Of a stretch of 64,000 nt of DNA, positions 1 to 64,000 are shown one piece after another. Numbering within the stretch: the stretch's first letter is position 1; each line of letters begins with the position of its first letter. Made by a program: the position numbers and the translations under genes. The stretch is from Buxus sempervirens. Taxonomy: Eukaryota > Streptophyta > Magnoliopsida > Buxales > Buxaceae. Under the pieces are notes generated by a model. It did not search any database. It was not told where the DNA came from and saw nothing but the letters and a program-made list of their open reading frames with translations. Where the stretch lies: NCBI GenBank assembly GCA_947561395.2, contig OX387187.1, forward strand, positions 5,090,976 through 5,154,975, given 5' to 3'.

Positions 1-224
1 ACCTTTTCACTGAGACTTGTATTTTTCTAGGCCTTGTTAATCTTTGATATAAACTATTTTTGAGTTAATGAACCTATTTAATTACAATTTAGTAAATCTA
101 TCAAACTATAAAAATGTCCTTTTGCCCATATTTTCTTGGTTTGCTTGAAACTTAACAAAGGAATTGAAAATACTTCAAAAGGACACTTCCATTCACTGTT
201 TATGTCAAGTTCATATTCATCTAG

Positions 225-500
225 TGTAATATCTCGAGTCCACTTGGTATGATATTGTCTACTTTAGGCCCCATAACCCACACGGTTTTGTTCCCAAGTA
301 TAACATGAAGGAAGACTTCCAAGTGTTCACCCATTATAGCACTGCTCCTTACCCGAGCACACTTAACTTCAAGGTTCAAAAGAGATTTAGCCCCGTATTA
401 TACCCTAAAAGGCCTCATACCAAGGAGATCTAATGCTTTATTTATATAGCACATTCCCCTTTCCACACCCAGACAATGTGGGATCCTAACCATATGCACA
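225..500 (-). mobile_element. Relic of a short LTR-type element with an snRNA-like promoter
   Basis: Read on the minus strand, ATCCCACATTG (484-474) is followed 25 bp later by TATATAAAT (448-440). The sequence then runs to 'gacaatatcataccaag' and ends near 225 in an ATATTACA-like terminus. The first two motifs look like the upstream sequence element plus TATA box of plant small nuclear RNA genes. The order (ATCCCACATT, TATA, GGACAATATC-like motif, TTACA end) matches a common short plant LTR-type repeat as I remember it. Boundaries are approximate and no TSD was found. Confidence 0.4.
474..484 (-). promoter_or_regulatory. USE-like element of an snRNA-type promoter
   Basis: The minus strand reads ATCCCACATTG, one base away from the plant snRNA upstream sequence element RTCCCACATCG. 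A TATA box lies 25 bp downstream at 448-440. That is the shorter spacing associated with Pol III-type plant snRNA genes rather than the longer Pol II type. No recognisable snRNA follows, so it is probably the promoter of the short repeat around it. Confidence 0.45.
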
Positions 501-2534
501 TCCCCACCTTGTAGCTCACCACTGTGGTAGCTTGCCCAGGTCTCTTACCTCGTCCACATCAAAGCCGCCCACTCAGATAGCCAAGATGTTACAAACGGAG
601 TGAGAAACAATATCTCAAAAAGCAGCCATGCATGCATAAAAATTCAATGAAAAGGAAGGTTGCAAGCTTAATAAATAATTATTTATATCAATTAAATAAA
701 TAAATATAATAAATAATACATATATTCTAACTTACCTTGGATTCAATTCTCCACAAACATCGAGACAACTTGTAGTTCACTAGGTTGACCGAGAACTCCA
801 TTTTCTACATAAAATGATAAAATTTTTAATTATATTCTTTCTTGTATTTCTTTCATTTAATTATTTAATTTTTGAAAATTCAGAATTTTACATTTCTACT
901 CAATATTATATAACAAAGATAACACATTTAGGGAAAAAAAATGTTTCATAATTTTTATTTTCTCAACAAAAAATAAACATTTAATTCCAAGTTAAAAAAA
1001 CGAATTTTAAACATTTATGTTAGGAAAAAAAAATGATCCCTATCTCCATGATTTCTAAATTCTCAAAAAAGGCTAAATTAAAAGGAATTATTTTTTTAAA
1101 AATTTAAGTTAATGAATTAAATGGGTTGGGTGGGATCAACCCGTTTATGTGCGGGTTAAGTTCAATTTCATGATTTTCCAACCTATTGGTAAATGGGTTG
1201 AACCCAACCCAACCCAATTAAGGCTGAACCCATTTACATCCCGCCCAAACCCAACCCCACTCGACCAATTGCCACTTCTAGTAATTACACATGCGCTAAT
1301 AATTATGGATTCCAAAATAATATGAAAGTCAAATAATTATAATAATAATAAGGCTTCTTAAAGGTTGCTAGTTAGTTAAGAATTTTGTTATTTAGTTATA
1401 ACAATTAGCTAATAAATGGTTAGTTATAAGAGAATATTTAATATGATTAATTATTTAAGTAATTGAGTTTTATACATTATTAATGATTCTAATATGAAAA
1501 TATAATATAAATTCATTGAAGTTTGTGTAAAAATATTAATAGGGAATTCTAGCACTTTATATTCATAAATTGAGTAAATAATTTACATTATAGGTTTGTT
1601 ATATAATTGTAAAAATTAATGGAATAAGGTCTAGAATGAAATATATCTATTAAGGATAAGAATTAATTATAGAAAATAGTTATATTAAATGAATTGTAAA
1701 TATTGATATGATACCTTAATGCTAGGATGTTTATGAATGAATTTATGTGTTCTATGAATTGGATTATGTGATCAATGAATTATTTTAGAGGTGGAAGATT
1801 TAATTGAATATATGAATTGAAAAACAATGATCTTCCTGATTGCATATTATGATTAGTTGAGAATAAATGAGGATGGTTTTTGGTGATATATGATGGTTGT
1901 ATTATTATTATTTTGGATATGGTCGTTGCCATGGTAACTAATAAGTAGTTAGATGTGGATCCATATATTAACTAGGCAGCAAATAAAGGTTTTAGTATGG
2001 TATTCCATGTTTCCATTATGCGTTGCCTCCATGGTGGAGAGGTCTTCCATGAGTGAAGCATTGCAGCAATCCGTTGCCACTAAGAGGGTGAAGTCTTTTG
2101 GTTTTGGTATTTAGTTTCTTTTTAGACTAGATTATACTTTCCAACCTAAACATGTATCAGGTTTGGGTGCTCTACAATAAATTATTATCCGCAACCCAGG
2201 GTGGGTCGGCTTTTCGCATAAGATGTGATGTGGCAATTGAGCGTGGAGATAATTTGTTTAAAGTAGCTTTTTATTCATGAGTCCTAGTATGTTTCTAGAT
2301 GTGTTATTGTAGCCTTTGAGTATGTTGAATTATATCATTTATCAGTTTTGTTATTATCATCGAATTGCTTCAATGTTTCTTTCTATATTGTTATACATGT
2401 CTATTTGAATTTATTTACTTCATAATATAGGTTTTATTGAATTAATATTAATATTGATGGGTATTTACTTGCTTATTCTATTATTATGATTGTGTTTCAT
2501 GGGTGTTTATTCAAGAAGTCTGAAGTTCTTATTG

Positions 2535-4818
2535 TGTAAAACCCCGAGATTTTCTAAGGATTATTTTTTTTATTTATTATTTATGTGGACGAATCAACTT
2601 AAGGAACTGTGTGTATATGTAGGAATTTCAGTGGGAGAGCATGTACGGAATCAGGGATTTTCAAAATTCGTTGAGCGGCAATATAATTAAGGTAAGTATA
2701 AATACTTAAGGAAGGTAAGTATAAATGCTGAAGGCGATTGCGGCTGCGGCGATTGATCTAGGTTTTTTTTGGGAAAGAAGAAGAACTGTGAGAGTTCCTG
2801 CCGATCTGTGTCTTCGAGCCAAGGTTTTCAGAAGGGTTTTCCTCTTGCAAACAGAGGAGCAACTGGGCGATGATAGCAAGCAGACGAACGACTGTTGGCG
2901 ATTGACGGAGGGTTTTCGGATTCAAGTAGTTGCTGTTGCAGGGATTTAAGCGTGCAAGAGGTGAGTAGCATCGTTTTAAAACTGGGTTTTGGATTTGATC
3001 CGTGAGTTTGATCAAGTTGCATATGATTCTGGAAAGTACAGTTCGAGCGTGAGTTTTTTTTTAAGGATTGTTAGAGATAAATATTAATGTGTTTAGAATA
3101 ATTTCGAAACTGGTTTAAACGTCTTCTGGGGATAGTAGGAGGCTAGGAAAATTGTTACAGACATAAAAATTTCAGTTAGTCGTGGAGATCTTGAATTAAC
3201 AGAGACTTGAAAATCGAAGGTAGCATCCGCCGAGTTGGCGCCTACCTAGCGCCAACTAGATTTAGTCGGCGAGAGATCGATTTCTCCTTACCGCCGAGCT
3301 CGTGCCCATCTTGCACCGAGTGGTTCACTTAAGCGCGAGACCTAATTTCCTTAACGCTAAGCTCACACCAATCTCGCACCTAGCTCTTGCCTAGTGTAAT
3401 TTTACTAAGCGCGACGTGTAGTTTCTACTAATGACCTATCGCCGACCTCACGCCAGAGGTCAGCGCAAGCCCCAATATTTTGTCGAAATGGAGTTTTGAC
3501 CAAACCAAGCTAGATTTTGATGATTTTAGGGTTCAATCACTTAGCCAATGACTTGTTTAGGACTTTAGAAGTACTATTACCTGTTCAAACACTCTGAGAA
3601 TATTAAGTGGATTTTCTGAAAATTCTTAGGAGCTTCCAAGGTGAATTTTAGGGCTATCGGTAGTTGATGTTACTGTTTCCTAACACTAGGAGTTCACAAT
3701 TTAGTTTTCTCTTTGTTTATACACTGTACTTGTTTGAGAATTTATTTAACCTGGTTTTACTTGATTGCAAGTTCTGAAATGTATTGTAAAGATTTCTCTT
3801 GGTGTGAGTAAATGGGTTTTATTACCAATGGTCATGTGTTATGAGGTTTGAGTAAATACTGAAAATACATGAGGTACTGTTCTGGTCCAGAGGGACATGT
3901 GGTGAGCTGTGTTGAGTTATACATGATGTTGAACATATTGTTTTATTGTGATGTCAGAGTTGAGATTATACGATGGTTTGCTATTTTGGTTTAGCTTGTC
4001 TTGGATCCATGCTTAAGCTTAGTAATGAAATGTTATTGTTGGTTGTTGTAATTGCATGGGCTTGTGTGTTACCACGACCGGTGTAGAGCAGCCAGAAACC
4101 CTGAGTAGGCCTGGTTGTCAATGCCGAAACCCAGGGAGTAGGCCGGCATTGGATGACGAAACCCTGAGTAGGCCGTCATTTCAGAGTTTCCGAAACCCTG
4201 AGTAGGCCGGAACTGTGTACATGGAGGTGTAGAGTGTCTACTTGGCATGTTTAATTTATCAACTTAACAATAGTCATGACATTGACCAAATCGATGTGTT
4301 GTTAGTATTGAATTGAAATGTGATTGGAAACAAATATTGGTTTTGGATTTAAACTTGGAGATTATATTGGTTGCTTAATCGTACTGGTTATTTATCGATG
4401 CATAATTTGAACTGTTGTTAACTATTTCTGCATGCATATGCTACTCGCTAAGATATTCGTATCTCACTCTTTTATTTTTGTTTTGTTTTCAGATACTCGA
4501 GGTGAGGCGACTACTGGGGTAGATCCGACTGAGACATATAGGGAGGAAGATTACTATTACATTCCTTAGACCTGTAGGTTATTTTTGAATTGAGCTTTGA
4601 ATTAATTGAATTTTTAAGGTGTAATAAAGTAGTTTGAGGTTGAACCATTTGATCTTAGTTAAGTTGAATATTGAATTCTTAGACAAAGTATGATTGTACA
4701 CTCAGATATGTTTTAGTTTAGGTGATTATCTAGCGATCACAAATATTTATGATCCTTACCTAACACTCCGTGAGACGTGTTATATCTTTATTAAACAACA
4801 TGGATCTGGGGCGTTACA
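2535..4818 (+). mobile_element. Solo LTR, Tekay-like Ty3/gypsy (TSD TATTG)
   Basis: It begins TGTAAAACCCCGAGATTTTC and ends GGGGCGTTACA. The direct repeat TATTG flanks it at 2530-2534 and 4819-4823, so this is a complete single LTR (2284 bp) left by LTR-LTR recombination. Inside, in order: a donor-like AGAG|GTGAGT at 2960/2961, four hairpins with nearly constant loops at 4089-4213, a hairpin AGATA-TTCG-TATCT around 4450-4466, an acceptor-like TTTTCAG ending at 4492 and a short frame to 4569 ending in EEDYYYIP. The family is inferred from similarity to the Tekay element at 6560. Confidence 0.88.
4493..4569 (+). other. Putative LTR 3' exon ending EEDYYYIP
   Basis: After TTTTGTTTTCAG a frame opens in which the first codon is completed by a G supplied from upstream (G|AT). 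It runs DTRGEATTGV, then TETYREEDYYYIP and a TAG. The same position, phase and acidic-aromatic ending recur in other LTRs of the window (8987, 18419, 19608, 54096). Whether it is spliced or translated is inference. No in-frame ATG exon was found for this copy. Confidence 0.5.
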
Positions 4819-4892
4819 TATTGAGACTTGGATTATAGGATGAAATCTACTGGGTACTGCTCACCCATACCATTTTTCAGGTACCTAGGCTT
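4819..4892. other. Host sequence between two solo LTRs (old LTR remnant)
   Basis: This short stretch follows TSD TATTG and ends in CCATTTTTCAGGTACCTAGG before the next LTR. The pyrimidine tract plus CAG resembles the acceptor region of the Tekay-like LTRs, so the host is probably the 3' part of an older LTR. It resumes at 45058-45073 and again at 55107. Confidence 0.4.
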
Positions 4893-5501
4893 TGTAAAAC
4901 CCCGAATTTTCAACAAATAAATAAAGCGAATTAAATATGAATATTTGGAATGTTAATGAATTTATCAAAATAATTGGAGATTAAATGTAGAGCATATGAT
5001 TTGGGGTATTTTCATTCATCCGGAATTTATAATTGATTAAGAATGATAAGGAGCATAAATTTGAAAATTTTAGAAGAAATCCAATGGGTAGATATGAAAT
5101 TATCAAGAGAAGGGTACTTTGGTCAAATTCCTACTAATTATTGGTAAATGATTAAATAGATTAATTAAATTATTATTAGAATTGAGAAATTACGTTAGAC
5201 TTAAGTTGGGTTGATTTAAGTATAAATAGTGAAATTTATTACTTAATAAGTGAGGAAATGGCATATTGGTGATTATAGTTAATTATGATCCTTAAGTTGA
5301 GGGAAAAGAGGAGTTTGGAGGAGTTTTTGTAATATTTAAAAATAAGGGAAATAATTAGCACGAAAATTAGAAAAAATAAAAGTTTCTCTTTTTTAGAATT
5401 AAGAGTGAAGACTAAGAAAGCTTCTAAGTGAGATTAGGAAACCTAGTGGGATTAGTTAGAAAGTTTCCTAAACCTATTAAGACTTCTATTTTGGGTGAGC
5501 C

Positions 5502-5510
5502 TATAAAAGG
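5502..5510 (+). promoter_or_regulatory. TATA box of the 4893 LTR
   Basis: TATAAAAGG lies about 610 bp into the LTR, upstream of a purine-rich leader and of the putative donor site near 5817. This fits the expected U3-R order. Confidence 0.6.
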
Positions 5511-8465
5511 GAGGCTTTAAGGAGGAATTAGGGTTTCTTTTAATCAAATTATATAGAGGAAAAAGAGGAGAAAGAGGGCTCTCGCGTTTAGGGAATATAG
5601 AGAGAGAAGGAGTTGCAGAGAAGTCCGACCCGCAAACTTCGAAAGATGACCTATAGAGATCCAGCCGTTGGATAGGCCTCAAATTTGGAGGTTTTCTTCA
5701 CGACTGGTGGAACTTCAATTTGAATGGTAGAGATGGTGTTTTGAGGTCTTTAGAAGGGGTGCGATTAGTGGCAGAATTTCGGCTATACCTTGAAGAGAAG
5801 GATTTTGCGTTTTGAGGCAAGTAGTAACACCCCATTTCGTTTAATCGTTGTATGGTTTTAGGTTTTATTGAATTCGTATGATTTGGAATTATTGTATAAT
5901 GCTTGGAGGTGCAAAATCATATATTTTATTTAATATATTTCATGGATTTCAATGATCATGGATATAGTGGAAGAACACCGGCAAGCATGCTTTAGGTGTC
6001 AATTTTATTGGGTTTCGATAAAGATTTACTGTAAATATAGGTTTTGATGTGTTTGGATTAATCTAGCATGTTTAGAGATTGAGAATATATGATTTAGAAG
6101 TGGTTTGAATTGTTGGAGTCATGTTTTAAAGAATAAAATAGAAGAATTACAAAAATCGAATTTCCAGAATTTGCCACAATTGGGCGAGCGTCTAACACGA
6201 TCGCCTGGGCGATCTGGACGAGCGTCTCACATGTGTATTTTTAGAAATATTTTAGATAGGTCGCTCAACCATATCGCCTGAGCAATCGGGTTGAGCAACA
6301 ATTAAAAGATTCAATTTTAGATAGGTCGCCCAACCAGATCGCTTGTGTGAAACCCCGTCCCAATACTTTTAGCAAACCCTAATCATTGAGCTTGATGTGT
6401 AGATGAAGCTGGAGTAGCCTAAGCTCAAAGCTAGTCCAAGTGGCAGAGCCCCGACTAGGCAGTGCCTAGGGAGGTGAGCAACCTCTAATTGTTGAATAAA
6501 GTTTGATCCTAAGTGGGAAAAATAGCTAAGTATCGATGTATGGGCAAATAAGGAGGAGGTGTAAAACCCTGAATTTTTAAGAAATTTTAACTAAGGATAA
6601 ATAGATGATTAAAGGATTTAATGAGGTTACTTAAATCCAATTTTCATGAAAAGGCTTAATTGGGTGGGTTTTCGCTTTAAAGGAATAGGTTAAATTGATT
6701 GGACTAGGTTTTGTTGGATTGGTTCATTCAAGTGAACCGGTATAAGTGTTAGAATTCGATTTAGTTGGCTTAGGTGTAATGGGTTTAGATTAAATTACTT
6801 TATTGAAGGAAAAGAATTATTTAATTTTGTTGGGTTTGATTTAAAGGTTTGATGGGTTAATCAATTAATTTGCTTGGGTTCGATTCATTTAAAAATATTA
6901 TATAAATTGAAGAGGGTTTAAGTTGGGTTTAATTTGGTTTGGTCTAAGTGGGTGTAGTTGGGTAAAAGTGGGTTTGGTTTATTGGATTAAGTGGATCGGT
7001 TTAGCTGATTTAGTGGATTTAGGTGTAATCAATTAAATTGAAGAAAGAATTTTCTTACTTGGGCTTGGTTTAATTAGGTTTAGTTGGGTAAATTTTGGGG
7101 GTTTAATGGGTTATGTCTTATGGTTAATTAAATTAGGTTTGCTTGGTTTACGTCGGTTCATTTTCAATGAACCGGTTCAATGGGTTATTGGGTATTACAA
7201 GTATTAGAACCGAGGGTTCTTATTCTCATTTTTATCTCCTTCGTGAGGGTTAGAAGGAAGCCGGAAGAAGAGGAAAAAGGGAAGCAAGGAGAAGAGGAAG
7301 AGGAAGGAAGGAGAAGAGAAGGAGAGGAGGAGAAAGGAAGAGGAAGAAGAAGGGAAGAGGGCTAATCACACTAAATTGGTAAGTAGCAGTTTAGACGAAT
7401 TTCGTTTCTACCTTTTGATTTCAGTTTCATCGTACTTCTGTTTGTGATTTTTCAGTTTGGTTGTGGTGATTGGGTGAGTTGTGATGCTTTGGTTTTGGTT
7501 GTTGAGGGGAGTATGAAATAAGAATGGCATGAAGGAAGGGAAAAAAATGTGAAGTAGGAGGTTAAGAAAGGTGCTGCTGTTGGGCTCTTTCTCATGGAGA
7601 AGAGAGACCCATGAAGGTGAATTGATGAACTAAGTATAAGAGAGAAGAAAGAGAGGAGAGAAATAGTGGGAGAGAAATGAAAGAGAGGAGAGAAACGAAA
7701 AAGAGAAATGAAAGAGAGGAGAGGAAGAGGTTACGAAAGAGAGAGAGAGAGAGAATTTACAGGGTTCGTTGAAGAGAAGAGGTTCTAAGAAAAATAATTA
7801 AAGTTCAGTACAAAATGATATAGAAATTATAAATAAGGTTATATTACAATAAAGTCTTTATGTTCAATCAATAAGTCAATGAAATTTAGTTTTTAGTGTT
7901 TAATATATATTCTAATCAAAAGTAAGTTCATTTTTGGTAAGCAGGTTAATATTGAATAAATAATTAAGGTTTAGTCACAAATCAAGTTAGAAATTAATAA
8001 TAAGGGAAAAACCCTAAATTATACCATAACTAATGCATTTTCTATATAAAAGAGATCCTTAGTGAATAATTAGAGGTAATAATACTTACATTAAGATGTT
8101 AGGAAGGGGTTTCTCATGTGTTGGTTAAGTCCAAGTTGGTTTTAATGTTAAAGTGTGTAACATAAGGCATCCTGAAAGGCAGAATGGCCTAGAGATTAAA
8201 TGGGAATTAAACAGCGAAAATTCACTTGGTTTTAGTTGTACATTGGTTGTTGATTTCTTATGGGTATTGTGTTGGGATGAGGTCACACAGGCCCAGTGTG
8301 GCTCCCTCATCAGGGATTGCGTGCGTAATTTATAATCTTGTCCAGCATGTGATACACGATTCTGGGGGTTGAGGACGGCAGTTCACCCTAGCTCATGAGG
8401 GGCCGGGGGTTGTGAACTTGCATCCTCCTTAGAATGTGCCACAGCAACCCGTAAAGTCAACTAGA

Positions 8466-8590
8466 TGGTCTCATTGAGATCACTAACTCGATGATCTAAT
8501 AAAGATCACTAACTCGATGGTCTAATAAAGATCACTAACTCGATGATCTAATAGAGATCACTAACTCGATGGTCTGAAGAGATCACTAAC
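8466..8590 (+). repeat. Short tandem hairpin repeats in the Tekay LTR
   Basis: Units of about 26 bp with the shared spacer 'cactaactcga' carry TGRTCT, a loop of 4-5 nt, then AGATCA. The left arm alternates between TGGTCT and TGATCT while the right arm stays AGATCA, so pairing is kept by G-T pairs. The array recurs in the 3' LTR at about 19086-19210. Confidence 0.7.
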
Positions 8591-8986
8591 TTGCTATGGT
8601 TGGACTGGGTTGTACTTGCCAGCTCATGCATGTCTCATGCTTGAGTGCTCCGCTTTGGAAGAGCGATCCTAGCTAGATCTTTCCATTGTAAGTCGTGAGG
8701 TGGTGAATTGGACAAGTGGATCAAATCTTTGTTATTACATGAGACTTTACTGAAATCGTGGTTTGGATTAATCTGATTTTATCTGTTTTATGATTCCACA
8801 GAATTCGAAGTAATGTCATTGCATGATATTGATATAGATTTAGCATGAGTTGCCAAAGTTTGATGGTATAGTACATTATCATTCTATTTTACTGTTGAAA
8901 CTGCATAAAATGTTCTTATCATGCATTATGCTGCTTACTGAGACGTTAGTCTCAAGCGTGTTTTGTTTTACCGGTTTTGTTTTCAG

Positions 8987-9078
8987 ATAAATCTGCAGAG
9001 CAACCACAAGCAGAGGTAGGCAGAATTAACGAGCAGGATGACGACTACAACCCGGAGGATTATTACTATCCTGGATAG
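8987..9078 (+). other. Putative LTR 3' exon ending PEDYYYPG (5' LTR copy)
   Basis: TTTTGTTTTCAG ends at 8986. Taking a G from the upstream exon, the frame reads DKSAEQPQAE, then DDDYNPEDYYYPG and a stop. It is about 30 codons, acidic, with three consecutive Tyr near the end. The 3' LTR copy is 19608-19699. The upstream frame at 7180 stops before the donor at 7379, so the start of any spliced product is unknown. Confidence 0.5.
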
Positions 9079-9444
9079 GGTTAGGGAATATTTTTGTGTA
9101 GTCGTCTATTTTTGGATTGTGTATAAATTGTAAAGGAGAAAGGGAGAAAAGAAGTGAAAACCTTAGTAAACTTTACTTTAAAGCTGTAGATGTTGGATGG
9201 CTTAGTTTTTTTGAATGATGTATATTATCTATATATTTTGTGTTTATCAGGTATTGGTTTGAGGGCTTAGCCCATTCTTATAAATACAGGCGTTATATAG
9301 CCGTTTTGCCAAAAATTTTTGGATTAAAATATAACTGTTTGGTTAGTTTTTAAAACTTAGAAATGCGTTCTGGGACCTCACCTGATGTCAAGGAACCGGC
9401 ATATACCTTTAATGAACATGTCCAGGTCCGGGGAGTCACAAAGG

Positions 9445-9456
9445 TGGTATCAGAGC
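9445..9456 (+). other. Primer-binding site (initiator Met tRNA type)
   Basis: TGGTATCAGAGC lies four bases after the 5' LTR. This is the standard plant PBS complementary to the 3' end of initiator tRNA-Met and is typical of chromoviruses. Confidence 0.92.
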
Positions 9457-9770
9457 AGTAATGTTGAGTCAGTACACTAGATTTAGCAGCCTTAGGAAGG
9501 GTTTGGGGTATGAGATAGCCTTTGGTAGAACTTTTATGTGTTTGAGATGAAGTAGTCATGTGTTTGATAATTGCTATTTTCTTCTAGTTGAGGATGGCGA
9601 GAGGTCGAGGTAGACCCCGGACTAGAGCCTTTGTGCCACCAGCTATGGACCCACCGGCACCTGAACCACCGGTTGGTGATCCACCAGCAGCTGCTCCTCC
9701 AGTAGTGGAGCCACCTGCATTACCAGTACAACCACCGGTACCAGATTAGCCAGCAGCAGCTGTAGACCCA

Positions 9771-12700
9771 ATGGAGGCCGTATGGCGAACACTGAGACAG
9801 GTCTCTGAGCTATTCCAGCAACAGGCAGTAGCTCATCATCAACAAGCCCATATTCAAGGGCTAGAGGTTGGAATTCAGTCATCTGGTGGGATTATGGCTG
9901 ATTTTAAATGGATGGAGCCGCCTGCTTTCCATGGTCACCCTGACCCTATGGAGGCAGAGCGATGGATGATGCGTCTCGAGAAAATTTTCGAGGCCATTAG
10001 ATGCCCGGAGGAGGAGAGAGTCAGACTAGCTACGTACCTTCTAGAGGGTGAGGCAGAACATTGGTGGAGATCTCTTTGCCAGGAGTACATAGAGCGAGGG
10101 GCTGAGATTACTTGGGCAGTCTTCATGGAGCAGTTTGACCTTCAGTATTTTCCCGAGGAGATGAGACATCAGAAAGAGATGGAATTTATGAACATTACGC
10201 AAGGGAGCCAGACGGTGGCTCAGTATGAGGCTAGATTTACAGAGTTGGCTAGGTTTGGACGCCATCTAGTGGATACTGAAAAGAAGAAGACAAAGCACTT
10301 TGAGAAAGGTCTTCGCCCGGATATTAGATCACGAGTTGTTGCATTTCTAGGTACGAGCTATCATGAGTCGAAGCGCCGAGCAGCAGTGGTAGAGAGATCA
10401 CTAGGAGGCCAGAGGGAGGGGATGCAAGTGCCTAGAGTGCCACCCCGACCAGCGTCTTTCCAGAGGTACTCAACATCAGATAAGAGGCCGAGATTAGATT
10501 ATGCTGGTCAGCACAAATTTGGGGGAGTGGGATCCTCATCTGGAGGTCAGGGATTCAGACCTATTGGTGGTAAATTTCCATGGTGTAGCCAGTTTCACAT
10601 TCCGGGTCCATGCTATGCATCTCCCGAAGCGTGTTTCAGATGTGGGCAGTTCGGGCACAAGATGATCCAGTGCCCGCATCCATTGACATATCAGCCACTC
10701 CAGACTCGACCACCACAGCAATTAGCCAGACCACCGTTTGCTGCTCCTCCCATGAGGCAGTCTAGACCAGAGCAGAGACCAATGGGTAGAGATGGACTCC
10801 AGAGACCAGGAAGGCCAGTTGGCAGAGGAGGGGTACAGCGACTTGAGCAGAGACCACACCCAGCAGGACCACGACCACATCATCAAGCCAGGGCTTATGC
10901 TATTGCTGTACCACCACCTCCACGTGAACCTGAGCTAGAGCCTGATGTACCAGCCCTTGTTGGAGGTATCATATTCATTTGTGGTCGTTCAGTTATATCT
11001 TTATTTGATTCTGGCGCGTCTCATTCTTTTATTACGCCGCTTTGTGCTGAGCGTATTGGGTTGTCTCCCACACCACTCAAGCCCACTATCTCTGTCCACA
11101 CACCACTGGGAGAGGTTAGTTATATTCAGATTGTGTTTAGGGATGTGATGATCAGGCTAGGCGACTTGGAATTGCCTGGGGAATTATTGAGTCTAAATTT
11201 TGGGGGTTATGATGTAATTCTCGGAATGGATTGGTTGTCTAGGCATTATATCACGATAGATTTCTATCATAAGACTATCTTAGTCAGATGCCCAGGACAG
11301 CTGATCCATTGTTTCCATAGTGAAGGGATGGAGACTCGGATTACTTTATTAACTTCAATTGAGACAGAGGCAGAGGAAAGTGGACATGCCAGTATAGCCA
11401 AGATACCAGTTATCTGCGAGTTCGCAGATCTATTTCCTGATGAGCTGCCAGGGTTACCACCCATACGAGATGTTGAATTTAAGATTCAACTCGTACCTGG
11501 CACACAACCTGTTTCTCGCAGGCCATACAGGATGTCTTTATTGGAATATGAGGAACTAAAGAAGCAGGTTGATGATCTTTTGGAGAAGGGGTATATTCGA
11601 CATAGTGTGTCACCATGGGGTGCACCAGTTTTATTTGTCCAGAAAAAGGACGGATCTATGCGTATGTGTATCGATTATCGACAGTTGAATCAAGTAACTG
11701 TCAAGAACAAGTATCCTTTACCACGCATAGATGATTTATTTGATCAATTGGCGGGGTCTAATTGGTTTTCAAAGATAGACCTTAGATCAGGCTATCACCA
11801 ACTCAGAGTGGCAGAGGAAGACATTGAGAAGACGGCATTCCGTACTAGATATGGACACTTTGAATTTACTGTGATGCCGTTTGGATTAACGAATGCCTCA
11901 GCTGTATTTATGGATTTCATGAACCATGTCTTCCATAGATATTTGGATCATTTTGTTGTGGTCTTCATAGATGACATTCTTGTTTATTCAAAGAGTTGGG
12001 AAGATCATGTGGGACATTTGAAGATAGTGTTGCATACAATGAGAGAACACAAGTTGTACGGAAAATTTGAGAAATGTAAATTCTGGCAAAATAAAGTCTC
12101 ATTTTTGGGTCATGTAATCACAGGAGAGGGTGTATCTGTAGACCCAGCAAAAGTAGAAGCAGTGTCAACTTGGCCTCAACCCACTACGGTTACTGAGGTA
12201 CGCAGTTTTCTGGGAATGGCAGGGTATTATCGTATATTCATTGAGGGATTCTCTAAGATAGCGGCCCCATTATCTAATTTGACAAAGAAGACTGTACCAT
12301 TTGTTTGGGATGACAAGTACGAGATCAGTTTTCAGGAATTAAAGAAGCGTCTAACTACAGCTCCAGTTCTCATTATCCCTACAACCAATGAAGGATTTGT
12401 AGTTTATTGTGACGCATCTCACATCGGACTTGGGTGTGTACTGATGCAGTCCAATAGGGTAGTGGCATACGCTTCGAGATTGCTTCGTCCACACGAGCGG
12501 AACTACCCTACACATGATCTTGAGTTGGCTGCCATCGTGTTTGCTTTGAAGTTGTGGCGACATTATCTATTTGGGGCACAATTTGATATATATTCAAATC
12601 ATAAGAGTCTCAGATATCTGTTTTCGCAAAAGGATTTGAATATGAGGCAGAGAAGGTGGATGGATTTGTTGAAAGATTTCAGTTGCACCATTAAATACCA

Positions 12701-13448
12701 TCCTGGGAAAGCAAACATTGTAGCAGATGCCTTGAGTCGTAAAGGGACGACAGAGAAATCTATTGCTGCATTAGCATCATTTTTGACTAATCAGTGTAGC
12801 CTCATTGCAGAAGTCAGGGATTGGCCAGCAGAATTTACTTTATCCAGTAACGGGGTAAGTGTATCACAAATACAGATAGAACCTGATTTAGTAGAAAAGC
12901 TCAGATTAGGACAGTTGGCAGATCCTGAATTGAAGAAGACCTGGGAGTTGGTGAATAAGAGAGCAGAGGTTGCTAAGGATTTCACTGTAAGGGATAATAT
13001 CCTTCGTTTTAGAGGCAGAATATGTGTACCCAATGATGAAGAAATCAAGAAAATCATATTAGATGAAGGGCACAAAACGAAATATGCAGTACATCCAGGG
13101 AGTTCAAAAATGTACCACAATCTGAGATTGATTTACTGGTGGTCAGGGATGAAACGAGATATAGTCGAGTATGTGTCGAAGTGCATTATATGTCAGCAAG
13201 TAAAGGCTGAACATAGAAGGTCACCAGGATTATTGCAACCACTTCCGATTCCACAATGGAAGTGGGAACATATCACCATGGATTTTCTGATGGGTTTGCC
13301 AAAGACGAGTGGTCATCACGATGCACAGACTGACAAAGTAAGCCCATTTCTTACCCATTCAAACGACTCAGTCGTTGTACTCCTTGGCAGAGTTATACAT
13401 ACGAGAGATAGTCAAATTGCATGGTGTTCCTATATCGATTATATCTGA
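9771..13448 (+). CDS. Open part of gag-pol: gag, protease, RT, RNase H, integrase N-terminus
   Basis: 1225 codons from an internal ATG; the true start is probably 9594, ahead of a stop. Order of domains: a retrotransposon gag domain from about residue 64 ([15 protein letters not shown]); a CCHC zinc knuckle at residues 288-301 ([14 protein letters not shown]); an aspartic protease motif DSGAS at about 413; reverse transcriptase with FIDDI at 733-736; RNase H with YCDAS at about 881; and the integrase HHCC zinc domain (His 1101 and 1108, Cys 1138 and 1141). MDFL near 1171 supplies the first catalytic Asp of integrase. The last roughly 40 residues are out of frame after the deletion near 13323. 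Confidence 0.93.
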
Positions 13449-14301
13449 CCGGGACCCTCGTTTTACGTCAAAGTTTTGGGTGAAGCTTCAAGAAGCTCTA
13501 GGTACACAGTTAAAATTCAGTACAAGTTTCCATCCACAGACTGATGGACAGTCCGAACGTACTATTCAGACACTTGAGGATATGCTCAGGTGATGCATAT
13601 TAGACTTTGGGGGTAATTGGAACAAGCATCTGGCCCTGGTAGAGTTCGCTTATAATAATAGCTACCAGGCTAGTATCAAAATGGCCCCATATGAAGCATT
13701 ATACGGAAGAATCTGTAGATCTCCCTTATGTTGGGAAGAAGTGGGAGAGAAGCAATACCTTGGGCCTCAAGTGATTCAAGACAGCATAGACAAGGTGAAA
13801 TTGATCAGGAAACGGCTTCAAACAGCACAAAGCCGTCAGAAAAGCTACGCTGATACGAGAAGAAGACATCTAGAGTTCGAAGTTGGAGCCCAAGTATTTC
13901 TGAAGGTTTCACCCTATAGAGGGATCATGCGTTTCAGCAAAAAGGGGAAATTGTCACCTAGATTCATCGGTCCTTTCACGATCTTAGAGAGGATTGGACC
14001 AGTGGCATATTGCTTGGAATTACCACCAGAATTAGCCAGGGTGCATAACGTGTTCCATGTTTCAATGCTTCGTCAATATATACCTGACCCTAGCCACATC
14101 ATTGATATTGAGCCATTTGAGGTACGAGAGGATGCTACATCTGAAGAGTACCCAATCCAGATTTTAGACCGAAAGGATCATGATCTTCGTACCAAGACCA
14201 TTCCACTAGTGAAGGTCCTATGGCAACATCATTCAGCTGAGGAAGCTACTTGGGAAACAGAAAAAGAAATGAAGAAGAAATACCTAGGACTTTTCAGATG
14301 A
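13324..14301 (+). pseudogene. Integrase core and chromodomain-like C-terminus, frame broken
   Basis: Two frames carry the rest of integrase: 13375-13593 ([10 protein letters not shown] with the second Asp, QTDGQSERT with the catalytic Glu at 13555-13557) and 13681-14301 (MAPYEALYGR, then the GPF-type C-terminal domain). The last 50 or so residues (EEYPIQILDRKDHDLR... PLVKVLWQHH...EATWE) match the chromodomain-like tail of Tekay/Del elements, thought to guide integration to chromatin. A TGA at 13591 interrupts the core, and a TAA lies near 13340 in the native frame. Confidence 0.88.
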
Positions 14302-14698
14302 CTCTGAGGTAATATAGAAGTTAAATTATTACTTTGTTTAATTACACTGCATGTCTATCGTATTCTATATTGCTTGGAAATGGATGATGAGCCAGTTGTG
14401 TTTAGTTTTATTTGGGTATTGTAGAGCATCGGCCAATGCTAGACAAATACCTAAATATTTAACTTTATACAAATGAGATATGGATCTTGATATCATAATA
14501 CCAAACTAAGTAATTATTGTGTAAGTATTGTATAAGTTAGAAAACAATGGAATTTCTTGATTTTTCTTTTAACCTTCAGCTGGGCGGACGCATCTCTGTG
14601 TAGGGAAGGAGAACAGTAAAGTTATAATATTTTCTTTAAGTTACTTTTGCAGATTTTCTTGATAAGTGATGTGAATTTCAAGGACGAAATTCTTTTGT
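14302..14698 (+). other. 3' untranslated spacer of the Tekay element
   Basis: About 400 bp between the end of pol and the polypurine tract. AT-rich, with no reading frame of note and no further domain. Confidence 0.7.
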
Positions 14699-14710
14699 AG
14701 GAGGGTAGAA
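14699..14710 (+). other. Polypurine tract
   Basis: AGGAGGGTAGAA sits directly against the 3' LTR and follows 'ggacgaaattcttttgt', the usual context of plus-strand priming in Tekay elements. Confidence 0.85.
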
Positions 14711-15927
14711 TGTAAAACCCTGAATTTTTAAGAAATTTTAACTAAGGATAAATAGATGATTAAAGGATTTAATGAGGTTACTTAAATCCAATTTTCATGA
14801 AAAGGCTTAATTGGGTGGGTTTTCGCTTTAAAGGAATAGGTTAAATTGATTGGACTAGGTTTTGTTGGATTGGTTCATTCAAGTGAACCGATATAAGTGT
14901 TAGAATTCGATTTAGTTGGCTTAGGTGTAATGGGTTTAGATTAAATTACTTTATTGAAGGAAAAGACTTATTTAATTTTGTTGGGTTTGATTTAAAGGTT
15001 TGATGGGTTAATCAATTAATTTGCTTGGGTTCGATTCATTTAAAAATATTATATAAATTGAAGAGGGTTTAAGTTGGGTTTAATTTGGTTTGGTTTAAGT
15101 GGGTGTAGTTGGGTAAAAGTGGGTTTGGTTTATTGGATTAAGTGGATCGGTTTAGCTGATTTAGTGGATTTAGGTGTAATCAATTAAATTGAAGAAAGAA
15201 TTTTCTTACTTGGGCTTGGTTTAATTAGGTTTAGTTGGGTAAATTTTGGGGGTTTAATGGGTTATGTCTTATGGTTAATTAAATTAGGTTTGCTTGGTTT
15301 AAGTCGGTTCATTTTCAATGAACCGGTTCAATGGGTTATTGGGTATTACAAGTATTAGAACCGAGGGTTCTTATTCTCATTTTTATCTCCTTCGTGAGGG
15401 TTAGAAGGAAGCCGGAAGAAGAGGAAAAAGGGAAGCAAGGAGAAGAGGAAGAGGAAGGAAGGAGAAGAGAAGGAGAGGAGGAGAAAGGAAGAGGAAGAAG
15501 AAGGGAAGAGGGCTAATCACACTAAATTGGTAAGTAGCAGTTTAGACGAATTTCGTTTCTACCTTTTGATTTCAGTTTCATCGTACTTCTGTTTGTGATT
15601 TTTCAGTTTGGTTGTGGTGATTGGGTGAGTTGTGATGCTTTGGTTTTGGTTGTTGAGGGGAGTATGAAATAAGAATGGCATGAAGGAAGGGAAAAAAATG
15701 TGAAGTAGGAGGTTAAGAAAGGTGCTGCTGTTGGGCTCTTTCTCATGGAGAAGAGAGACCCATGAAGGTGAATTGATGAACTAAGTATAAGAGAGAAGAA
15801 AGAGAGGAGAGAAATAGTGGGAGAGAAATGAAAGAGAGGAGAGAAACGAAAAAGAGAAATGAAAGAGAGGAGAGGAAGAGGTTACGAAAGAGAGAGAGAG
15901 AGAATTTACAGGGTTCGTTGAAGAGAA

Positions 15928-16180
15928 GAAGTTCTAAGAAAAATAATTAAAGTTTAGTACAAAAATGATATAGAAATTATAAATAAGGTTATATTACAAT
16001 AAAGTTTTTATGTTCAATCAATAAGTCAATGAAATTTAGTTTTTAGTGTTTAAAGAGGTTCTAAGAAAAATAATTAAAGTTCAGTACAAAAATGATATAG
16101 AAATTATAAATAAGGTTATATTACAATAAAGTCTTTATGTTCAATCAATAAGTCAATGAAATTTAGTTTTTAGTGTTTAA
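15928..16180 (+). repeat. Tandem duplication private to the 3' LTR
   Basis: A block of about 126 bp beginning 'ggttctaagaaaaataatt' occurs twice in the 3' LTR and once in the 5' LTR (about 7780-7900). One copy carries a few substitutions. It arose during or after reverse transcription, or the element was mobilised from a template heterogeneous here. Confidence 0.75.
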
Positions 16181-16513
16181 TATATATTCTAATCAAAAGT
16201 AAGTTCATTTTTGGTAAGCAGGTTAATAATAAGGGAAATTAATAATAAGGGAAAAACCCTAAATTATACCATAACTAATGCATTTTCTATATAAAAGAGA
16301 TCCTTAGTGAATAATTAGAGGTAATAATACTTACATTAAGATGTTAGGAAGGGGTTTCTCATGTGTTGGTTAAGTCCAAGTTGGTTTTAATGTTAAAGTG
16401 TGTAACATAAGGCATCCTGAAAGGCAGAATGGCCTAGAGATTAAATGGGAATTAAACAGCGAAAATTCACTTGGTTTTAGTTGTACATTGGTTGTTGATT
16501 TCTTATGGGTATT

Positions 16514-18884
16514 TGTAAAACCCCGAATTTTCATTAAATAATAAATTAAATTAGTAAATAATATTACCGAGAGTTATGATTGATAGAAACATTTTAATAT
16601 TGTAGGGTGTGATCAACTTAGCGGAGATCCAGAGTTAGACACAGATCTGACCGTCCGATCGTGAGATATCGAGGTATGTATTCTAATTGGGCAAGGTGTA
16701 TAGAAGAGTTGCATGGGAGATGCATAGGATCAGGGGGTATATATATGTATAAAGAAATAACCTAATCTTATACGTGTATTCTCGCTCGTATTGAAGCCGC
16801 AAGCGACGAACCTGTTTGAACGACCAAAGAGAAGAGAAGAAGGAGAAGAAGAAGGAAGGGCTGGGCGTGTGTTCATCGTCCAGAGAGTTTCTCAGTGCTA
16901 GAGGTTCGCCATTGTTCAGAATAGAGAAGGAGAAATCAGCGTATAGAGGTAGGTGACATCGTTTTGGTTTTAAAATTGGATTTACCCTTGTTTAATCGCA
17001 AATGCATGTTTCTATGTTATGTAATGTTGTATTTAGTTAGCTAAGCATGTTATAAATACATTAGAATGAGTTTAGACGAGAAAAATCATGATTTAGAACT
17101 GTTTCTGCTCAATTTGGTAAGACCGCCGACCTCGACTGTACTCGGCGCTCATCGGCGATCCTAGGCGCTGGTTATAAAATTGAGGACGCCGTGGACCGTG
17201 GGACGACGGACCGTTGGCGCTCGAAATTGAACTACCGCTGACTGGAGACCGCCCGGAGCGATCCTGAGCGATCCCAGGCACTCTAAGCAGAAATTCCAAT
17301 TTTTCATAATTTCAAACCTAATTCAATTCTAAACTATTTTTAGACAATTTTAATGATTAACTAAGGTCTTTTAAGACCAAAATAAACTATCTAATTCCCT
17401 GTTTTACAGAAAAACAAATTAGGGAGATATTTAGGACATTAGTTGCCAAGTTTTGAAGGTAAATGAGAAATGTGATTTTGGAAAAGCCTAACTACTATTT
17501 GATTATCTAAACACTTCTAAATGGCATTATAAATCATAAGACATTATAAAGAGAATTCAGAATCCAAATGACTGAATAATGAAGTAAATGTAAAGATATA
17601 ACCATTATATGCCGCTAGGCACCAACCCTTATAGAATTATGATACTTTAGGGAATTTTGGAGTCTAGTGGGCATAGCTGGTTATGGATCCATAGTCGTAG
17701 CTAGATAGCTGAGGGATATGTCATTTGGGTTGAGTTACTCCTATATGCAACGCGCTTCCTTTGCAAGTTAGTTTGCTCTGGAAGGGTCCTATGTCTGGAG
17801 GGACACCCAGGTGAGCCGCTGGTGATTCCCTGTACATGTGGATAAGCGACCATCTCCATGTATTGATTCTGGTGCTGCATGCTGGTGGTACATGCCAACT
17901 CTGATGGGTACGTGTGCAATAAGTCGGTGACTACGGCTCTTGTCTAAGCTGCGCTGCATGGGGCTTGAGTATCATTAGTAGCATCGCTCCTAAGTCGCAC
18001 GGTGGTATAGCAATTGGTTGAGAATCATCTCAAAAGGTTTATCTATCTTTGTGAATCCTACAATGACACTGAAAACACAACACTTGATATGATTATTATT
18101 ATTATTGTGCACGTGCGGGATGCATGTGATTGGGATATTGGTTGGATGTGACTGCCTAGTACATCCTGGAAATGTGTGGATTATGCTACTGATTTGGCTA
18201 TTGAGTTCTTATATTAAAACTTGCTGAAAATCATTTCTAGAACTGTTTATCAAACTGTTTTGTGTTCATGAATGGTATAAATGATTATGCAAGCCTGATT
18301 TATCGATGTTGCTTAAACGTGCATGAAATGTTACTTTGCTTATATTAACTGTTTAGTCATGCATGTGTTGCCTACTGAGATATTCGTATCTCACCCTACT
18401 TCTATTCCATTTTTTCAGCTGATACGCGAGAGGGGGATCTCTTAGACTTCCAGGGAGAGATAGCCGAGTATTCGCCAGAGGATTATTATTATCCAGATCT
18501 TGTCTAAGGTGGATTGATGTTATAGACTTAGCATTTTTTATTGGTTTATTATCGTTTATTTGGATTTGATGTATGAGAGAGATAAGAGAGAGATAGTAAC
18601 CAGTTCATTTTACCAGGCTTTGATATTACTGATTGATGGTCAAGCTTTATGCTTAGTTGAGGATTTTTATCTACACTTCCGCACATACTTGTTTCCGCAA
18701 CTCTGATAGTTTAATAAAATGATTGGATTTTGCTTTCTTTGGTCTGGTATGTTATTGATGTTGTAATTGATATGGGCCAGTAACACCTCGGATTTGGTTG
18801 TTGAACTAAATTCGGGTTGTTACAGTAGCGAACCGGGTTCGGGTCGGGTGTCGGTTTGCACTGACCCGGGTTCGGGGCGTTACA
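16514..18884 (+). mobile_element. Solo LTR inside the Tekay 3' LTR (TSD GTATT)
   Basis: TGTAAAACCCCGAATTTTCA...TTCGGGGCGTTACA, 2371 bp, flanked by GTATT at 16509-16513 and 18885-18889. The uninterrupted site is visible in the 5' LTR ('gggtattgtgttggg', about 8265), so this is a clean insertion. It carries a donor-like GAG|GTAGGT at 16949, hairpin TGAGATA-TTCG-TATCTCA (18376-18393) and an acceptor at 18418 with a frame to 18507. It is similar in size and sequence to the solo LTR at 52131-54495. Confidence 0.93.
18419..18507 (+). other. Putative LTR 3' exon ending PEDYYYPDLV
   Basis: After TTTTTTCAG the frame with a G borrowed from upstream reads ADTREGDLLDFQ, then EYSPEDYYYPDLV and TAA. Position, phase and the EDYYYP core match the exons at 8987 and 54096, although the LTR families differ elsewhere. 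Confidence 0.5.
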
Positions 18885-19607
18885 GTATTGTGTTGGGATG
18901 AGGTCACACAGGCCCAGTGTGGCTCCCTCATCAGGGATTGCGTGCGTAATTTATAATCTTGTCCAGCATGTGATACACGATTATGGGGGTTGAGGACGGC
19001 AGTTCACCCTAGCTCATGAGGGGCAGGGGGTTGTGAACTTGCATCCTCCTTAGAATGTGCCACAGCAACCCGTAAAGTCAACTAGATGGTCTCATTGAGA
19101 TCACTAACTCGATGATCTAATAAAGATCACTAACTCGATGGTCTAATAAAGATCACTAACTCGATGATCTAATAGAGATCACTAACTCGATGGTCTGAAG
19201 AGATCACTAACTTGCTATGGTTGGACTGGGTTGTACTTGCCAGCTCATGCATGTCTCATGCTTGAGTGCTCCGCTTTGGAAGAGCGATCCTAGCTAGATC
19301 TTTCCATTGTAAGTCATGAGGTGGTGAATTGGACAAGTGGATCAAACCTTTGTTATTACATGAGACTTTACTGAAATCGTGGTTTGGATTAATCTGATTT
19401 TATCTGTTTTATGATTCCACAGAATTCGAAGTAATGTCATTGCATGATATTGATATAGATTTAGCATGAGTTGCCAAAGTTTGATGGTATAGTACATTAT
19501 CATGCTATTTTACTGTTGAAACTGCATAAAATGTTCTTATCATGCATTATGCTGCTTACTGAGACGTTAGTCTCAAGCGTGTTTTGTTTTACCGGTTTTG
19601 TTTTCAG

Positions 19608-19699
19608 ATAAATCTGCAGAGCAACCACAAGCTGAGGTAGGCAGAATTAACGAGCTGGATGACGACTACAACCCGGAGGATTATTACTATCCTGGATAG
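19608..19699 (+). other. Putative LTR 3' exon ending PEDYYYPG (3' LTR copy)
   Basis: Second copy of the frame at 8987-9078. It has two conspicuous substitutions (CAG to CTG and CAG to GAG type changes in the middle) and no stop introduced. The terminal PEDYYYPG is intact. Confidence 0.5.
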
Positions 19700-20066
19700 G
19701 GTTGGGTAGTATTTTTGTGTAGTCGTCTATTTTTGGATTGTGTATAAATTGTAAAGGAGAAAGAGAGAAAAGAAGTGAAAACCTTAGTAAACTTTACTTT
19801 AAAGCTGTAGATGTTGGATGGCTTAGTTTTTTTGAATGATGTATATTATCTATATATTTTGTGTTTATCAGGTATTGGTTTGAGGGCTTAGCCCATTCTT
19901 ATAAATACAGGCGTTATATAGCCGTTTTTCCAAAAAATTTTGGATTAAAATATAACTGTTTGGTTAGTTTTTAAAACTTAGAAATGCGTTCTGGGACCTC
20001 ACCTGATGTCAAGGAACCGGCATATACCTTTAATGAACATGTCCGGGTCCAGAGCGTCACAGGAGG

Positions 20067-21443
20067 AATGGCAAACTCGTAATTATAGCGCTTTGTGGAC
20101 TTTATTTAAGTGATAAAGGAAACCTAAAACCCCATACGACTAAACCCTTGCCCCAAAACCCTTCCTTCCTCTCTTCTCTCTCCCACCCTCATCTTCTTAT
20201 CCTTCTCTTCATCTTCTCCTTCTCATCACCCCATTTCGTTTCCCCATTCATTCTAAACCCTTTGGAAGTGTATTCTTGCAAGAAAAGAAGAAGAACACCA
20301 AGGGAAGCCATTTTCGTTTGGGAGCATTTGGTGAGATTTGTGGTGAAACTAACCAAGAGCAACCAAAGGTGCTGTTCGTGGGTTGCAAAGGAAGCAAGAA
20401 GACTTGCTAAAGAGTTTGCAAGAGGTAAGCAACACCACCTCGACCTATCTTTGCAATTTCGGCCATTTTCGTATGTGGAATGTGAATGTTAGGGTTAAGA
20501 TGTGAAAACGAGTTCTAGGGCCATTAGGAGAGTTTTCTTTTAGGGGTTTTGTAGATAGTAGATTTCTACACATGCTAGGAGTGATTTCGAGCCCAAAAAC
20601 ACATAGAATGAGTGAGATTTGAGAAAAACCCTAAATCCCTGAAAATTGGATTTCGCGAGAGCAAAAATTGTAGCCGCTCGAAGCCAGTTCGAGCGACCCA
20701 TCGAGCGCCTTGCCCTGTTTTCCCAAATTTTGAGGTTTCAACCCAGATTGAACTCCCATTTGATTTTATTCAAATCCAACCCATGTATAAGTGAGAGTTA
20801 AGTGTTTAAGAGGTGTTCCAACTGGAGTTGTCCCCAAATTGCAAATAGAAAAGATTTTGGGTACGTTTTGCTAATAGGTCTCATAGAGAGAGTTGTGTTC
20901 CAGCCTTTTATAGAAGTGGGATAAAGTGATTCCACCACTTCGAGTACCCTTCGAATAACCTATGGAAGTTGAATACAAGAACCAAACCCAAGTTGTATAA
21001 GTTTCGAGAGGATTGAGGCATAGATTACCAAGTTGAGTCATGAAATGTAAGAACAGTTTCAAAAAGAGGACTTTAGTCCAGATTGAACCACCGATGGTCT
21101 TTATTCAAATCCAATAGCCAAAGAAGCTAAAATTTCATGACAAGTAAGTGTCCCAATTAGTAGTATCTCGACAGTCCAAGTACCAAGGACTTTGGGTACG
21201 TGTTACCAAAGGAGATCTTATAAAGAGTTGCCGTCCCAGATTACTACAAAATTAGGGTAACTTGATTCCACCCTTTCAAGCACCTTTCAATTGACATTTA
21301 GAAGTAGAAATCAAGATTCAAGACCCAGTTGTGCAAATATCAAAGAATTAAGGCATAGGTTGCCTGAGTGAGACCCGAAAGGTGGAATTTCCGGAAAAGC
21401 AAATCCTTTCCCTTGACCCTTATAGTGAGTATACCCCACTTGG
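20067..21443 (+). repeat. Continuation of the 6346 LTR (R region, donor site and repeats)
   Basis: This piece resumes the LTR after the Tekay insertion and aligns with 46920-48080 of the sister copy. It contains a pyrimidine-rich leader, an open stretch of about 90 codons whose first triplet is TTG, not ATG (20148), a donor-like GCAAGAG|GTAAGC (intron would start at 20425), and 'CGAGCG'-rich text. It ends with CTTGG at 21439-21443, the TSD of the next insertion. Confidence 0.75.
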
Positions 21444-21642
21444 TGTGAGACATGAGAAAAAATCGATTCAATGACTTCCACAATCATCACACGAGATTGG
21501 TTAAAAACAAAGAGTCACCACCATTCTGTTTAGGTGTGAATGGACACCAAAATATCAAATAAGCTCAAAAGGCAATTTTAGGGTAAACATAACCCTCTTT
21601 AAAAAACAACCAGAGATGGGTAAGGGGATTAGGTTATGAACA

Positions 21643-21663
21643 GGGGAAGGTGTTAGGCACCCC
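21643..21663 (-). terminator. Conserved U5 palindrome (possible RNA 3'-end signal)
   Basis: Plus-strand GGGGAAGGTGTTAGGCACCCC pairs as GGTG-TTAGG-CACC plus outer G/C pairs. The same element lies in the right LTR (30928-30948) and, in the other orientation, at 43934-43956 and 60059-60080 in otherwise diverged LTRs. A role in RNA 3'-end formation is inferred from its U5 position only. Confidence 0.45.
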
Positions 21664-22834
21664 TATTCATCCACACAAGGTGGTTGCCAAGTATTGTTCA
21701 TGTTAAAATAAAGGAAAAAAGAGCTTGCTACAAAAATCATAAAAAGTCACCAAAAGTCAACTGTATGGTTTTTTCATACGAATAGCCTAATTGATCCAGA
21801 ACTTTCAAATATGATCATAACATTCCTAGGGTTTCATGATCAAAACAAAATTGAGATAAAATCAAATAAAACCAAAATAAAGTGAAATTTTCAAAAATCT
21901 GGCTTCAAGTTAAATTCTAGAAATCTAGAAAAATATGATTTTTATAAAATATTTCAGAATTGAACTTAAATAGTCCAGGATATAGGTAGAGCCCAAATTT
22001 CACATTAAATCAAGAAATCAAAACCAAAAATACCCACGTTGATGAAGAACATCAAAAGGGGAGAACTCAGACCGTAGGGTCTTCTCTCAAAAGTGAAAAA
22101 CAACTCAAAAACCATATCATGAAACCCTAGAATTTATTTTCAGGCTTCTGGATCCAGATCTATCATACTGATCATGATGGATCCAGGGTCTTAGCCTAAT
22201 ATCACAAAAATCACGAAAACAGTGCTGTAGGTGCAAATATGTGAAAATCCAAATTTTAGAAAAAAGTGGGGATCTCATGCTATAAACACCATGGATTCAT
22301 AGGATTCATTCAGATTCAATCACAAGATCATTAAAATATGAACAGGATATCCAAAGCAGCCATATCTCACAAATTAGAGCACATGGGAGTCTACCCTACG
22401 GATCCACCTGTTCTCTTTTCCCCTGGCTCTCTCTTCACGTTTTACGGCTAGAGAGGATTCTTGAGGTACTTGGAGATAGGTTTGGGTATACAAACACAAT
22501 CAAAGGCTTTATTCTAAAAAAAAGGAGAAAAACAGATATGGGGTTCTATTCTAGGGATCCACCTGTTCTCTTTTCCCCTAGCTCTCTCTTCACGTTTTAC
22601 GGTTAGAGAGACTCTTGAGGTACTTAGAGACAAGTTTAGGAATACAAGATAAAAGATGTGGCCTTATTCTACAGCAATAGAGAAGATCCTATTACTTCTA
22701 GAATTGAAGACAGAAAATAAAAGGGAAAAGGGACTTACCTGGATTGAGCAAGCAGAGCAGCAGGGATTCCTCTTTTCTCTTGGAGCTCCTTGGACTTCAA
22801 ATTTTCTTGGCCTTTTGCTTGAGGAAGGGCCCTC

Positions 22835-22842
22835 TATTTATA
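22835..22842 (-). promoter_or_regulatory. TATA box, left LTR of the gag-only element
   Basis: TATAAATA on the minus strand, about 100 bp upstream of the putative donor. Identical in the right LTR at 32120-32127, where it would drive the element. Confidence 0.6.
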
Positions 22843-23043
22843 GGCAAACACAGGGGTATGGTTGGTCCAAGGTTTGGCAAGATAGAGTTTCAGTTTGAGT
22901 TAAACACAAGATCATGCCAATCCTTTATCCACAAAGATATTTCGAACGAATAAAAGATATAATTCGCTCATTTAAAGGGATATTAGACTGAAGATAAGGC
23001 TCAGAAATCGAGAAAGGATAAGACTCGCACAAATCTAATGCGC

Positions 23044-23146
23044 CCGTAAATATATTACGGTCGCGCCCTGCCCGTATTATTAATACGAGCACGCCGTGAC
23101 CGTATATCAACTGCAGGTATGACCAGACCGTAAACAAAATACGGTC
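23044..23146 (-). repeat. U3 palindrome array, 28-bp period (CG-N11-CG)
   Basis: Four dyads are centred at 23052, 23080, 23108 and 23136, exactly 28 bp apart. The clear ones are CCGTAA-N5-TTACGG, CGTATT-N3-AATACG and GACCGTA-N7-TACGGTC. The third (23101-23115) is degenerate, with CA where the right CG should be. In the others the two CpGs are separated by 11 bases. The right LTR repeats the array at +9285. A matching array lies in the leader (29408-29507). Confidence 0.8.
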
Positions 23147-23249
23147 ATGACCAGCTTGGCCAGATTTTACACTTTTTTTACCTGTTTTAAATCCCAATTA
23201 ATATTTTCAATTATTTTCTCATTTTGTAGTGCAATTTTGGGTGTCTACA

Positions 23250-23263
23250 GCTGCCCCCTCTTT
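23250..23263 (-). other. Polypurine tract of the gag-only element
   Basis: The minus strand reads AAAGAGGGGGCAGC directly before the left LTR's TGTAGACACC, the expected place for plus-strand priming in an element on the minus strand. Confidence 0.75.
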
Positions 23264-26200
23264 GCTGGTGATTGGAACCAATTACCAGCAGAGAGCAAAA
23301 AGACCCACAGATTGCACTTTTTTGAGATTTGTCCAGCTAATTGCAATTTGTAAGGATTAAAAGGATGATTTTGGAAAAAGAATTTGTGTGGAGGATTTGC
23401 TGAAAAGTCCCTAACCCTAAGGGCCAAATCCTCCTCTCTAGTCTCACTGAGCACTCGTGGCTATGAAGTAAGATTTGAGACAAATTTTGAAACAAAAGTG
23501 GGTAAGGTGGCAATCCTTGCAACTTACAACTAATCTAAACATTAATCTTCTGAAAAGTTTGGAGAAAATGATGAAAAATGAATTTTTCTGGATGGCTTGT
23601 AGTTGTAGCACAATGAACAGCAAAGAACAGACAACTCAAAATTGCACATTTGAAAGACATCTCATTAATTGAACTTGCTTTGGTCAAACAAAGAAATGAT
23701 AAAAACATGGATTCGAAGATAGCCAATGAAACTCCTGCTTGAAGTCTGATGGGGTGGCGTCTCTTCCTTATCTCAGATTTCTTAGAACTCTCGTGGCTAT
23801 GAAAAGAAATCTGAGACAAGCAAATTTTGAAAAAAATGTGGATTTAAAATTTACCACTGCAAACTCAATTGATTTTGATGTTTTTCACCTTTTGAATTTT
23901 CCTGATTGATTTTCTTATTTGATATACCTGGGTGCCATTTGATGCCCGAACCTGTGCTTGAATATTCTGCAACTTGCTTTTGCTTCTTTATCTTCTTGCT
24001 CTCTCAATAACGATGTATGTGCCCTTATTGCCCATAACCTGTCTTCATGCTTTTTAATTGCCCAAGTGAATGCCCTCATCTTGATTAATGGATCATGATC
24101 TGCTAACCTCATGCCTTTACAACCCATGACCTATCTTTCATGCCTTCTTGCTGCCCCAGTAAAATCCTTCTTCATGATTGAAGAATTGGGAACCCTTGTT
24201 TAACGAAGAAAACATGCCATTGCTTCGAAGCCCTTTTTTTTCTTTCAAATTCGAAGACTAAAGCTTGACTGCTTCTTCCAGATGTTTGAATTCATTCTAA
24301 TGAAAACCCAGAAGGAAAGACACTGAGCATGCCCCGGTTTTGATTGTTTGAAGAAGTATTTGCCCCTCAGTAGAGATGATCCTCTTTTTTCCTTTTTCTC
24401 TTTTTTTTCTTTTTTTCTTTTTTTTTCTTTTTTCTTTTTTTTTATCCTTCTTTTTTTTTGTTTACCTTTGCCAAAAAGAAACCCTAATAGAAGAATGCAA
24501 ATGCAAACATAAGAAAATATTTTTTATACTAGTGGCCTCAAAATTCTCTAATGCTTGCAAAAACCAATGTTTTATGAAAAGAAATAGATGCTCATCATAG
24601 GCCAAAAATATAGTTTTTGCCTTTTTTTATGTTTTGATTTTTTTTTGAAAATTGATCCAATCACTTATTAGCATATAGTCCAAAAGAATTAAAATCAAGT
24701 TGAATAATGAGAAGATTATTTCAGAAAATGAAGAAAGACCAAAATAAGCCTTTGGAACCTTTAGAATCATTCCCATGACCATCGGCTTGTCAATTTATGC
24801 TCTAGATATGATGATTCTTTCAATTTGACTCTTTTGCCCTAGTCTAGAAATACATTTTCCTTCATCCAATTGAAGAGCAATTGTTTCTTCATTGTATCCA
24901 TGATATGAGAATTTATGACTTCACCTTCAGCAATAATTTCTTAATGGCAATTTTGATGACCATCAACTTGTTCACAAAGGCTTCATACCATAGTTCTGAT
25001 TATGTTGCTTCAGTCTTGAAAAGAGAATTTTCCTCAATCACTTGATGTGTGACTGTATCTCAAAATAACCTCCAATATGAGGACTTCATTTGGATCTATA
25101 CCAATTCTAGACTTTCCTCTTTGACGATTTCCTTCTTGTAGATAGCTGATTATTTGCCATGTAGAGCCCTTTCGAGTTTTCACTACATTTCCTTCATTTT
25201 TTTCCTTTTTCTTTTTTTTTCTTCTTTTTTCTTTTTTTTTTTTTATCCTTCATCACCAGCAACTATGTAATCAAAGCTGCCGTAATTCAAAATTTCTTAA
25301 TCAAAGAGGACTTATGAATGGGATGAAACGAAGGCTTGGTGTTAATTTAGAAAGAAAAGGAATAAAAGGCTCAAATACCATATGATCAAATGGGTTAACT
25401 GAAATTGTAATTTTTAAGGCATTTCTTCCCTTGGAATGAATACAAAATTGCCCTCAGTAATGAAGTTCTTCCCCCACTTTCATTTCTTCATTTGAAACTT
25501 ATTCTCCAGTATTGAACTTCTTTTTCAATTTTTTTCTTCACAATTTCAAAAACATTCTCATGATCTCTTTTTCTTCTTTCTTCCTCTTTCTTTTTCCTTT
25601 TTTTTTTCATTTCTTGGCCCCTTTTTCTGAAAACATCTTCAAAATCCCTTTTGAACTTCAACAATTGTCCCTTCATTCCCTTTTTTATGCTTAACTCTTC
25701 AAGTAGGATCTATATTATGAACAAGTTCTTCACCTTTTGATCAATCTTATGAATTTGGATTCTTTCCATCAAATAATACCCAATTCTATTTCCAACGAAA
25801 ATTTCAAATCTTCTCCCATATTTTCAAGTGCAAAGCCCCAAAATTTCTTCAAACAATATTCTCAACTTCCCTTTGAACGAATCAGCAAGTGATGCGATCC
25901 TTTCTGTATTCTAATGAAAAAACTTCAAATATTCTTCTATCTTTTCTGTTGAAGACTGTGGGTCATCTTTGGTTCCAAAGGCCATAAAATTGGTCACTTC
26001 ATAATTTTGCAGAATATTCTTCTCATGACACTTAAAAAGATTTGAATTTTCTTATAAAATGTCTTTTTCTTTGATTTTGGTCTCAAAATTGAGTCCAATG
26101 TCGAAGTCATATTCAACTCAATGAAATTCAATAAGAGATATGATTCATAAGTAAAAGGACCTTGCTGAAAACTTTTTTTTTCTAGAAAAAATTTTAAAGG

Positions 26201-26290
26201 GAAAAATCTTTTTTTTTTTTTTTGAAGAGCCTTTATTGAAATCACTTCCTGAGAACAAGGCTCTTTAGGATCCTCAGGAAATGTGCATTC
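23264..26290 (-). other. Interior of the gag-only element without recognisable domain
   Basis: About 3 kb where pol would be expected. It is AT-rich, with long T-runs (24385-24465, 25195-25245, 25590-25610, 26205-26222) and no frame longer than about 95 codons. None of the short frames shows RT, integrase or protease motifs. Text such as 'gaagatttgagac' recurs near 23470 and 23800. It may be a scrambled or replaced pol region. Confidence 0.7.
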
Positions 26291-28116
26291 TTTTTATGCG
26301 GGTTTCTTTTCAAAGAACATGGGAGTTCGAAAACTGCCCCTGTTCTCAAAGGCAAAAGTTGACTTTTCTCCCTTTTTCTGATAATTTCTTTCTCCTGCTG
26401 AGTGAGGCAAGCCTTCCTGCTCATAACCAGGAGCATTTCTTTCAAGATAAACCCTAACTGTTGGACCAATAGGAGCGATAAGCTGAGAAGGGTCAAATCT
26501 TCTTTCTCTAGAGAAAATTGCCCCTATTGCATTTGAGCTTCCTATCCCATTGTTATCGGTAGGTGGGATGGGAGTGACTGAATTGAATGATAAGGAGTTA
26601 TTATCCAACAAATCCTGGATTGCATGCTTTAGGGCCAAGCAACGATCTGTGGTATGCCCGGAATGCTCATATGATAATCACAGATTGCAGATGAATCACA
26701 ACCCTTCCCTTTGCTTGAATGAGGATTTGGCAACCTCAAAGTCATGTAACCCTTTTGAAGTAAAGTATGCAAAAGTTCAGATGGTCTCATAAGCAGTTTT
26801 CAAAACTCCCTTATCTTCCGTACTTCTATTTCCTCATTGACAGGCTGTACTGAAGGTACATTTATTTGGATAGGCAGCAAAGGAACTTGATGGGTTGGCT
26901 TGATAGGAGGTGGGTAGGCATTGATTTGAAAGTGTTTCCTAGGAAGTTACACCATATTTACTTCTGCTTCTCTCCTTTCCTCAGATTTTTCCTTTCCATT
27001 GCCATTTCCCTTGTTATGAGTGGAGAAAGTGGTGGAAGCCTCATGGTTTAACACTGAAGAGTAATCAGCTATTTTCCTAGACTTGATCCCATCTTCAATT
27101 CTGTCTGCCACTTGCACTAGGGCAGCAAAGTTGGTGGTAGTTTGACCCACCAAGTGACTATAAAATGGTTGCCCCAGTGTACTGATGAAAGTGGAGATCA
27201 TTTCTGGCTCCAGCATAGGTGGCCTGACCTGAGAGGTAGTCTCCCTCCATCTTTTAGCATATTGCCTTACAGATTCGTCCTTACTTTTGCTCATCCTCAT
27301 CATATCATACCTATCTGGCATGATCTCAGAATTGAACTTGTACCGGGCCAAGAAGGCGTCTGCTAGGTCCTTCCATCTTCTAATCCTTCTATAGTCTAAA
27401 GTGGCGAACCACCTCAAAGCAGTTCCAGTCAAGCTCCTTTGGAAGAGCTGAATCAGTATGCCATCATCCCGACCGAACTGGCATAGGGCTCCGTAGTACA
27501 ACTTCAAGTGGCTCATGGGGCAGCCAGTGCCATTGTATTTGTCTAGGTCTGGGCACTTGAACTTGGCCGGTAAGCATACATTGGGGTATAAACACAAATC
27601 TTCGAAATTGGTGCCTCCAAAGTTATTCACCCCTTTTACCTCCCTCAGTTCATCCTGAATCATCTCCAGCCTATGCATGAACTTCTTTTCCATCTCATCC
27701 CTCATTCTCTCTTTTTCCTTTTCTTTCTCAGACTCAACTGTTTCTTCCCTGATCAGTATAGGTTCAAGGGTAAGTTCAGAAATGGGTTCAGGAATAGGTT
27801 GAACTGGAGGTGGAATGTTGGTTTGAGGTGGAGGTGCTTGGTTGGAAGTGGAGGCTTGGTTCTGGGCTTCGACTTGCTGGGCCTGCACCGCCAGTAAGTT
27901 TTCTAGCATTTGGGCAATTCTTGCCACTTGCTCTTGCAGCAAGGCAATGTCTTGACTAGGACCATCAGCTTCGTTCTCAATGGGATTCATTGTGCGAGCT
28001 CTTGATCTGATTACAGGAGCTATGGTTGCAAGTGTACTTGGTACCTGGAAAAAATAAAGAGAAAATATCAGTGCCAATTTAATCTTATTCACATACCTAT
28101 GAATGCCTATATGCAT
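26290..28116 (-). pseudogene. gag: Tat/Ogre-like gag, C-terminal part degraded
   Basis: 28116-26947 (389 codons) is open and carries the gag domain: CLPAKFKCPDLDKYNGTGCP, YYGALCQFGRDDG, GTALRWFATLDYRRIRRWKD, FLARYKFNSEIMPDRYDM, VRQYAKRWRETTSQVRPPML. A TAA at 26947 then ends the frame, although similar text continues. After further breaks a segment reads HSGHTTDRCLALKHAIQDLL and continues to about 26294, the histidine/cysteine stretch that follows gag in Tat/Ogre elements. The first 24 residues from the ATG are probably intron, because TTTTTTCCAG|GTACC lies inside them (acceptor at 28045); homology with the element at 58028 starts just after that point. Gag would form the particle; enzymes would come from elsewhere. 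Confidence 0.85.
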
Positions 28117-28230
28117 GCTGGGTGAACAGAGTTTGGATTTTTTTTCTTTATTTGCTTCCTTTTTGTGCTTTTGTTTTTGAATTATTGGAATATTCTAGGG
28201 CTTCCAAGTGTCCCACAAAGAATGAAAAAT

Positions 28231-29245
28231 GTCTAAAATTCAGAGGCTTTTAGACGGCCCAAAAAGATTGATATTTGAAATTCAGAGGCTTTCAAATGGC
28301 CCAAAAGGATATGTGTCTATAATTCAGGGGCTTATAGACAGCCCAAAGAAATGATTTGTCTAAAATTCAGAGGCTTTTAGACGGTCCAAAGAAATGATTT
28401 GTCTAAAATTCAGAGGCTTTTAGACGGCCCAAAGGATATGTATCTATAATTCAGAGGCTTATAGACGGCCCAAAGAAGTGATCTGTCTAAAATTCAAAGG
28501 CTTTTAGACGGCCCAAAAAGGTTGTGTCTAAAATTCAGAGGCTTTTAGACGGCCCAAAAAGGTTATGTGTCTATAATTCAGAGGCTTATAGATGGCCCAA
28601 AAAGGTTGTGTCTAAAATTCAGAGGCTTTTAGATGGCCTAAAGAAATGATTTGTCTAAAATTTAGAGGCTTTTAGATGGCCCAAAGAAAAAGATCTAAAA
28701 TTCAAAGGCTTTCAGAGGCCCAAAGATTTTTTAGAAAGGTCTGAAATTCAAAGGCTTTCAAAGGCCCAAAGAAAAAGACTTGAAATTTAAATGCTTTCAG
28801 AGGCCCAAAGAAAAAGACTTGAAATTCAAAGGCTTTCAGAGGCCCAAGCAAAGGTTTGTTGGAATATTCTAGGGCTTCCAACAGGTCCCACAAAAAGAAA
28901 AAAGGATCTGAAATTCAAAGGCTTTCAGAGGCCCAGGGATATTTTTCCAAAAGGTCTGAAATTCAAAGGCTTTCAAAGGCCCAAAAGATATGTGTCTATA
29001 ATTCAGAGGCTTATAGACGGCCCAAAGAAATGATTTGTCTAAAATTCAGAAGCTTTTAGACGGCCCAAAGGAAAAAGATCTGAAATTCAAAGGCTTTCAG
29101 AGGCCCAAGGATATTTTTGCAAAAGGTCTGAAATTCAAAGGCTTTCAGAGGCCCAGAGATTTTTTATAAAGGTCTGAAATTCAAAGGCTTTCAAAGGCCC
29201 AAGGAAAAAGATCTGAAATTCAAAGGCTTTCAGATGCCCAAATGA
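28231..29245 (-). repeat. Tandem hairpin repeats upstream of gag (about 42-45 bp units)
   Basis: About two dozen units share the 9-nt loop TTCARAGGC between complementary arms. Arms differ between units but pair within each: GTCTAAAA/TTTTAGAC (28231-28255), ATTTGAAA/TTTCAAAT (28273-28297), GTCTATAA/TTATAGAC (28315-28339), TCTGAAA/TTTCAGA (28907-28929). Spacers read 'ggcccaaaga...'. Near 28190 and 28860 a piece 'ggaatattctagggcttcc' is shared with the repeat array of the element at 58028. It lies inside the predicted leader intron. Confidence 0.85.
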
Positions 29246-29407
29246 TTCTCTCACATTTTTTTTAATTTATTTTTTTTTGAAGCATTTTATTCAAACTCAT
29301 TTCCCTTTATCATTATTTAAAGGTTAAAGGAACAAGATTTAGTGGGAAAAACTGGTTAAAATTGAATTTTCCGCTAAGACTGCATACACAGTACAGTCCA
29401 ACCCTGC

Positions 29408-29507
29408 CCGTATTCAAATTACGAGCAAGCCGTGACCGTATGGAAAACACGGGCGAGCCCAGCCCGTATAACCAATACGGGCGAGCCCAGCCCGTGTACT
29501 AAATGTG
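29408..29507 (-). repeat. Leader palindrome array, 28-bp period
   Basis: Dyads centred at 29416, 29444, 29472 and 29500, exactly 28 bp apart, with the same CGTA-N7-TACG core as the U3 array. The best is GCCCGTAT-N5-ATACGGGC (29462-29482). The last has TG for the right CG. A stretch beginning CCCTGCCCGTATT is nearly the same as in U3 (23066 onward), so leader and LTR arrays share origin or are kept alike. Confidence 0.8.
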
Positions 29508-29879
29508 GTTTTACGGAGCTCTTTTATGTTTTCCCAGTTTTTACATGATTTGATCACTTTGATTGCTCATCCAAACATACGGTTCACCCATTGCCAAGCT
29601 TCTAAACTATCCCAAAGTGGACTTTGGCCTATTTGCAAAAACACATGTTTAGGAGGGCACATGTACCCTCCAAATCGACACCATATTCAGGGGTATAGTA
29701 CCCTTGAGTTGCCTCTTGTATGAACATTGGGTAGGATTGATTCTAAACAGAGGTAAAAACTCTTCCTATGGGCTACACCAATTTTAGAAAACATGCATAT
29801 TTGGGACCAATTTTACCCCAAATGATGGACACCATGACACCCCTATGACATGAAAATAATGCAAAAATTAAGGTTACCT

Positions 29880-30330
29880 TGTTTACCTTCAATATGGGAT
29901 CCGCATTATGCCCTGGTTTGTGAGCCATGCAAACGGCCTTCCCTCAATTACAAGCCCATATTCCCCCGTAATTGTGTACTTTAGCCAAAAACGTGTTTAA
30001 CTCCACCTTCAAGTGTGGGGGCTTTGGGTTTTGGCTTAATGGCAACTTAGCACTCAAGTCTAGTGATGACCAGAATCGAATCACAGATCCACGTTATCAT
30101 CACATCATTGGCCCAAAGTTCTAAGGTGAATGTTTTCACTTTCGCTTTCCGAAGTATCGACCTCGTTGCGCCAAGCTACACACATTTGGGTTCAACTTCC
30201 TATAGGTTATAGGTAGGCTGTGTAAAATAAAATGTGCACAGTGCATTGTAAAAATTGGGTGCATTCACAACGTCCCAAACCCTTGCCACTCTTTTCGTAA
30301 CCATGCATATACAAACCAAGGCATAATAGG
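29880..30330 (-). other. Conserved leader block shared with the element at 58028
   Basis: Several blocks match, in reverse orientation, the leader at about 61180-61720: 'cgttgcgccaagctacaca', 'gttttcactttcgctttcc', 'gatgaccagaatcgaatca' and 'ttgccactcttttcgtaa'. No reading frame explains this. It lies between the primer site and the repeats and could hold an RNA packaging or dimerisation signal. Function is inferred from position only. Confidence 0.55.
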
Positions 30331-30708
30331 AAAGCATATATAAAGTAAACAAATACACAAAGCAATCCCTATAGCACCTAAAACATGCTCATAAAAATCA
30401 TCCAATCATGCAAACATCTGATCATGTTATACACCAAAAAATCACCATGGAGATCATGCTGAAAATTAAAACATGCTATTATAAAAAAAATATAGAAAGA
30501 AATAAACATGATTCAGCAAAACGAACCTCCCCTACACATGTTTCTAGAAACAATCCTATAAATCAAAATTAAGCATGTTTCTACCCCCATGAATTCTTAA
30601 GCAATAATTCAGATTTAAAACATACCCAACATGCTTAAGAACACAAAATAGCAAGCAAATCAAAAAAATCAAAAACATGAACAAACACCAAAAGGCTGAA
30701 ATCCTCAA

Positions 30709-30727
30709 GTCCCAGCGGAATCGCCAG
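30709..30727 (-). other. Primer-binding site, Arg-tRNA type
   Basis: The minus strand reads TGGCGATTCCGCTGGGAC just after the LTR end (CACA plus one or two bases). Its complement resembles the 3' end of plant tRNA-Arg as I recall it, with one mismatch. The element at 58028 has TGGCGACTCTGCTGGGGAC in the same place. Ogre/Tat elements commonly use tRNA-Arg. Confidence 0.65.
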
Positions 30728-30728
30728 T

Positions 30729-32534
30729 TGTGAGACACGGGAAAAAATCAATTCAATGACTTCCTCAATCATCACACGGGATTGGTTAAAAACAAAGAGT
30801 CACCACCATTCTGTTTAGGTATGAATGGACACCAAAATATCAAATAAGCTCAAAAGGCAATTTTAGGGTAAACATAACCCTCTTTAAAAAACAACCAGAG
30901 ATGGGTAAGGGGATTAGGTTATGAACAGGGGAAGGTGTTAGGCACCCCTATTCATCCACACAAGGTGGTTGCCAAGTATTGTTCATGTTAAAATAAAGGA
31001 AAAAAGAGCTTGCTACAAAAATCATAAAAAGTCACCAAAAGTCAACTGTATGGTTTTTTCATACGAATAGCCTAATTGATCCAGAACTTTCAAATATGAT
31101 CATAACATTCCTAGGGTTTCATGATCAAAACAAAATTGAGATAAAATCAAATAAAACCAAAATAAAGTGAAATCTTCAAAAATCTGGCTTCAAGTTAAAT
31201 TCTAGAAATCTAGAAAAATATGATTTTTATAAAATATTTCAGAATTGAACTTAAATAGTCCAGGATATAGGTAGAGCCCAAATTTCACATTAAATCAAGA
31301 AATCAAAACCAAAAATACCCACGTTGATGAAGAACATCAAAAGGGGAGAACTCAGACCGTAGGGTCTTCTCTCAAAAGTGAAAAACAACTCAAAAACCAT
31401 ATCATGAAACCCTAGAATTTATTTTCAGGCTTCTGGATCCAGATCTATCATACTGATCATGATGGATCCAGGGTCTTAGCCTAATATCACAAAAATCACG
31501 AAAACAGTGCTGTAGGTGCAAATATGTGAAAATCCAAATTTTAGAAAAAAGTGGGGATCTCATGCTATAAACACCATGGATTCATAGGATTCATTCAGAT
31601 TCAATCACAAGATCATTAAAATATGAACAGGATATCCAAAGCAGCCATATCTCACAAATTAGAGCACATGGGAGTCTACCCTACGGATCCACCTGTTCTC
31701 TTTTCCCCTGGCTCTCTCTTCACGTTTTACGGCTAGAGAGGATTCTTGAGGTACTTGGAGATAGGTTTGGGTATACAAACACAATCAAAGGCTTTATTCT
31801 AAAAAAAAGGAGAAAAACAGATATGGGGTTCTATTCTAGGGATCCACCTGTTCTCTTTTCCCCTAGCTCTCTCTTCACGTTTTACGGTTAGAGAGACTCT
31901 TGAGGTACTTAGAGACAAGTTTAGGAATACAAGATAAAAGATGTGGCCTTATTCTACAGCAATAGAGAAGATCCTATTACTTCTAGAATTGAAGACAGAA
32001 AATAAAAGGGAAAAGGGACTTACCTGGATTGAGCAAGCAGAGCAGCAGGGATTCCTCTTTTCTCTTGGAGCTCCTTGGACTTCAAATTTTCTTGGCCTTT
32101 TGCTTGAGGAAGGGCCCTCTATTTATAGGCAAACACAGGGGTATGGTTGGTCCAAGGTTTGGCAAGATAGAGTTTCAGTTTGAGTTAAACACAAGATCAT
32201 GCCAATCCTTTATCCACAAAGATATTTCGAACGAATAAAAGATATAATTCGCTCATTTAAAGGGATATTAGACTGAAGATAAGGCTTAGAAATCGAGAAA
32301 GGATAAAACTCGCACGAATCTAATGCGCCCGTAAATATATTACGGTCGCGCCCTGCCCGTATTATTAATACGAGCACGCCGTGACCGTATATCAACTGCA
32401 GGTATGACCAGACCGTAAACAAAATACGGTCATGACCAGCTTGGCCAGATTTTACACTTTTTTTACCTGTTTTAAATCCCAATTAATATTTTCAATTATT
32501 TTCTCATTTTGTAGTGCAATTTTGGGTGTCTACA
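30729..32534 (-). repeat. 5' LTR (right copy) of the gag-only element
   Basis: 1806 bp, equal in length to the left copy. TATA box at 32120-32127, donor-like CAG|GTAAGT with the intron starting at 32023 (minus), and palindromes at 32329-32431. Of about 10 mismatches with the left LTR that I count, 6 lie in the first 110 bp (+ strand), the U5 end beside the primer site. Confidence 0.92.
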
Positions 32535-32539
32535 CTTGG

Positions 32540-34018
32540 TATGTTGGGCTTCAGCCTGGAATTTGGCACCAGACATGGAAGGGCATTAGCCGTATTAAAT
32601 TACAAGATAGGAAGGGCAATGGCCATCTGGATTTGCATGATCTTAAGGGCATTAGCCCGTAGTGAATTGTAAGATACCAAAGGCATTGACCCACTACTTG
32701 TGGCATGAAGTGAAAGGGGTTGTGGCCCCATGGTACTTATATATATATATATATATATACACATTGAACAGAGGGTAGTAGCCCCTAGTTATTGAAAGTG
32801 AATGGATGGCAGTGGCCTAGAATCCATGAGTAATAAATAAGGGCTTGGCCCAAGAATGACTCGGATAAGGCCAAAGGCTACCTTTGAGATCTGGCATGCC
32901 TGAGTGCATGAACCACATGATATAGGAAGTAACCTTACTACATTCCATGTTATACAAGTAGGATTTGTGCATACACATTGTTTTATGGCCAAGTGCCATG
33001 GTTACTGTTCATATTATACGGTATTCTTCCAGCACCATGTGATTGGTGGCCGATGCCCATTCGCTATGTGTAATCAGCAATGGATGAGTATCATTCTGGC
33101 ACCCTGTGTACTCGGTGGCCGATGCCCATTGGCTATGTGTAGACAGCAATGAAGGTATATGTTCTTCCGGCACCCTGTGTATTCGGTGGCCGATGCCCAT
33201 TGGCTATGTGTAGATAGCAATGGATGTGTAATGTATGCCTAGCCACCATGTGTAGATGGTGAAGCTAGATGAATAACTGTGAATGATGTTTTCAATGGTA
33301 TTGTGATACCACCTTAAGTATTATTGAGTAATCTTCTATGGATATTCATACAACATATGTAACTATAATAATAGTAGATGCCTACGTCACGTAAGATCGG
33401 CGTAGATGCCTAGCCACCGCATGTAATTGGTGATGCTAGATGAGAGGTATTGATGATGTATAATATGATACCAAATCACCTGTATGATCAATTGTGAGAT
33501 CGAATGAATGATTATGTTAATTGCATAAACTGTACATTGAAGCACAAGCATGCACCAAATTGTATGGCACTAAAATGTGATATTTGATTTATGATCTCAA
33601 ATAAACCGCATGTCATGGTTTCATCAAGATATATTTGCATAAACTGTGTTTTCTCGTGCATGCATGTGTTGCTTACTGAGACATTCGTCTCACAGTTGCT
33701 TTACTTCTTGTTTTTCAGATCCATCGATGTCCGGTGTGAAGGACCGGGTTGGGGGATAAAGGCAAAGAGAAAGCCTTGGGTATTGAGAGGACTTCTATAG
33801 GCCTTAGCCTTTTATTTTGAAATACATGTATAGTTTTGGACTGTAGCCTTTGTACCTTGAGAGGAGTGATATAGTAACCCGTCTTTTTGTAACTAACTCT
33901 CGTGTACTATTACATTTCTTTTATATATAGAACACACTTTTAATATGCACAGCATGAATTGTACTATCACTGGCACTTGTGAGAAAAAGTTTTAAATCCT
34001 TCGTGTTTTATTGAGTAT
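32540..34018 (+). repeat. Continuation of the 6346 LTR (hairpin-rich middle and 3' part)
   Basis: Aligns with 48085-48678 and 50958-51660 of the sister LTR. It contains GGGC...GCCC mini-palindromes (32575-32720), a (TA)n run at about 32738-32759, GTGTA-loop hairpins with CACC/GGTG stems (33033-33450), hairpin TGAGAC-ATTC-GTCTCA (33677-33692) and an acceptor at 33718. The following frame is damaged here (a G insertion gives an early TAA) but intact in the sister at 51364. Confidence 0.8.
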
Positions 34019-34771
34019 TGTAAGCACCGCATTTTTGCATCTCCCAAAATGCAGAAAATGAAATTTTAATTGAAAAGTCAAACCTGAGAAAGTCAAAAAG
34101 TTGACTTTTTTATCTGGTGCAAATCAATCACCATACTTCTCACCATTGGAAAGAGGATTCCGATACGATTTTAATGGAACTGAGTTTGCTCAAATCGGAG
34201 TCCAAATGAAGAAGTTATGGACTGGTCAAATATGAGAAAAGCAGAAATTGAATTTCTGCTAAACCCCAAATCAGCTACCCCATTTGATACCAGCAGAAAG
34301 AGCATCTCGACACAATTCCAACGCAACTGAGTTTGCTGGAATCGAAGTCCGGGATAAGGAAATATGAGCAAAGTTGGCTCCGGGACGCAACTCGGCACTT
34401 CTGCTAAAAAACCCAAATTTGCTGCTAAACTCTAGCTCAGTAGATAGAGGATGTCAACCCGGTTCCAACGCAACTGAGTTTGCCAGAATCGGAGCTCAAA
34501 TGAGAGAGTTATGGACAATCCTTGGTCAAAAATAAACTGTCCACGTGGCAAACTACGCCACGTGGACGTCCCCCTTTTTAACCCTTAAGTAAACAAAAAT
34601 ATTAACAAAAACAGTCTTTCTTAACCCCTAAGTAAAAAATATTAATAAAAGAGTCTTTCTTAACCATTAAGTAAAAAGTAATAAGTCACAAGTAAGAAAT
34701 AACAATAAAAAAGTCACTTTTGATAAAAATATTTAAAAATTGGTCTTTCTTAACCCTTAAGCAACATCTCC

Positions 34772-34780
34772 TATAAAAGG
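34772..34780 (+). promoter_or_regulatory. TATA box of the 34019 LTR
   Basis: TATAAAAGG followed about 35-70 bp later by a CT-rich tract, typical of a plant retroelement transcription start. Confidence 0.65.
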
Positions 34781-35888
34781 GGAGGGGGTGGGATGCATTA
34801 GGGGGTTGAGCACATTTTGGTCTCTCCATTCTCTTCTCTAACCTCTCTCCCATCTCCCCCAAGCTCTCTTCATCTCTCCCACTCTCTTGAACCTCTTCCC
34901 CCAAGCCATTTCTCTACCACTTTCCTTCACTTCCATCACTTGGAGGAGGTCTTGGAGATCATTTGGAGAGGAGGAGGTGCTGCCCAAGGACTGTGGTGCC
35001 ACGAGGAGACTCAAGCACATCCTCAAAGAGGATTCCAATCTCAAGGTGAGGCTCCCCATCATGTTGTGTTGCATATATATTATAATAAGATTTTTCTGAA
35101 AAGTTTTCTAATATTGTCTTTTCCCTAGCATAAATCTGGTATAGATGTCCATTTGCATGCCTTTTCTTCTCTTTTTTCGGTAATGTGGAGGTCTATAAGG
35201 GTAGGAGAGAGCCTATCTCATTTTTAGCCCCATTAAGTTGCTATTTTGAGTTTTGTTTCAATTATTTGTAGGGGAGCATGTTCCCTTTAGCATGATCATC
35301 TATTGTATCCCAATTTAATCCCCCCTATTCCCTTCTTTAGACACTTTTTAGTTAGATGTGTGAGTTGGGTGCATATGGTTATAATAGGAGGGATGGGTGA
35401 TATATGTTCCTTTACTCATTTGGATAGGATCATAGCTTTAAGCATGCTTGTTTTTCTTTACTTTTGCATGTGTTCACTTAGGGTTATAACTCATTTTTAG
35501 TTGTTGTTTTGGCCATGAAAAGTCAGTCCCCCCTTTGCACACGTTCCATGGGGCTGGATTGGGTTTTTGTTTACTTGAAGCATGTTCGTGGATGCTCCAC
35601 TTCGCTTGCTGTTTATGTAGGATAATGGTGGATCTTTTAGAAGAAAAAGGGACCCAAGACAGGGACACTTGAGTCCTTATTTGTGCATCAAGTGGGTCCA
35701 GAAAAGAGGAGGAGGCAAGCCCCGGCCACCATCTCCTCCCTTTAATTTTCAAAACATCAAGAAGAGAGCCAAGTGGCTCTCACCTGAACCAATGTGGGCT
35801 CACACAGGAGCCCACACAATCCCTGGAACATCCTAGACGACCCAGAAACCCAACCCCCTTTGAAAAATCCGAAAAAAGGCTTCTGTAT

Positions 35889-35994
35889 GTTGATCCGGCA
35901 ACTCAGGTCGGATCAACAAAGCCTTATTTGTAGCCGGCTAAAGATGCCGGATACACTGAGCCTTGTGTGTAACCGGCATCTCAGGCCGGCTACA
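35889..35994 (+). repeat. Palindrome array, 39-bp period, three dyads
   Basis: GTTGATCCG-N11-CGGATCAAC (centre 35903), TGTAGCCG-N11-CGGATACA (35942) and TGTAACCG-N11-CGGCTACA (35981). Centres are exactly 39 bp apart and the CpG-to-CpG spacing is 11 in all three. The second and third each have one mismatched arm base. The loop GCAACTCAGG also occurs at 61813 in the element at 58028. Confidence 0.8.
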
Positions 35995-37639
35995 CTGCTA
36001 GACTGCATTTTTGCTAATTTTGTGATATTGTGCTAATTTTTTGGTTTGTTTGATCAATCCGGATGAACCAGAAGGGTTTCCGGGTCACCCGAAAACCCAA
36101 GATGGGCCATGGACCGACCTGATCCAAATTGATTCCCGGTGGGCCTTCCAACGGGGTCCCCCAAGCCCGACAGACTTTTTTTGATAAATCAAGATAAATT
36201 TAACCGAATGAGTGGGCCACACCATTGGAGGCCCACCAAAGCCCAACTGGGGTAGCATGTATGTTTAGATCTAGGCTTGGTTTGGCCGAGACTGCGGGTA
36301 GGGCCGATCGGGCCCGCTAAAACGCATTAAATAGAACCAACTTAGGGTTTCCAAACCCTAACTCAGGAAGCCTTGGGTTTTCAAGCCCAAGCCCAGGTAA
36401 AGGGCCCCAAGCCCAAGGCCTGGCCCGTTTTGGCACAAATTAAGCAAGATAAACTTAAATCATTTGGCAACCAACTGTGTGGCCCACTCAAGGGCCCACA
36501 AACAGTCCCGGTCCACTTGTGCATAGAAATCACTTAAACCTTTCAATTTGAACCATTAAATAAAATCAATTCATTTGAACCAAGCCCAAAGGGCCTCTCA
36601 AGTTAGACCGAGGCCCACCAGGGGACACGTGGGCTCAACCAAGCCCACCAAGGAATCCGCGGGCCTTCCAACGAGGCCTGCCCAATCAGACTCATCTCAT
36701 CTTTAACTAAAAAGATAAAATCAAGTAAAGGGACCCACACTGCTTTGACGGTCCCGCCAGACTTAACCGAATTGAATGCTGGATTAGGAACGGGTGAGTG
36801 AGAGACCAAAGGTTGACTCAAAACCAGGAAACCATGGGACCCGTCATTCAACGGGGTGGACTGAGGTGTCTACGGACTTCCCCAGACCACAACAGAGAAC
36901 TTGCTTAGAATCTCAAGCCGCAGACCAAGCCTTAATAGACAAAAATAAGCACCCAAGTGTCTGCCTGCACCCCATCAGGCAGTGACGACTCCAAACAAAT
37001 CCCGAGGCACGCATCATTTTGCATGCGCCTCGTCGTGTGACCGAAATCAGGTGCGCACAAGTATAAAGGCCCACTTGCTACGGTCTGGGACGGGTCGTGC
37101 CTTGGAGGGGCAGGCTCGGTTCTGGGTCGTGACAGCCTGAGCGATGGGTTGAGCGACTGTTAAAAGAATTGATTTTGGGTAGGTCACCCAAGGGGATCGC
37201 CTGGCAGCCCACCTTGAGCGCCCATGTTATTTTTTATTTAAACTTTAAAACACGATCGCCCAACCAGGTCTCCTAGGCGATGGGGTTGGGCGATCAATAC
37301 AAAAACTTGATTTTCTGAAATTGAAGAATTATTCCAATACAAAATGATTTTTAAATGAATTTAAATATATGAAGTGCATACAACTGTTTTCAATGATCTT
37401 TTGTATTAAAAACAATTTGAAGAGGAATTTAGGTTTATTTGCAAAAAGGTTGTCTTACTTTGGAAAAAAAAAGGATTTTTGGGACTATTTCACAATCTGA
37501 TTTGAGTTGATTCTTACTCAGTAAAATATATTTTAAAGTATCTTGATTTCTGAACTTTAGAAGAACTTCACACTAGAAATATAATAAGTATTAACAAGAG
37601 GTTTTGGATTATTGATTGAACATGAACAAACTATTTTAT

Positions 37640-40600
37640 TGTAAAATCCCAAAATTTTATTGGAATTAAAATTTATTGGTTAAGTAATTAAGTTATGGTT
37701 AATTAGTAATTTTGAGGAGGAAGGAGACCAAGACGTTAACCGGGGACTTTTGATCAAAAACTGGAAAGGAAAATTTCAATTAAAGAGGTATGAGAAATTG
37801 TTAGGAAAATTTCAATGGTTAGAATTAATTAATTGACTGAAAAATTCAGAAATGGGGGAAAAGCGATCAAACCAGGAATTTTGTTGAACCAGATGGAGAA
37901 ATTTAATTTAATAGGTAAGGAGTGTTGGTTAACTGTAATTGGCTGGTATGGGATGGTCAGATGATGTGGTAGATTGGAATTAGGGCCATTTATCTTTGCT
38001 GGTATAGGAAAAATTGTGGAGTGCCAAAGCATGGCATCATGCTTTAAATTATTTTCTGGCGGCTATATAAACAATAGTAAATTCGTTGGTTGTTTCGTTT
38101 GGAGTTGAGTGAGCAGCCGGGAGATTAGAGAATTTAGAAGGAAGGAGAGCTAGGCTAGTGAAGGAAAATCCTAAAGTCTTGTTGTGATTAGAGAGAAGAA
38201 TTGGACTGATCATGATTTCCCTGTTTGAAGTTGAGCTTAAGTGTTCCTGCAGCAGCACCTTATTTGCTGTTGGAGCAGATAAATTCCATGAATTCAGATC
38301 AATCAAATAGGTTAGTATAAATTTTAGATGTCTTCGTTTAATTTCATGGCTAATTCAAATTAGATATCAGATCTATATAGACCTGATCAAGTTAGTAGAA
38401 TTTTTACAGAGAAATCAGCCGTTTGGATCTGGAGTGGAGAATTTTGAGATCCTTTTGGTGAATCTGAGATTTCAGCAACTTTAATTCAACATTTAAAGGT
38501 GAGTAGCACAACCTCATTTGGATTTGATTGATTTAAACTGAAAAATTGTGTAATTAGGATGAGCATGCAACCGACCCTCTGTTTTGCTGTTTTTGGCGCC
38601 CAGATTTATTCATATATGTTAAATGTTTCAATTAAATTTCCAGGTTAGATCTGTAGTTTAGTAGGACGAATACTGTTATGCTAAAGAGGAATCATAGGCA
38701 AAATATATTATAATTCATGTTAGAACTAAGAATCATTGTTGCTGTAGCTGAGTTTCAGAATTTAGAATTGGCATGAACAACTAATGTAAGTGGTATTGAT
38801 GGGTGACCAAATTAGTTTGTATTGATGTTTAAATTATGCATAGGGTGTTAAGACCATCCTAGAAATAATTCGAATGCAAGGCCTTAGATCAGTCGTGATG
38901 TTATTCTCATTAATAGTACTTAAATCTGGAAATATGGCCTGGGCACTGAGCATTGTTGAGGATCACCTACCTTCCCAAAGGTTGGCGCCCAGTTAAATCC
39001 CAGCCTATTCCTCTAGCTTTTAAAGTGCTATTTCAATCCTAATTAGAGATTTATGTTAGGGATCTTAGGTGAAGGTAAACTTGAAGGATTTTGGGTTGAT
39101 CAAGATGTGCTGAAATGGAATTCATGAAAACAGGGTTGCTGAACCTTGTGGAAACAGGAGCAGCAATTAGAGGGCTAGGAAAGATATGTAAATGGTTTAG
39201 AAGAACTAATATAGGTTAGCTCTTTTGGTAAAAAGACCTGCCACACTGTATAGCATTGAATGGCCAGAGCGCCTAGGATTGCTGAACATTGCTGAGTGGC
39301 GCTCAGCTCATGCTCAGTATGATTCGAACTTAAATTCTTAGTTCTAACAATGGGAAAAATATTTGGGAAGCTAACTAGGAATATTTAAGGGACTATTGGG
39401 AAATAAGTAAGGCTAGATTTGGGTTATGATTCAGGTATTAAAGATTGGAAAATCAGCAAATTAAGTAAAGTGTTCTTATGAGTTCTAGAATCTATCCAGC
39501 ACCTATACTTTTAATTTGTAAAACTTATTGGGGAAATACTTTTGATAAACCAGAAGTGTAGAAAATAGAACTCAAGGTCAAGGTTGCTGAAGTTGGTTTA
39601 AGTATTAATATGGGCAACTAAGGTTGTATTAATGGTTTGAGAGATTAAATTAAAACCAAGTAAGGTGAAACATATTATTGGGAGGGGCAATTTTATCATG
39701 GAAAAAGTCTTGGAAACTAAACATTAGGTCAGTCCTAGTTGGATTGCTCCAGCAACAACCCACATTGTGGAATTTAGAGGGAGCGCCCAGGATTGCTGGG
39801 GATGGCTGAGGAGCGCCCACCCTCCCAGCAGCTTATATGTTTCTATATTGTTGTAATTGCTTTTAAATTTTCATTGTGGGAATCATTAGGAAATTTATTT
39901 AGAAGTTATTAAAGGACTTTTAAAGGATGTGACACATTGGAAATAGGATCACAATTGAGATTTTAATTATTGAAATCAATGTGGGAATTTTAGAAAAAAT
40001 ATGACTGTTAAGTAAGGAATTGGGGATTTAGGCTAAATGAGAGTGTTATGAGTATAAATTTTAATTGTAAACTACTGGTTAGGTTTTAAGCAAGTAATAC
40101 AAGACAGAATTAAGTAACATAGTTAAATTTTGGTTTCAATACTCGGATTTTCCGGTTTAACCGAAATTGAGCAATTTCATCAAACTTTGACTATAAAAAG
40201 GGAATTTTATGCAATATTTTTAAAAAGGACTTAAAATCAAATTATTTTGGATAAATGTGACTAATTGGTTTTCTCCACGTACTCCAATGATGTTTTTGGG
40301 ATTTTTGATGGATTGATGATTATCTTACCTCCGTGTATCTCGGGGATGCCCCGTGTATCTCGGGATGCTGTTGCCTCCGTGTATCTCGAAGATGTCTCGT
40401 GTAGCTTGGGATGACATGATTTAGATTGAATTGAGTTGTGCTTACTGGATTTCACTGTTGGTTTTGGTTTTAAAGTTTAGTGGGCATAGCTCGATATGGA
40501 TCCATATTAGGAGCTAGATAGTGGGAAGGATTGTTCTTTGCTAGTCGTAACACTTTGTTCACGTACACGTTCCATCGTGTATCTCGATGAGGTCTACTCT

Positions 40601-41248
40601 GTATCTGGTTGGCTGCGGCTATGTTTAGAATAGTACATGCCAACCCATTACTGTATCTGAATGGGTTCTCCTGCAATAAGTCGATGACCGTGTAGCTCGG
40701 CGTCGCTCATAAGCCGGGAGGTGGCATAGTGAGCATGGTCTTACACTAGTCAAAGGCAGTCTTATTTCATGAGTCCTGCGGCGACTTATCGACTATTGAT
40801 TTGATGTTACATATATGTTTGTTGAACTAGATTATTCTTGTATCTCATGCTGATTGATTGGATTACTGTTGAATTACTCGGATTATTCAAAACGGAGGTG
40901 TTATCGCTACTGTTGCATGATTTACAACTGTATCATATTTTAGAACTGATGAACTGTATTTGAGCATGCATGTGCTGCTTACTGGGATATTCGTATCTCA
41001 TTCCTTTCCGTTTTGTTTTGTTTTCAAATTCTAGTAAGGACGGCACTAGCGGGTATAGGCTTGGTTAATGTGAGTTAGCCTCGGTTATGGTATTTTATAT
41101 TGGAGATTGGGTTATAGTGCACTCTGATTTTATAGTTATTGTTTAATTCATGTTTTTCCTTCACTCTGATTTGCTATCCTGGGTTATATAATAACCTTCG
41201 GAGATAAGTTACGGTTTTATCTACGTAACTTGGATCCGAGGCGTTACA
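37640..41248 (+). mobile_element. Solo LTR, Tekay-like (TSD TTTAT)
   Basis: TGTAAAATCCCAAAATTTTA...CGAGGCGTTACA, 3609 bp, flanked by TTTAT at 37635-37639 and 41249-41253. TATATAAA at 38064, donor-like AAAG|GTGAGT at 38500/38501. Repeated 'GAGCGCCCA'/'GCTGAACATTGCTGAG' text occurs at 38940-39835, CCG-TGTATCT-CGG hairpins around 40330-40690, and hairpin GGGATATTCGTATCTCA near 40984. The acceptor position at about 41030 is degraded and no clear terminal frame follows. Confidence 0.87.
38064..38071 (+). promoter_or_regulatory. TATA box of the 37640 LTR
   Basis: TATATAAA about 425 bp into the LTR and about 430 bp upstream of the putative donor site. Confidence 0.5.
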
Positions 41249-41253
41249 TTTAT

Positions 41254-41557
41254 ATACAATATTAGAATGTGGATTATTTGTACAATAGCTTGATGGCCAG
41301 ATTTATTGATTACCTGCTTGGTGGCAGAGATGTGTTTTACCTGCTTGGTAGCAGAGATGTGTTTGTATATTACCTGCTTGGTGGCAGAAATGTGTATTAC
41401 CTGCTTGGTGGCAGAGATTATTATCTGTTTGGTGGTAGAGACTTTACTCGCTTGGTGGCGGAGACTTTTACCCGCTTAGTGGCGGAGACTTTTACCACAT
41501 GTAGGGGAGATGTGATTACTACGTGATTTCATCCCACACGGAAGATGGGTGTGTTAG
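41254..41557 (+). repeat. Piece of the 4893 LTR with CTTGGTGGCAGAGA repeats
   Basis: Seven or so degenerate units of 20-40 bp around 'cctgcttggtggcagaga' fill 41310-41510. The apparent 85-codon frame over them is a product of the repeat, not a gene. The repeat type continues after the 41558 insertion ('ctcctgcgggagagatg', 44205-44330). Confidence 0.65.
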
Positions 41558-42106
41558 TGTAGACACCCCAAAATTGCACGATTTTTGATAAATCTTGAAG
41601 GAAAGAAATATTTTATTGGAATTTTCAATTCTTTGCATTGGGTTTGAGATCCTTAACCCATTTGAATCCAAAACCGTAAAGGAAAAAGCCCGAATTCAAT
41701 ATTTTGTGCAAAGTCAAACTTTTTCCGGTGGAATTTTGTTGACTTTTGACCCCAGAAAATGAAATATTTTTTAAAGCAAGATTTCAAGATAATTTTTCCC
41801 TGTAATCAGGTTTTTAGCCATATTATTGCATAAAAGAATTTTTTAAGATTTTAAATCTTGACGAATACCTTGGTTTTAACATGTTGAATCTTTTTACCGG
41901 ACCTAAAAAACTGGAATTTAGCCTGAAACTGGAAAGTTGACTTTTTATTCACTTGGAATTTGGGTCTGGAACTATTTTTAATGGATTCAAATGGGGGGTG
42001 TTTGCTTATTTACATGTAATATCTTAAGTAAGACATTTACTTAAACGATATTACATGTAAATAAGTATTGCCTGTGTTAAAATTCAGATAAAAGCTTCTT
42101 TTTTTT

Positions 42107-42251
42107 GTATCTGACAAATAATGTCGGATATAAAACATCTCTATTGTATCCGACAGATAATGTCGGATACAAAGGATCTTTATTGTATCTGATAGATAAT
42201 GTCGGATACAAAGAGAATTGCTTGTATCCGACCTGACATGTCGGATACAAG
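42107..42251 (+). repeat. U3 palindrome array, 39-bp period, four dyads
   Basis: Dyads centred at 42119, 42158, 42197 and 42236, exactly 39 bp apart. Arms are GTATCYGAC/GTCGGATAC with N7 loops. The longest is 12 bp (42221-42232 with 42240-42251). Two left arms carry TG in place of CG, leaving a G-T pair. In all four the CG (or TG) to CG distance is 11 bases. Confidence 0.85.
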
Positions 42252-43933
42252 CTTTTTGGCTCAAAATTAGGGTTTTCCGAGAGTTTTCACTTTTTACCAT
42301 CATATCCTTCATTAAAGGAGTGGAAATCTCGAGACTCCCCCTAGCCGTAAAACGTAAAGGCGGGATCTAGGAGAAACGAGACTGAGGATTGATCCTAGTA
42401 TTAAAACTTTGTTGGAATAAGCCTTGTGATTCTATGAAAACCGTTCCATATTCAAAGTACCTCAAGATTATCTTGAAGAACCGTTATACGGGGAGAGAGA
42501 ACTAAGGGAAACAATAATGGAACGAAACCCTAGGCTGTTTTAGAACCCCATTTGATTGATATGAATGCATGCTATATGTTGTTATATTGTTGAAGAATGG
42601 ATTTTTACACATGCACACATAGCACTTTTTTGTCGAATTCGACTCATATTTCGGATTTATTGCATTTATTGTGATAAATCTGGAATAAACAGCCCCAAAC
42701 AATTTTGGGATGTTTCTTATTGATTTTCAACATGATTTCAATCAAGTTTATTTCAAATATTAAAGGCCTCTAGGCCCAACCTCTCGGTTTTGGGCATTTT
42801 TGCTCACTTTTGGGGTTTTTGGCATATCCTTTCCAATCGGAGAGGATGGTGAGCCAAACTTGTGCCCTATTTTTCCTGGAGGTTCTTCAACACTTTTTCA
42901 AGTGATTTTGATTCATCTTGCACGGATTCCACACACCTTAGCACTATTTTGAGTTGATTTTCTTTAAAAAGGTTTAACTTGACAACAACTATACCCCAAC
43001 TTCAGACACTCGTAACTTCATTGTCCGGATGAATTTTGGAGTGATTCCAGAGCCATGGGAAAGGTGAGCTGTCTAGTTTATGCCTGTAAAATTTCATTAA
43101 TTTCTATCAAGCGGATTTTTGACACCTCTCTGTCGAAGTTGATAGGTCAGTTCAGGTCTGATTACGGAACCTATCACTTCGACTGAGCGCCATGTGTTCG
43201 TTTTAAGTCTGATTCAAGTGATTCTTATTTTTGTGTTTTCCTTTGGAAGTCTAGTTTCAAATCCAGTTGGTTTCATAATTGTTTGAGTCCATTTGTGTCG
43301 TGGGTAGCAAATTTACTCAAAACTACTCAACAGCACTTTTTTGGGCAAACCTGTGATCATCGGGGCCTGTTGGGGAGATCACCCAAGGCACATCCGAATG
43401 AATTTTTGTATGAGGCTAGTTTCATTTGAAATATGGCCATACAGACTTCATTCACACAAAATTTCATAGATTTATATGGAGCCAAGTTTTTTAAATGATT
43501 TTCCAAACTTGCCCACTTGTCACCTTTAACTATCTCCAACAGCACTTTTAAAGGAGGATAACTCTTAGGTTTTTAACCGGATTTAATTGCAAATTTGCAT
43601 GGGTCTTATATTTATCATAATCTTTCAAATAAATTTGGTTTGATTCAATTTAAATTGGATTTGAAGGATTTCAAGACAAATGGAATTATCTTTTACCGAA
43701 TTTTCCGGATTTGACTCAACTTGGGTTTTATGCAATTTTTGCTTTGATTTCCATCTATTGGTGATATTCCAGAAGTAATATTGACATAAAAGAGGATCTA
43801 GAATTCATTTGGATTTCTCATGTGGAAATAACACATATTTGTTTAATCCTTTTCCAAGGTTTTTGATGATTTTAGCAAGCTTTCTCATTTTTTAGCATGA
43901 ACAACACTTGGCAACCACCTTGTGTGGGTGAAT

Positions 43934-43956
43934 GGGGGTGCCTAACACCTTCCCCC
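43934..43956 (+). terminator. Conserved U5 palindrome
   Basis: GGTGCCTAACACCTTCCCC with extra flanking G and C: stem GGTG-CCTAA-CACC extended by G/C runs. Same element as at 21643 (reverse) and 60059. Confidence 0.45.
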
Positions 43957-44179
43957 ATTCATAATCTAATCCCCTTACCTATCTCTGGATTTGATTTTCA
44001 AGTAGAGTTATTTTTACTCTAGTATTTGCCTTTTAGCTCTTTTTGCTTATTTTGAATCTTTTGGTGTCCATTCACACCCTTAAAATCTGAATGGTGGTGA
44101 CTCTCCCATATTTGCCTTGAGCCTGTGTGTTGACGGAGGGGAAATCATCCCGGTGATTTTTTCCATGTCTCACAGTTAG

Positions 44180-45057
44180 TTACCACTTGAGGGTGAGCAA
44201 GCTATCTCCTGCGGGAGAGATGTAGGTGCTATGTATTCACATTCTATGGTTGAGTTATGCTATCTCCTGCGGGGGGTGCCTGCAGTCTTAGAGATGTGCA
44301 TTCTCCTGTGGAGGAGATGTGAATACTACGTGTTTACATCCTGCGGTAGAGGTAGGCTATTACCTAAAGGTGAGTTTTAATTACTAATTATATATGATTT
44401 GTTTTCTTTTAAAAGGAAATAGATTGATTATTCGGTTTCGCCATGTTTTGACAAGAACAGTTTTGAAAAGAAATATTAAAATGAGATGATTAACATGATG
44501 AATTGTTTTAGGAAATACTATTTGTATTAATTTGGGGAAAATTGTAGATTTGATTTTTTCGGCTTTGTCTTCTTGTTTTAACGATACTTGTGATATTGTT
44601 GGCAACCATGAAAGGTTTGTAAAGGATATTATATATATATATAAACTGTTTTCTTTCATGTATGTTGCTACTTGCTGAGATTTTATATCTCATTCTTGCT
44701 TTTAAATGTTTTGTTTTCAGGTGATCTTGAAGAGAACGCCTTGGCTTATTCTGATAGTGGGCTTGAAGTGTAGAATATCCAGAAGACAATAGTAGGTTAT
44801 TGATATAGATGTTTTTATTTTCTTAGAATAATAGTAGATGATTTAGTAGAGTTTGAGAGTTAGTTAAATTGTAGTTGCCTTTCATTTGATTAATTGATGA
44901 AATAATAAGATATAGATTCTAATGAATAATTTAAGCGCCCTAGCACTTTGATAACTCTTAAATCTTTTAGTCTTATCTTTTGAGCTGATTGTGATGTATT
45001 ACAAGTTAATGCCTTGATCCGAGTCAAAAAAAAATGACTCGGATTCAGGGCATTACA
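44180..45057 (+). repeat. 3' part of the 4893 LTR
   Basis: Repeats of 'ctcctgcgg...gagatg', hairpin TGAGAT-TTTAT-ATCTCA (44676-44692), acceptor TTTTCAG ending 44720 and a 17-residue frame to 44773 (GDLEENALAYSDSGLEV, in the shared phase). It ends GGGCATTACA at 45057. Confidence 0.7.
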
Positions 45058-45426
45058 AGCTATGTGAATTTGGTGTAATCCCTCGAATTTCCTTTAAATA
45101 ATTAATTATTTTATTGAGGAAAGTATTGGAATAAGTGATTAACTAGATTATATTGATAGAATAGGAGAAGAAGAGAAATATCAAGTCTGAATTTTGCTAA
45201 GGAATTAAAGATTGGAGATAAATAATCACGTAAGTATAATTTTGAGGCTTTATTTGAATTCCAATTGGTGATGGTGCATGAGCATGATAGAGGTGCAAGG
45301 TAGGGTATTATATTTTAATTAAATTTTGAGAAATTACATAAAGGGACATGAATGGGCGTGTGTGAGTGTTTAAAGCAAGAGTTGTAAAAATAACAACTCC
45401 TAAATAGGTTTGACTTGGACCTTGAG

Positions 45427-45434
45427 TATAAATA
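45427..45434 (+). promoter_or_regulatory. TATA box of the 45074 LTR
   Basis: TATAAATA about 190 bp upstream of the putative GC-type donor site. Confidence 0.5.
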
Positions 45435-48127
45435 TGAGTTTTTAAAGGAATTAGAAACTTTATTCAACTTGTTTTGGACGTGTGGTTTTGAGAGAAGGCT
45501 TGTGGACATGTGGTTTAGATACTGAAGAAGAAAGAAAGGATTCTCGCGTTCAGATTGAAAGAGAAGAAGGAGAGTTGTTGTTCTTGCTAGTTTTGGAGTT
45601 TTGGATTTGCGAAAGAGGCAAGTAACACCCTTGTTTTCGTTTAATCATTGTATGGTTTTTGTCTATTTGTTAAGGATGATTTGGAAAGTATTATGAGATG
45701 ATTTAGAAGCAAAACCATGTCATTTTATACAAGAGATTCGTAGGTTGTATGATTATGTTTTGGGTTTCTACAAAAACTGTTAAAGTGTGTTCATACGTTT
45801 GGTTTTGATTAGATTTGATTTAGAAACATTGTAGAACTAAGTTTTATTGTGTTTAGATTGATCTAACATGTTTAGAGGATATTTATGAATGATTTCAAAG
45901 TGATTTGAGGAGTTGGTTTGGTGTTATTTGATTGTAGTTCTATAACTCACAAAATTTCACGAAACCCAGATTTTCAGGACTTTATATAGACGCTTGCAAT
46001 CATGCTCAAGTTCCAAGCCAGGCGCCATAGTGATTGTAGTAACACTTATCGCCGTTCGAGTGCTCTCAAAGGCGCATCGCCTGTGTTTTTTTTTTTTTTT
46101 TAATTTCAAACCTGAGAGTTGTAAATTTTGGTAAACCGAGCACTTAGGGGAAGGCTCAAGCGCCATCCCGAGCGGCTAGATTCTGGAAATTCAACTTTAC
46201 TCGAGTGGTTGACATAACGCTTGACAGTGCTCGAGCACCCATGACTGAATTTTATATTTTTGAAATATACTTAGTTTTTTATTATAAAATTATTTTTATT
46301 GAATTCCAACTCATGTACCAATAAGATTAGGGTGTTTTGAGAATGTTTACACTGACCTATGATTAATTTGAATTTTTATAAAGAATTTGGGAACGTTCTA
46401 CTAAAATGGCTTTTATTCATGTTTATCGTTCCAAATCCTTTTCTTTTTAACTTGGTTTGATTTTATTGATTCCTACACTTGTATTTGACCTATCTAAAGA
46501 TGTTTCCACGGTTATTTTGGCAGAATTGTGATAATTTTCCTCCATGTACCTCAAAGTGGTTATTTCCTCACTCATGTAGCTTGAGTTTGAGATTTTGTTT
46601 TCCTCCATGTATCTTGGGGATGATTTGAGATTGATTTATGGATATTGTGGACTGTTTTGGTATTAAAGATAACATGTTTTTCAATACTTTGTTTTATGTG
46701 TCTAATGGTGTGAAACCCCGCTCCAATATCCTTAGCACACCCTAATTAGTAAGCTTGATGTGTAGGTGAAGCTGGAGAAGCTCAAGCCTAAAGCCAGCCA
46801 AAGTGGCTAAGCCCTGGCTTGTCAATGACCTGTGAATGTGAGCATCTTCCATGTGGTTAAATGAGATTTCATATGGTGAGACAACTTTGCTAAGTGTGGT
46901 GTGGTATGCAATGTAGGAGGAGAGTGGCAAAACTGTAAAATATAGTGTTTTGAGGAAGTCACTTAAGTGGAGAGAAAACACCAAGGAAGAGCCATTCACG
47001 ACCAACCCTTTGCCCAAAAGCCTTGTCTTCACTCTCTTCTCCCACTCTCATTTTCTTCATCTCCTTCTCTTCACCTTCTTCCCCATTTTCATCCCCCACC
47101 TATTTCAAACCTATTGGAGGTGCTGGTTTGCAAGAAAAGAAGAAGAGGAACCCAAGAGAAGCCATTCTCGTTTGGGGTTTGCTTGGTGAGATTGTGGGAA
47201 AATCTCCAAGGAGCACATCAAGAGCTGTTCGTGGCTTGAAATAGGAGCTATACAACTTGCTTAAGAGTTTGCAAGAGGTAAGCAACACCACCCCAACCTT
47301 ATTTTTCCAATTTCGGCCAAAATCGCATGTTTAGATGAATGTTAGGGTTGAGATGTGAAAACGAGTCCTAGGCCAAATGTAAGGGATTTCTTTGAGGGGT
47401 TTTGTTGGTAGTAGATTTCTACACATGATATGAGTGATTTCGAGCCCAAAAACACCCAGAACAAGTGAGATTTGAGAAAAACCAAAATCCCTAAAAGTTC
47501 GGATTTCACGAACTGTCAAAAAGCCCAGCCGCTCGAGCACGGCATCGGGCGGTAGTTTTAGGTAGTTATAGGAAGTGATTTAAGGCATGGCCGCTTGAGC
47601 AACTGTTCTAGCAAGTGTCTTAACAGAAGAACCCGAGAGCAAATATCTGGCCGCTCGAAGCAGGCTCAAGCAACCTATCGAGTGCCCTTACCAGATTTTC
47701 CAAATTTGAGTTTTTAGCCCAGATTGAACTACCCTTTGTTTTTTTTCAAATCCAACCCATGTATAAGTGAGAGTTAGGTGTCTAGGAGGTGTTTCAACTG
47801 GAAGTATCTCAAAATTCCAAAGAACAAGGATTTTGGGTACGTTTTGCCAAAGAAGGTCTTAGAAAGATTTTCTGTTCCAGATTACTGTAAAAATAGGATA
47901 ACTTGATTCCACCACTTCCAACACTTTCTAAATAACCCTTAGAAGTAGAAGTCAAGAGCCACAACCAACTTGTTCAAGTATCCAAAGAGTTGGGGCTTAG
48001 GTTGCCCAAAGTGAGTCAAGAAAGGTAGAAAATTTCTGGAAACCTACCCTTTGCCATTGACTATCAATGTGAGTACACCACACATGACCAGATGGGCTTC
48101 GGCCTAGTATTTTAGACCTGGAGTGAA

Positions 48128-48241
48128 GGGCATTGGCCCGTATTACATTTGCACCACTAAGGGCTTTGGCCCGTTTGTATTAAGAAAGAGAAGGGCAGTG
48201 GCCCATTAACATTGACACTATGAATGAGAGGGCAGTGGCCC
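48128..48241 (+). repeat. GGGC...GGCCC mini-palindromes
   Basis: GGGCATTGGCCC, GGGCTTTGGCCC, GGGCAGTGGCCC and GGGCAGTGGCCC occur at roughly 32-37 bp spacing. The same type lies in the sister LTR at 32575-32720 (GGGCATTAGCCC). Spacers are not well conserved. Confidence 0.6.
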
Positions 48242-48678
48242 CAATGACATTGAGATGTATTGAGTAGAGGGCTTGACCCAAGATTGACTCGGGTAAGGCC
48301 TTGGGCTACCCTTGAGCAATTTCCATGCAAGTGTGCATGAGGTATTGACATGAACAATTGACCAGTAAGTCTTGGTAGGTTGTGAGCGGTTCATCTCAGT
48401 TGGGGTAGTGGACCCTTGCTCCTACCATTTTTAGATAGAGAACTAGCATCCTCCACTCAAGCTTGGATATATATATATATATATATATATATTTGATGTG
48501 TTATTCTTCCGTCCCTTGTTGTTATACTGTTATGAAATTGTTAAATAAACACATCAGTATAATGAACCCTTAAGGTATGGATCCATAGACTTAAACGAGA
48601 ATGTTTGTATATATATGCCATGGCCTGTGGTTCTTGTTACTGTACTGCTCTATTGTGATACCATCCCGACACCATCAT

Positions 48679-50952
48679 TGTAACGACCCGAATCTGAGTT
48701 ACATAGGAAAAACTATAACTCATCTCCGGAGGTTAATATAGAACACAGGATCGCAATATCAGGGTGAAGGAAAAACATGAATACAACAGTAACTATACAA
48801 TCAGAGTGCACTACAATTCCAAACTAAAATAAGAAATATAATAATCCAACTCTAAACTCACATAATCGAGCAACTACCCACATGCATGGATCTCTCCGAG
48901 CAGCTGAAAACAAAAAAACAAATAATAAGGAATGAGATACGAATATCTCAATAAGTAGCACATGCATGCACAATACAGTTATCATCGTTATAATACATGG
49001 ATCGAATAATACCCCAATAACGATGGCGATAACACGATTAATCCGACTAATCTCATAATAATTCAGCAGACCAAGTTGTTATGTTTAATGAACTGCAACA
49101 GATAAGTAAAATCGCAATAGTAATGTTGAACGATCAAAAACTAGACCTTAATAATAACTAATTATCAGCATTGAAAAGTAAAACAACCCCAAGGCCAATG
49201 TTATGCATTCACTTTAATTGAATAATTCAACATGCCAGAGTGAAATCCAAGCCTCCTAGTACACAGTCCTGCCAACATAGGCTCGGTACTATGAAATGAC
49301 AGCCTACCCAGGAACTTGTCATCCAATGTCGGCCTACTCCGGATTCCGACACTGACAACCCGGCCTATCCAAGGATACGGGCTGCTATACCTTGGTCATG
49401 GCAACACTCATAGCTATGCAATTACAACAATAAAGGCAACACATCACATTACTAAGCTTAGACTCTGGATCCAGGACAAGCTAGACCAAAACCAAACAAC
49501 TCACCCACAAACCAATCTCTGGTAGCATGATATACCAACCTCTGGTATTACCATCAATCACAAACCAAACTCATAATGGATCGCTCAAGTCCAGAACAGT
49601 AACACCATGAAATTCAATTGAAAAGCTAACCCAAAACACAAGACCAAACCAGTTATATACTTCCTTACTCACACAAATACCTTTTCATAAAACCTTCTCA
49701 TCACCTTGTAATTCGATAAAACTTAGGCTAACAATTCACAAGCTGGAAAATAACAGTAAAACATAGATAAAGCAAAGCCACTACCTCATGGATCTCAGAC
49801 ATGAATTTAACTACTCACTGGCCCCTCAAAACTGACTTGTAGAACTCATAATTCCTCCCCATAAATTACAGAATGATCTCTGTGGGTTTTGACCATCTTA
49901 TAATACTTCTTGCATCTTAACCTAACTTCTAGAGAGGTGTTTGAAGTGCTAAAGTGGAGAAAAACAACCTAGAATGGTCAGCCGCACAATCGCCTGGTAA
50001 TTGGGTGGATGCGCAAACTTTAGGACAGTAGGCGGCAATAGGCGCCAGGTCGACTCACCAACCAAATGAACTACTGCTGGGTGCCACCGAGTACTGCCAG
50101 TAAGCGGCACCCAGCGCATACCCCTTGAATTTCCCAATAGTTGTTTCTAGCCTCTGTTAGTTCGAGATCAATAGGACTAACTTAAATTTAAGCTTCTAGG
50201 AATACAAGTCCGAACTCCTAACATCTCTAACAGTCTTATAAATCCAATTTGAAATTAATCTACTTAGGTTCATGCTCCGCGTTAACAATTTGATCGCAAA
50301 ATGACCTCCCAACGAAATTCGAGATTTACAACACCTAGATCAGATTTCAATCATGCAATCGGTTACAAAACTACAAAGAAATCCGGTGCTACTTACCTAA
50401 TTTGACAAGCAGTTCTTCTAGCTTCCCAACTTCCTGATCAACACCAACGACAGGAGACATTTCCACCTCCGATGGCCTCAGATCTAGATTAGCATCCAGA
50501 TCTGTTGAGATCTGATCTCGACCTTACTTTAATAATTCCTTTGGCCTCCCTCTCTCTCCAGCAACACGGTCATCGGAGCTCTGTTTCTGATTTCCTCCGA
50601 CCAAAAACAGAAATTTGAATTTAGCAACTCATTTATAAGCTGAGCTGAGATCCACTTTTACCCTGATTTGCTGGTTGCTCGCTCACCCAATGCTTCTACT
50701 CAATCTTTTTAACTCTTAATTATAGAACTAAATTTCTAACCAGAATTTACTCTCACCCTACCAATTTAATTAACTTATTATTATGAAATTTTCGATTAAA
50801 TCTTATCCACCACTTACTATATTTTACTCCATTTCCCGAAATTCCAAAATTCCCCTTGCCTATCTATTTCCTGAATCATTCATTTAATAAATTTATTAGA
50901 TTTATTACGAAATCTACGAAATTAACCTTAGTCGAAGATCCGGGGTTTTACA
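48679..50952 (-). mobile_element. Solo LTR on the minus strand, Tekay-like
   Basis: On the minus strand it begins TGTAAAACCCCGGATCTTCG and ends GATTCGGGTCGTTACA (2274 bp). Flanks are ATCAT (48674-48678) and AGCAT (50953-50957), one mismatch. It is related to the solo LTR at 2535, sharing the 15-nt-loop hairpins (49296-49381 here). The acceptor/branch region reads in reverse at about 48900-48950 ('gatacgaatatctca'). Confidence 0.83.
49296..49381 (-). repeat. Hairpins with constant 15-nt loop and varying stems
   Basis: ATGACA-N15-TGTCAT (49296-49322), TGTCG-N15-CGACA (49327-49351) and CCCG-N15-CGGG (49359-49381). The loops are versions of GCCTACTCAGGGTTT, the reverse complement of the loops at 4096-4207, while the stems differ and stay paired. 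Confidence 0.75.
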
Positions 50953-51363
50953 AGCATCATCGGTGGCCGATGCCCACTTGCTACGGGGAATCGGCAGTGG
51001 ATGCCTATACGTCAAGGGGAATTAGCGTATGGATGCCTACGTCAAGGGGAATTAGTATAGATGCCTAGCCACCACGTGGAATCGGTGAAGCTAGATGGGG
51101 CCATGTGTAGTATATATAAACATCCTAGATAACAAGTGATAATATTAAGTACATGATTGCTATTAAATGGATTATCTGTACACTGAGGCACATGCATGCA
51201 TTATTGTATGACACATAAGATGCCTTGGATTTTGTAGTATTAAAACTACTTACATGTCATGGTTTATCGAAAGATATTTGCATAAACTGTGTTTTCACTG
51301 AATCATGCATGTGTTGCTTACTGAGACATTCGTCTCACAGTTGCTTCTTATCTTATTTTTCAG

Positions 51364-51455
51364 ATCCATCGATGTCCAGTGTGAAGGACCAGGCTGGGGA
51401 TAGAGGCAAGGAGAAAGCTATAGGGTATAGAGAGGAGGATTCCTATAGGCCCTAG
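51364..51455 (+). other. Putative LTR 3' exon ending REEDSYRP
   Basis: After TTATTTTTCAG the frame with a borrowed G reads DPSMSSVKDQAGDRG, then IGYREEDSYRP and TAG. It is the intact version of the damaged frame at 33719-33807. Here the upstream open frame at the donor (GCA AGA G|GT, seen at 20424) would join in phase, but it has no ATG. Confidence 0.45.
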
Positions 51456-52130
51456 ATTATTGCTTTATTGTGCATGTATAGTTTTGGATTGTAGTCTTTA
51501 CATTGAGAGGAGTGATTAGTCACCCAATATTTTGTAACTAAACTCTCAAGTTTTGTTTCATTCCTTCATATATATATATAGAACACTTTTGATATGCACA
51601 TGTATAAAATGTTTGCACATGCACTTGTTTAGAGAAAGTTTTTAAAACCCTCATATTTTTAGCATGAAAATGGCCCACTTGCCACGGTATGGGATGGGTC
51701 GTGCCTTAGAGGGGCAAACTTGGTTCCAGGTCATGACAAATGAGCATAGCTTGGTATGGATCCATAGTTTGCTAGGAGTGAAAATAGTATTTTCTTTATT
51801 TAGTTAACCCTGTTTCATCTATGCTCCCGTTGTGTATCTCGACGAAGCCTTCCTGTATCTGGTCTTGCTGCAGCAATCCGACTCGTCGTGTATCTCAATG
51901 TGGTTATTATTTTGGGCTACCCACCACGTATCTTAGTCTGGTATTCCCACATTATTGCAGTCGATTGGATTGTACGTGCTAGCCCTCCATGTATCTCAGT
52001 TGGATGATCCACGATAAGTCGATGACCGTGTATCTCAGCTTCGCACCTAAGCCATGAGGTGGCAACCCTTGACTCAGGCATTTAACTCTTCAAAGAAGTA
52101 TTGTTTTCATGAGTCCTGTGATGTCATAAC

Positions 52131-54495
52131 TGTAATACCCCGGAAAATTTTCAGAAATTTAAATTAAATAATAATTAGTATTTTATTGTGGATTTTATTG
52201 ATGGTTTGTAATGGAATATATAGGTGATCAAATTGATGAAGGAGATCAGGAGTTTGATACAAATCCAACCGTTGGATCATGAAATAATGGGGTAAGTATT
52301 AAATTAAGGCTATCTTTTAATTTGATTGGTTAGAAGTATAGGAGTTTATGGAAGGGAGATATGTGGAATCATGAGATTAAAAATAGGGTTTTATTATGAT
52401 ATACGACTAATCGTATATCTAACCTATTGTATTCGTAGTCTTGGGGCTGAAAGAAGAATAAGAGAAGAACTGAGAGAAAGAGAGAGAAGAAGGAAACAGT
52501 GGAGTCTTGCTATTCTTGAAGAGTTCTGCATCCCAAGAAGAGTCTTGTGTTGCTGAAGAAGGAAAGAACAGAACCTACACTAAGAGTAAAGAGGAAGAAG
52601 AAGAAGACTTTGAACGAACAGAGGTAGGTAGCACACCCGTTTAGTCGATATTGAATTTTATTGTGGTTTGATTGTTCTGAATGATCTGGAAGTATTGAAT
52701 ACATATTTTTGAAGATATTAGAGATGATTTCGATGTATAGAATGTTGTTTGTTGCATAAAAACTTTTTTCAGAAGTTGGATTTAGCCGCTGTTTGTCGAG
52801 CGCCTGACACGATCACCTGAGCGATCTGGTCGTTTGGCTTGCTTGTGTATTTTAGAAAGTTAATCACCCAACAATCGCCTAAGCGACCAAGGTTGAGCGA
52901 CAATTAAAAAAACTTATTTTTAGATAAGTCACCTATTGCATCACCTGAGCACCTATGTCGAGCGGCTGTGTTGATTTTCAGAATTTTTAAACATACAATC
53001 ATCAATCCAGATTGCCTAAGCGACCATTATAGAAACCTGAATTTCTGAATTTTAAAGAGAAATTTCAATACAAAAATTATTTTTAAATGATATTAAATAT
53101 CTGTATCAACAAATATTAAGTGTTCACAACTGTTTTCAATGATCTTCTGTATTAAAAACAATTTGATGAGTGATTTAGGGTTGTTTGCAAAAAGGTTTTC
53201 TTATTTGAAATAAAAGGATTTTTGGGCTATTTCAAAATCTGGTTTGAGTTGATTGAAAAATTCTTACTCAGTAAAATATATTTTAAATTATCTTGATTTC
53301 TGAACTTTAGAAGAACTTCAAACCAAAAACTATTTTATAGAGTTATCTTTGGAAAGAGTTTAAGCTTCAGAAAACCCTATATGCTACTAGGCACTATTAC
53401 TAACTATATTGATTTGAGTTAGTTGTTATTGTTGGTGTCTAGTGGGCATAGCTGCATATGGATCCATAGGGTTAAGCTAAAAAGTGAAGAGGTTTTTCTT
53501 TGGTTGGATACTCCTAGTTTGCACTCGCGCTTCCTTTGCAAGTTAATTTGCATTGGGGGTCTTCATGTCTGTAGGGTCTCATTTCATGTTTATGTTGCTG
53601 GTGAGTACCCTGTATGTGCGGACTAACGGCTATCCCTATGTATTGATTCAGGGGCTGCATGCTTGGGTGGTACGTGCCGAACTCCATGAGTTTCATGCAC
53701 AATAAGTCGATGTCTAGGCCTTTTATTGTCAAATTGAGATTCGAGTTTGAGGATTTACTAGCTTCGCTCATAAGTCGTGGTGGCATAGTGAATGGAGAGT
53801 TTCTTGTTAAAGGCCTTCTTGTCTTCATGAGTCCTACAAAGACATATGATGGATTGGTTTTGGTTTTGCTTATTACACTTTTGTGTTGAATATGATGTTG
53901 ATGGGAAAGATTATATCTAATTGAAATGTCTTTATTTGATTACTGTTTTATTTATTGAGATTGTATCATGTTTATTCATTTACTTTATCAAGCATGAAAG
54001 TATGACTTTTTTATGTATAAACTGTTTATTCATGCATAGTGTTACCTACTGGGATATTCATATCTCATTCGTGTTTTATCTTATTTTGTTTTCAGCTGAT
54101 ACGCAAGAAAGGGACTTGGGGTTTGATACTCAGGACAAGATTGCAGATTTTCTCCCAGAGGATTATTACTATCCTGAGTAGTTAGGATTTGAGGTTGATA
54201 CGGTTGATAGATACATTTGATTTCTTATTTGTTTTTTTTTATGGACTTGATGATTATGAGAGTGAGAGTGATAGAACCTATTTACCAGACTTTGATTTAT
54301 TTGATGCGATGGTTTGGAGGACACTTTTATCCATGCTTGTTGAGTTTTTTTATTGATGATAAACTTCCGCACTCTGATATTAATTGTTGAATGAATTATA
54401 TTTATTGGTCTGGTATTTTGATGTTTTTGGCCCAGTAGCACTTCGGATTCGGGTTGGGTGCCTGTTTTGCATTGACCTAGGTTCAGGGCGTTACA
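52131..54495 (+). mobile_element. Solo LTR, Tekay-like
   Basis: TGTAATACCCCGGAAAATTTT...TCAGGGCGTTACA, 2365 bp, flanks ATAAC (52126-52130) and ACAAC (54496-54500), one transition apart. Donor-like GAG|GTAGGT at 52624, GAGCG/CGCC-rich repeats (52790-53020), hairpin GGGATATTCATATCTC (about 54048) and an acceptor at 54095. Sister of the solo LTR at 16514. Confidence 0.87.
54096..54181 (+). other. Putative LTR 3' exon ending PEDYYYPE
   Basis: TTTTGTTTTCAG, then in the shared phase ADTQERDLGFDTQ and DFLPEDYYYPE before TAG. The sister exon at 18419 differs at many positions yet keeps length class, acidity and EDYYYP. Confidence 0.5.
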
Positions 54496-54669
54496 ACAAC
54501 ATCGCAAGGATTTGATTTGGAAATTGGTTTGTAAATGAATTATCCGTTACTATTCTATATTTGAAACACATGCTATTTTGAAAATATATGATAAAAATAT
54601 TTTATTCATGCATGTGTTACTTGCTGGAATATTGTATCTCATTTTTGCTTTGTTTTGTTCTGTTTTCAG

Positions 54670-54773
54670 ATATTCCTGGAGAGGTAGATACTGCTAGGGT
54701 AGAGACACAGGGCACTAGTGAGGAGTATCCAACTGATGATTACATAGAACACGATTACTACTGTCTTATGTAG
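54670..54773 (+). other. Putative LTR 3' exon ending HDYYCLM
   Basis: After TGTTTTCAG the frame reads DIPGEVDTARVETQ, then EEYPTDDYIEHDYYCLM and TAG. It is longer than the others (34 codons), still acidic and Tyr-rich at the end, and in the same phase. Confidence 0.45.
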
Positions 54774-55106
54774 GATTTCAATTTATGTTATTAAGAGTTT
54801 ACTTTTCTGCAGTTAGGAAGTTATTTTATGATTAGTGAGATGAAAGTGTGTGATGTAATAGACTTTTGTGTCCTGAATTTTTATAGTAGGAGATTTATTT
54901 TGTTTTATTTGAAGACAATTTTAGATTATTGATTAATAAAGATTCAGTTTAGTTTGGTTTTATTTTCCCTTTGTTTCCGTACTCTAATATTAATATGATT
55001 GTTGAATTATATTATAGCATTGGCTTGCTATGGGCTCATGCTTAGTGTTATTGTGAAACGAGTTATATCTTTAATGAACAACTCGGATCGAAGACGCTAC
55101 ATTTGG

Positions 55107-57262
55107 AGCAAGATTACGAAGTATGAGGAGGACATGTACATGGATTGGCGCCTTGACGTCGGTTTGGCCTACCTAGTGTAGGAGAGTAGATAGGTTTTAT
55201 TATTGAAATGTTATAATAGGTTGTCTAGAATAATTATCCTATTTAATGTGTTATATATTCTCCAAATTTATTTTGTTGGATTTCAATCTCATGTAGTAAA
55301 ATCTTTGTTTGTATTAAATTGTTTTTTTTTACTTTCCTTAACACATGAATTAGCTTACCAAAGCTGCGTAGGCCTTCATTCCAGGATGAACGGATGCTGC
55401 AGTCGTGTCCTAAGTAAGATTCCTTAGTACCTTATGGTATTAATATTATATTTATATGAAAAAAAAACTTTATTGCCCTGGAATCTGCACATGATAATAT
55501 AAGTGAGTAGAAATCTCCTACAGCTTCATGTACAACACTACTCACACCCTTTCATACAGAATGATTAGAGAGGAGTATCAAGGTAGAATAACTAGGGTGT
55601 TCACTCCTCGACCGAACTCAATTGTGGAATTGTTATAAAATCTTCTACAAGACCTTTGAAGAAGAAATCCTTGAATCCTAGATCTGTTAATAGCAGAACG
55701 TATAATTCAAATCATGTTTGTGATTATCACATAGTATTTATGGGACATAGTACAAGTTAGTACTACGACCTCTAGCATGACATTCAACATTTAAGCATAG
55801 AAAAAATATAGGATTAAAAGCACAAGAAGAAGTGTACACATAGTGGAAGACATGGATAGCAACATAGATAACACAAAGTTATGTTTGTGAATACAACAAA
55901 AGTACTACGAGCAAAAAGGAAAAGCAAAAAAAAAAAAAAGAAACAACAAAACTTTAGGATAAGTTCACATAAATCCCATGTATGGATGTTTTACATGATT
56001 GGAGGGCCAAATGCCATTGTTGTTCTGCAATTGCTCATTCTTCCCTGTGTATCATTATATATATATATAGCGCATAAAAGCATATAACAACAAAAACTTG
56101 CTAATAGTCCTCAAGCATACAATATAACCCTTCAAATACCTCAAGTATATAGCAGCAATTAATAATAAAAATTTATAGTAATACAACTTGTTAAACTTAT
56201 GATAGCATGACTAAATTGATTGTTATGTTAAGCATGCAATATCTCCTAGGACACCAATTGAGTGATAACACTTAGACACGCATGTAACTAGCAACTTGGT
56301 TTTCCAGCAGACAAAGAACCTTATCTATTTTGGCAAGCATTTAGATCTTAATGTGTCAATTTCTTAATTGTCTCACTAGCACCACGTAATTGGTGCCACA
56401 AGAAACATCAAAGACAATGTGAACCCTATGATAGCAGTTATAATAAAAAGGCCCTAAGATGACACAGACCTGCTGAATTTGAACCACTAACTAGAAGATT
56501 TAGCACACACTAAGATCTCAACAACAATCCTCTACTCTTCCATTTGAGCTAAGGTCGGTGAACCACTTTCATGAGCATGCGCATTTTCAAAACAAGAAAT
56601 CCAACAAGGGTTTTAGATGGAAAGGTGTTGCTGATAGATTACAAGCAAGAACTGAACCCCTTGCTTCCGAATGCAGCTCACAACCACTTCACTTGAGCTC
56701 CCTCGGAGTTTCTCCACTAATCCTCCAAGCTTGCACCAACTCAGAAAATCCAGCACAATGCAAACCCCCAAGCCTTTAATCTCTCCTTCACTTTAACAAG
56801 AGTTTTCACCCAAGTTTGCTCAACAAAAGAAAGAAAATGGGGAAGAGAAGAAAGTTTCTTTGGTTCCTATGAATGGGGCAAAATGAGCCCCTTTTATACT
56901 TAACAAATTTCACTCCCACGCAAGCTACAATTCCAAGTTTGCCCTTCTCTCATTACACACACATTTACCATCTTGCCACTCTCCTTCTACTGCACAAAAA
57001 ATTACAACACATGCCATTCTCTCATATAAATGAAATTTATTCAATAATTTAGAGGATTTCTCCAATAAAAAGAAATGCCTTCCATCTCAAGCTTACCTTT
57101 TATTTTTATAAGTCTTTGACTTAGCCACTTGATTGGCTTTCATGCTTCAAATTTGGGCTTCTCCCACTTCACCTTCATAATACAATATAAAATATATCAG
57201 AGATGCTAAATTTCTCTTACTTAAAACATTTACGCAAGTTATCTAATACCTGGGGTCTCACA
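55107..57262. other. Old LTR remnant, then a probable minus-strand LTR
   Basis: 55107-55180 reads like the end of an old LTR exon (KYEEDMYMDWRLDV, then stop) and probably continues the host of 4819-4892. The right end, CCTGGGGTCTCACA at about 57262, is on the minus strand an LTR start (TGTGAGACCCC), and a minus-strand TATA box lies 360 bp in (56898-56891). I could not find its other end or a TSD. Between about 55440 and 56880 there is AT-rich text with no gene of note. Confidence 0.45.
56891..56898 (-). promoter_or_regulatory. TATA box of a probable minus-strand LTR
   Basis: The minus strand reads TATAAAAG followed by GGGCTCATTTTGCC and a purine-rich leader. It fits an LTR that starts at about 57262. 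Confidence 0.5.
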
Positions 57263-57938
57263 CAATTCATGTACTCAGCGGGACTTCCTCCATCCGTGTA
57301 GTCGGTAGGAAGATAGTGTTGGCATTAAGCTTACATTTACCTAGTCCGTGTACTCAGTGGGACTTCCTTAATCCGTGTACTCGATGGGAAGATTGTATCG
57401 GTAATTTGTCTGTACTCCCTCTATCCGTGTACTCGATGGGAAGGTTGTATTGGTAATTTGATTGTACTTCCTCAATCCGTGTACTCAATGGGAAGATTGA
57501 GATGGATTTTGGGGTATATTGATATGTGTGGTTTGCTGAATACTTTGGATTTACTTATTACTGATTTGGTTTATTCATACACATCATAAAAGTTACTTAA
57601 TATAATTATGGACTGATTTCTAGCATGCATATTACTACTTGCTGAGATTTATATCTCACTCCAGTTTTCCCCATTTTCAGGTACTCTTGGAGAGGTCGAC
57701 AAACTTGGGGTGATTGTCAAAGGGGTAGAATCTAGTTGTAACCCAAATATGAGTTAATATTGTAAATTGATTTTTAGTTTATGTTTCCACTTGTAACTCT
57801 AATAATAAATCAAATAGTTCCTTAGGGCACTCTAATTTATCTTTAACATTTTTTTGCCTTGTTCTAAATTGTTTTGTTATCATTCAAGTAATGCCCTAAT
57901 CCATTTAAAAAAAAACACCCGGATCTGGGGCGTTGCAC
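57263..57938 (+). mobile_element. 3' fragment of a Tekay-like LTR
   Basis: It has 'ccgtgtactcgatgggaag' repeats (57270-57495), hairpin TGAGAT-TTAT-ATCTCA (about 57642), acceptor TTTTCAG ending 57680, a frame in the shared phase to TAA at 57757, and an end at GGGGCGTTGCA. The 5' part is not recognisable to the left, where a minus-strand LTR ends. Confidence 0.7.
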
Positions 57939-58117
57939 AATCAGTCATCCTACTCTAAAGGTTAGCAATTTTCCTCTTCCTCCATTCCCTAAGCTTAGAT
58001 TTCAAGACCTTGACTTTGCTTACAACCTGTAGACACCCCAAATTGCACAAACAATCATCAAAAATCATTATCTCCTGGAAAGCCAGCACAGAATTTGAAG
58101 AAAATAAATTTTTGCCT

Positions 58118-58258
58118 GTATCCGGATACTCAATCCGGATACAAGTGCTCCTCCCCGTATCCGGATAGTCGTACCGGATACGTGTGATCCTTAGCGTATC
58201 CGGTACCATGTACCGGATACCTTAAGGCACTTTGTTATCCGGTCTGATATACCGGATA
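58118..58258 (+). repeat. U3 palindrome array, 39-bp period, four dyads
   Basis: GTATCCGG-N9-CCGGATAC (58118-58142), CGTATCCGG-N9-CCGGATACG (58156-58182), GTATCCGGTAC-N3-GTACCGGATAC (58196-58220) and TATCCGG-N9-CCGGATA (58236-58258). Centres 58130, 58169, 58208 and 58247 are exactly 39 bp apart. Spacers between dyads are not conserved. Confidence 0.88.
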
Positions 58259-58415
58259 CCTTAAGTTTGCTCAAAATTAGGGTTTTCCGAGAGCTTTTCA
58301 CTTTTACCATCATGTCCCTCATTAAATGAGGGGAAATCGCGGAAATAACCTTAGGGTTTAGGTTGGAGGGGTTCTAGACATTAATTTGTGTCTACCAATG
58401 ACCTTAGCCCTTGCC

Positions 58416-58423
58416 TATAAATA
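58416..58423 (+). promoter_or_regulatory. TATA box of the 58028 LTR
   Basis: TATAAATA followed by AGGAGCC, about 115 bp before the donor site; same spacing class as in the gag-only element. Confidence 0.65.
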
Positions 58424-60303
58424 GGAGCCTCCTCCTTGAGCAAATGGCACACAACTCTTGTTTTGAATTCTCGCAAAGAAGAACTCCAAGAGAAGAAGGA
58501 AACCGCTGTGGAATCGTCTCCAGAACTCAGGTAAGCCTCAACTTTTCTTTTTATTTTCTGTCTTTACATTTCTAGATCTAGATCTCTTCTTCTACCTTTC
58601 TGTAGTGTAAAGCCTTGTTTGTGTGTGGAAATCCTTCCCCGGCTCAAAGTATCTCAAGACTCCCCTAGCCGTAAAACGTGAAGGCGGATCTAGGAGAAAC
58701 GAGACTGGGGATTGACCCTAGTGCTAGAACCCATGTAGCGTAAGGCTTTTGAATGATTGAAAACCGTTCCATATTCAAAGTACCCTTGATTATCTTAAAG
58801 AGAACAGAGGGAAACGATAATGGAACGGAACCCTAGGCTATGCTAGAACCTATTTTGTTGAATCTATATGCATGTGTATGGATCTTGCTTGGTTTTTTTC
58901 ACTTTTGCACACATATCACTATTTTGGCGGGATAGGCTCATATTTGGGGTTTATTGCATTTATTGTGATAAAACTCAAATAAATGACCTCAATCAAATTC
59001 TGGAGTGTTTTTATATGTTTTTCAAAGGTTTTGGATTCATCTCACACGAATCACACACTTTTTGTCAATTTTCGGATTTGAATTTCTTCAAAAGTGGCTT
59101 AACTTGACAGCACCTGTACCCTTACTTCGGACGCCCATAACTTCATCATCCGGATGAATTTTGGGGTGATTCCAGAACCATGGAAAAGGTGAGGCTGTCT
59201 AGTTTATGTCCACCAAATTTCATGAATTTCTATCTAGCCGATTTTTGACACCTCTCTGTCGAAGTTAAGTGGACAGTTCAGTTCCAAGTACAGAACTTGT
59301 CACTTCGACGGACCGCCATGTGTTCGTTTTAAGTCCGATTCGAGTGATGTTTATTTCTGAGTACTCCTTTTTGAGTCTATTTTCAAATCCAGTTGGTTTC
59401 ATAATTTTTGGATTCCATTTGAATTATTGGTAGCCGATTTACTCAGAACTGCTCATTTGCATTTTTCTGGGTAAATCTGTGATCTTCGGGGCCTGTTCGG
59501 GAGACCACCCAAGGCACATCCGAAGGGATTTTTGTATGAGGCTAGTTTCTGTTGAAAGATGGCCATACAGACTTCAAATACACCAAATTTCACGGATTTC
59601 TATGTAGTGGATTTTTCTAGACAATTTTCCAAAGTTGCCCACATTCCACTTTTAAAAATCCCCAACAGCAACTTCAAAGGAGCATAACTCCTAGATTTTT
59701 CATCGGAATGAAGTGAAATTTTGCATGAGACTCTTGTTTACCCTAATCTTTCAAATGGATTTGGTTTGGGTCAATTTAGAATTGGATTTGAATGATTTTA
59801 AGGCAAATGGCATACTTTTTACCAAATTTTCCGGATTTGATTCAACTTGGTTTTGATCAACTTGTGCTTTGATTTCTATCTTTTGAGATATTTCAGAAAT
59901 GATATTGACATAAGAGAGGATCTAAAATCCATTTAGATCTTCATGTGGAGATATCATACATTTGACCTTTTTCAAGGCTTTTTCATGATTTTTAGCAAGC
60001 TTTCTTACTTTGTTTTTTGCATGAACATACACTTGGCAACCACTTCGTGTGGATGAATGGGGGTGCCTAACACCTTCCCCCGTTCATAATCTAATCCCCT
60101 TACCCATCTCTGGATTTGATTTTCAAGTAGGGTTATTTTTACCCTCGAATTTGTCTTTTGGCTATTTTTGCCTACTTTTGAAATCTTTGGTGTCCATTCT
60201 CACCCCAAAATCATGAATGGTGGCGACTCTCCCGTTTTTACGTTGAGCCCGTGTGTTGACGGAGGGACGATCACTCCGGTGATTTTTTCCCATGTCTCAC
60301 AAC

Positions 60304-60322
60304 TGGCGACTCTGCTGGGGAC
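60304..60322 (+). other. Primer-binding site, Arg-tRNA type
   Basis: TGGCGACTCTGCTGGGGAC lies two bases after the LTR. Its complement resembles the 3' end of plant tRNA-Arg from memory, with one mismatch. Confidence 0.7.
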
Positions 60323-62237
60323 TTGTGGATTTAAGCCTATTTGTGTATATTCATGCTTTTTCTTCACTTTTGAATGCTTGCTATTTTGCTTTTTGTGAAT
60401 ATTGTTGTATCTTAAATCTGAATGGGATGCTTAAAATTTTTCATGGATAAGGGCATGGTTATGTTTCTTGATTTGGTTTAAGGGAAAAACCCACATTGTT
60501 ATATGACTTTTGCTATATTATGTGTTAACATTGGTTTTGGGGTTAGAATACCATGAAAAATATACAATATTGGAAATCTGGAAATTTTGTGTTTGTCTTG
60601 GTTATTCAAGCATGTTTCCCATGAATAAAGTATGTTTTGTGCTCAATGTTTGCTTTATGCCATGCTTGGGATTTTGGGGATATGATGACATGATTTGAGT
60701 GGGAAAATAATGAGCAAAAATCTGTAAATACAGTAGCCATTAGGATGGTTTTCAAGCATGTTTTCCCTCATTAAAACACTTTGGTATCATGTCAAGTAGT
60801 TGCTAAATTTTTAGGCATTAATTTGCGGGTATAAGGGAAGCACTTTTGAGCATGAAAATTCTGGAAATTTCAGTATATATTTGGGGGATTTCAAGCATGT
60901 TTTACCTCATTGAAACACTTTTGAACCATGCCAAGTAAGTGCTAAAATTTTAGGCTTCAATTTGGGGTAAATGGTACACTTTGAGCATGAAAAAGGCATG
61001 AAAATCTGGAATTTTAGGGAATGCTTTTGGGTCAAGCATACTTCCATGGTTTAGTTGTTGTTTGTACAAATAACATGTTTTGTATACCACTTTTTGGGCA
61101 TGTAATATTTTTTGTGCATATTTGGTTACTTTGGTGCTTGCTTGCTTGTATTTAGCTTCATTATCTTTGTTATTAGTACCTTGGCTTGAAATTGAATGCA
61201 TGGCTACGAAAAAGAGTGGCAAGGGGCTGGGACGTTGTGAATGTTACCACAATTTAAAATTGCACTTGAGCACTTGAAACAATTTGCACAGCCTACCCTT
61301 TACCTATTAGGAAGTTGAACCATGAATGTGTGTAGCTTGGCGCACCGAGGTCGTGACTTCGGAAAGCGAAAGTGAAAACATTTACCTTAGAATTTGAGTC
61401 AATGATGTGGTGACAATGGGATCTGTGATTCGATTCCGGGCATCACTAGACTTGAGTTCTAAGTTGCCAATTAAGCCAAAACCCAAAAACCATACGCTTG
61501 AAGGTGTAGAAACACGTTTTCGTCTAAAAGCACACAATTGCGTTTGGGGAAATTGGGTGTAAATGTGGGAAGGCCGTTTGCATGTTTTACAGGCCAAGGT
61601 ATAATGTGAATACCATATTAAATGAAGGTAATACAAGGTGGCAAGGTAAAACCATGTTCTTTTCATGAATTTGGGGATTTTGCAAATATAATGTCCAAGC
61701 CCAATTTGGGGCAAGTTTTGAAGGTCAAATTAAGGTTAACATCAATTGGGAATGAAAAAAAATCAAATCTGGTGAAAAAATGAGTTAAAAAGGGCCATTT
61801 CGGCAATAACCGGCAACTCAGGCCGGTTAATAACAACCCTGTTCATATCCGGTACATATTTCCGGATAAAAAGGCATATGCGTGAATCCGGTTATGGTAA
61901 CCGGATACAATAAGGCATATTATTATCCGGAATGTTATACCGGATACGTTCAAAAATGCACAAATTGGCTTTTCAGCCCAAGTTTTCAGAATAAAATGCC
62001 TAAAACACTGTGGATCACCCTTAGGCACCCCGAAAAGAACATAAAAAATGTTCCAAAAAAGAAAAAAAAGAAAAACAAACAAAATAAAATATTATTTCAG
62101 GATTTAACCTAAGTTTGAAAATCAAAGAGGAAACCAAGGTGTCATATTTTTTGACACCAACTCAACTCAAACATGTGTCAATCAAACTCTGGAACTTGAA
62201 AACTGAGAAAATTCAGCAAATTTGAAGAAGAAAAAAA
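60323..62237 (+). other. Leader of the 58028 element
   Basis: No gene. It includes three similar stretches around 'aagcatgtttt...cattaaaacactttt' (60750-61040), the block conserved with the other element (61180-61720) and the palindrome array at 61808-61946. Confidence 0.65.
61808..61946 (+). repeat. Leader palindrome array, 39-bp period, four dyads
   Basis: AACCGG-N9-CCGGTT (61808-61828), TATCCGG-N9-CCGGATA (61846-61868), ATCCGG-N9-CCGGAT (61886-61906) and TATCCGG-N9-CCGGATA (61924-61946). Centres 61818, 61857, 61896 and 61935 are exactly 39 bp apart. Arm sequence and period equal those of the U3 array of the same element. Confidence 0.87.
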
Positions 62238-63330
62238 AACCTTTGGTTGGTTATTTTTATCAATCAAATCAAAAAAAAAGTGGGACACTTGGAAGCCCTA
62301 GAATATTCCATGAAAACCCTTGGTTGGTTATTTTTATCAATCAAATCAAAAAAAAAATGAAAACCTCGGTTGGTTATTTTTATCAATCAAATCAAAAAAA
62401 GTGGGACACTTGGAAGCCCTAGAATATTCCATGAAAACCTTGGTTGGTTATTTTTATCAATCAAATCAAAAAATGAAAACCTTTGGTTGGTTATTTTTAT
62501 CAATCAAATCAAAACATTTGTGGGATACTTGGGTAGAGTAGTCCAAGAAACCTTTGGTTGGTTATTTTTATCAATCAAATCAAAACATTTGTGGGATACT
62601 TGGAAGCCCTAGAATATTCCAAGACACCTTTGGTTGGTTATTTTTATCAATCAAATCCAAAACATTTGTGGGATACTTGGATAGAGTAGTCCAAGACACC
62701 TTTGGTTGGTTATTTTTATCAATCAAATCAAAACATTTGTGGGATACTTGGATAGAGTAGTCCAAGACACCTTTGGTTGGTTATTTTTATCAATCAAATC
62801 AAAACATTTGTGGGATACTTGGATAGAGTAGTCCAAGACACCTTTGGTTGGTTATTTTTATCAATCAAATCAAAACATTTGTGGGATACTTGGAAGCCCT
62901 AGAATATTCCAAGACACCTTTGGTTGGTTATTTTTATCAATCAAATCAAAACATTTGTGGGATACTTGGATAGAGTAGTCCAAGACACCTTTGGTTGGTT
63001 ATTTTTATCAATCAAATCAAAACATTTGTGGGATACTTGGAAGCCCTAGAATATTCCAAGACACCTTTGGTTGGTTATTTTTATCAATCAAATCAAAACA
63101 TTTGTGGGATACTTGGAAGCCCTAGAATATTCCAAGACACCTTTGGTTGGTTATTTTTATCAATCAAATCAAAACATTTGTGGGATACTTGGATAGAATA
63201 TTCCAAGATACCTTTGGTTGGTTATTTTTATCAATCAAATCAAAAAAAAAAATGAAAACCTTGGTTGGTTATTTTTATCAATCAAATCAAAAAAAAATTG
63301 GGACCCTTGGAAGCCCTAGAATATTCCAAC
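62238..63330 (+). repeat. Tandem repeats upstream of gag (about 16 units, mostly about 73 bp)
   Basis: Each unit contains TTGGTTGGTTATTTTTATC then AATCAAATCAAAA, followed by a variable part with CTTGG...CCAAG arms, of two kinds ('aagccctagaatatt' or 'atagagtagt' between the arms). The repeated peptide FYQSNQK seen in several frames is a by-product. The 'gaagccctagaatattcc' piece is shared with the array at 28231-29245. Confidence 0.85.
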
Positions 63331-63534
63331 TCAAAACAAAAAAAAAACAAAAACAAAAACAAAAAATTTTTTTCTGGCTGGTGTTCACCTAACCTACTGG
63401 TTTACATATATAGGGGTGTGACTCAAGTTAAGTGGAAGCTAACATGTTCTATTCATTTTTTTCCTCAGGTACATTCAACCCAGGTGCACTTATTTGCAGC
63501 CATTGCTCCCGTGACCAGATCCAAAGCAAGAGCC

Positions 63535-64000
63535 ATGAATACTGAAGAGAACCAAGCTCAAGCTACTGTCCCCGCTCAGGACTTTACTCAGCTGCAGGAG
63601 CAAGTGGCCGGTCTGGCCAAAATGCTAGGAGACTTACTGGCGGCTCAGGCCCAGCAGGCCCAAGCCCAAAATCAGGCGTCGACTTCTCATCCGGCACCGC
63701 CACCTCAGGCCTATATTCCGCCTCCGGCTCAGCCCATGCCTGAGCCCATTTCTGAACCAGTCCCTGAGCCCATTCTGATCAGGGAAAATACAGTAGAGTC
63801 TGAGAAAGAGCTGGAGAAAGAAAAGGCTAGGGATGAGATGGAAAAGAAAATGCTGCTGAGGATAGAGAGGATCCAGGCAGAGCTGAAGGAAGTGAAGGGG
63901 GAGGCAGCCATGCAGGCACCACCTTCGAAGACCTGTGCATGTACCCGGACGTCTGTCTACCGGCTAAGTTCAGGTGCCCGGATTTTGACAAGTTTGATGG
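63535..64000 (+). pseudogene. gag: Tat/Ogre-like gag, 5' part, frameshifted
   Basis: The ATG at 63535 begins MNTEENQAQATVPAQD, followed by a coiled-coil-like LQEQVAGLAKMLGDLLAAQ and a Pro-rich stretch. All parallel the gag at 28116. Homology extends upstream of the ATG (APVTRSKARA), so the true start may lie in a spliced 5' exon. Near 63898-63914 (after ...EVKG) one base is missing relative to the homolog: the conserved GTTFEDLCMYPDVCLPAKFR is readable only in the next frame. The gene continues beyond the window. Confidence 0.8.

Follow-up and report, generated by a model that had tools for sequence, protein, structure and literature searches.

The 64-kb window analysed in this work (the whole stretch of DNA, 64,000 nucleotides in length) is plant DNA rich in LTR retrotransposons, and some of these elements carry arrays of short palindromes (dyads) in which two CpGs are separated by exactly 11 bases and the dyads follow one another at a pitch of 39 or 28 bp. 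Our analyses have identified 24 distinct dyads in six independent arrays, the second LTR copy of one array being excluded from this count. The positions of the arrays and the features of the elements that bear them are summarized in Table 1.

Table 1. Dyad arrays and associated retrotransposon features in the window (dyad centres are given in element order).
Feature	Position	Strand	Characteristics
U3 array, four dyads, 39-bp pitch	58118..58259	+	Centres 58130, 58169, 58208, 58247
Leader array between LTR and gag-like frame, four dyads, 39-bp pitch	61806..61947	+	Centres 61818, 61857, 61896, 61935
U3 array, four dyads, 39-bp pitch	42107..42248	+	Centres 42119, 42158, 42197, 42236
Array inside solo LTR, three dyads, 39-bp pitch	35891..35993	+	Centres 35903, 35942, 35981
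U3 array, 3' LTR copy, four dyads, 28-bp pitch	23040..23148	-	Centres 23136, 23108, 23080, 23052
Same U3 array, 5' LTR copy of 21-32k element	32325..32433	-	Centres 32421, 32393, 32365, 32337
Leader array of 21-32k element, five dyads, 28-bp pitch	29376..29512	-	Centres 29500, 29472, 29444, 29416, 29388
5' LTR with 58k U3 array	58028..60301	+	Starts TGTAGACACCC, ends CTCACA, followed by primer-binding site
TATA-like GCCTATAAATAG in 58k LTR	58413	+	Within LTR 58028..60301
Candidate primer-binding site CTGGCGACTCTGCTGGGGAC of 58k element	60303..60322	+	Directly after LTR
gag-like frame of 58k element	63256..63999	+	Still open at window end
Complete element (21-32k or 32k element)	21444..32534	-	1806-bp LTRs, 99.4% identical; flanked by CCAAG on both sides
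gag of complete element	26947-28194	-	PF03732 (Retrotrans_gag), 9.7e-11
Solo LTR with 42k array	41558..44174	+	Related to 58k and 32k LTRs; GTTAG on both sides
Solo LTR with 35k array	34019..37059	+	TG...CA ends; AGTAT on both sides

The complete element is a relative of the 58k element on the opposite strand. The gag-like frame of the latter, which has no Pfam gag match above the cut-off, shares 61% identity over 176 residues with the gag of the former. At E 0.001, the search for proteins related to this gag yielded two, each of them from Rubroshorea leprosula. The domain that identifies it, PF03732, is also matched by the gypsy-type polyprotein at 9750-13445, for which 13 relatives were found, the named ones being from plants. 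In six other frames of the complete element, each of at least 92 aa, that were scanned with Pfam (four on the minus strand and two on the plus strand), no match to pol or to a DNA-binding protein was found above the cut-off, and no copia domain was present in the scanned frames. Judged by sequence, the array-bearing elements are Ty3/gypsy where gag could be typed, an assignment that depends on the gag of the one complete element and does not extend to the two solo LTRs.

The candidate primer-binding sites, TGGCGACTCTGCTGGGGAC in the 58k element and the similar TGGCGATTCCGCTGGGACTTG in the 32k element, both located after the LTR, differ from the tRNA-Met form, and in this respect both elements depart from a Sirevirus. 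A tRNA-Met primer site is used by most Ty1/copia elements and not by the non-chromovirus gypsy elements, according to PMC6317226, and two Ogre families use tRNA-Arg (PMC2533021). The apparent non-tRNA-Met primer site, the large non-coding regions and the gypsy-type gag would fit the OTA (Ogre/Tat/Athila) group, to which these elements may belong; the window, at whose end the 58k element is cut off, contains no reverse transcriptase of these elements. Rfam searches at gathering scores and tRNA scans over the window gave no match, and no relative was found in the viral contigs scanned with the primer site, an LTR 19-mer and the gag protein.

The solo LTR at 41558..44174 is without the TATA region that the 58k LTR has. 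The one at 34019..37059 is inserted in an older repeat (33.4-37.6k) that has an uninterrupted relative near 51660 (51.0-53.3k), and no alignment of the stretch 33001-41000 with the 58k and 32k elements was obtained at E 0.001. An 18-mer, TAGCCGTAAAACGTGAAG, is kept with 0-1 mismatches in the three related LTR families (at 58666, 42342, 22433 and 22588, and also at 31718 and 31873), occurring twice in each 21-32k LTR.

Other repeats and elements were observed in the window. A 43-bp minisatellite of about 20 copies (28224-29247) lies directly upstream of gag in the 21-32k element, and its units contain the inverted repeat GTCTAAAA...TTTTAGAC, for which hairpin folding reaches z -2.8 (28230-28560, minus strand). 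Tandem repeats of 71/76 bp (62236-63245) are found directly upstream of the 58k gag-like frame, a place that resembles that of the 43-bp repeats. A Ty3/gypsy element at 6560-20061 has a gag-pol frame at 9750-13448 and a frame at 13594-14298 with a chromodomain-like match below the Pfam cut-off; its right LTR contains a duplication of 127 bp (15926-16180) and seems to be broken by some 2.4 kb at 16514-18884.

A sequence-only reading of this DNA had described four palindromes exactly 39 bp apart at 58k and a like geometry at 42k and 35.9k (39 bp) and at 23k (28 bp), and the dyad centres located by our analyses bear out all of these descriptions. It had spoken of six arrays and named these four places, to which the leader arrays at 61806..61947 and 29376..29512 are additions. 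Its estimate that about 20 of 23 dyads have both CpGs is corrected here to 19 of 24; the remaining five have TG or CA in register, as it had said, and the CpG is intact in 42 of the 48 half-sites. The first and last dyads of the 29376..29512 array are decayed at the CpG, and dyads 23108 and 29500, which have weak arms (4/9 pairs), are included by register.

The assignment to U3 made in that reading is correct for the arrays at 58k, 42k and 23k; the 35k array is also in an LTR, but a TATA-like box (34772) lies some 1.1 kb upstream of it. The last dyad centre is 169 bp upstream of the TATA box in the 58k LTR and 210 bp upstream in the 21-32k LTRs, while the leader arrays start 1515 bp (58k element) and 1228 bp (32k element) after the primer site, and three of the six arrays are located downstream of the TATA box. 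The 61.8k array and the 58k LTR are on one strand, and the array is placed between the primer site and the gag-like frame, from which we infer that both are parts of one element. Because the 39-bp pitch is found in both U3 and leader of one element and the 28-bp pitch in both of the other, the period follows the element and not the place. The observed/expected ratio of CpG is 0.82-1.90 in the six arrays, compared with 0-0.59 in eight neighbouring stretches (none of which is beside the 35k array).

The phased dyad arrays are real and far beyond chance. The window contains 49 CG-N11-CG strings, and those with well-matched arms fall in the arrays. When at least five of seven neighbouring positions are complementary, 21 sites are found (18 distinct and three in the second LTR copy), whereas 200 dinucleotide shuffles gave a mean of 0.30 and a largest value of 3. 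The gap of 11 is also outstanding among CG-CG gaps, as the others from N2 to N26 give at most eight sites each, and the sites for N24 (seven of eight) and N13 (all four) are gaps between neighbouring dyads of the arrays. Runs of at least three equally spaced palindromes (7/9 pairs) number eight, against a mean of 0.05 and a largest value of 1 in 200 shuffles. These eight runs consist of the three 39-bp arrays noted previously, one run at 61818, two 42-bp runs and two runs in the 43-bp minisatellite. The 42-bp runs cross the 28-bp arrays (dyad, palindrome between two dyads, dyad), and the 28-bp period does not itself appear as a run because dyad 23108 is weak. At the stricter level of 8/9 pairs only the 61818 run is left, and no run occurs in 200 shuffles. 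A search with R-N-CCG-N11-CGG-N-Y, a pattern derived from the present dyads themselves, gave 20 matches where 0.35 would be expected. Of these, 19 belong to arrays, with two of the dyads counted once in each LTR, and the last stands alone at 33729. This lone dyad (33729-33749, GTCCGG...CCGGGT, N11) is outside the arrays, in the older repeat at 33.4-37.6k.

The spacing within the arrays is exact to the base. Successive dyads with two CpGs are 39, 78, 28 or 56 bp apart, so that each of the 13 distances is an exact multiple of the pitch; when the five decayed dyads are added at their register positions, the intervals number 18 (11 of 39 bp and 7 of 28 bp). All 18 neighbouring registers are indel-free, even though 203 of the 445 positions outside the arms are different from one neighbour to the next. 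Inter-family LTR alignments (n = 7, three families) contain 76 gap openings per 501 mismatches, a ratio that leaves out two intra-family rows of the 32k LTR against its own second copy. At this gap rate about 31 indels would be expected with 203 differences and none is seen, an expectation weakened by the non-independence of units and of alignments, by the recognition of the arrays through their spacing, and by the placing of two weak dyads by register. Beside the arrays, we found no CG-N11-CG dyad that has complementary arms but departs from the register. It had also been suggested that the two periods differ by about one helical turn; at 10.5 bp per turn, 39 and 28 bp correspond to 3.71 and 2.67 turns, giving similar angles between neighbours, although two periods prove little.

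Conservation is unevenly distributed within the dyads. Identity inside the 39-bp arrays is 0.93 for arms, 0.52 for loops and 0.42 for spacers, and inside the 28-bp arrays it is 0.69, 0.55 and 0.51, respectively; the claim that arms are kept while loops and spacers are not consequently holds for the former, is weaker for the latter, and has an exception in one loop that two arrays have in nearly the same form. This loop, 11 bases long in dyad 61818, agrees at 10 of 11 bases with the loops of 35903 and 35981, a match as good as that in 27 of 5000 shuffles of the loop letters, although these LTR families otherwise do not align. This likeness suggests that the array may have moved between families, or may have been kept from a common ancestor while the rest diverged. 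The arrays could alternatively be ordinary minisatellites, formed by tandem duplication of a chance palindrome and without function, for their units are in tandem and their inner bases are alike in one array and different between arrays. However, the loops and spacers of the 39-bp arrays are far diverged and the arms are not (a contrast that is less marked at 28 bp), the geometry recurs in non-aligning LTRs, the half-site form is common to two periods, and indels are absent, and we regard this explanation as very improbable.

The half-site common to all arrays is purine-N-C-C-G, read from outside to inside. Of the 48 half-sites of the 24 dyads, all have a purine at position -10, 46 have C at -8, 43 have C at -7 and 47 have G at -6. 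Position -9 is free, with T in 25, A in 11, C in 10 and G in 2, and positions -5 to -3 vary between arrays and are more alike inside one array. The outward form CCG...CGG is common to all six arrays, and the inward form CGG...CCG is found in three of them (58k, 61k and 35k; 21 of 22 half-sites). Eight departures from the CCG core (-8 to -6) are observed, of which seven are in the 5' half-site along the element, the sense of the 35k array, which contributes no core departure, being taken as +; this lean (about 0.07 two-sided, by hand) is unpredicted by a strand-symmetric site.

These observations bear on whether the dyads are read as DNA or as RNA, both of which had been proposed earlier in the form of sites for a dimeric protein or a string of stem-loops; the first of these proposals is favoured by our results, and the second is possible but less likely. 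In the latter case the arrays would act in the transcript as a string of stem-loops serving packaging, dimerisation, export or translation, with the U3 arrays at the 3' end of the RNA and the leader arrays between primer site and gag. Three arrays lie in leader or transcribed LTR DNA, and strong hairpins are predicted (z -9.0 and z -4.3). Two-sided pair changes across all 24 dyads occupy 49 cells, compared with 22.6 in shuffles; the 39-bp set has 13 such cells against 6.2, with a score reached by 0 of 500 shuffles, whereas the 28-bp set is near its shuffles (8 against 5.6 cells, 57/500; score reached by 44/500). True partner arms match somewhat better than permuted arms of the same array at offsets 3-11 (176 against 166.4 +- 4.4, P 0.02); ten versions of the test gave P values from 0.02 to 0.23, of which this is the lowest, and allowing G-U at these offsets gave 0.06. 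Seven dyads have a changed core: a G-U pair is left in five of them, the change is compensated in one (U-A), and the pairing is broken in the last. On the other hand, concerted change of half-sites between arrays would give the same covariation for a dimer site, and hairpins need no base-exact pitch.

The behaviour of position 9 and the nature of the mismatches also bear on this question. In the 28-bp arrays pair 9 is mismatched in four of nine dyads, and pairs 8 and 10 in only 0/9 and 2/9. The five of nine dyads in which pair +-9 is complementary compare with 4.6 for independent halves (by hand), and this near independence is more in keeping with the bases of each half being read than with a stem. 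The pair is complementary in 13 of 15 dyads of the 39-bp arrays (2/15 mismatched). Counted over offsets 4-10, the 21 dyads whose sense is known (the 35k array being left out) have 8 G-T, 6 A-C and 7 other mismatches of 147, and the similar numbers of the first two kinds give no clear lean to G-U. We consider it unlikely, on balance, that the arrays act as RNA.

The dyads are probably phased sites for a dimeric DNA-binding protein that acts on transcription or silencing, a reading suggested by 24 dyads in one window. It is favoured by the singular N11 gap (21 sites against 0.30), by the one half-site form that spans two periods and non-aligning LTRs, and by the free position 9 between nearly fixed positions. 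Points against it are that the same strings fold very well as RNA, that core departures lean to the 5' half, and that half of the arrays are downstream of the TATA box. Under such a mechanism, each dyad would be the binding site of one dimer, with its two purine-N-C-C-G half-sites face to face and exactly 11 bases separating their CpGs, and three to five sites at 39- or 28-bp pitch would allow bound dimers to stack in a set helical phase. Such sites, placed upstream of TATA in U3 and repeated in transcribed DNA (in the leader, or inside one LTR), would be likely to increase the element's transcription or to protect its control region against silencing. Since gag is the sole product identified for the one complete element with arrays, the protein would be supplied by the host or by another element. 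To our knowledge, none of the sites of ARF, VOZ, NAC, DREB or LBD proteins seems to fit the N11 gap or purine-N-CCG across all arrays. A more specific version of this proposal, which we offer tentatively and hold to be rather doubtful, is that R-N-C-C-G/N11 forms a movable cassette of strict 39/28-bp pitch, shared by LTR families that do not align and docking one dimeric protein, possibly an activator or anti-silencing factor supplied by an element, on U3 and leader alike.

A structural role of the DNA, viz. cruciforms or the placing of nucleosomes in the control region, would agree with the long, often perfect arms and the regular pitch, but it requires pairing and not the nearly fixed bases at 10, 8, 7 and 6, and it appears to us the least credible of the explanations considered, with hardly any likelihood. 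The arrays may also be sources of hairpin small RNAs and a target of host silencing, kept since the element cannot lose its control region. The dense CpG and the predicted hairpins are in keeping with this, as is the finding that the palindrome regions of maize Sireviruses are small-RNA hotspots with predicted structure (PMC5311732 and PMC10760457). By itself, however, this account leaves unexplained the kept pitch and the common half-site form in LTRs that do not align, and we judge it quite unlikely.

Of the known systems with which the arrays may be compared, the Gal4-type fungal sites CGG-N11-CCG are dimer sites with a fixed 11-base gap between CG-containing triplets, but their orientation is opposite to the CCG...CGG of the arrays, and we know of no protein of this class from plants. 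A second comparison is provided by the VANDALs, which are DNA transposons. The target motifs of their VANC proteins are, according to PMC5735166, likewise arrays of short sites in non-coding parts, family-specific and enlarged by tandem growth, whereas the VANC21 motif YAGTATTAY is without CpG and its copies have one orientation.

The closest likeness is to Sireviruses (Ty1/copia), for which Bousios et al. (2010; PMC2829016) described palindromic CGG-CCG repeated-motif (RM) boxes, both in the LTR upstream of TATA and in non-coding DNA of the interior. The view that no prior description exists was therefore mistaken as regards palindromic boxes as such. In that paper, which compared Ty1/copia elements and named the RM boxes Sirevirus-specific, the boxes resemble the present arrays in being family-specific, multi-copy palindromes with a shared CG-based core, dense CpG and no named binder, and copies in LTRs upstream of TATA together with internal copies are found here in the 58k and 21-32k elements. 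The outer CpGs of the RM boxes are N6-N8 apart in 12 of the 13 Table 3 consensus sequences (the 13th, Tnd-1, having one CpG), and the maize Sirevirus form as quoted in PMC10760457 has N9, in contrast to N11 in all six arrays here. The Sirevirus core is inward CGG-CCG, a form present in half of our arrays, which all have the outward one. Internal copies in Sireviruses are mostly before the envelope gene, according to PMC2829016, and here they are in the leader before gag. Sireviruses have a Ty1/copia coding region, whereas the complete element here has a PF03732 gag and lacks a copia domain in its scanned frames.

Our literature search, the coverage of which left out most subscription papers, found no description of Ty3/gypsy elements in which an N11 gap goes together with a pitch of 39/28 bp, and no such arrays appear in the portions seen of PMC11963269 (on Retand) and PMC6911290. 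Palindromic control boxes are thus known from Sireviruses, and the N11 gap, the fixed pitch and the Ty3/gypsy setting are, as far as we could find, apparently new. If these observations hold genome-wide, palindromic control boxes would not be special to Sireviruses, and the fixed half-site, gap and pitch would provide a sharp handle for finding the controlling protein of a class of plant retrotransposons.
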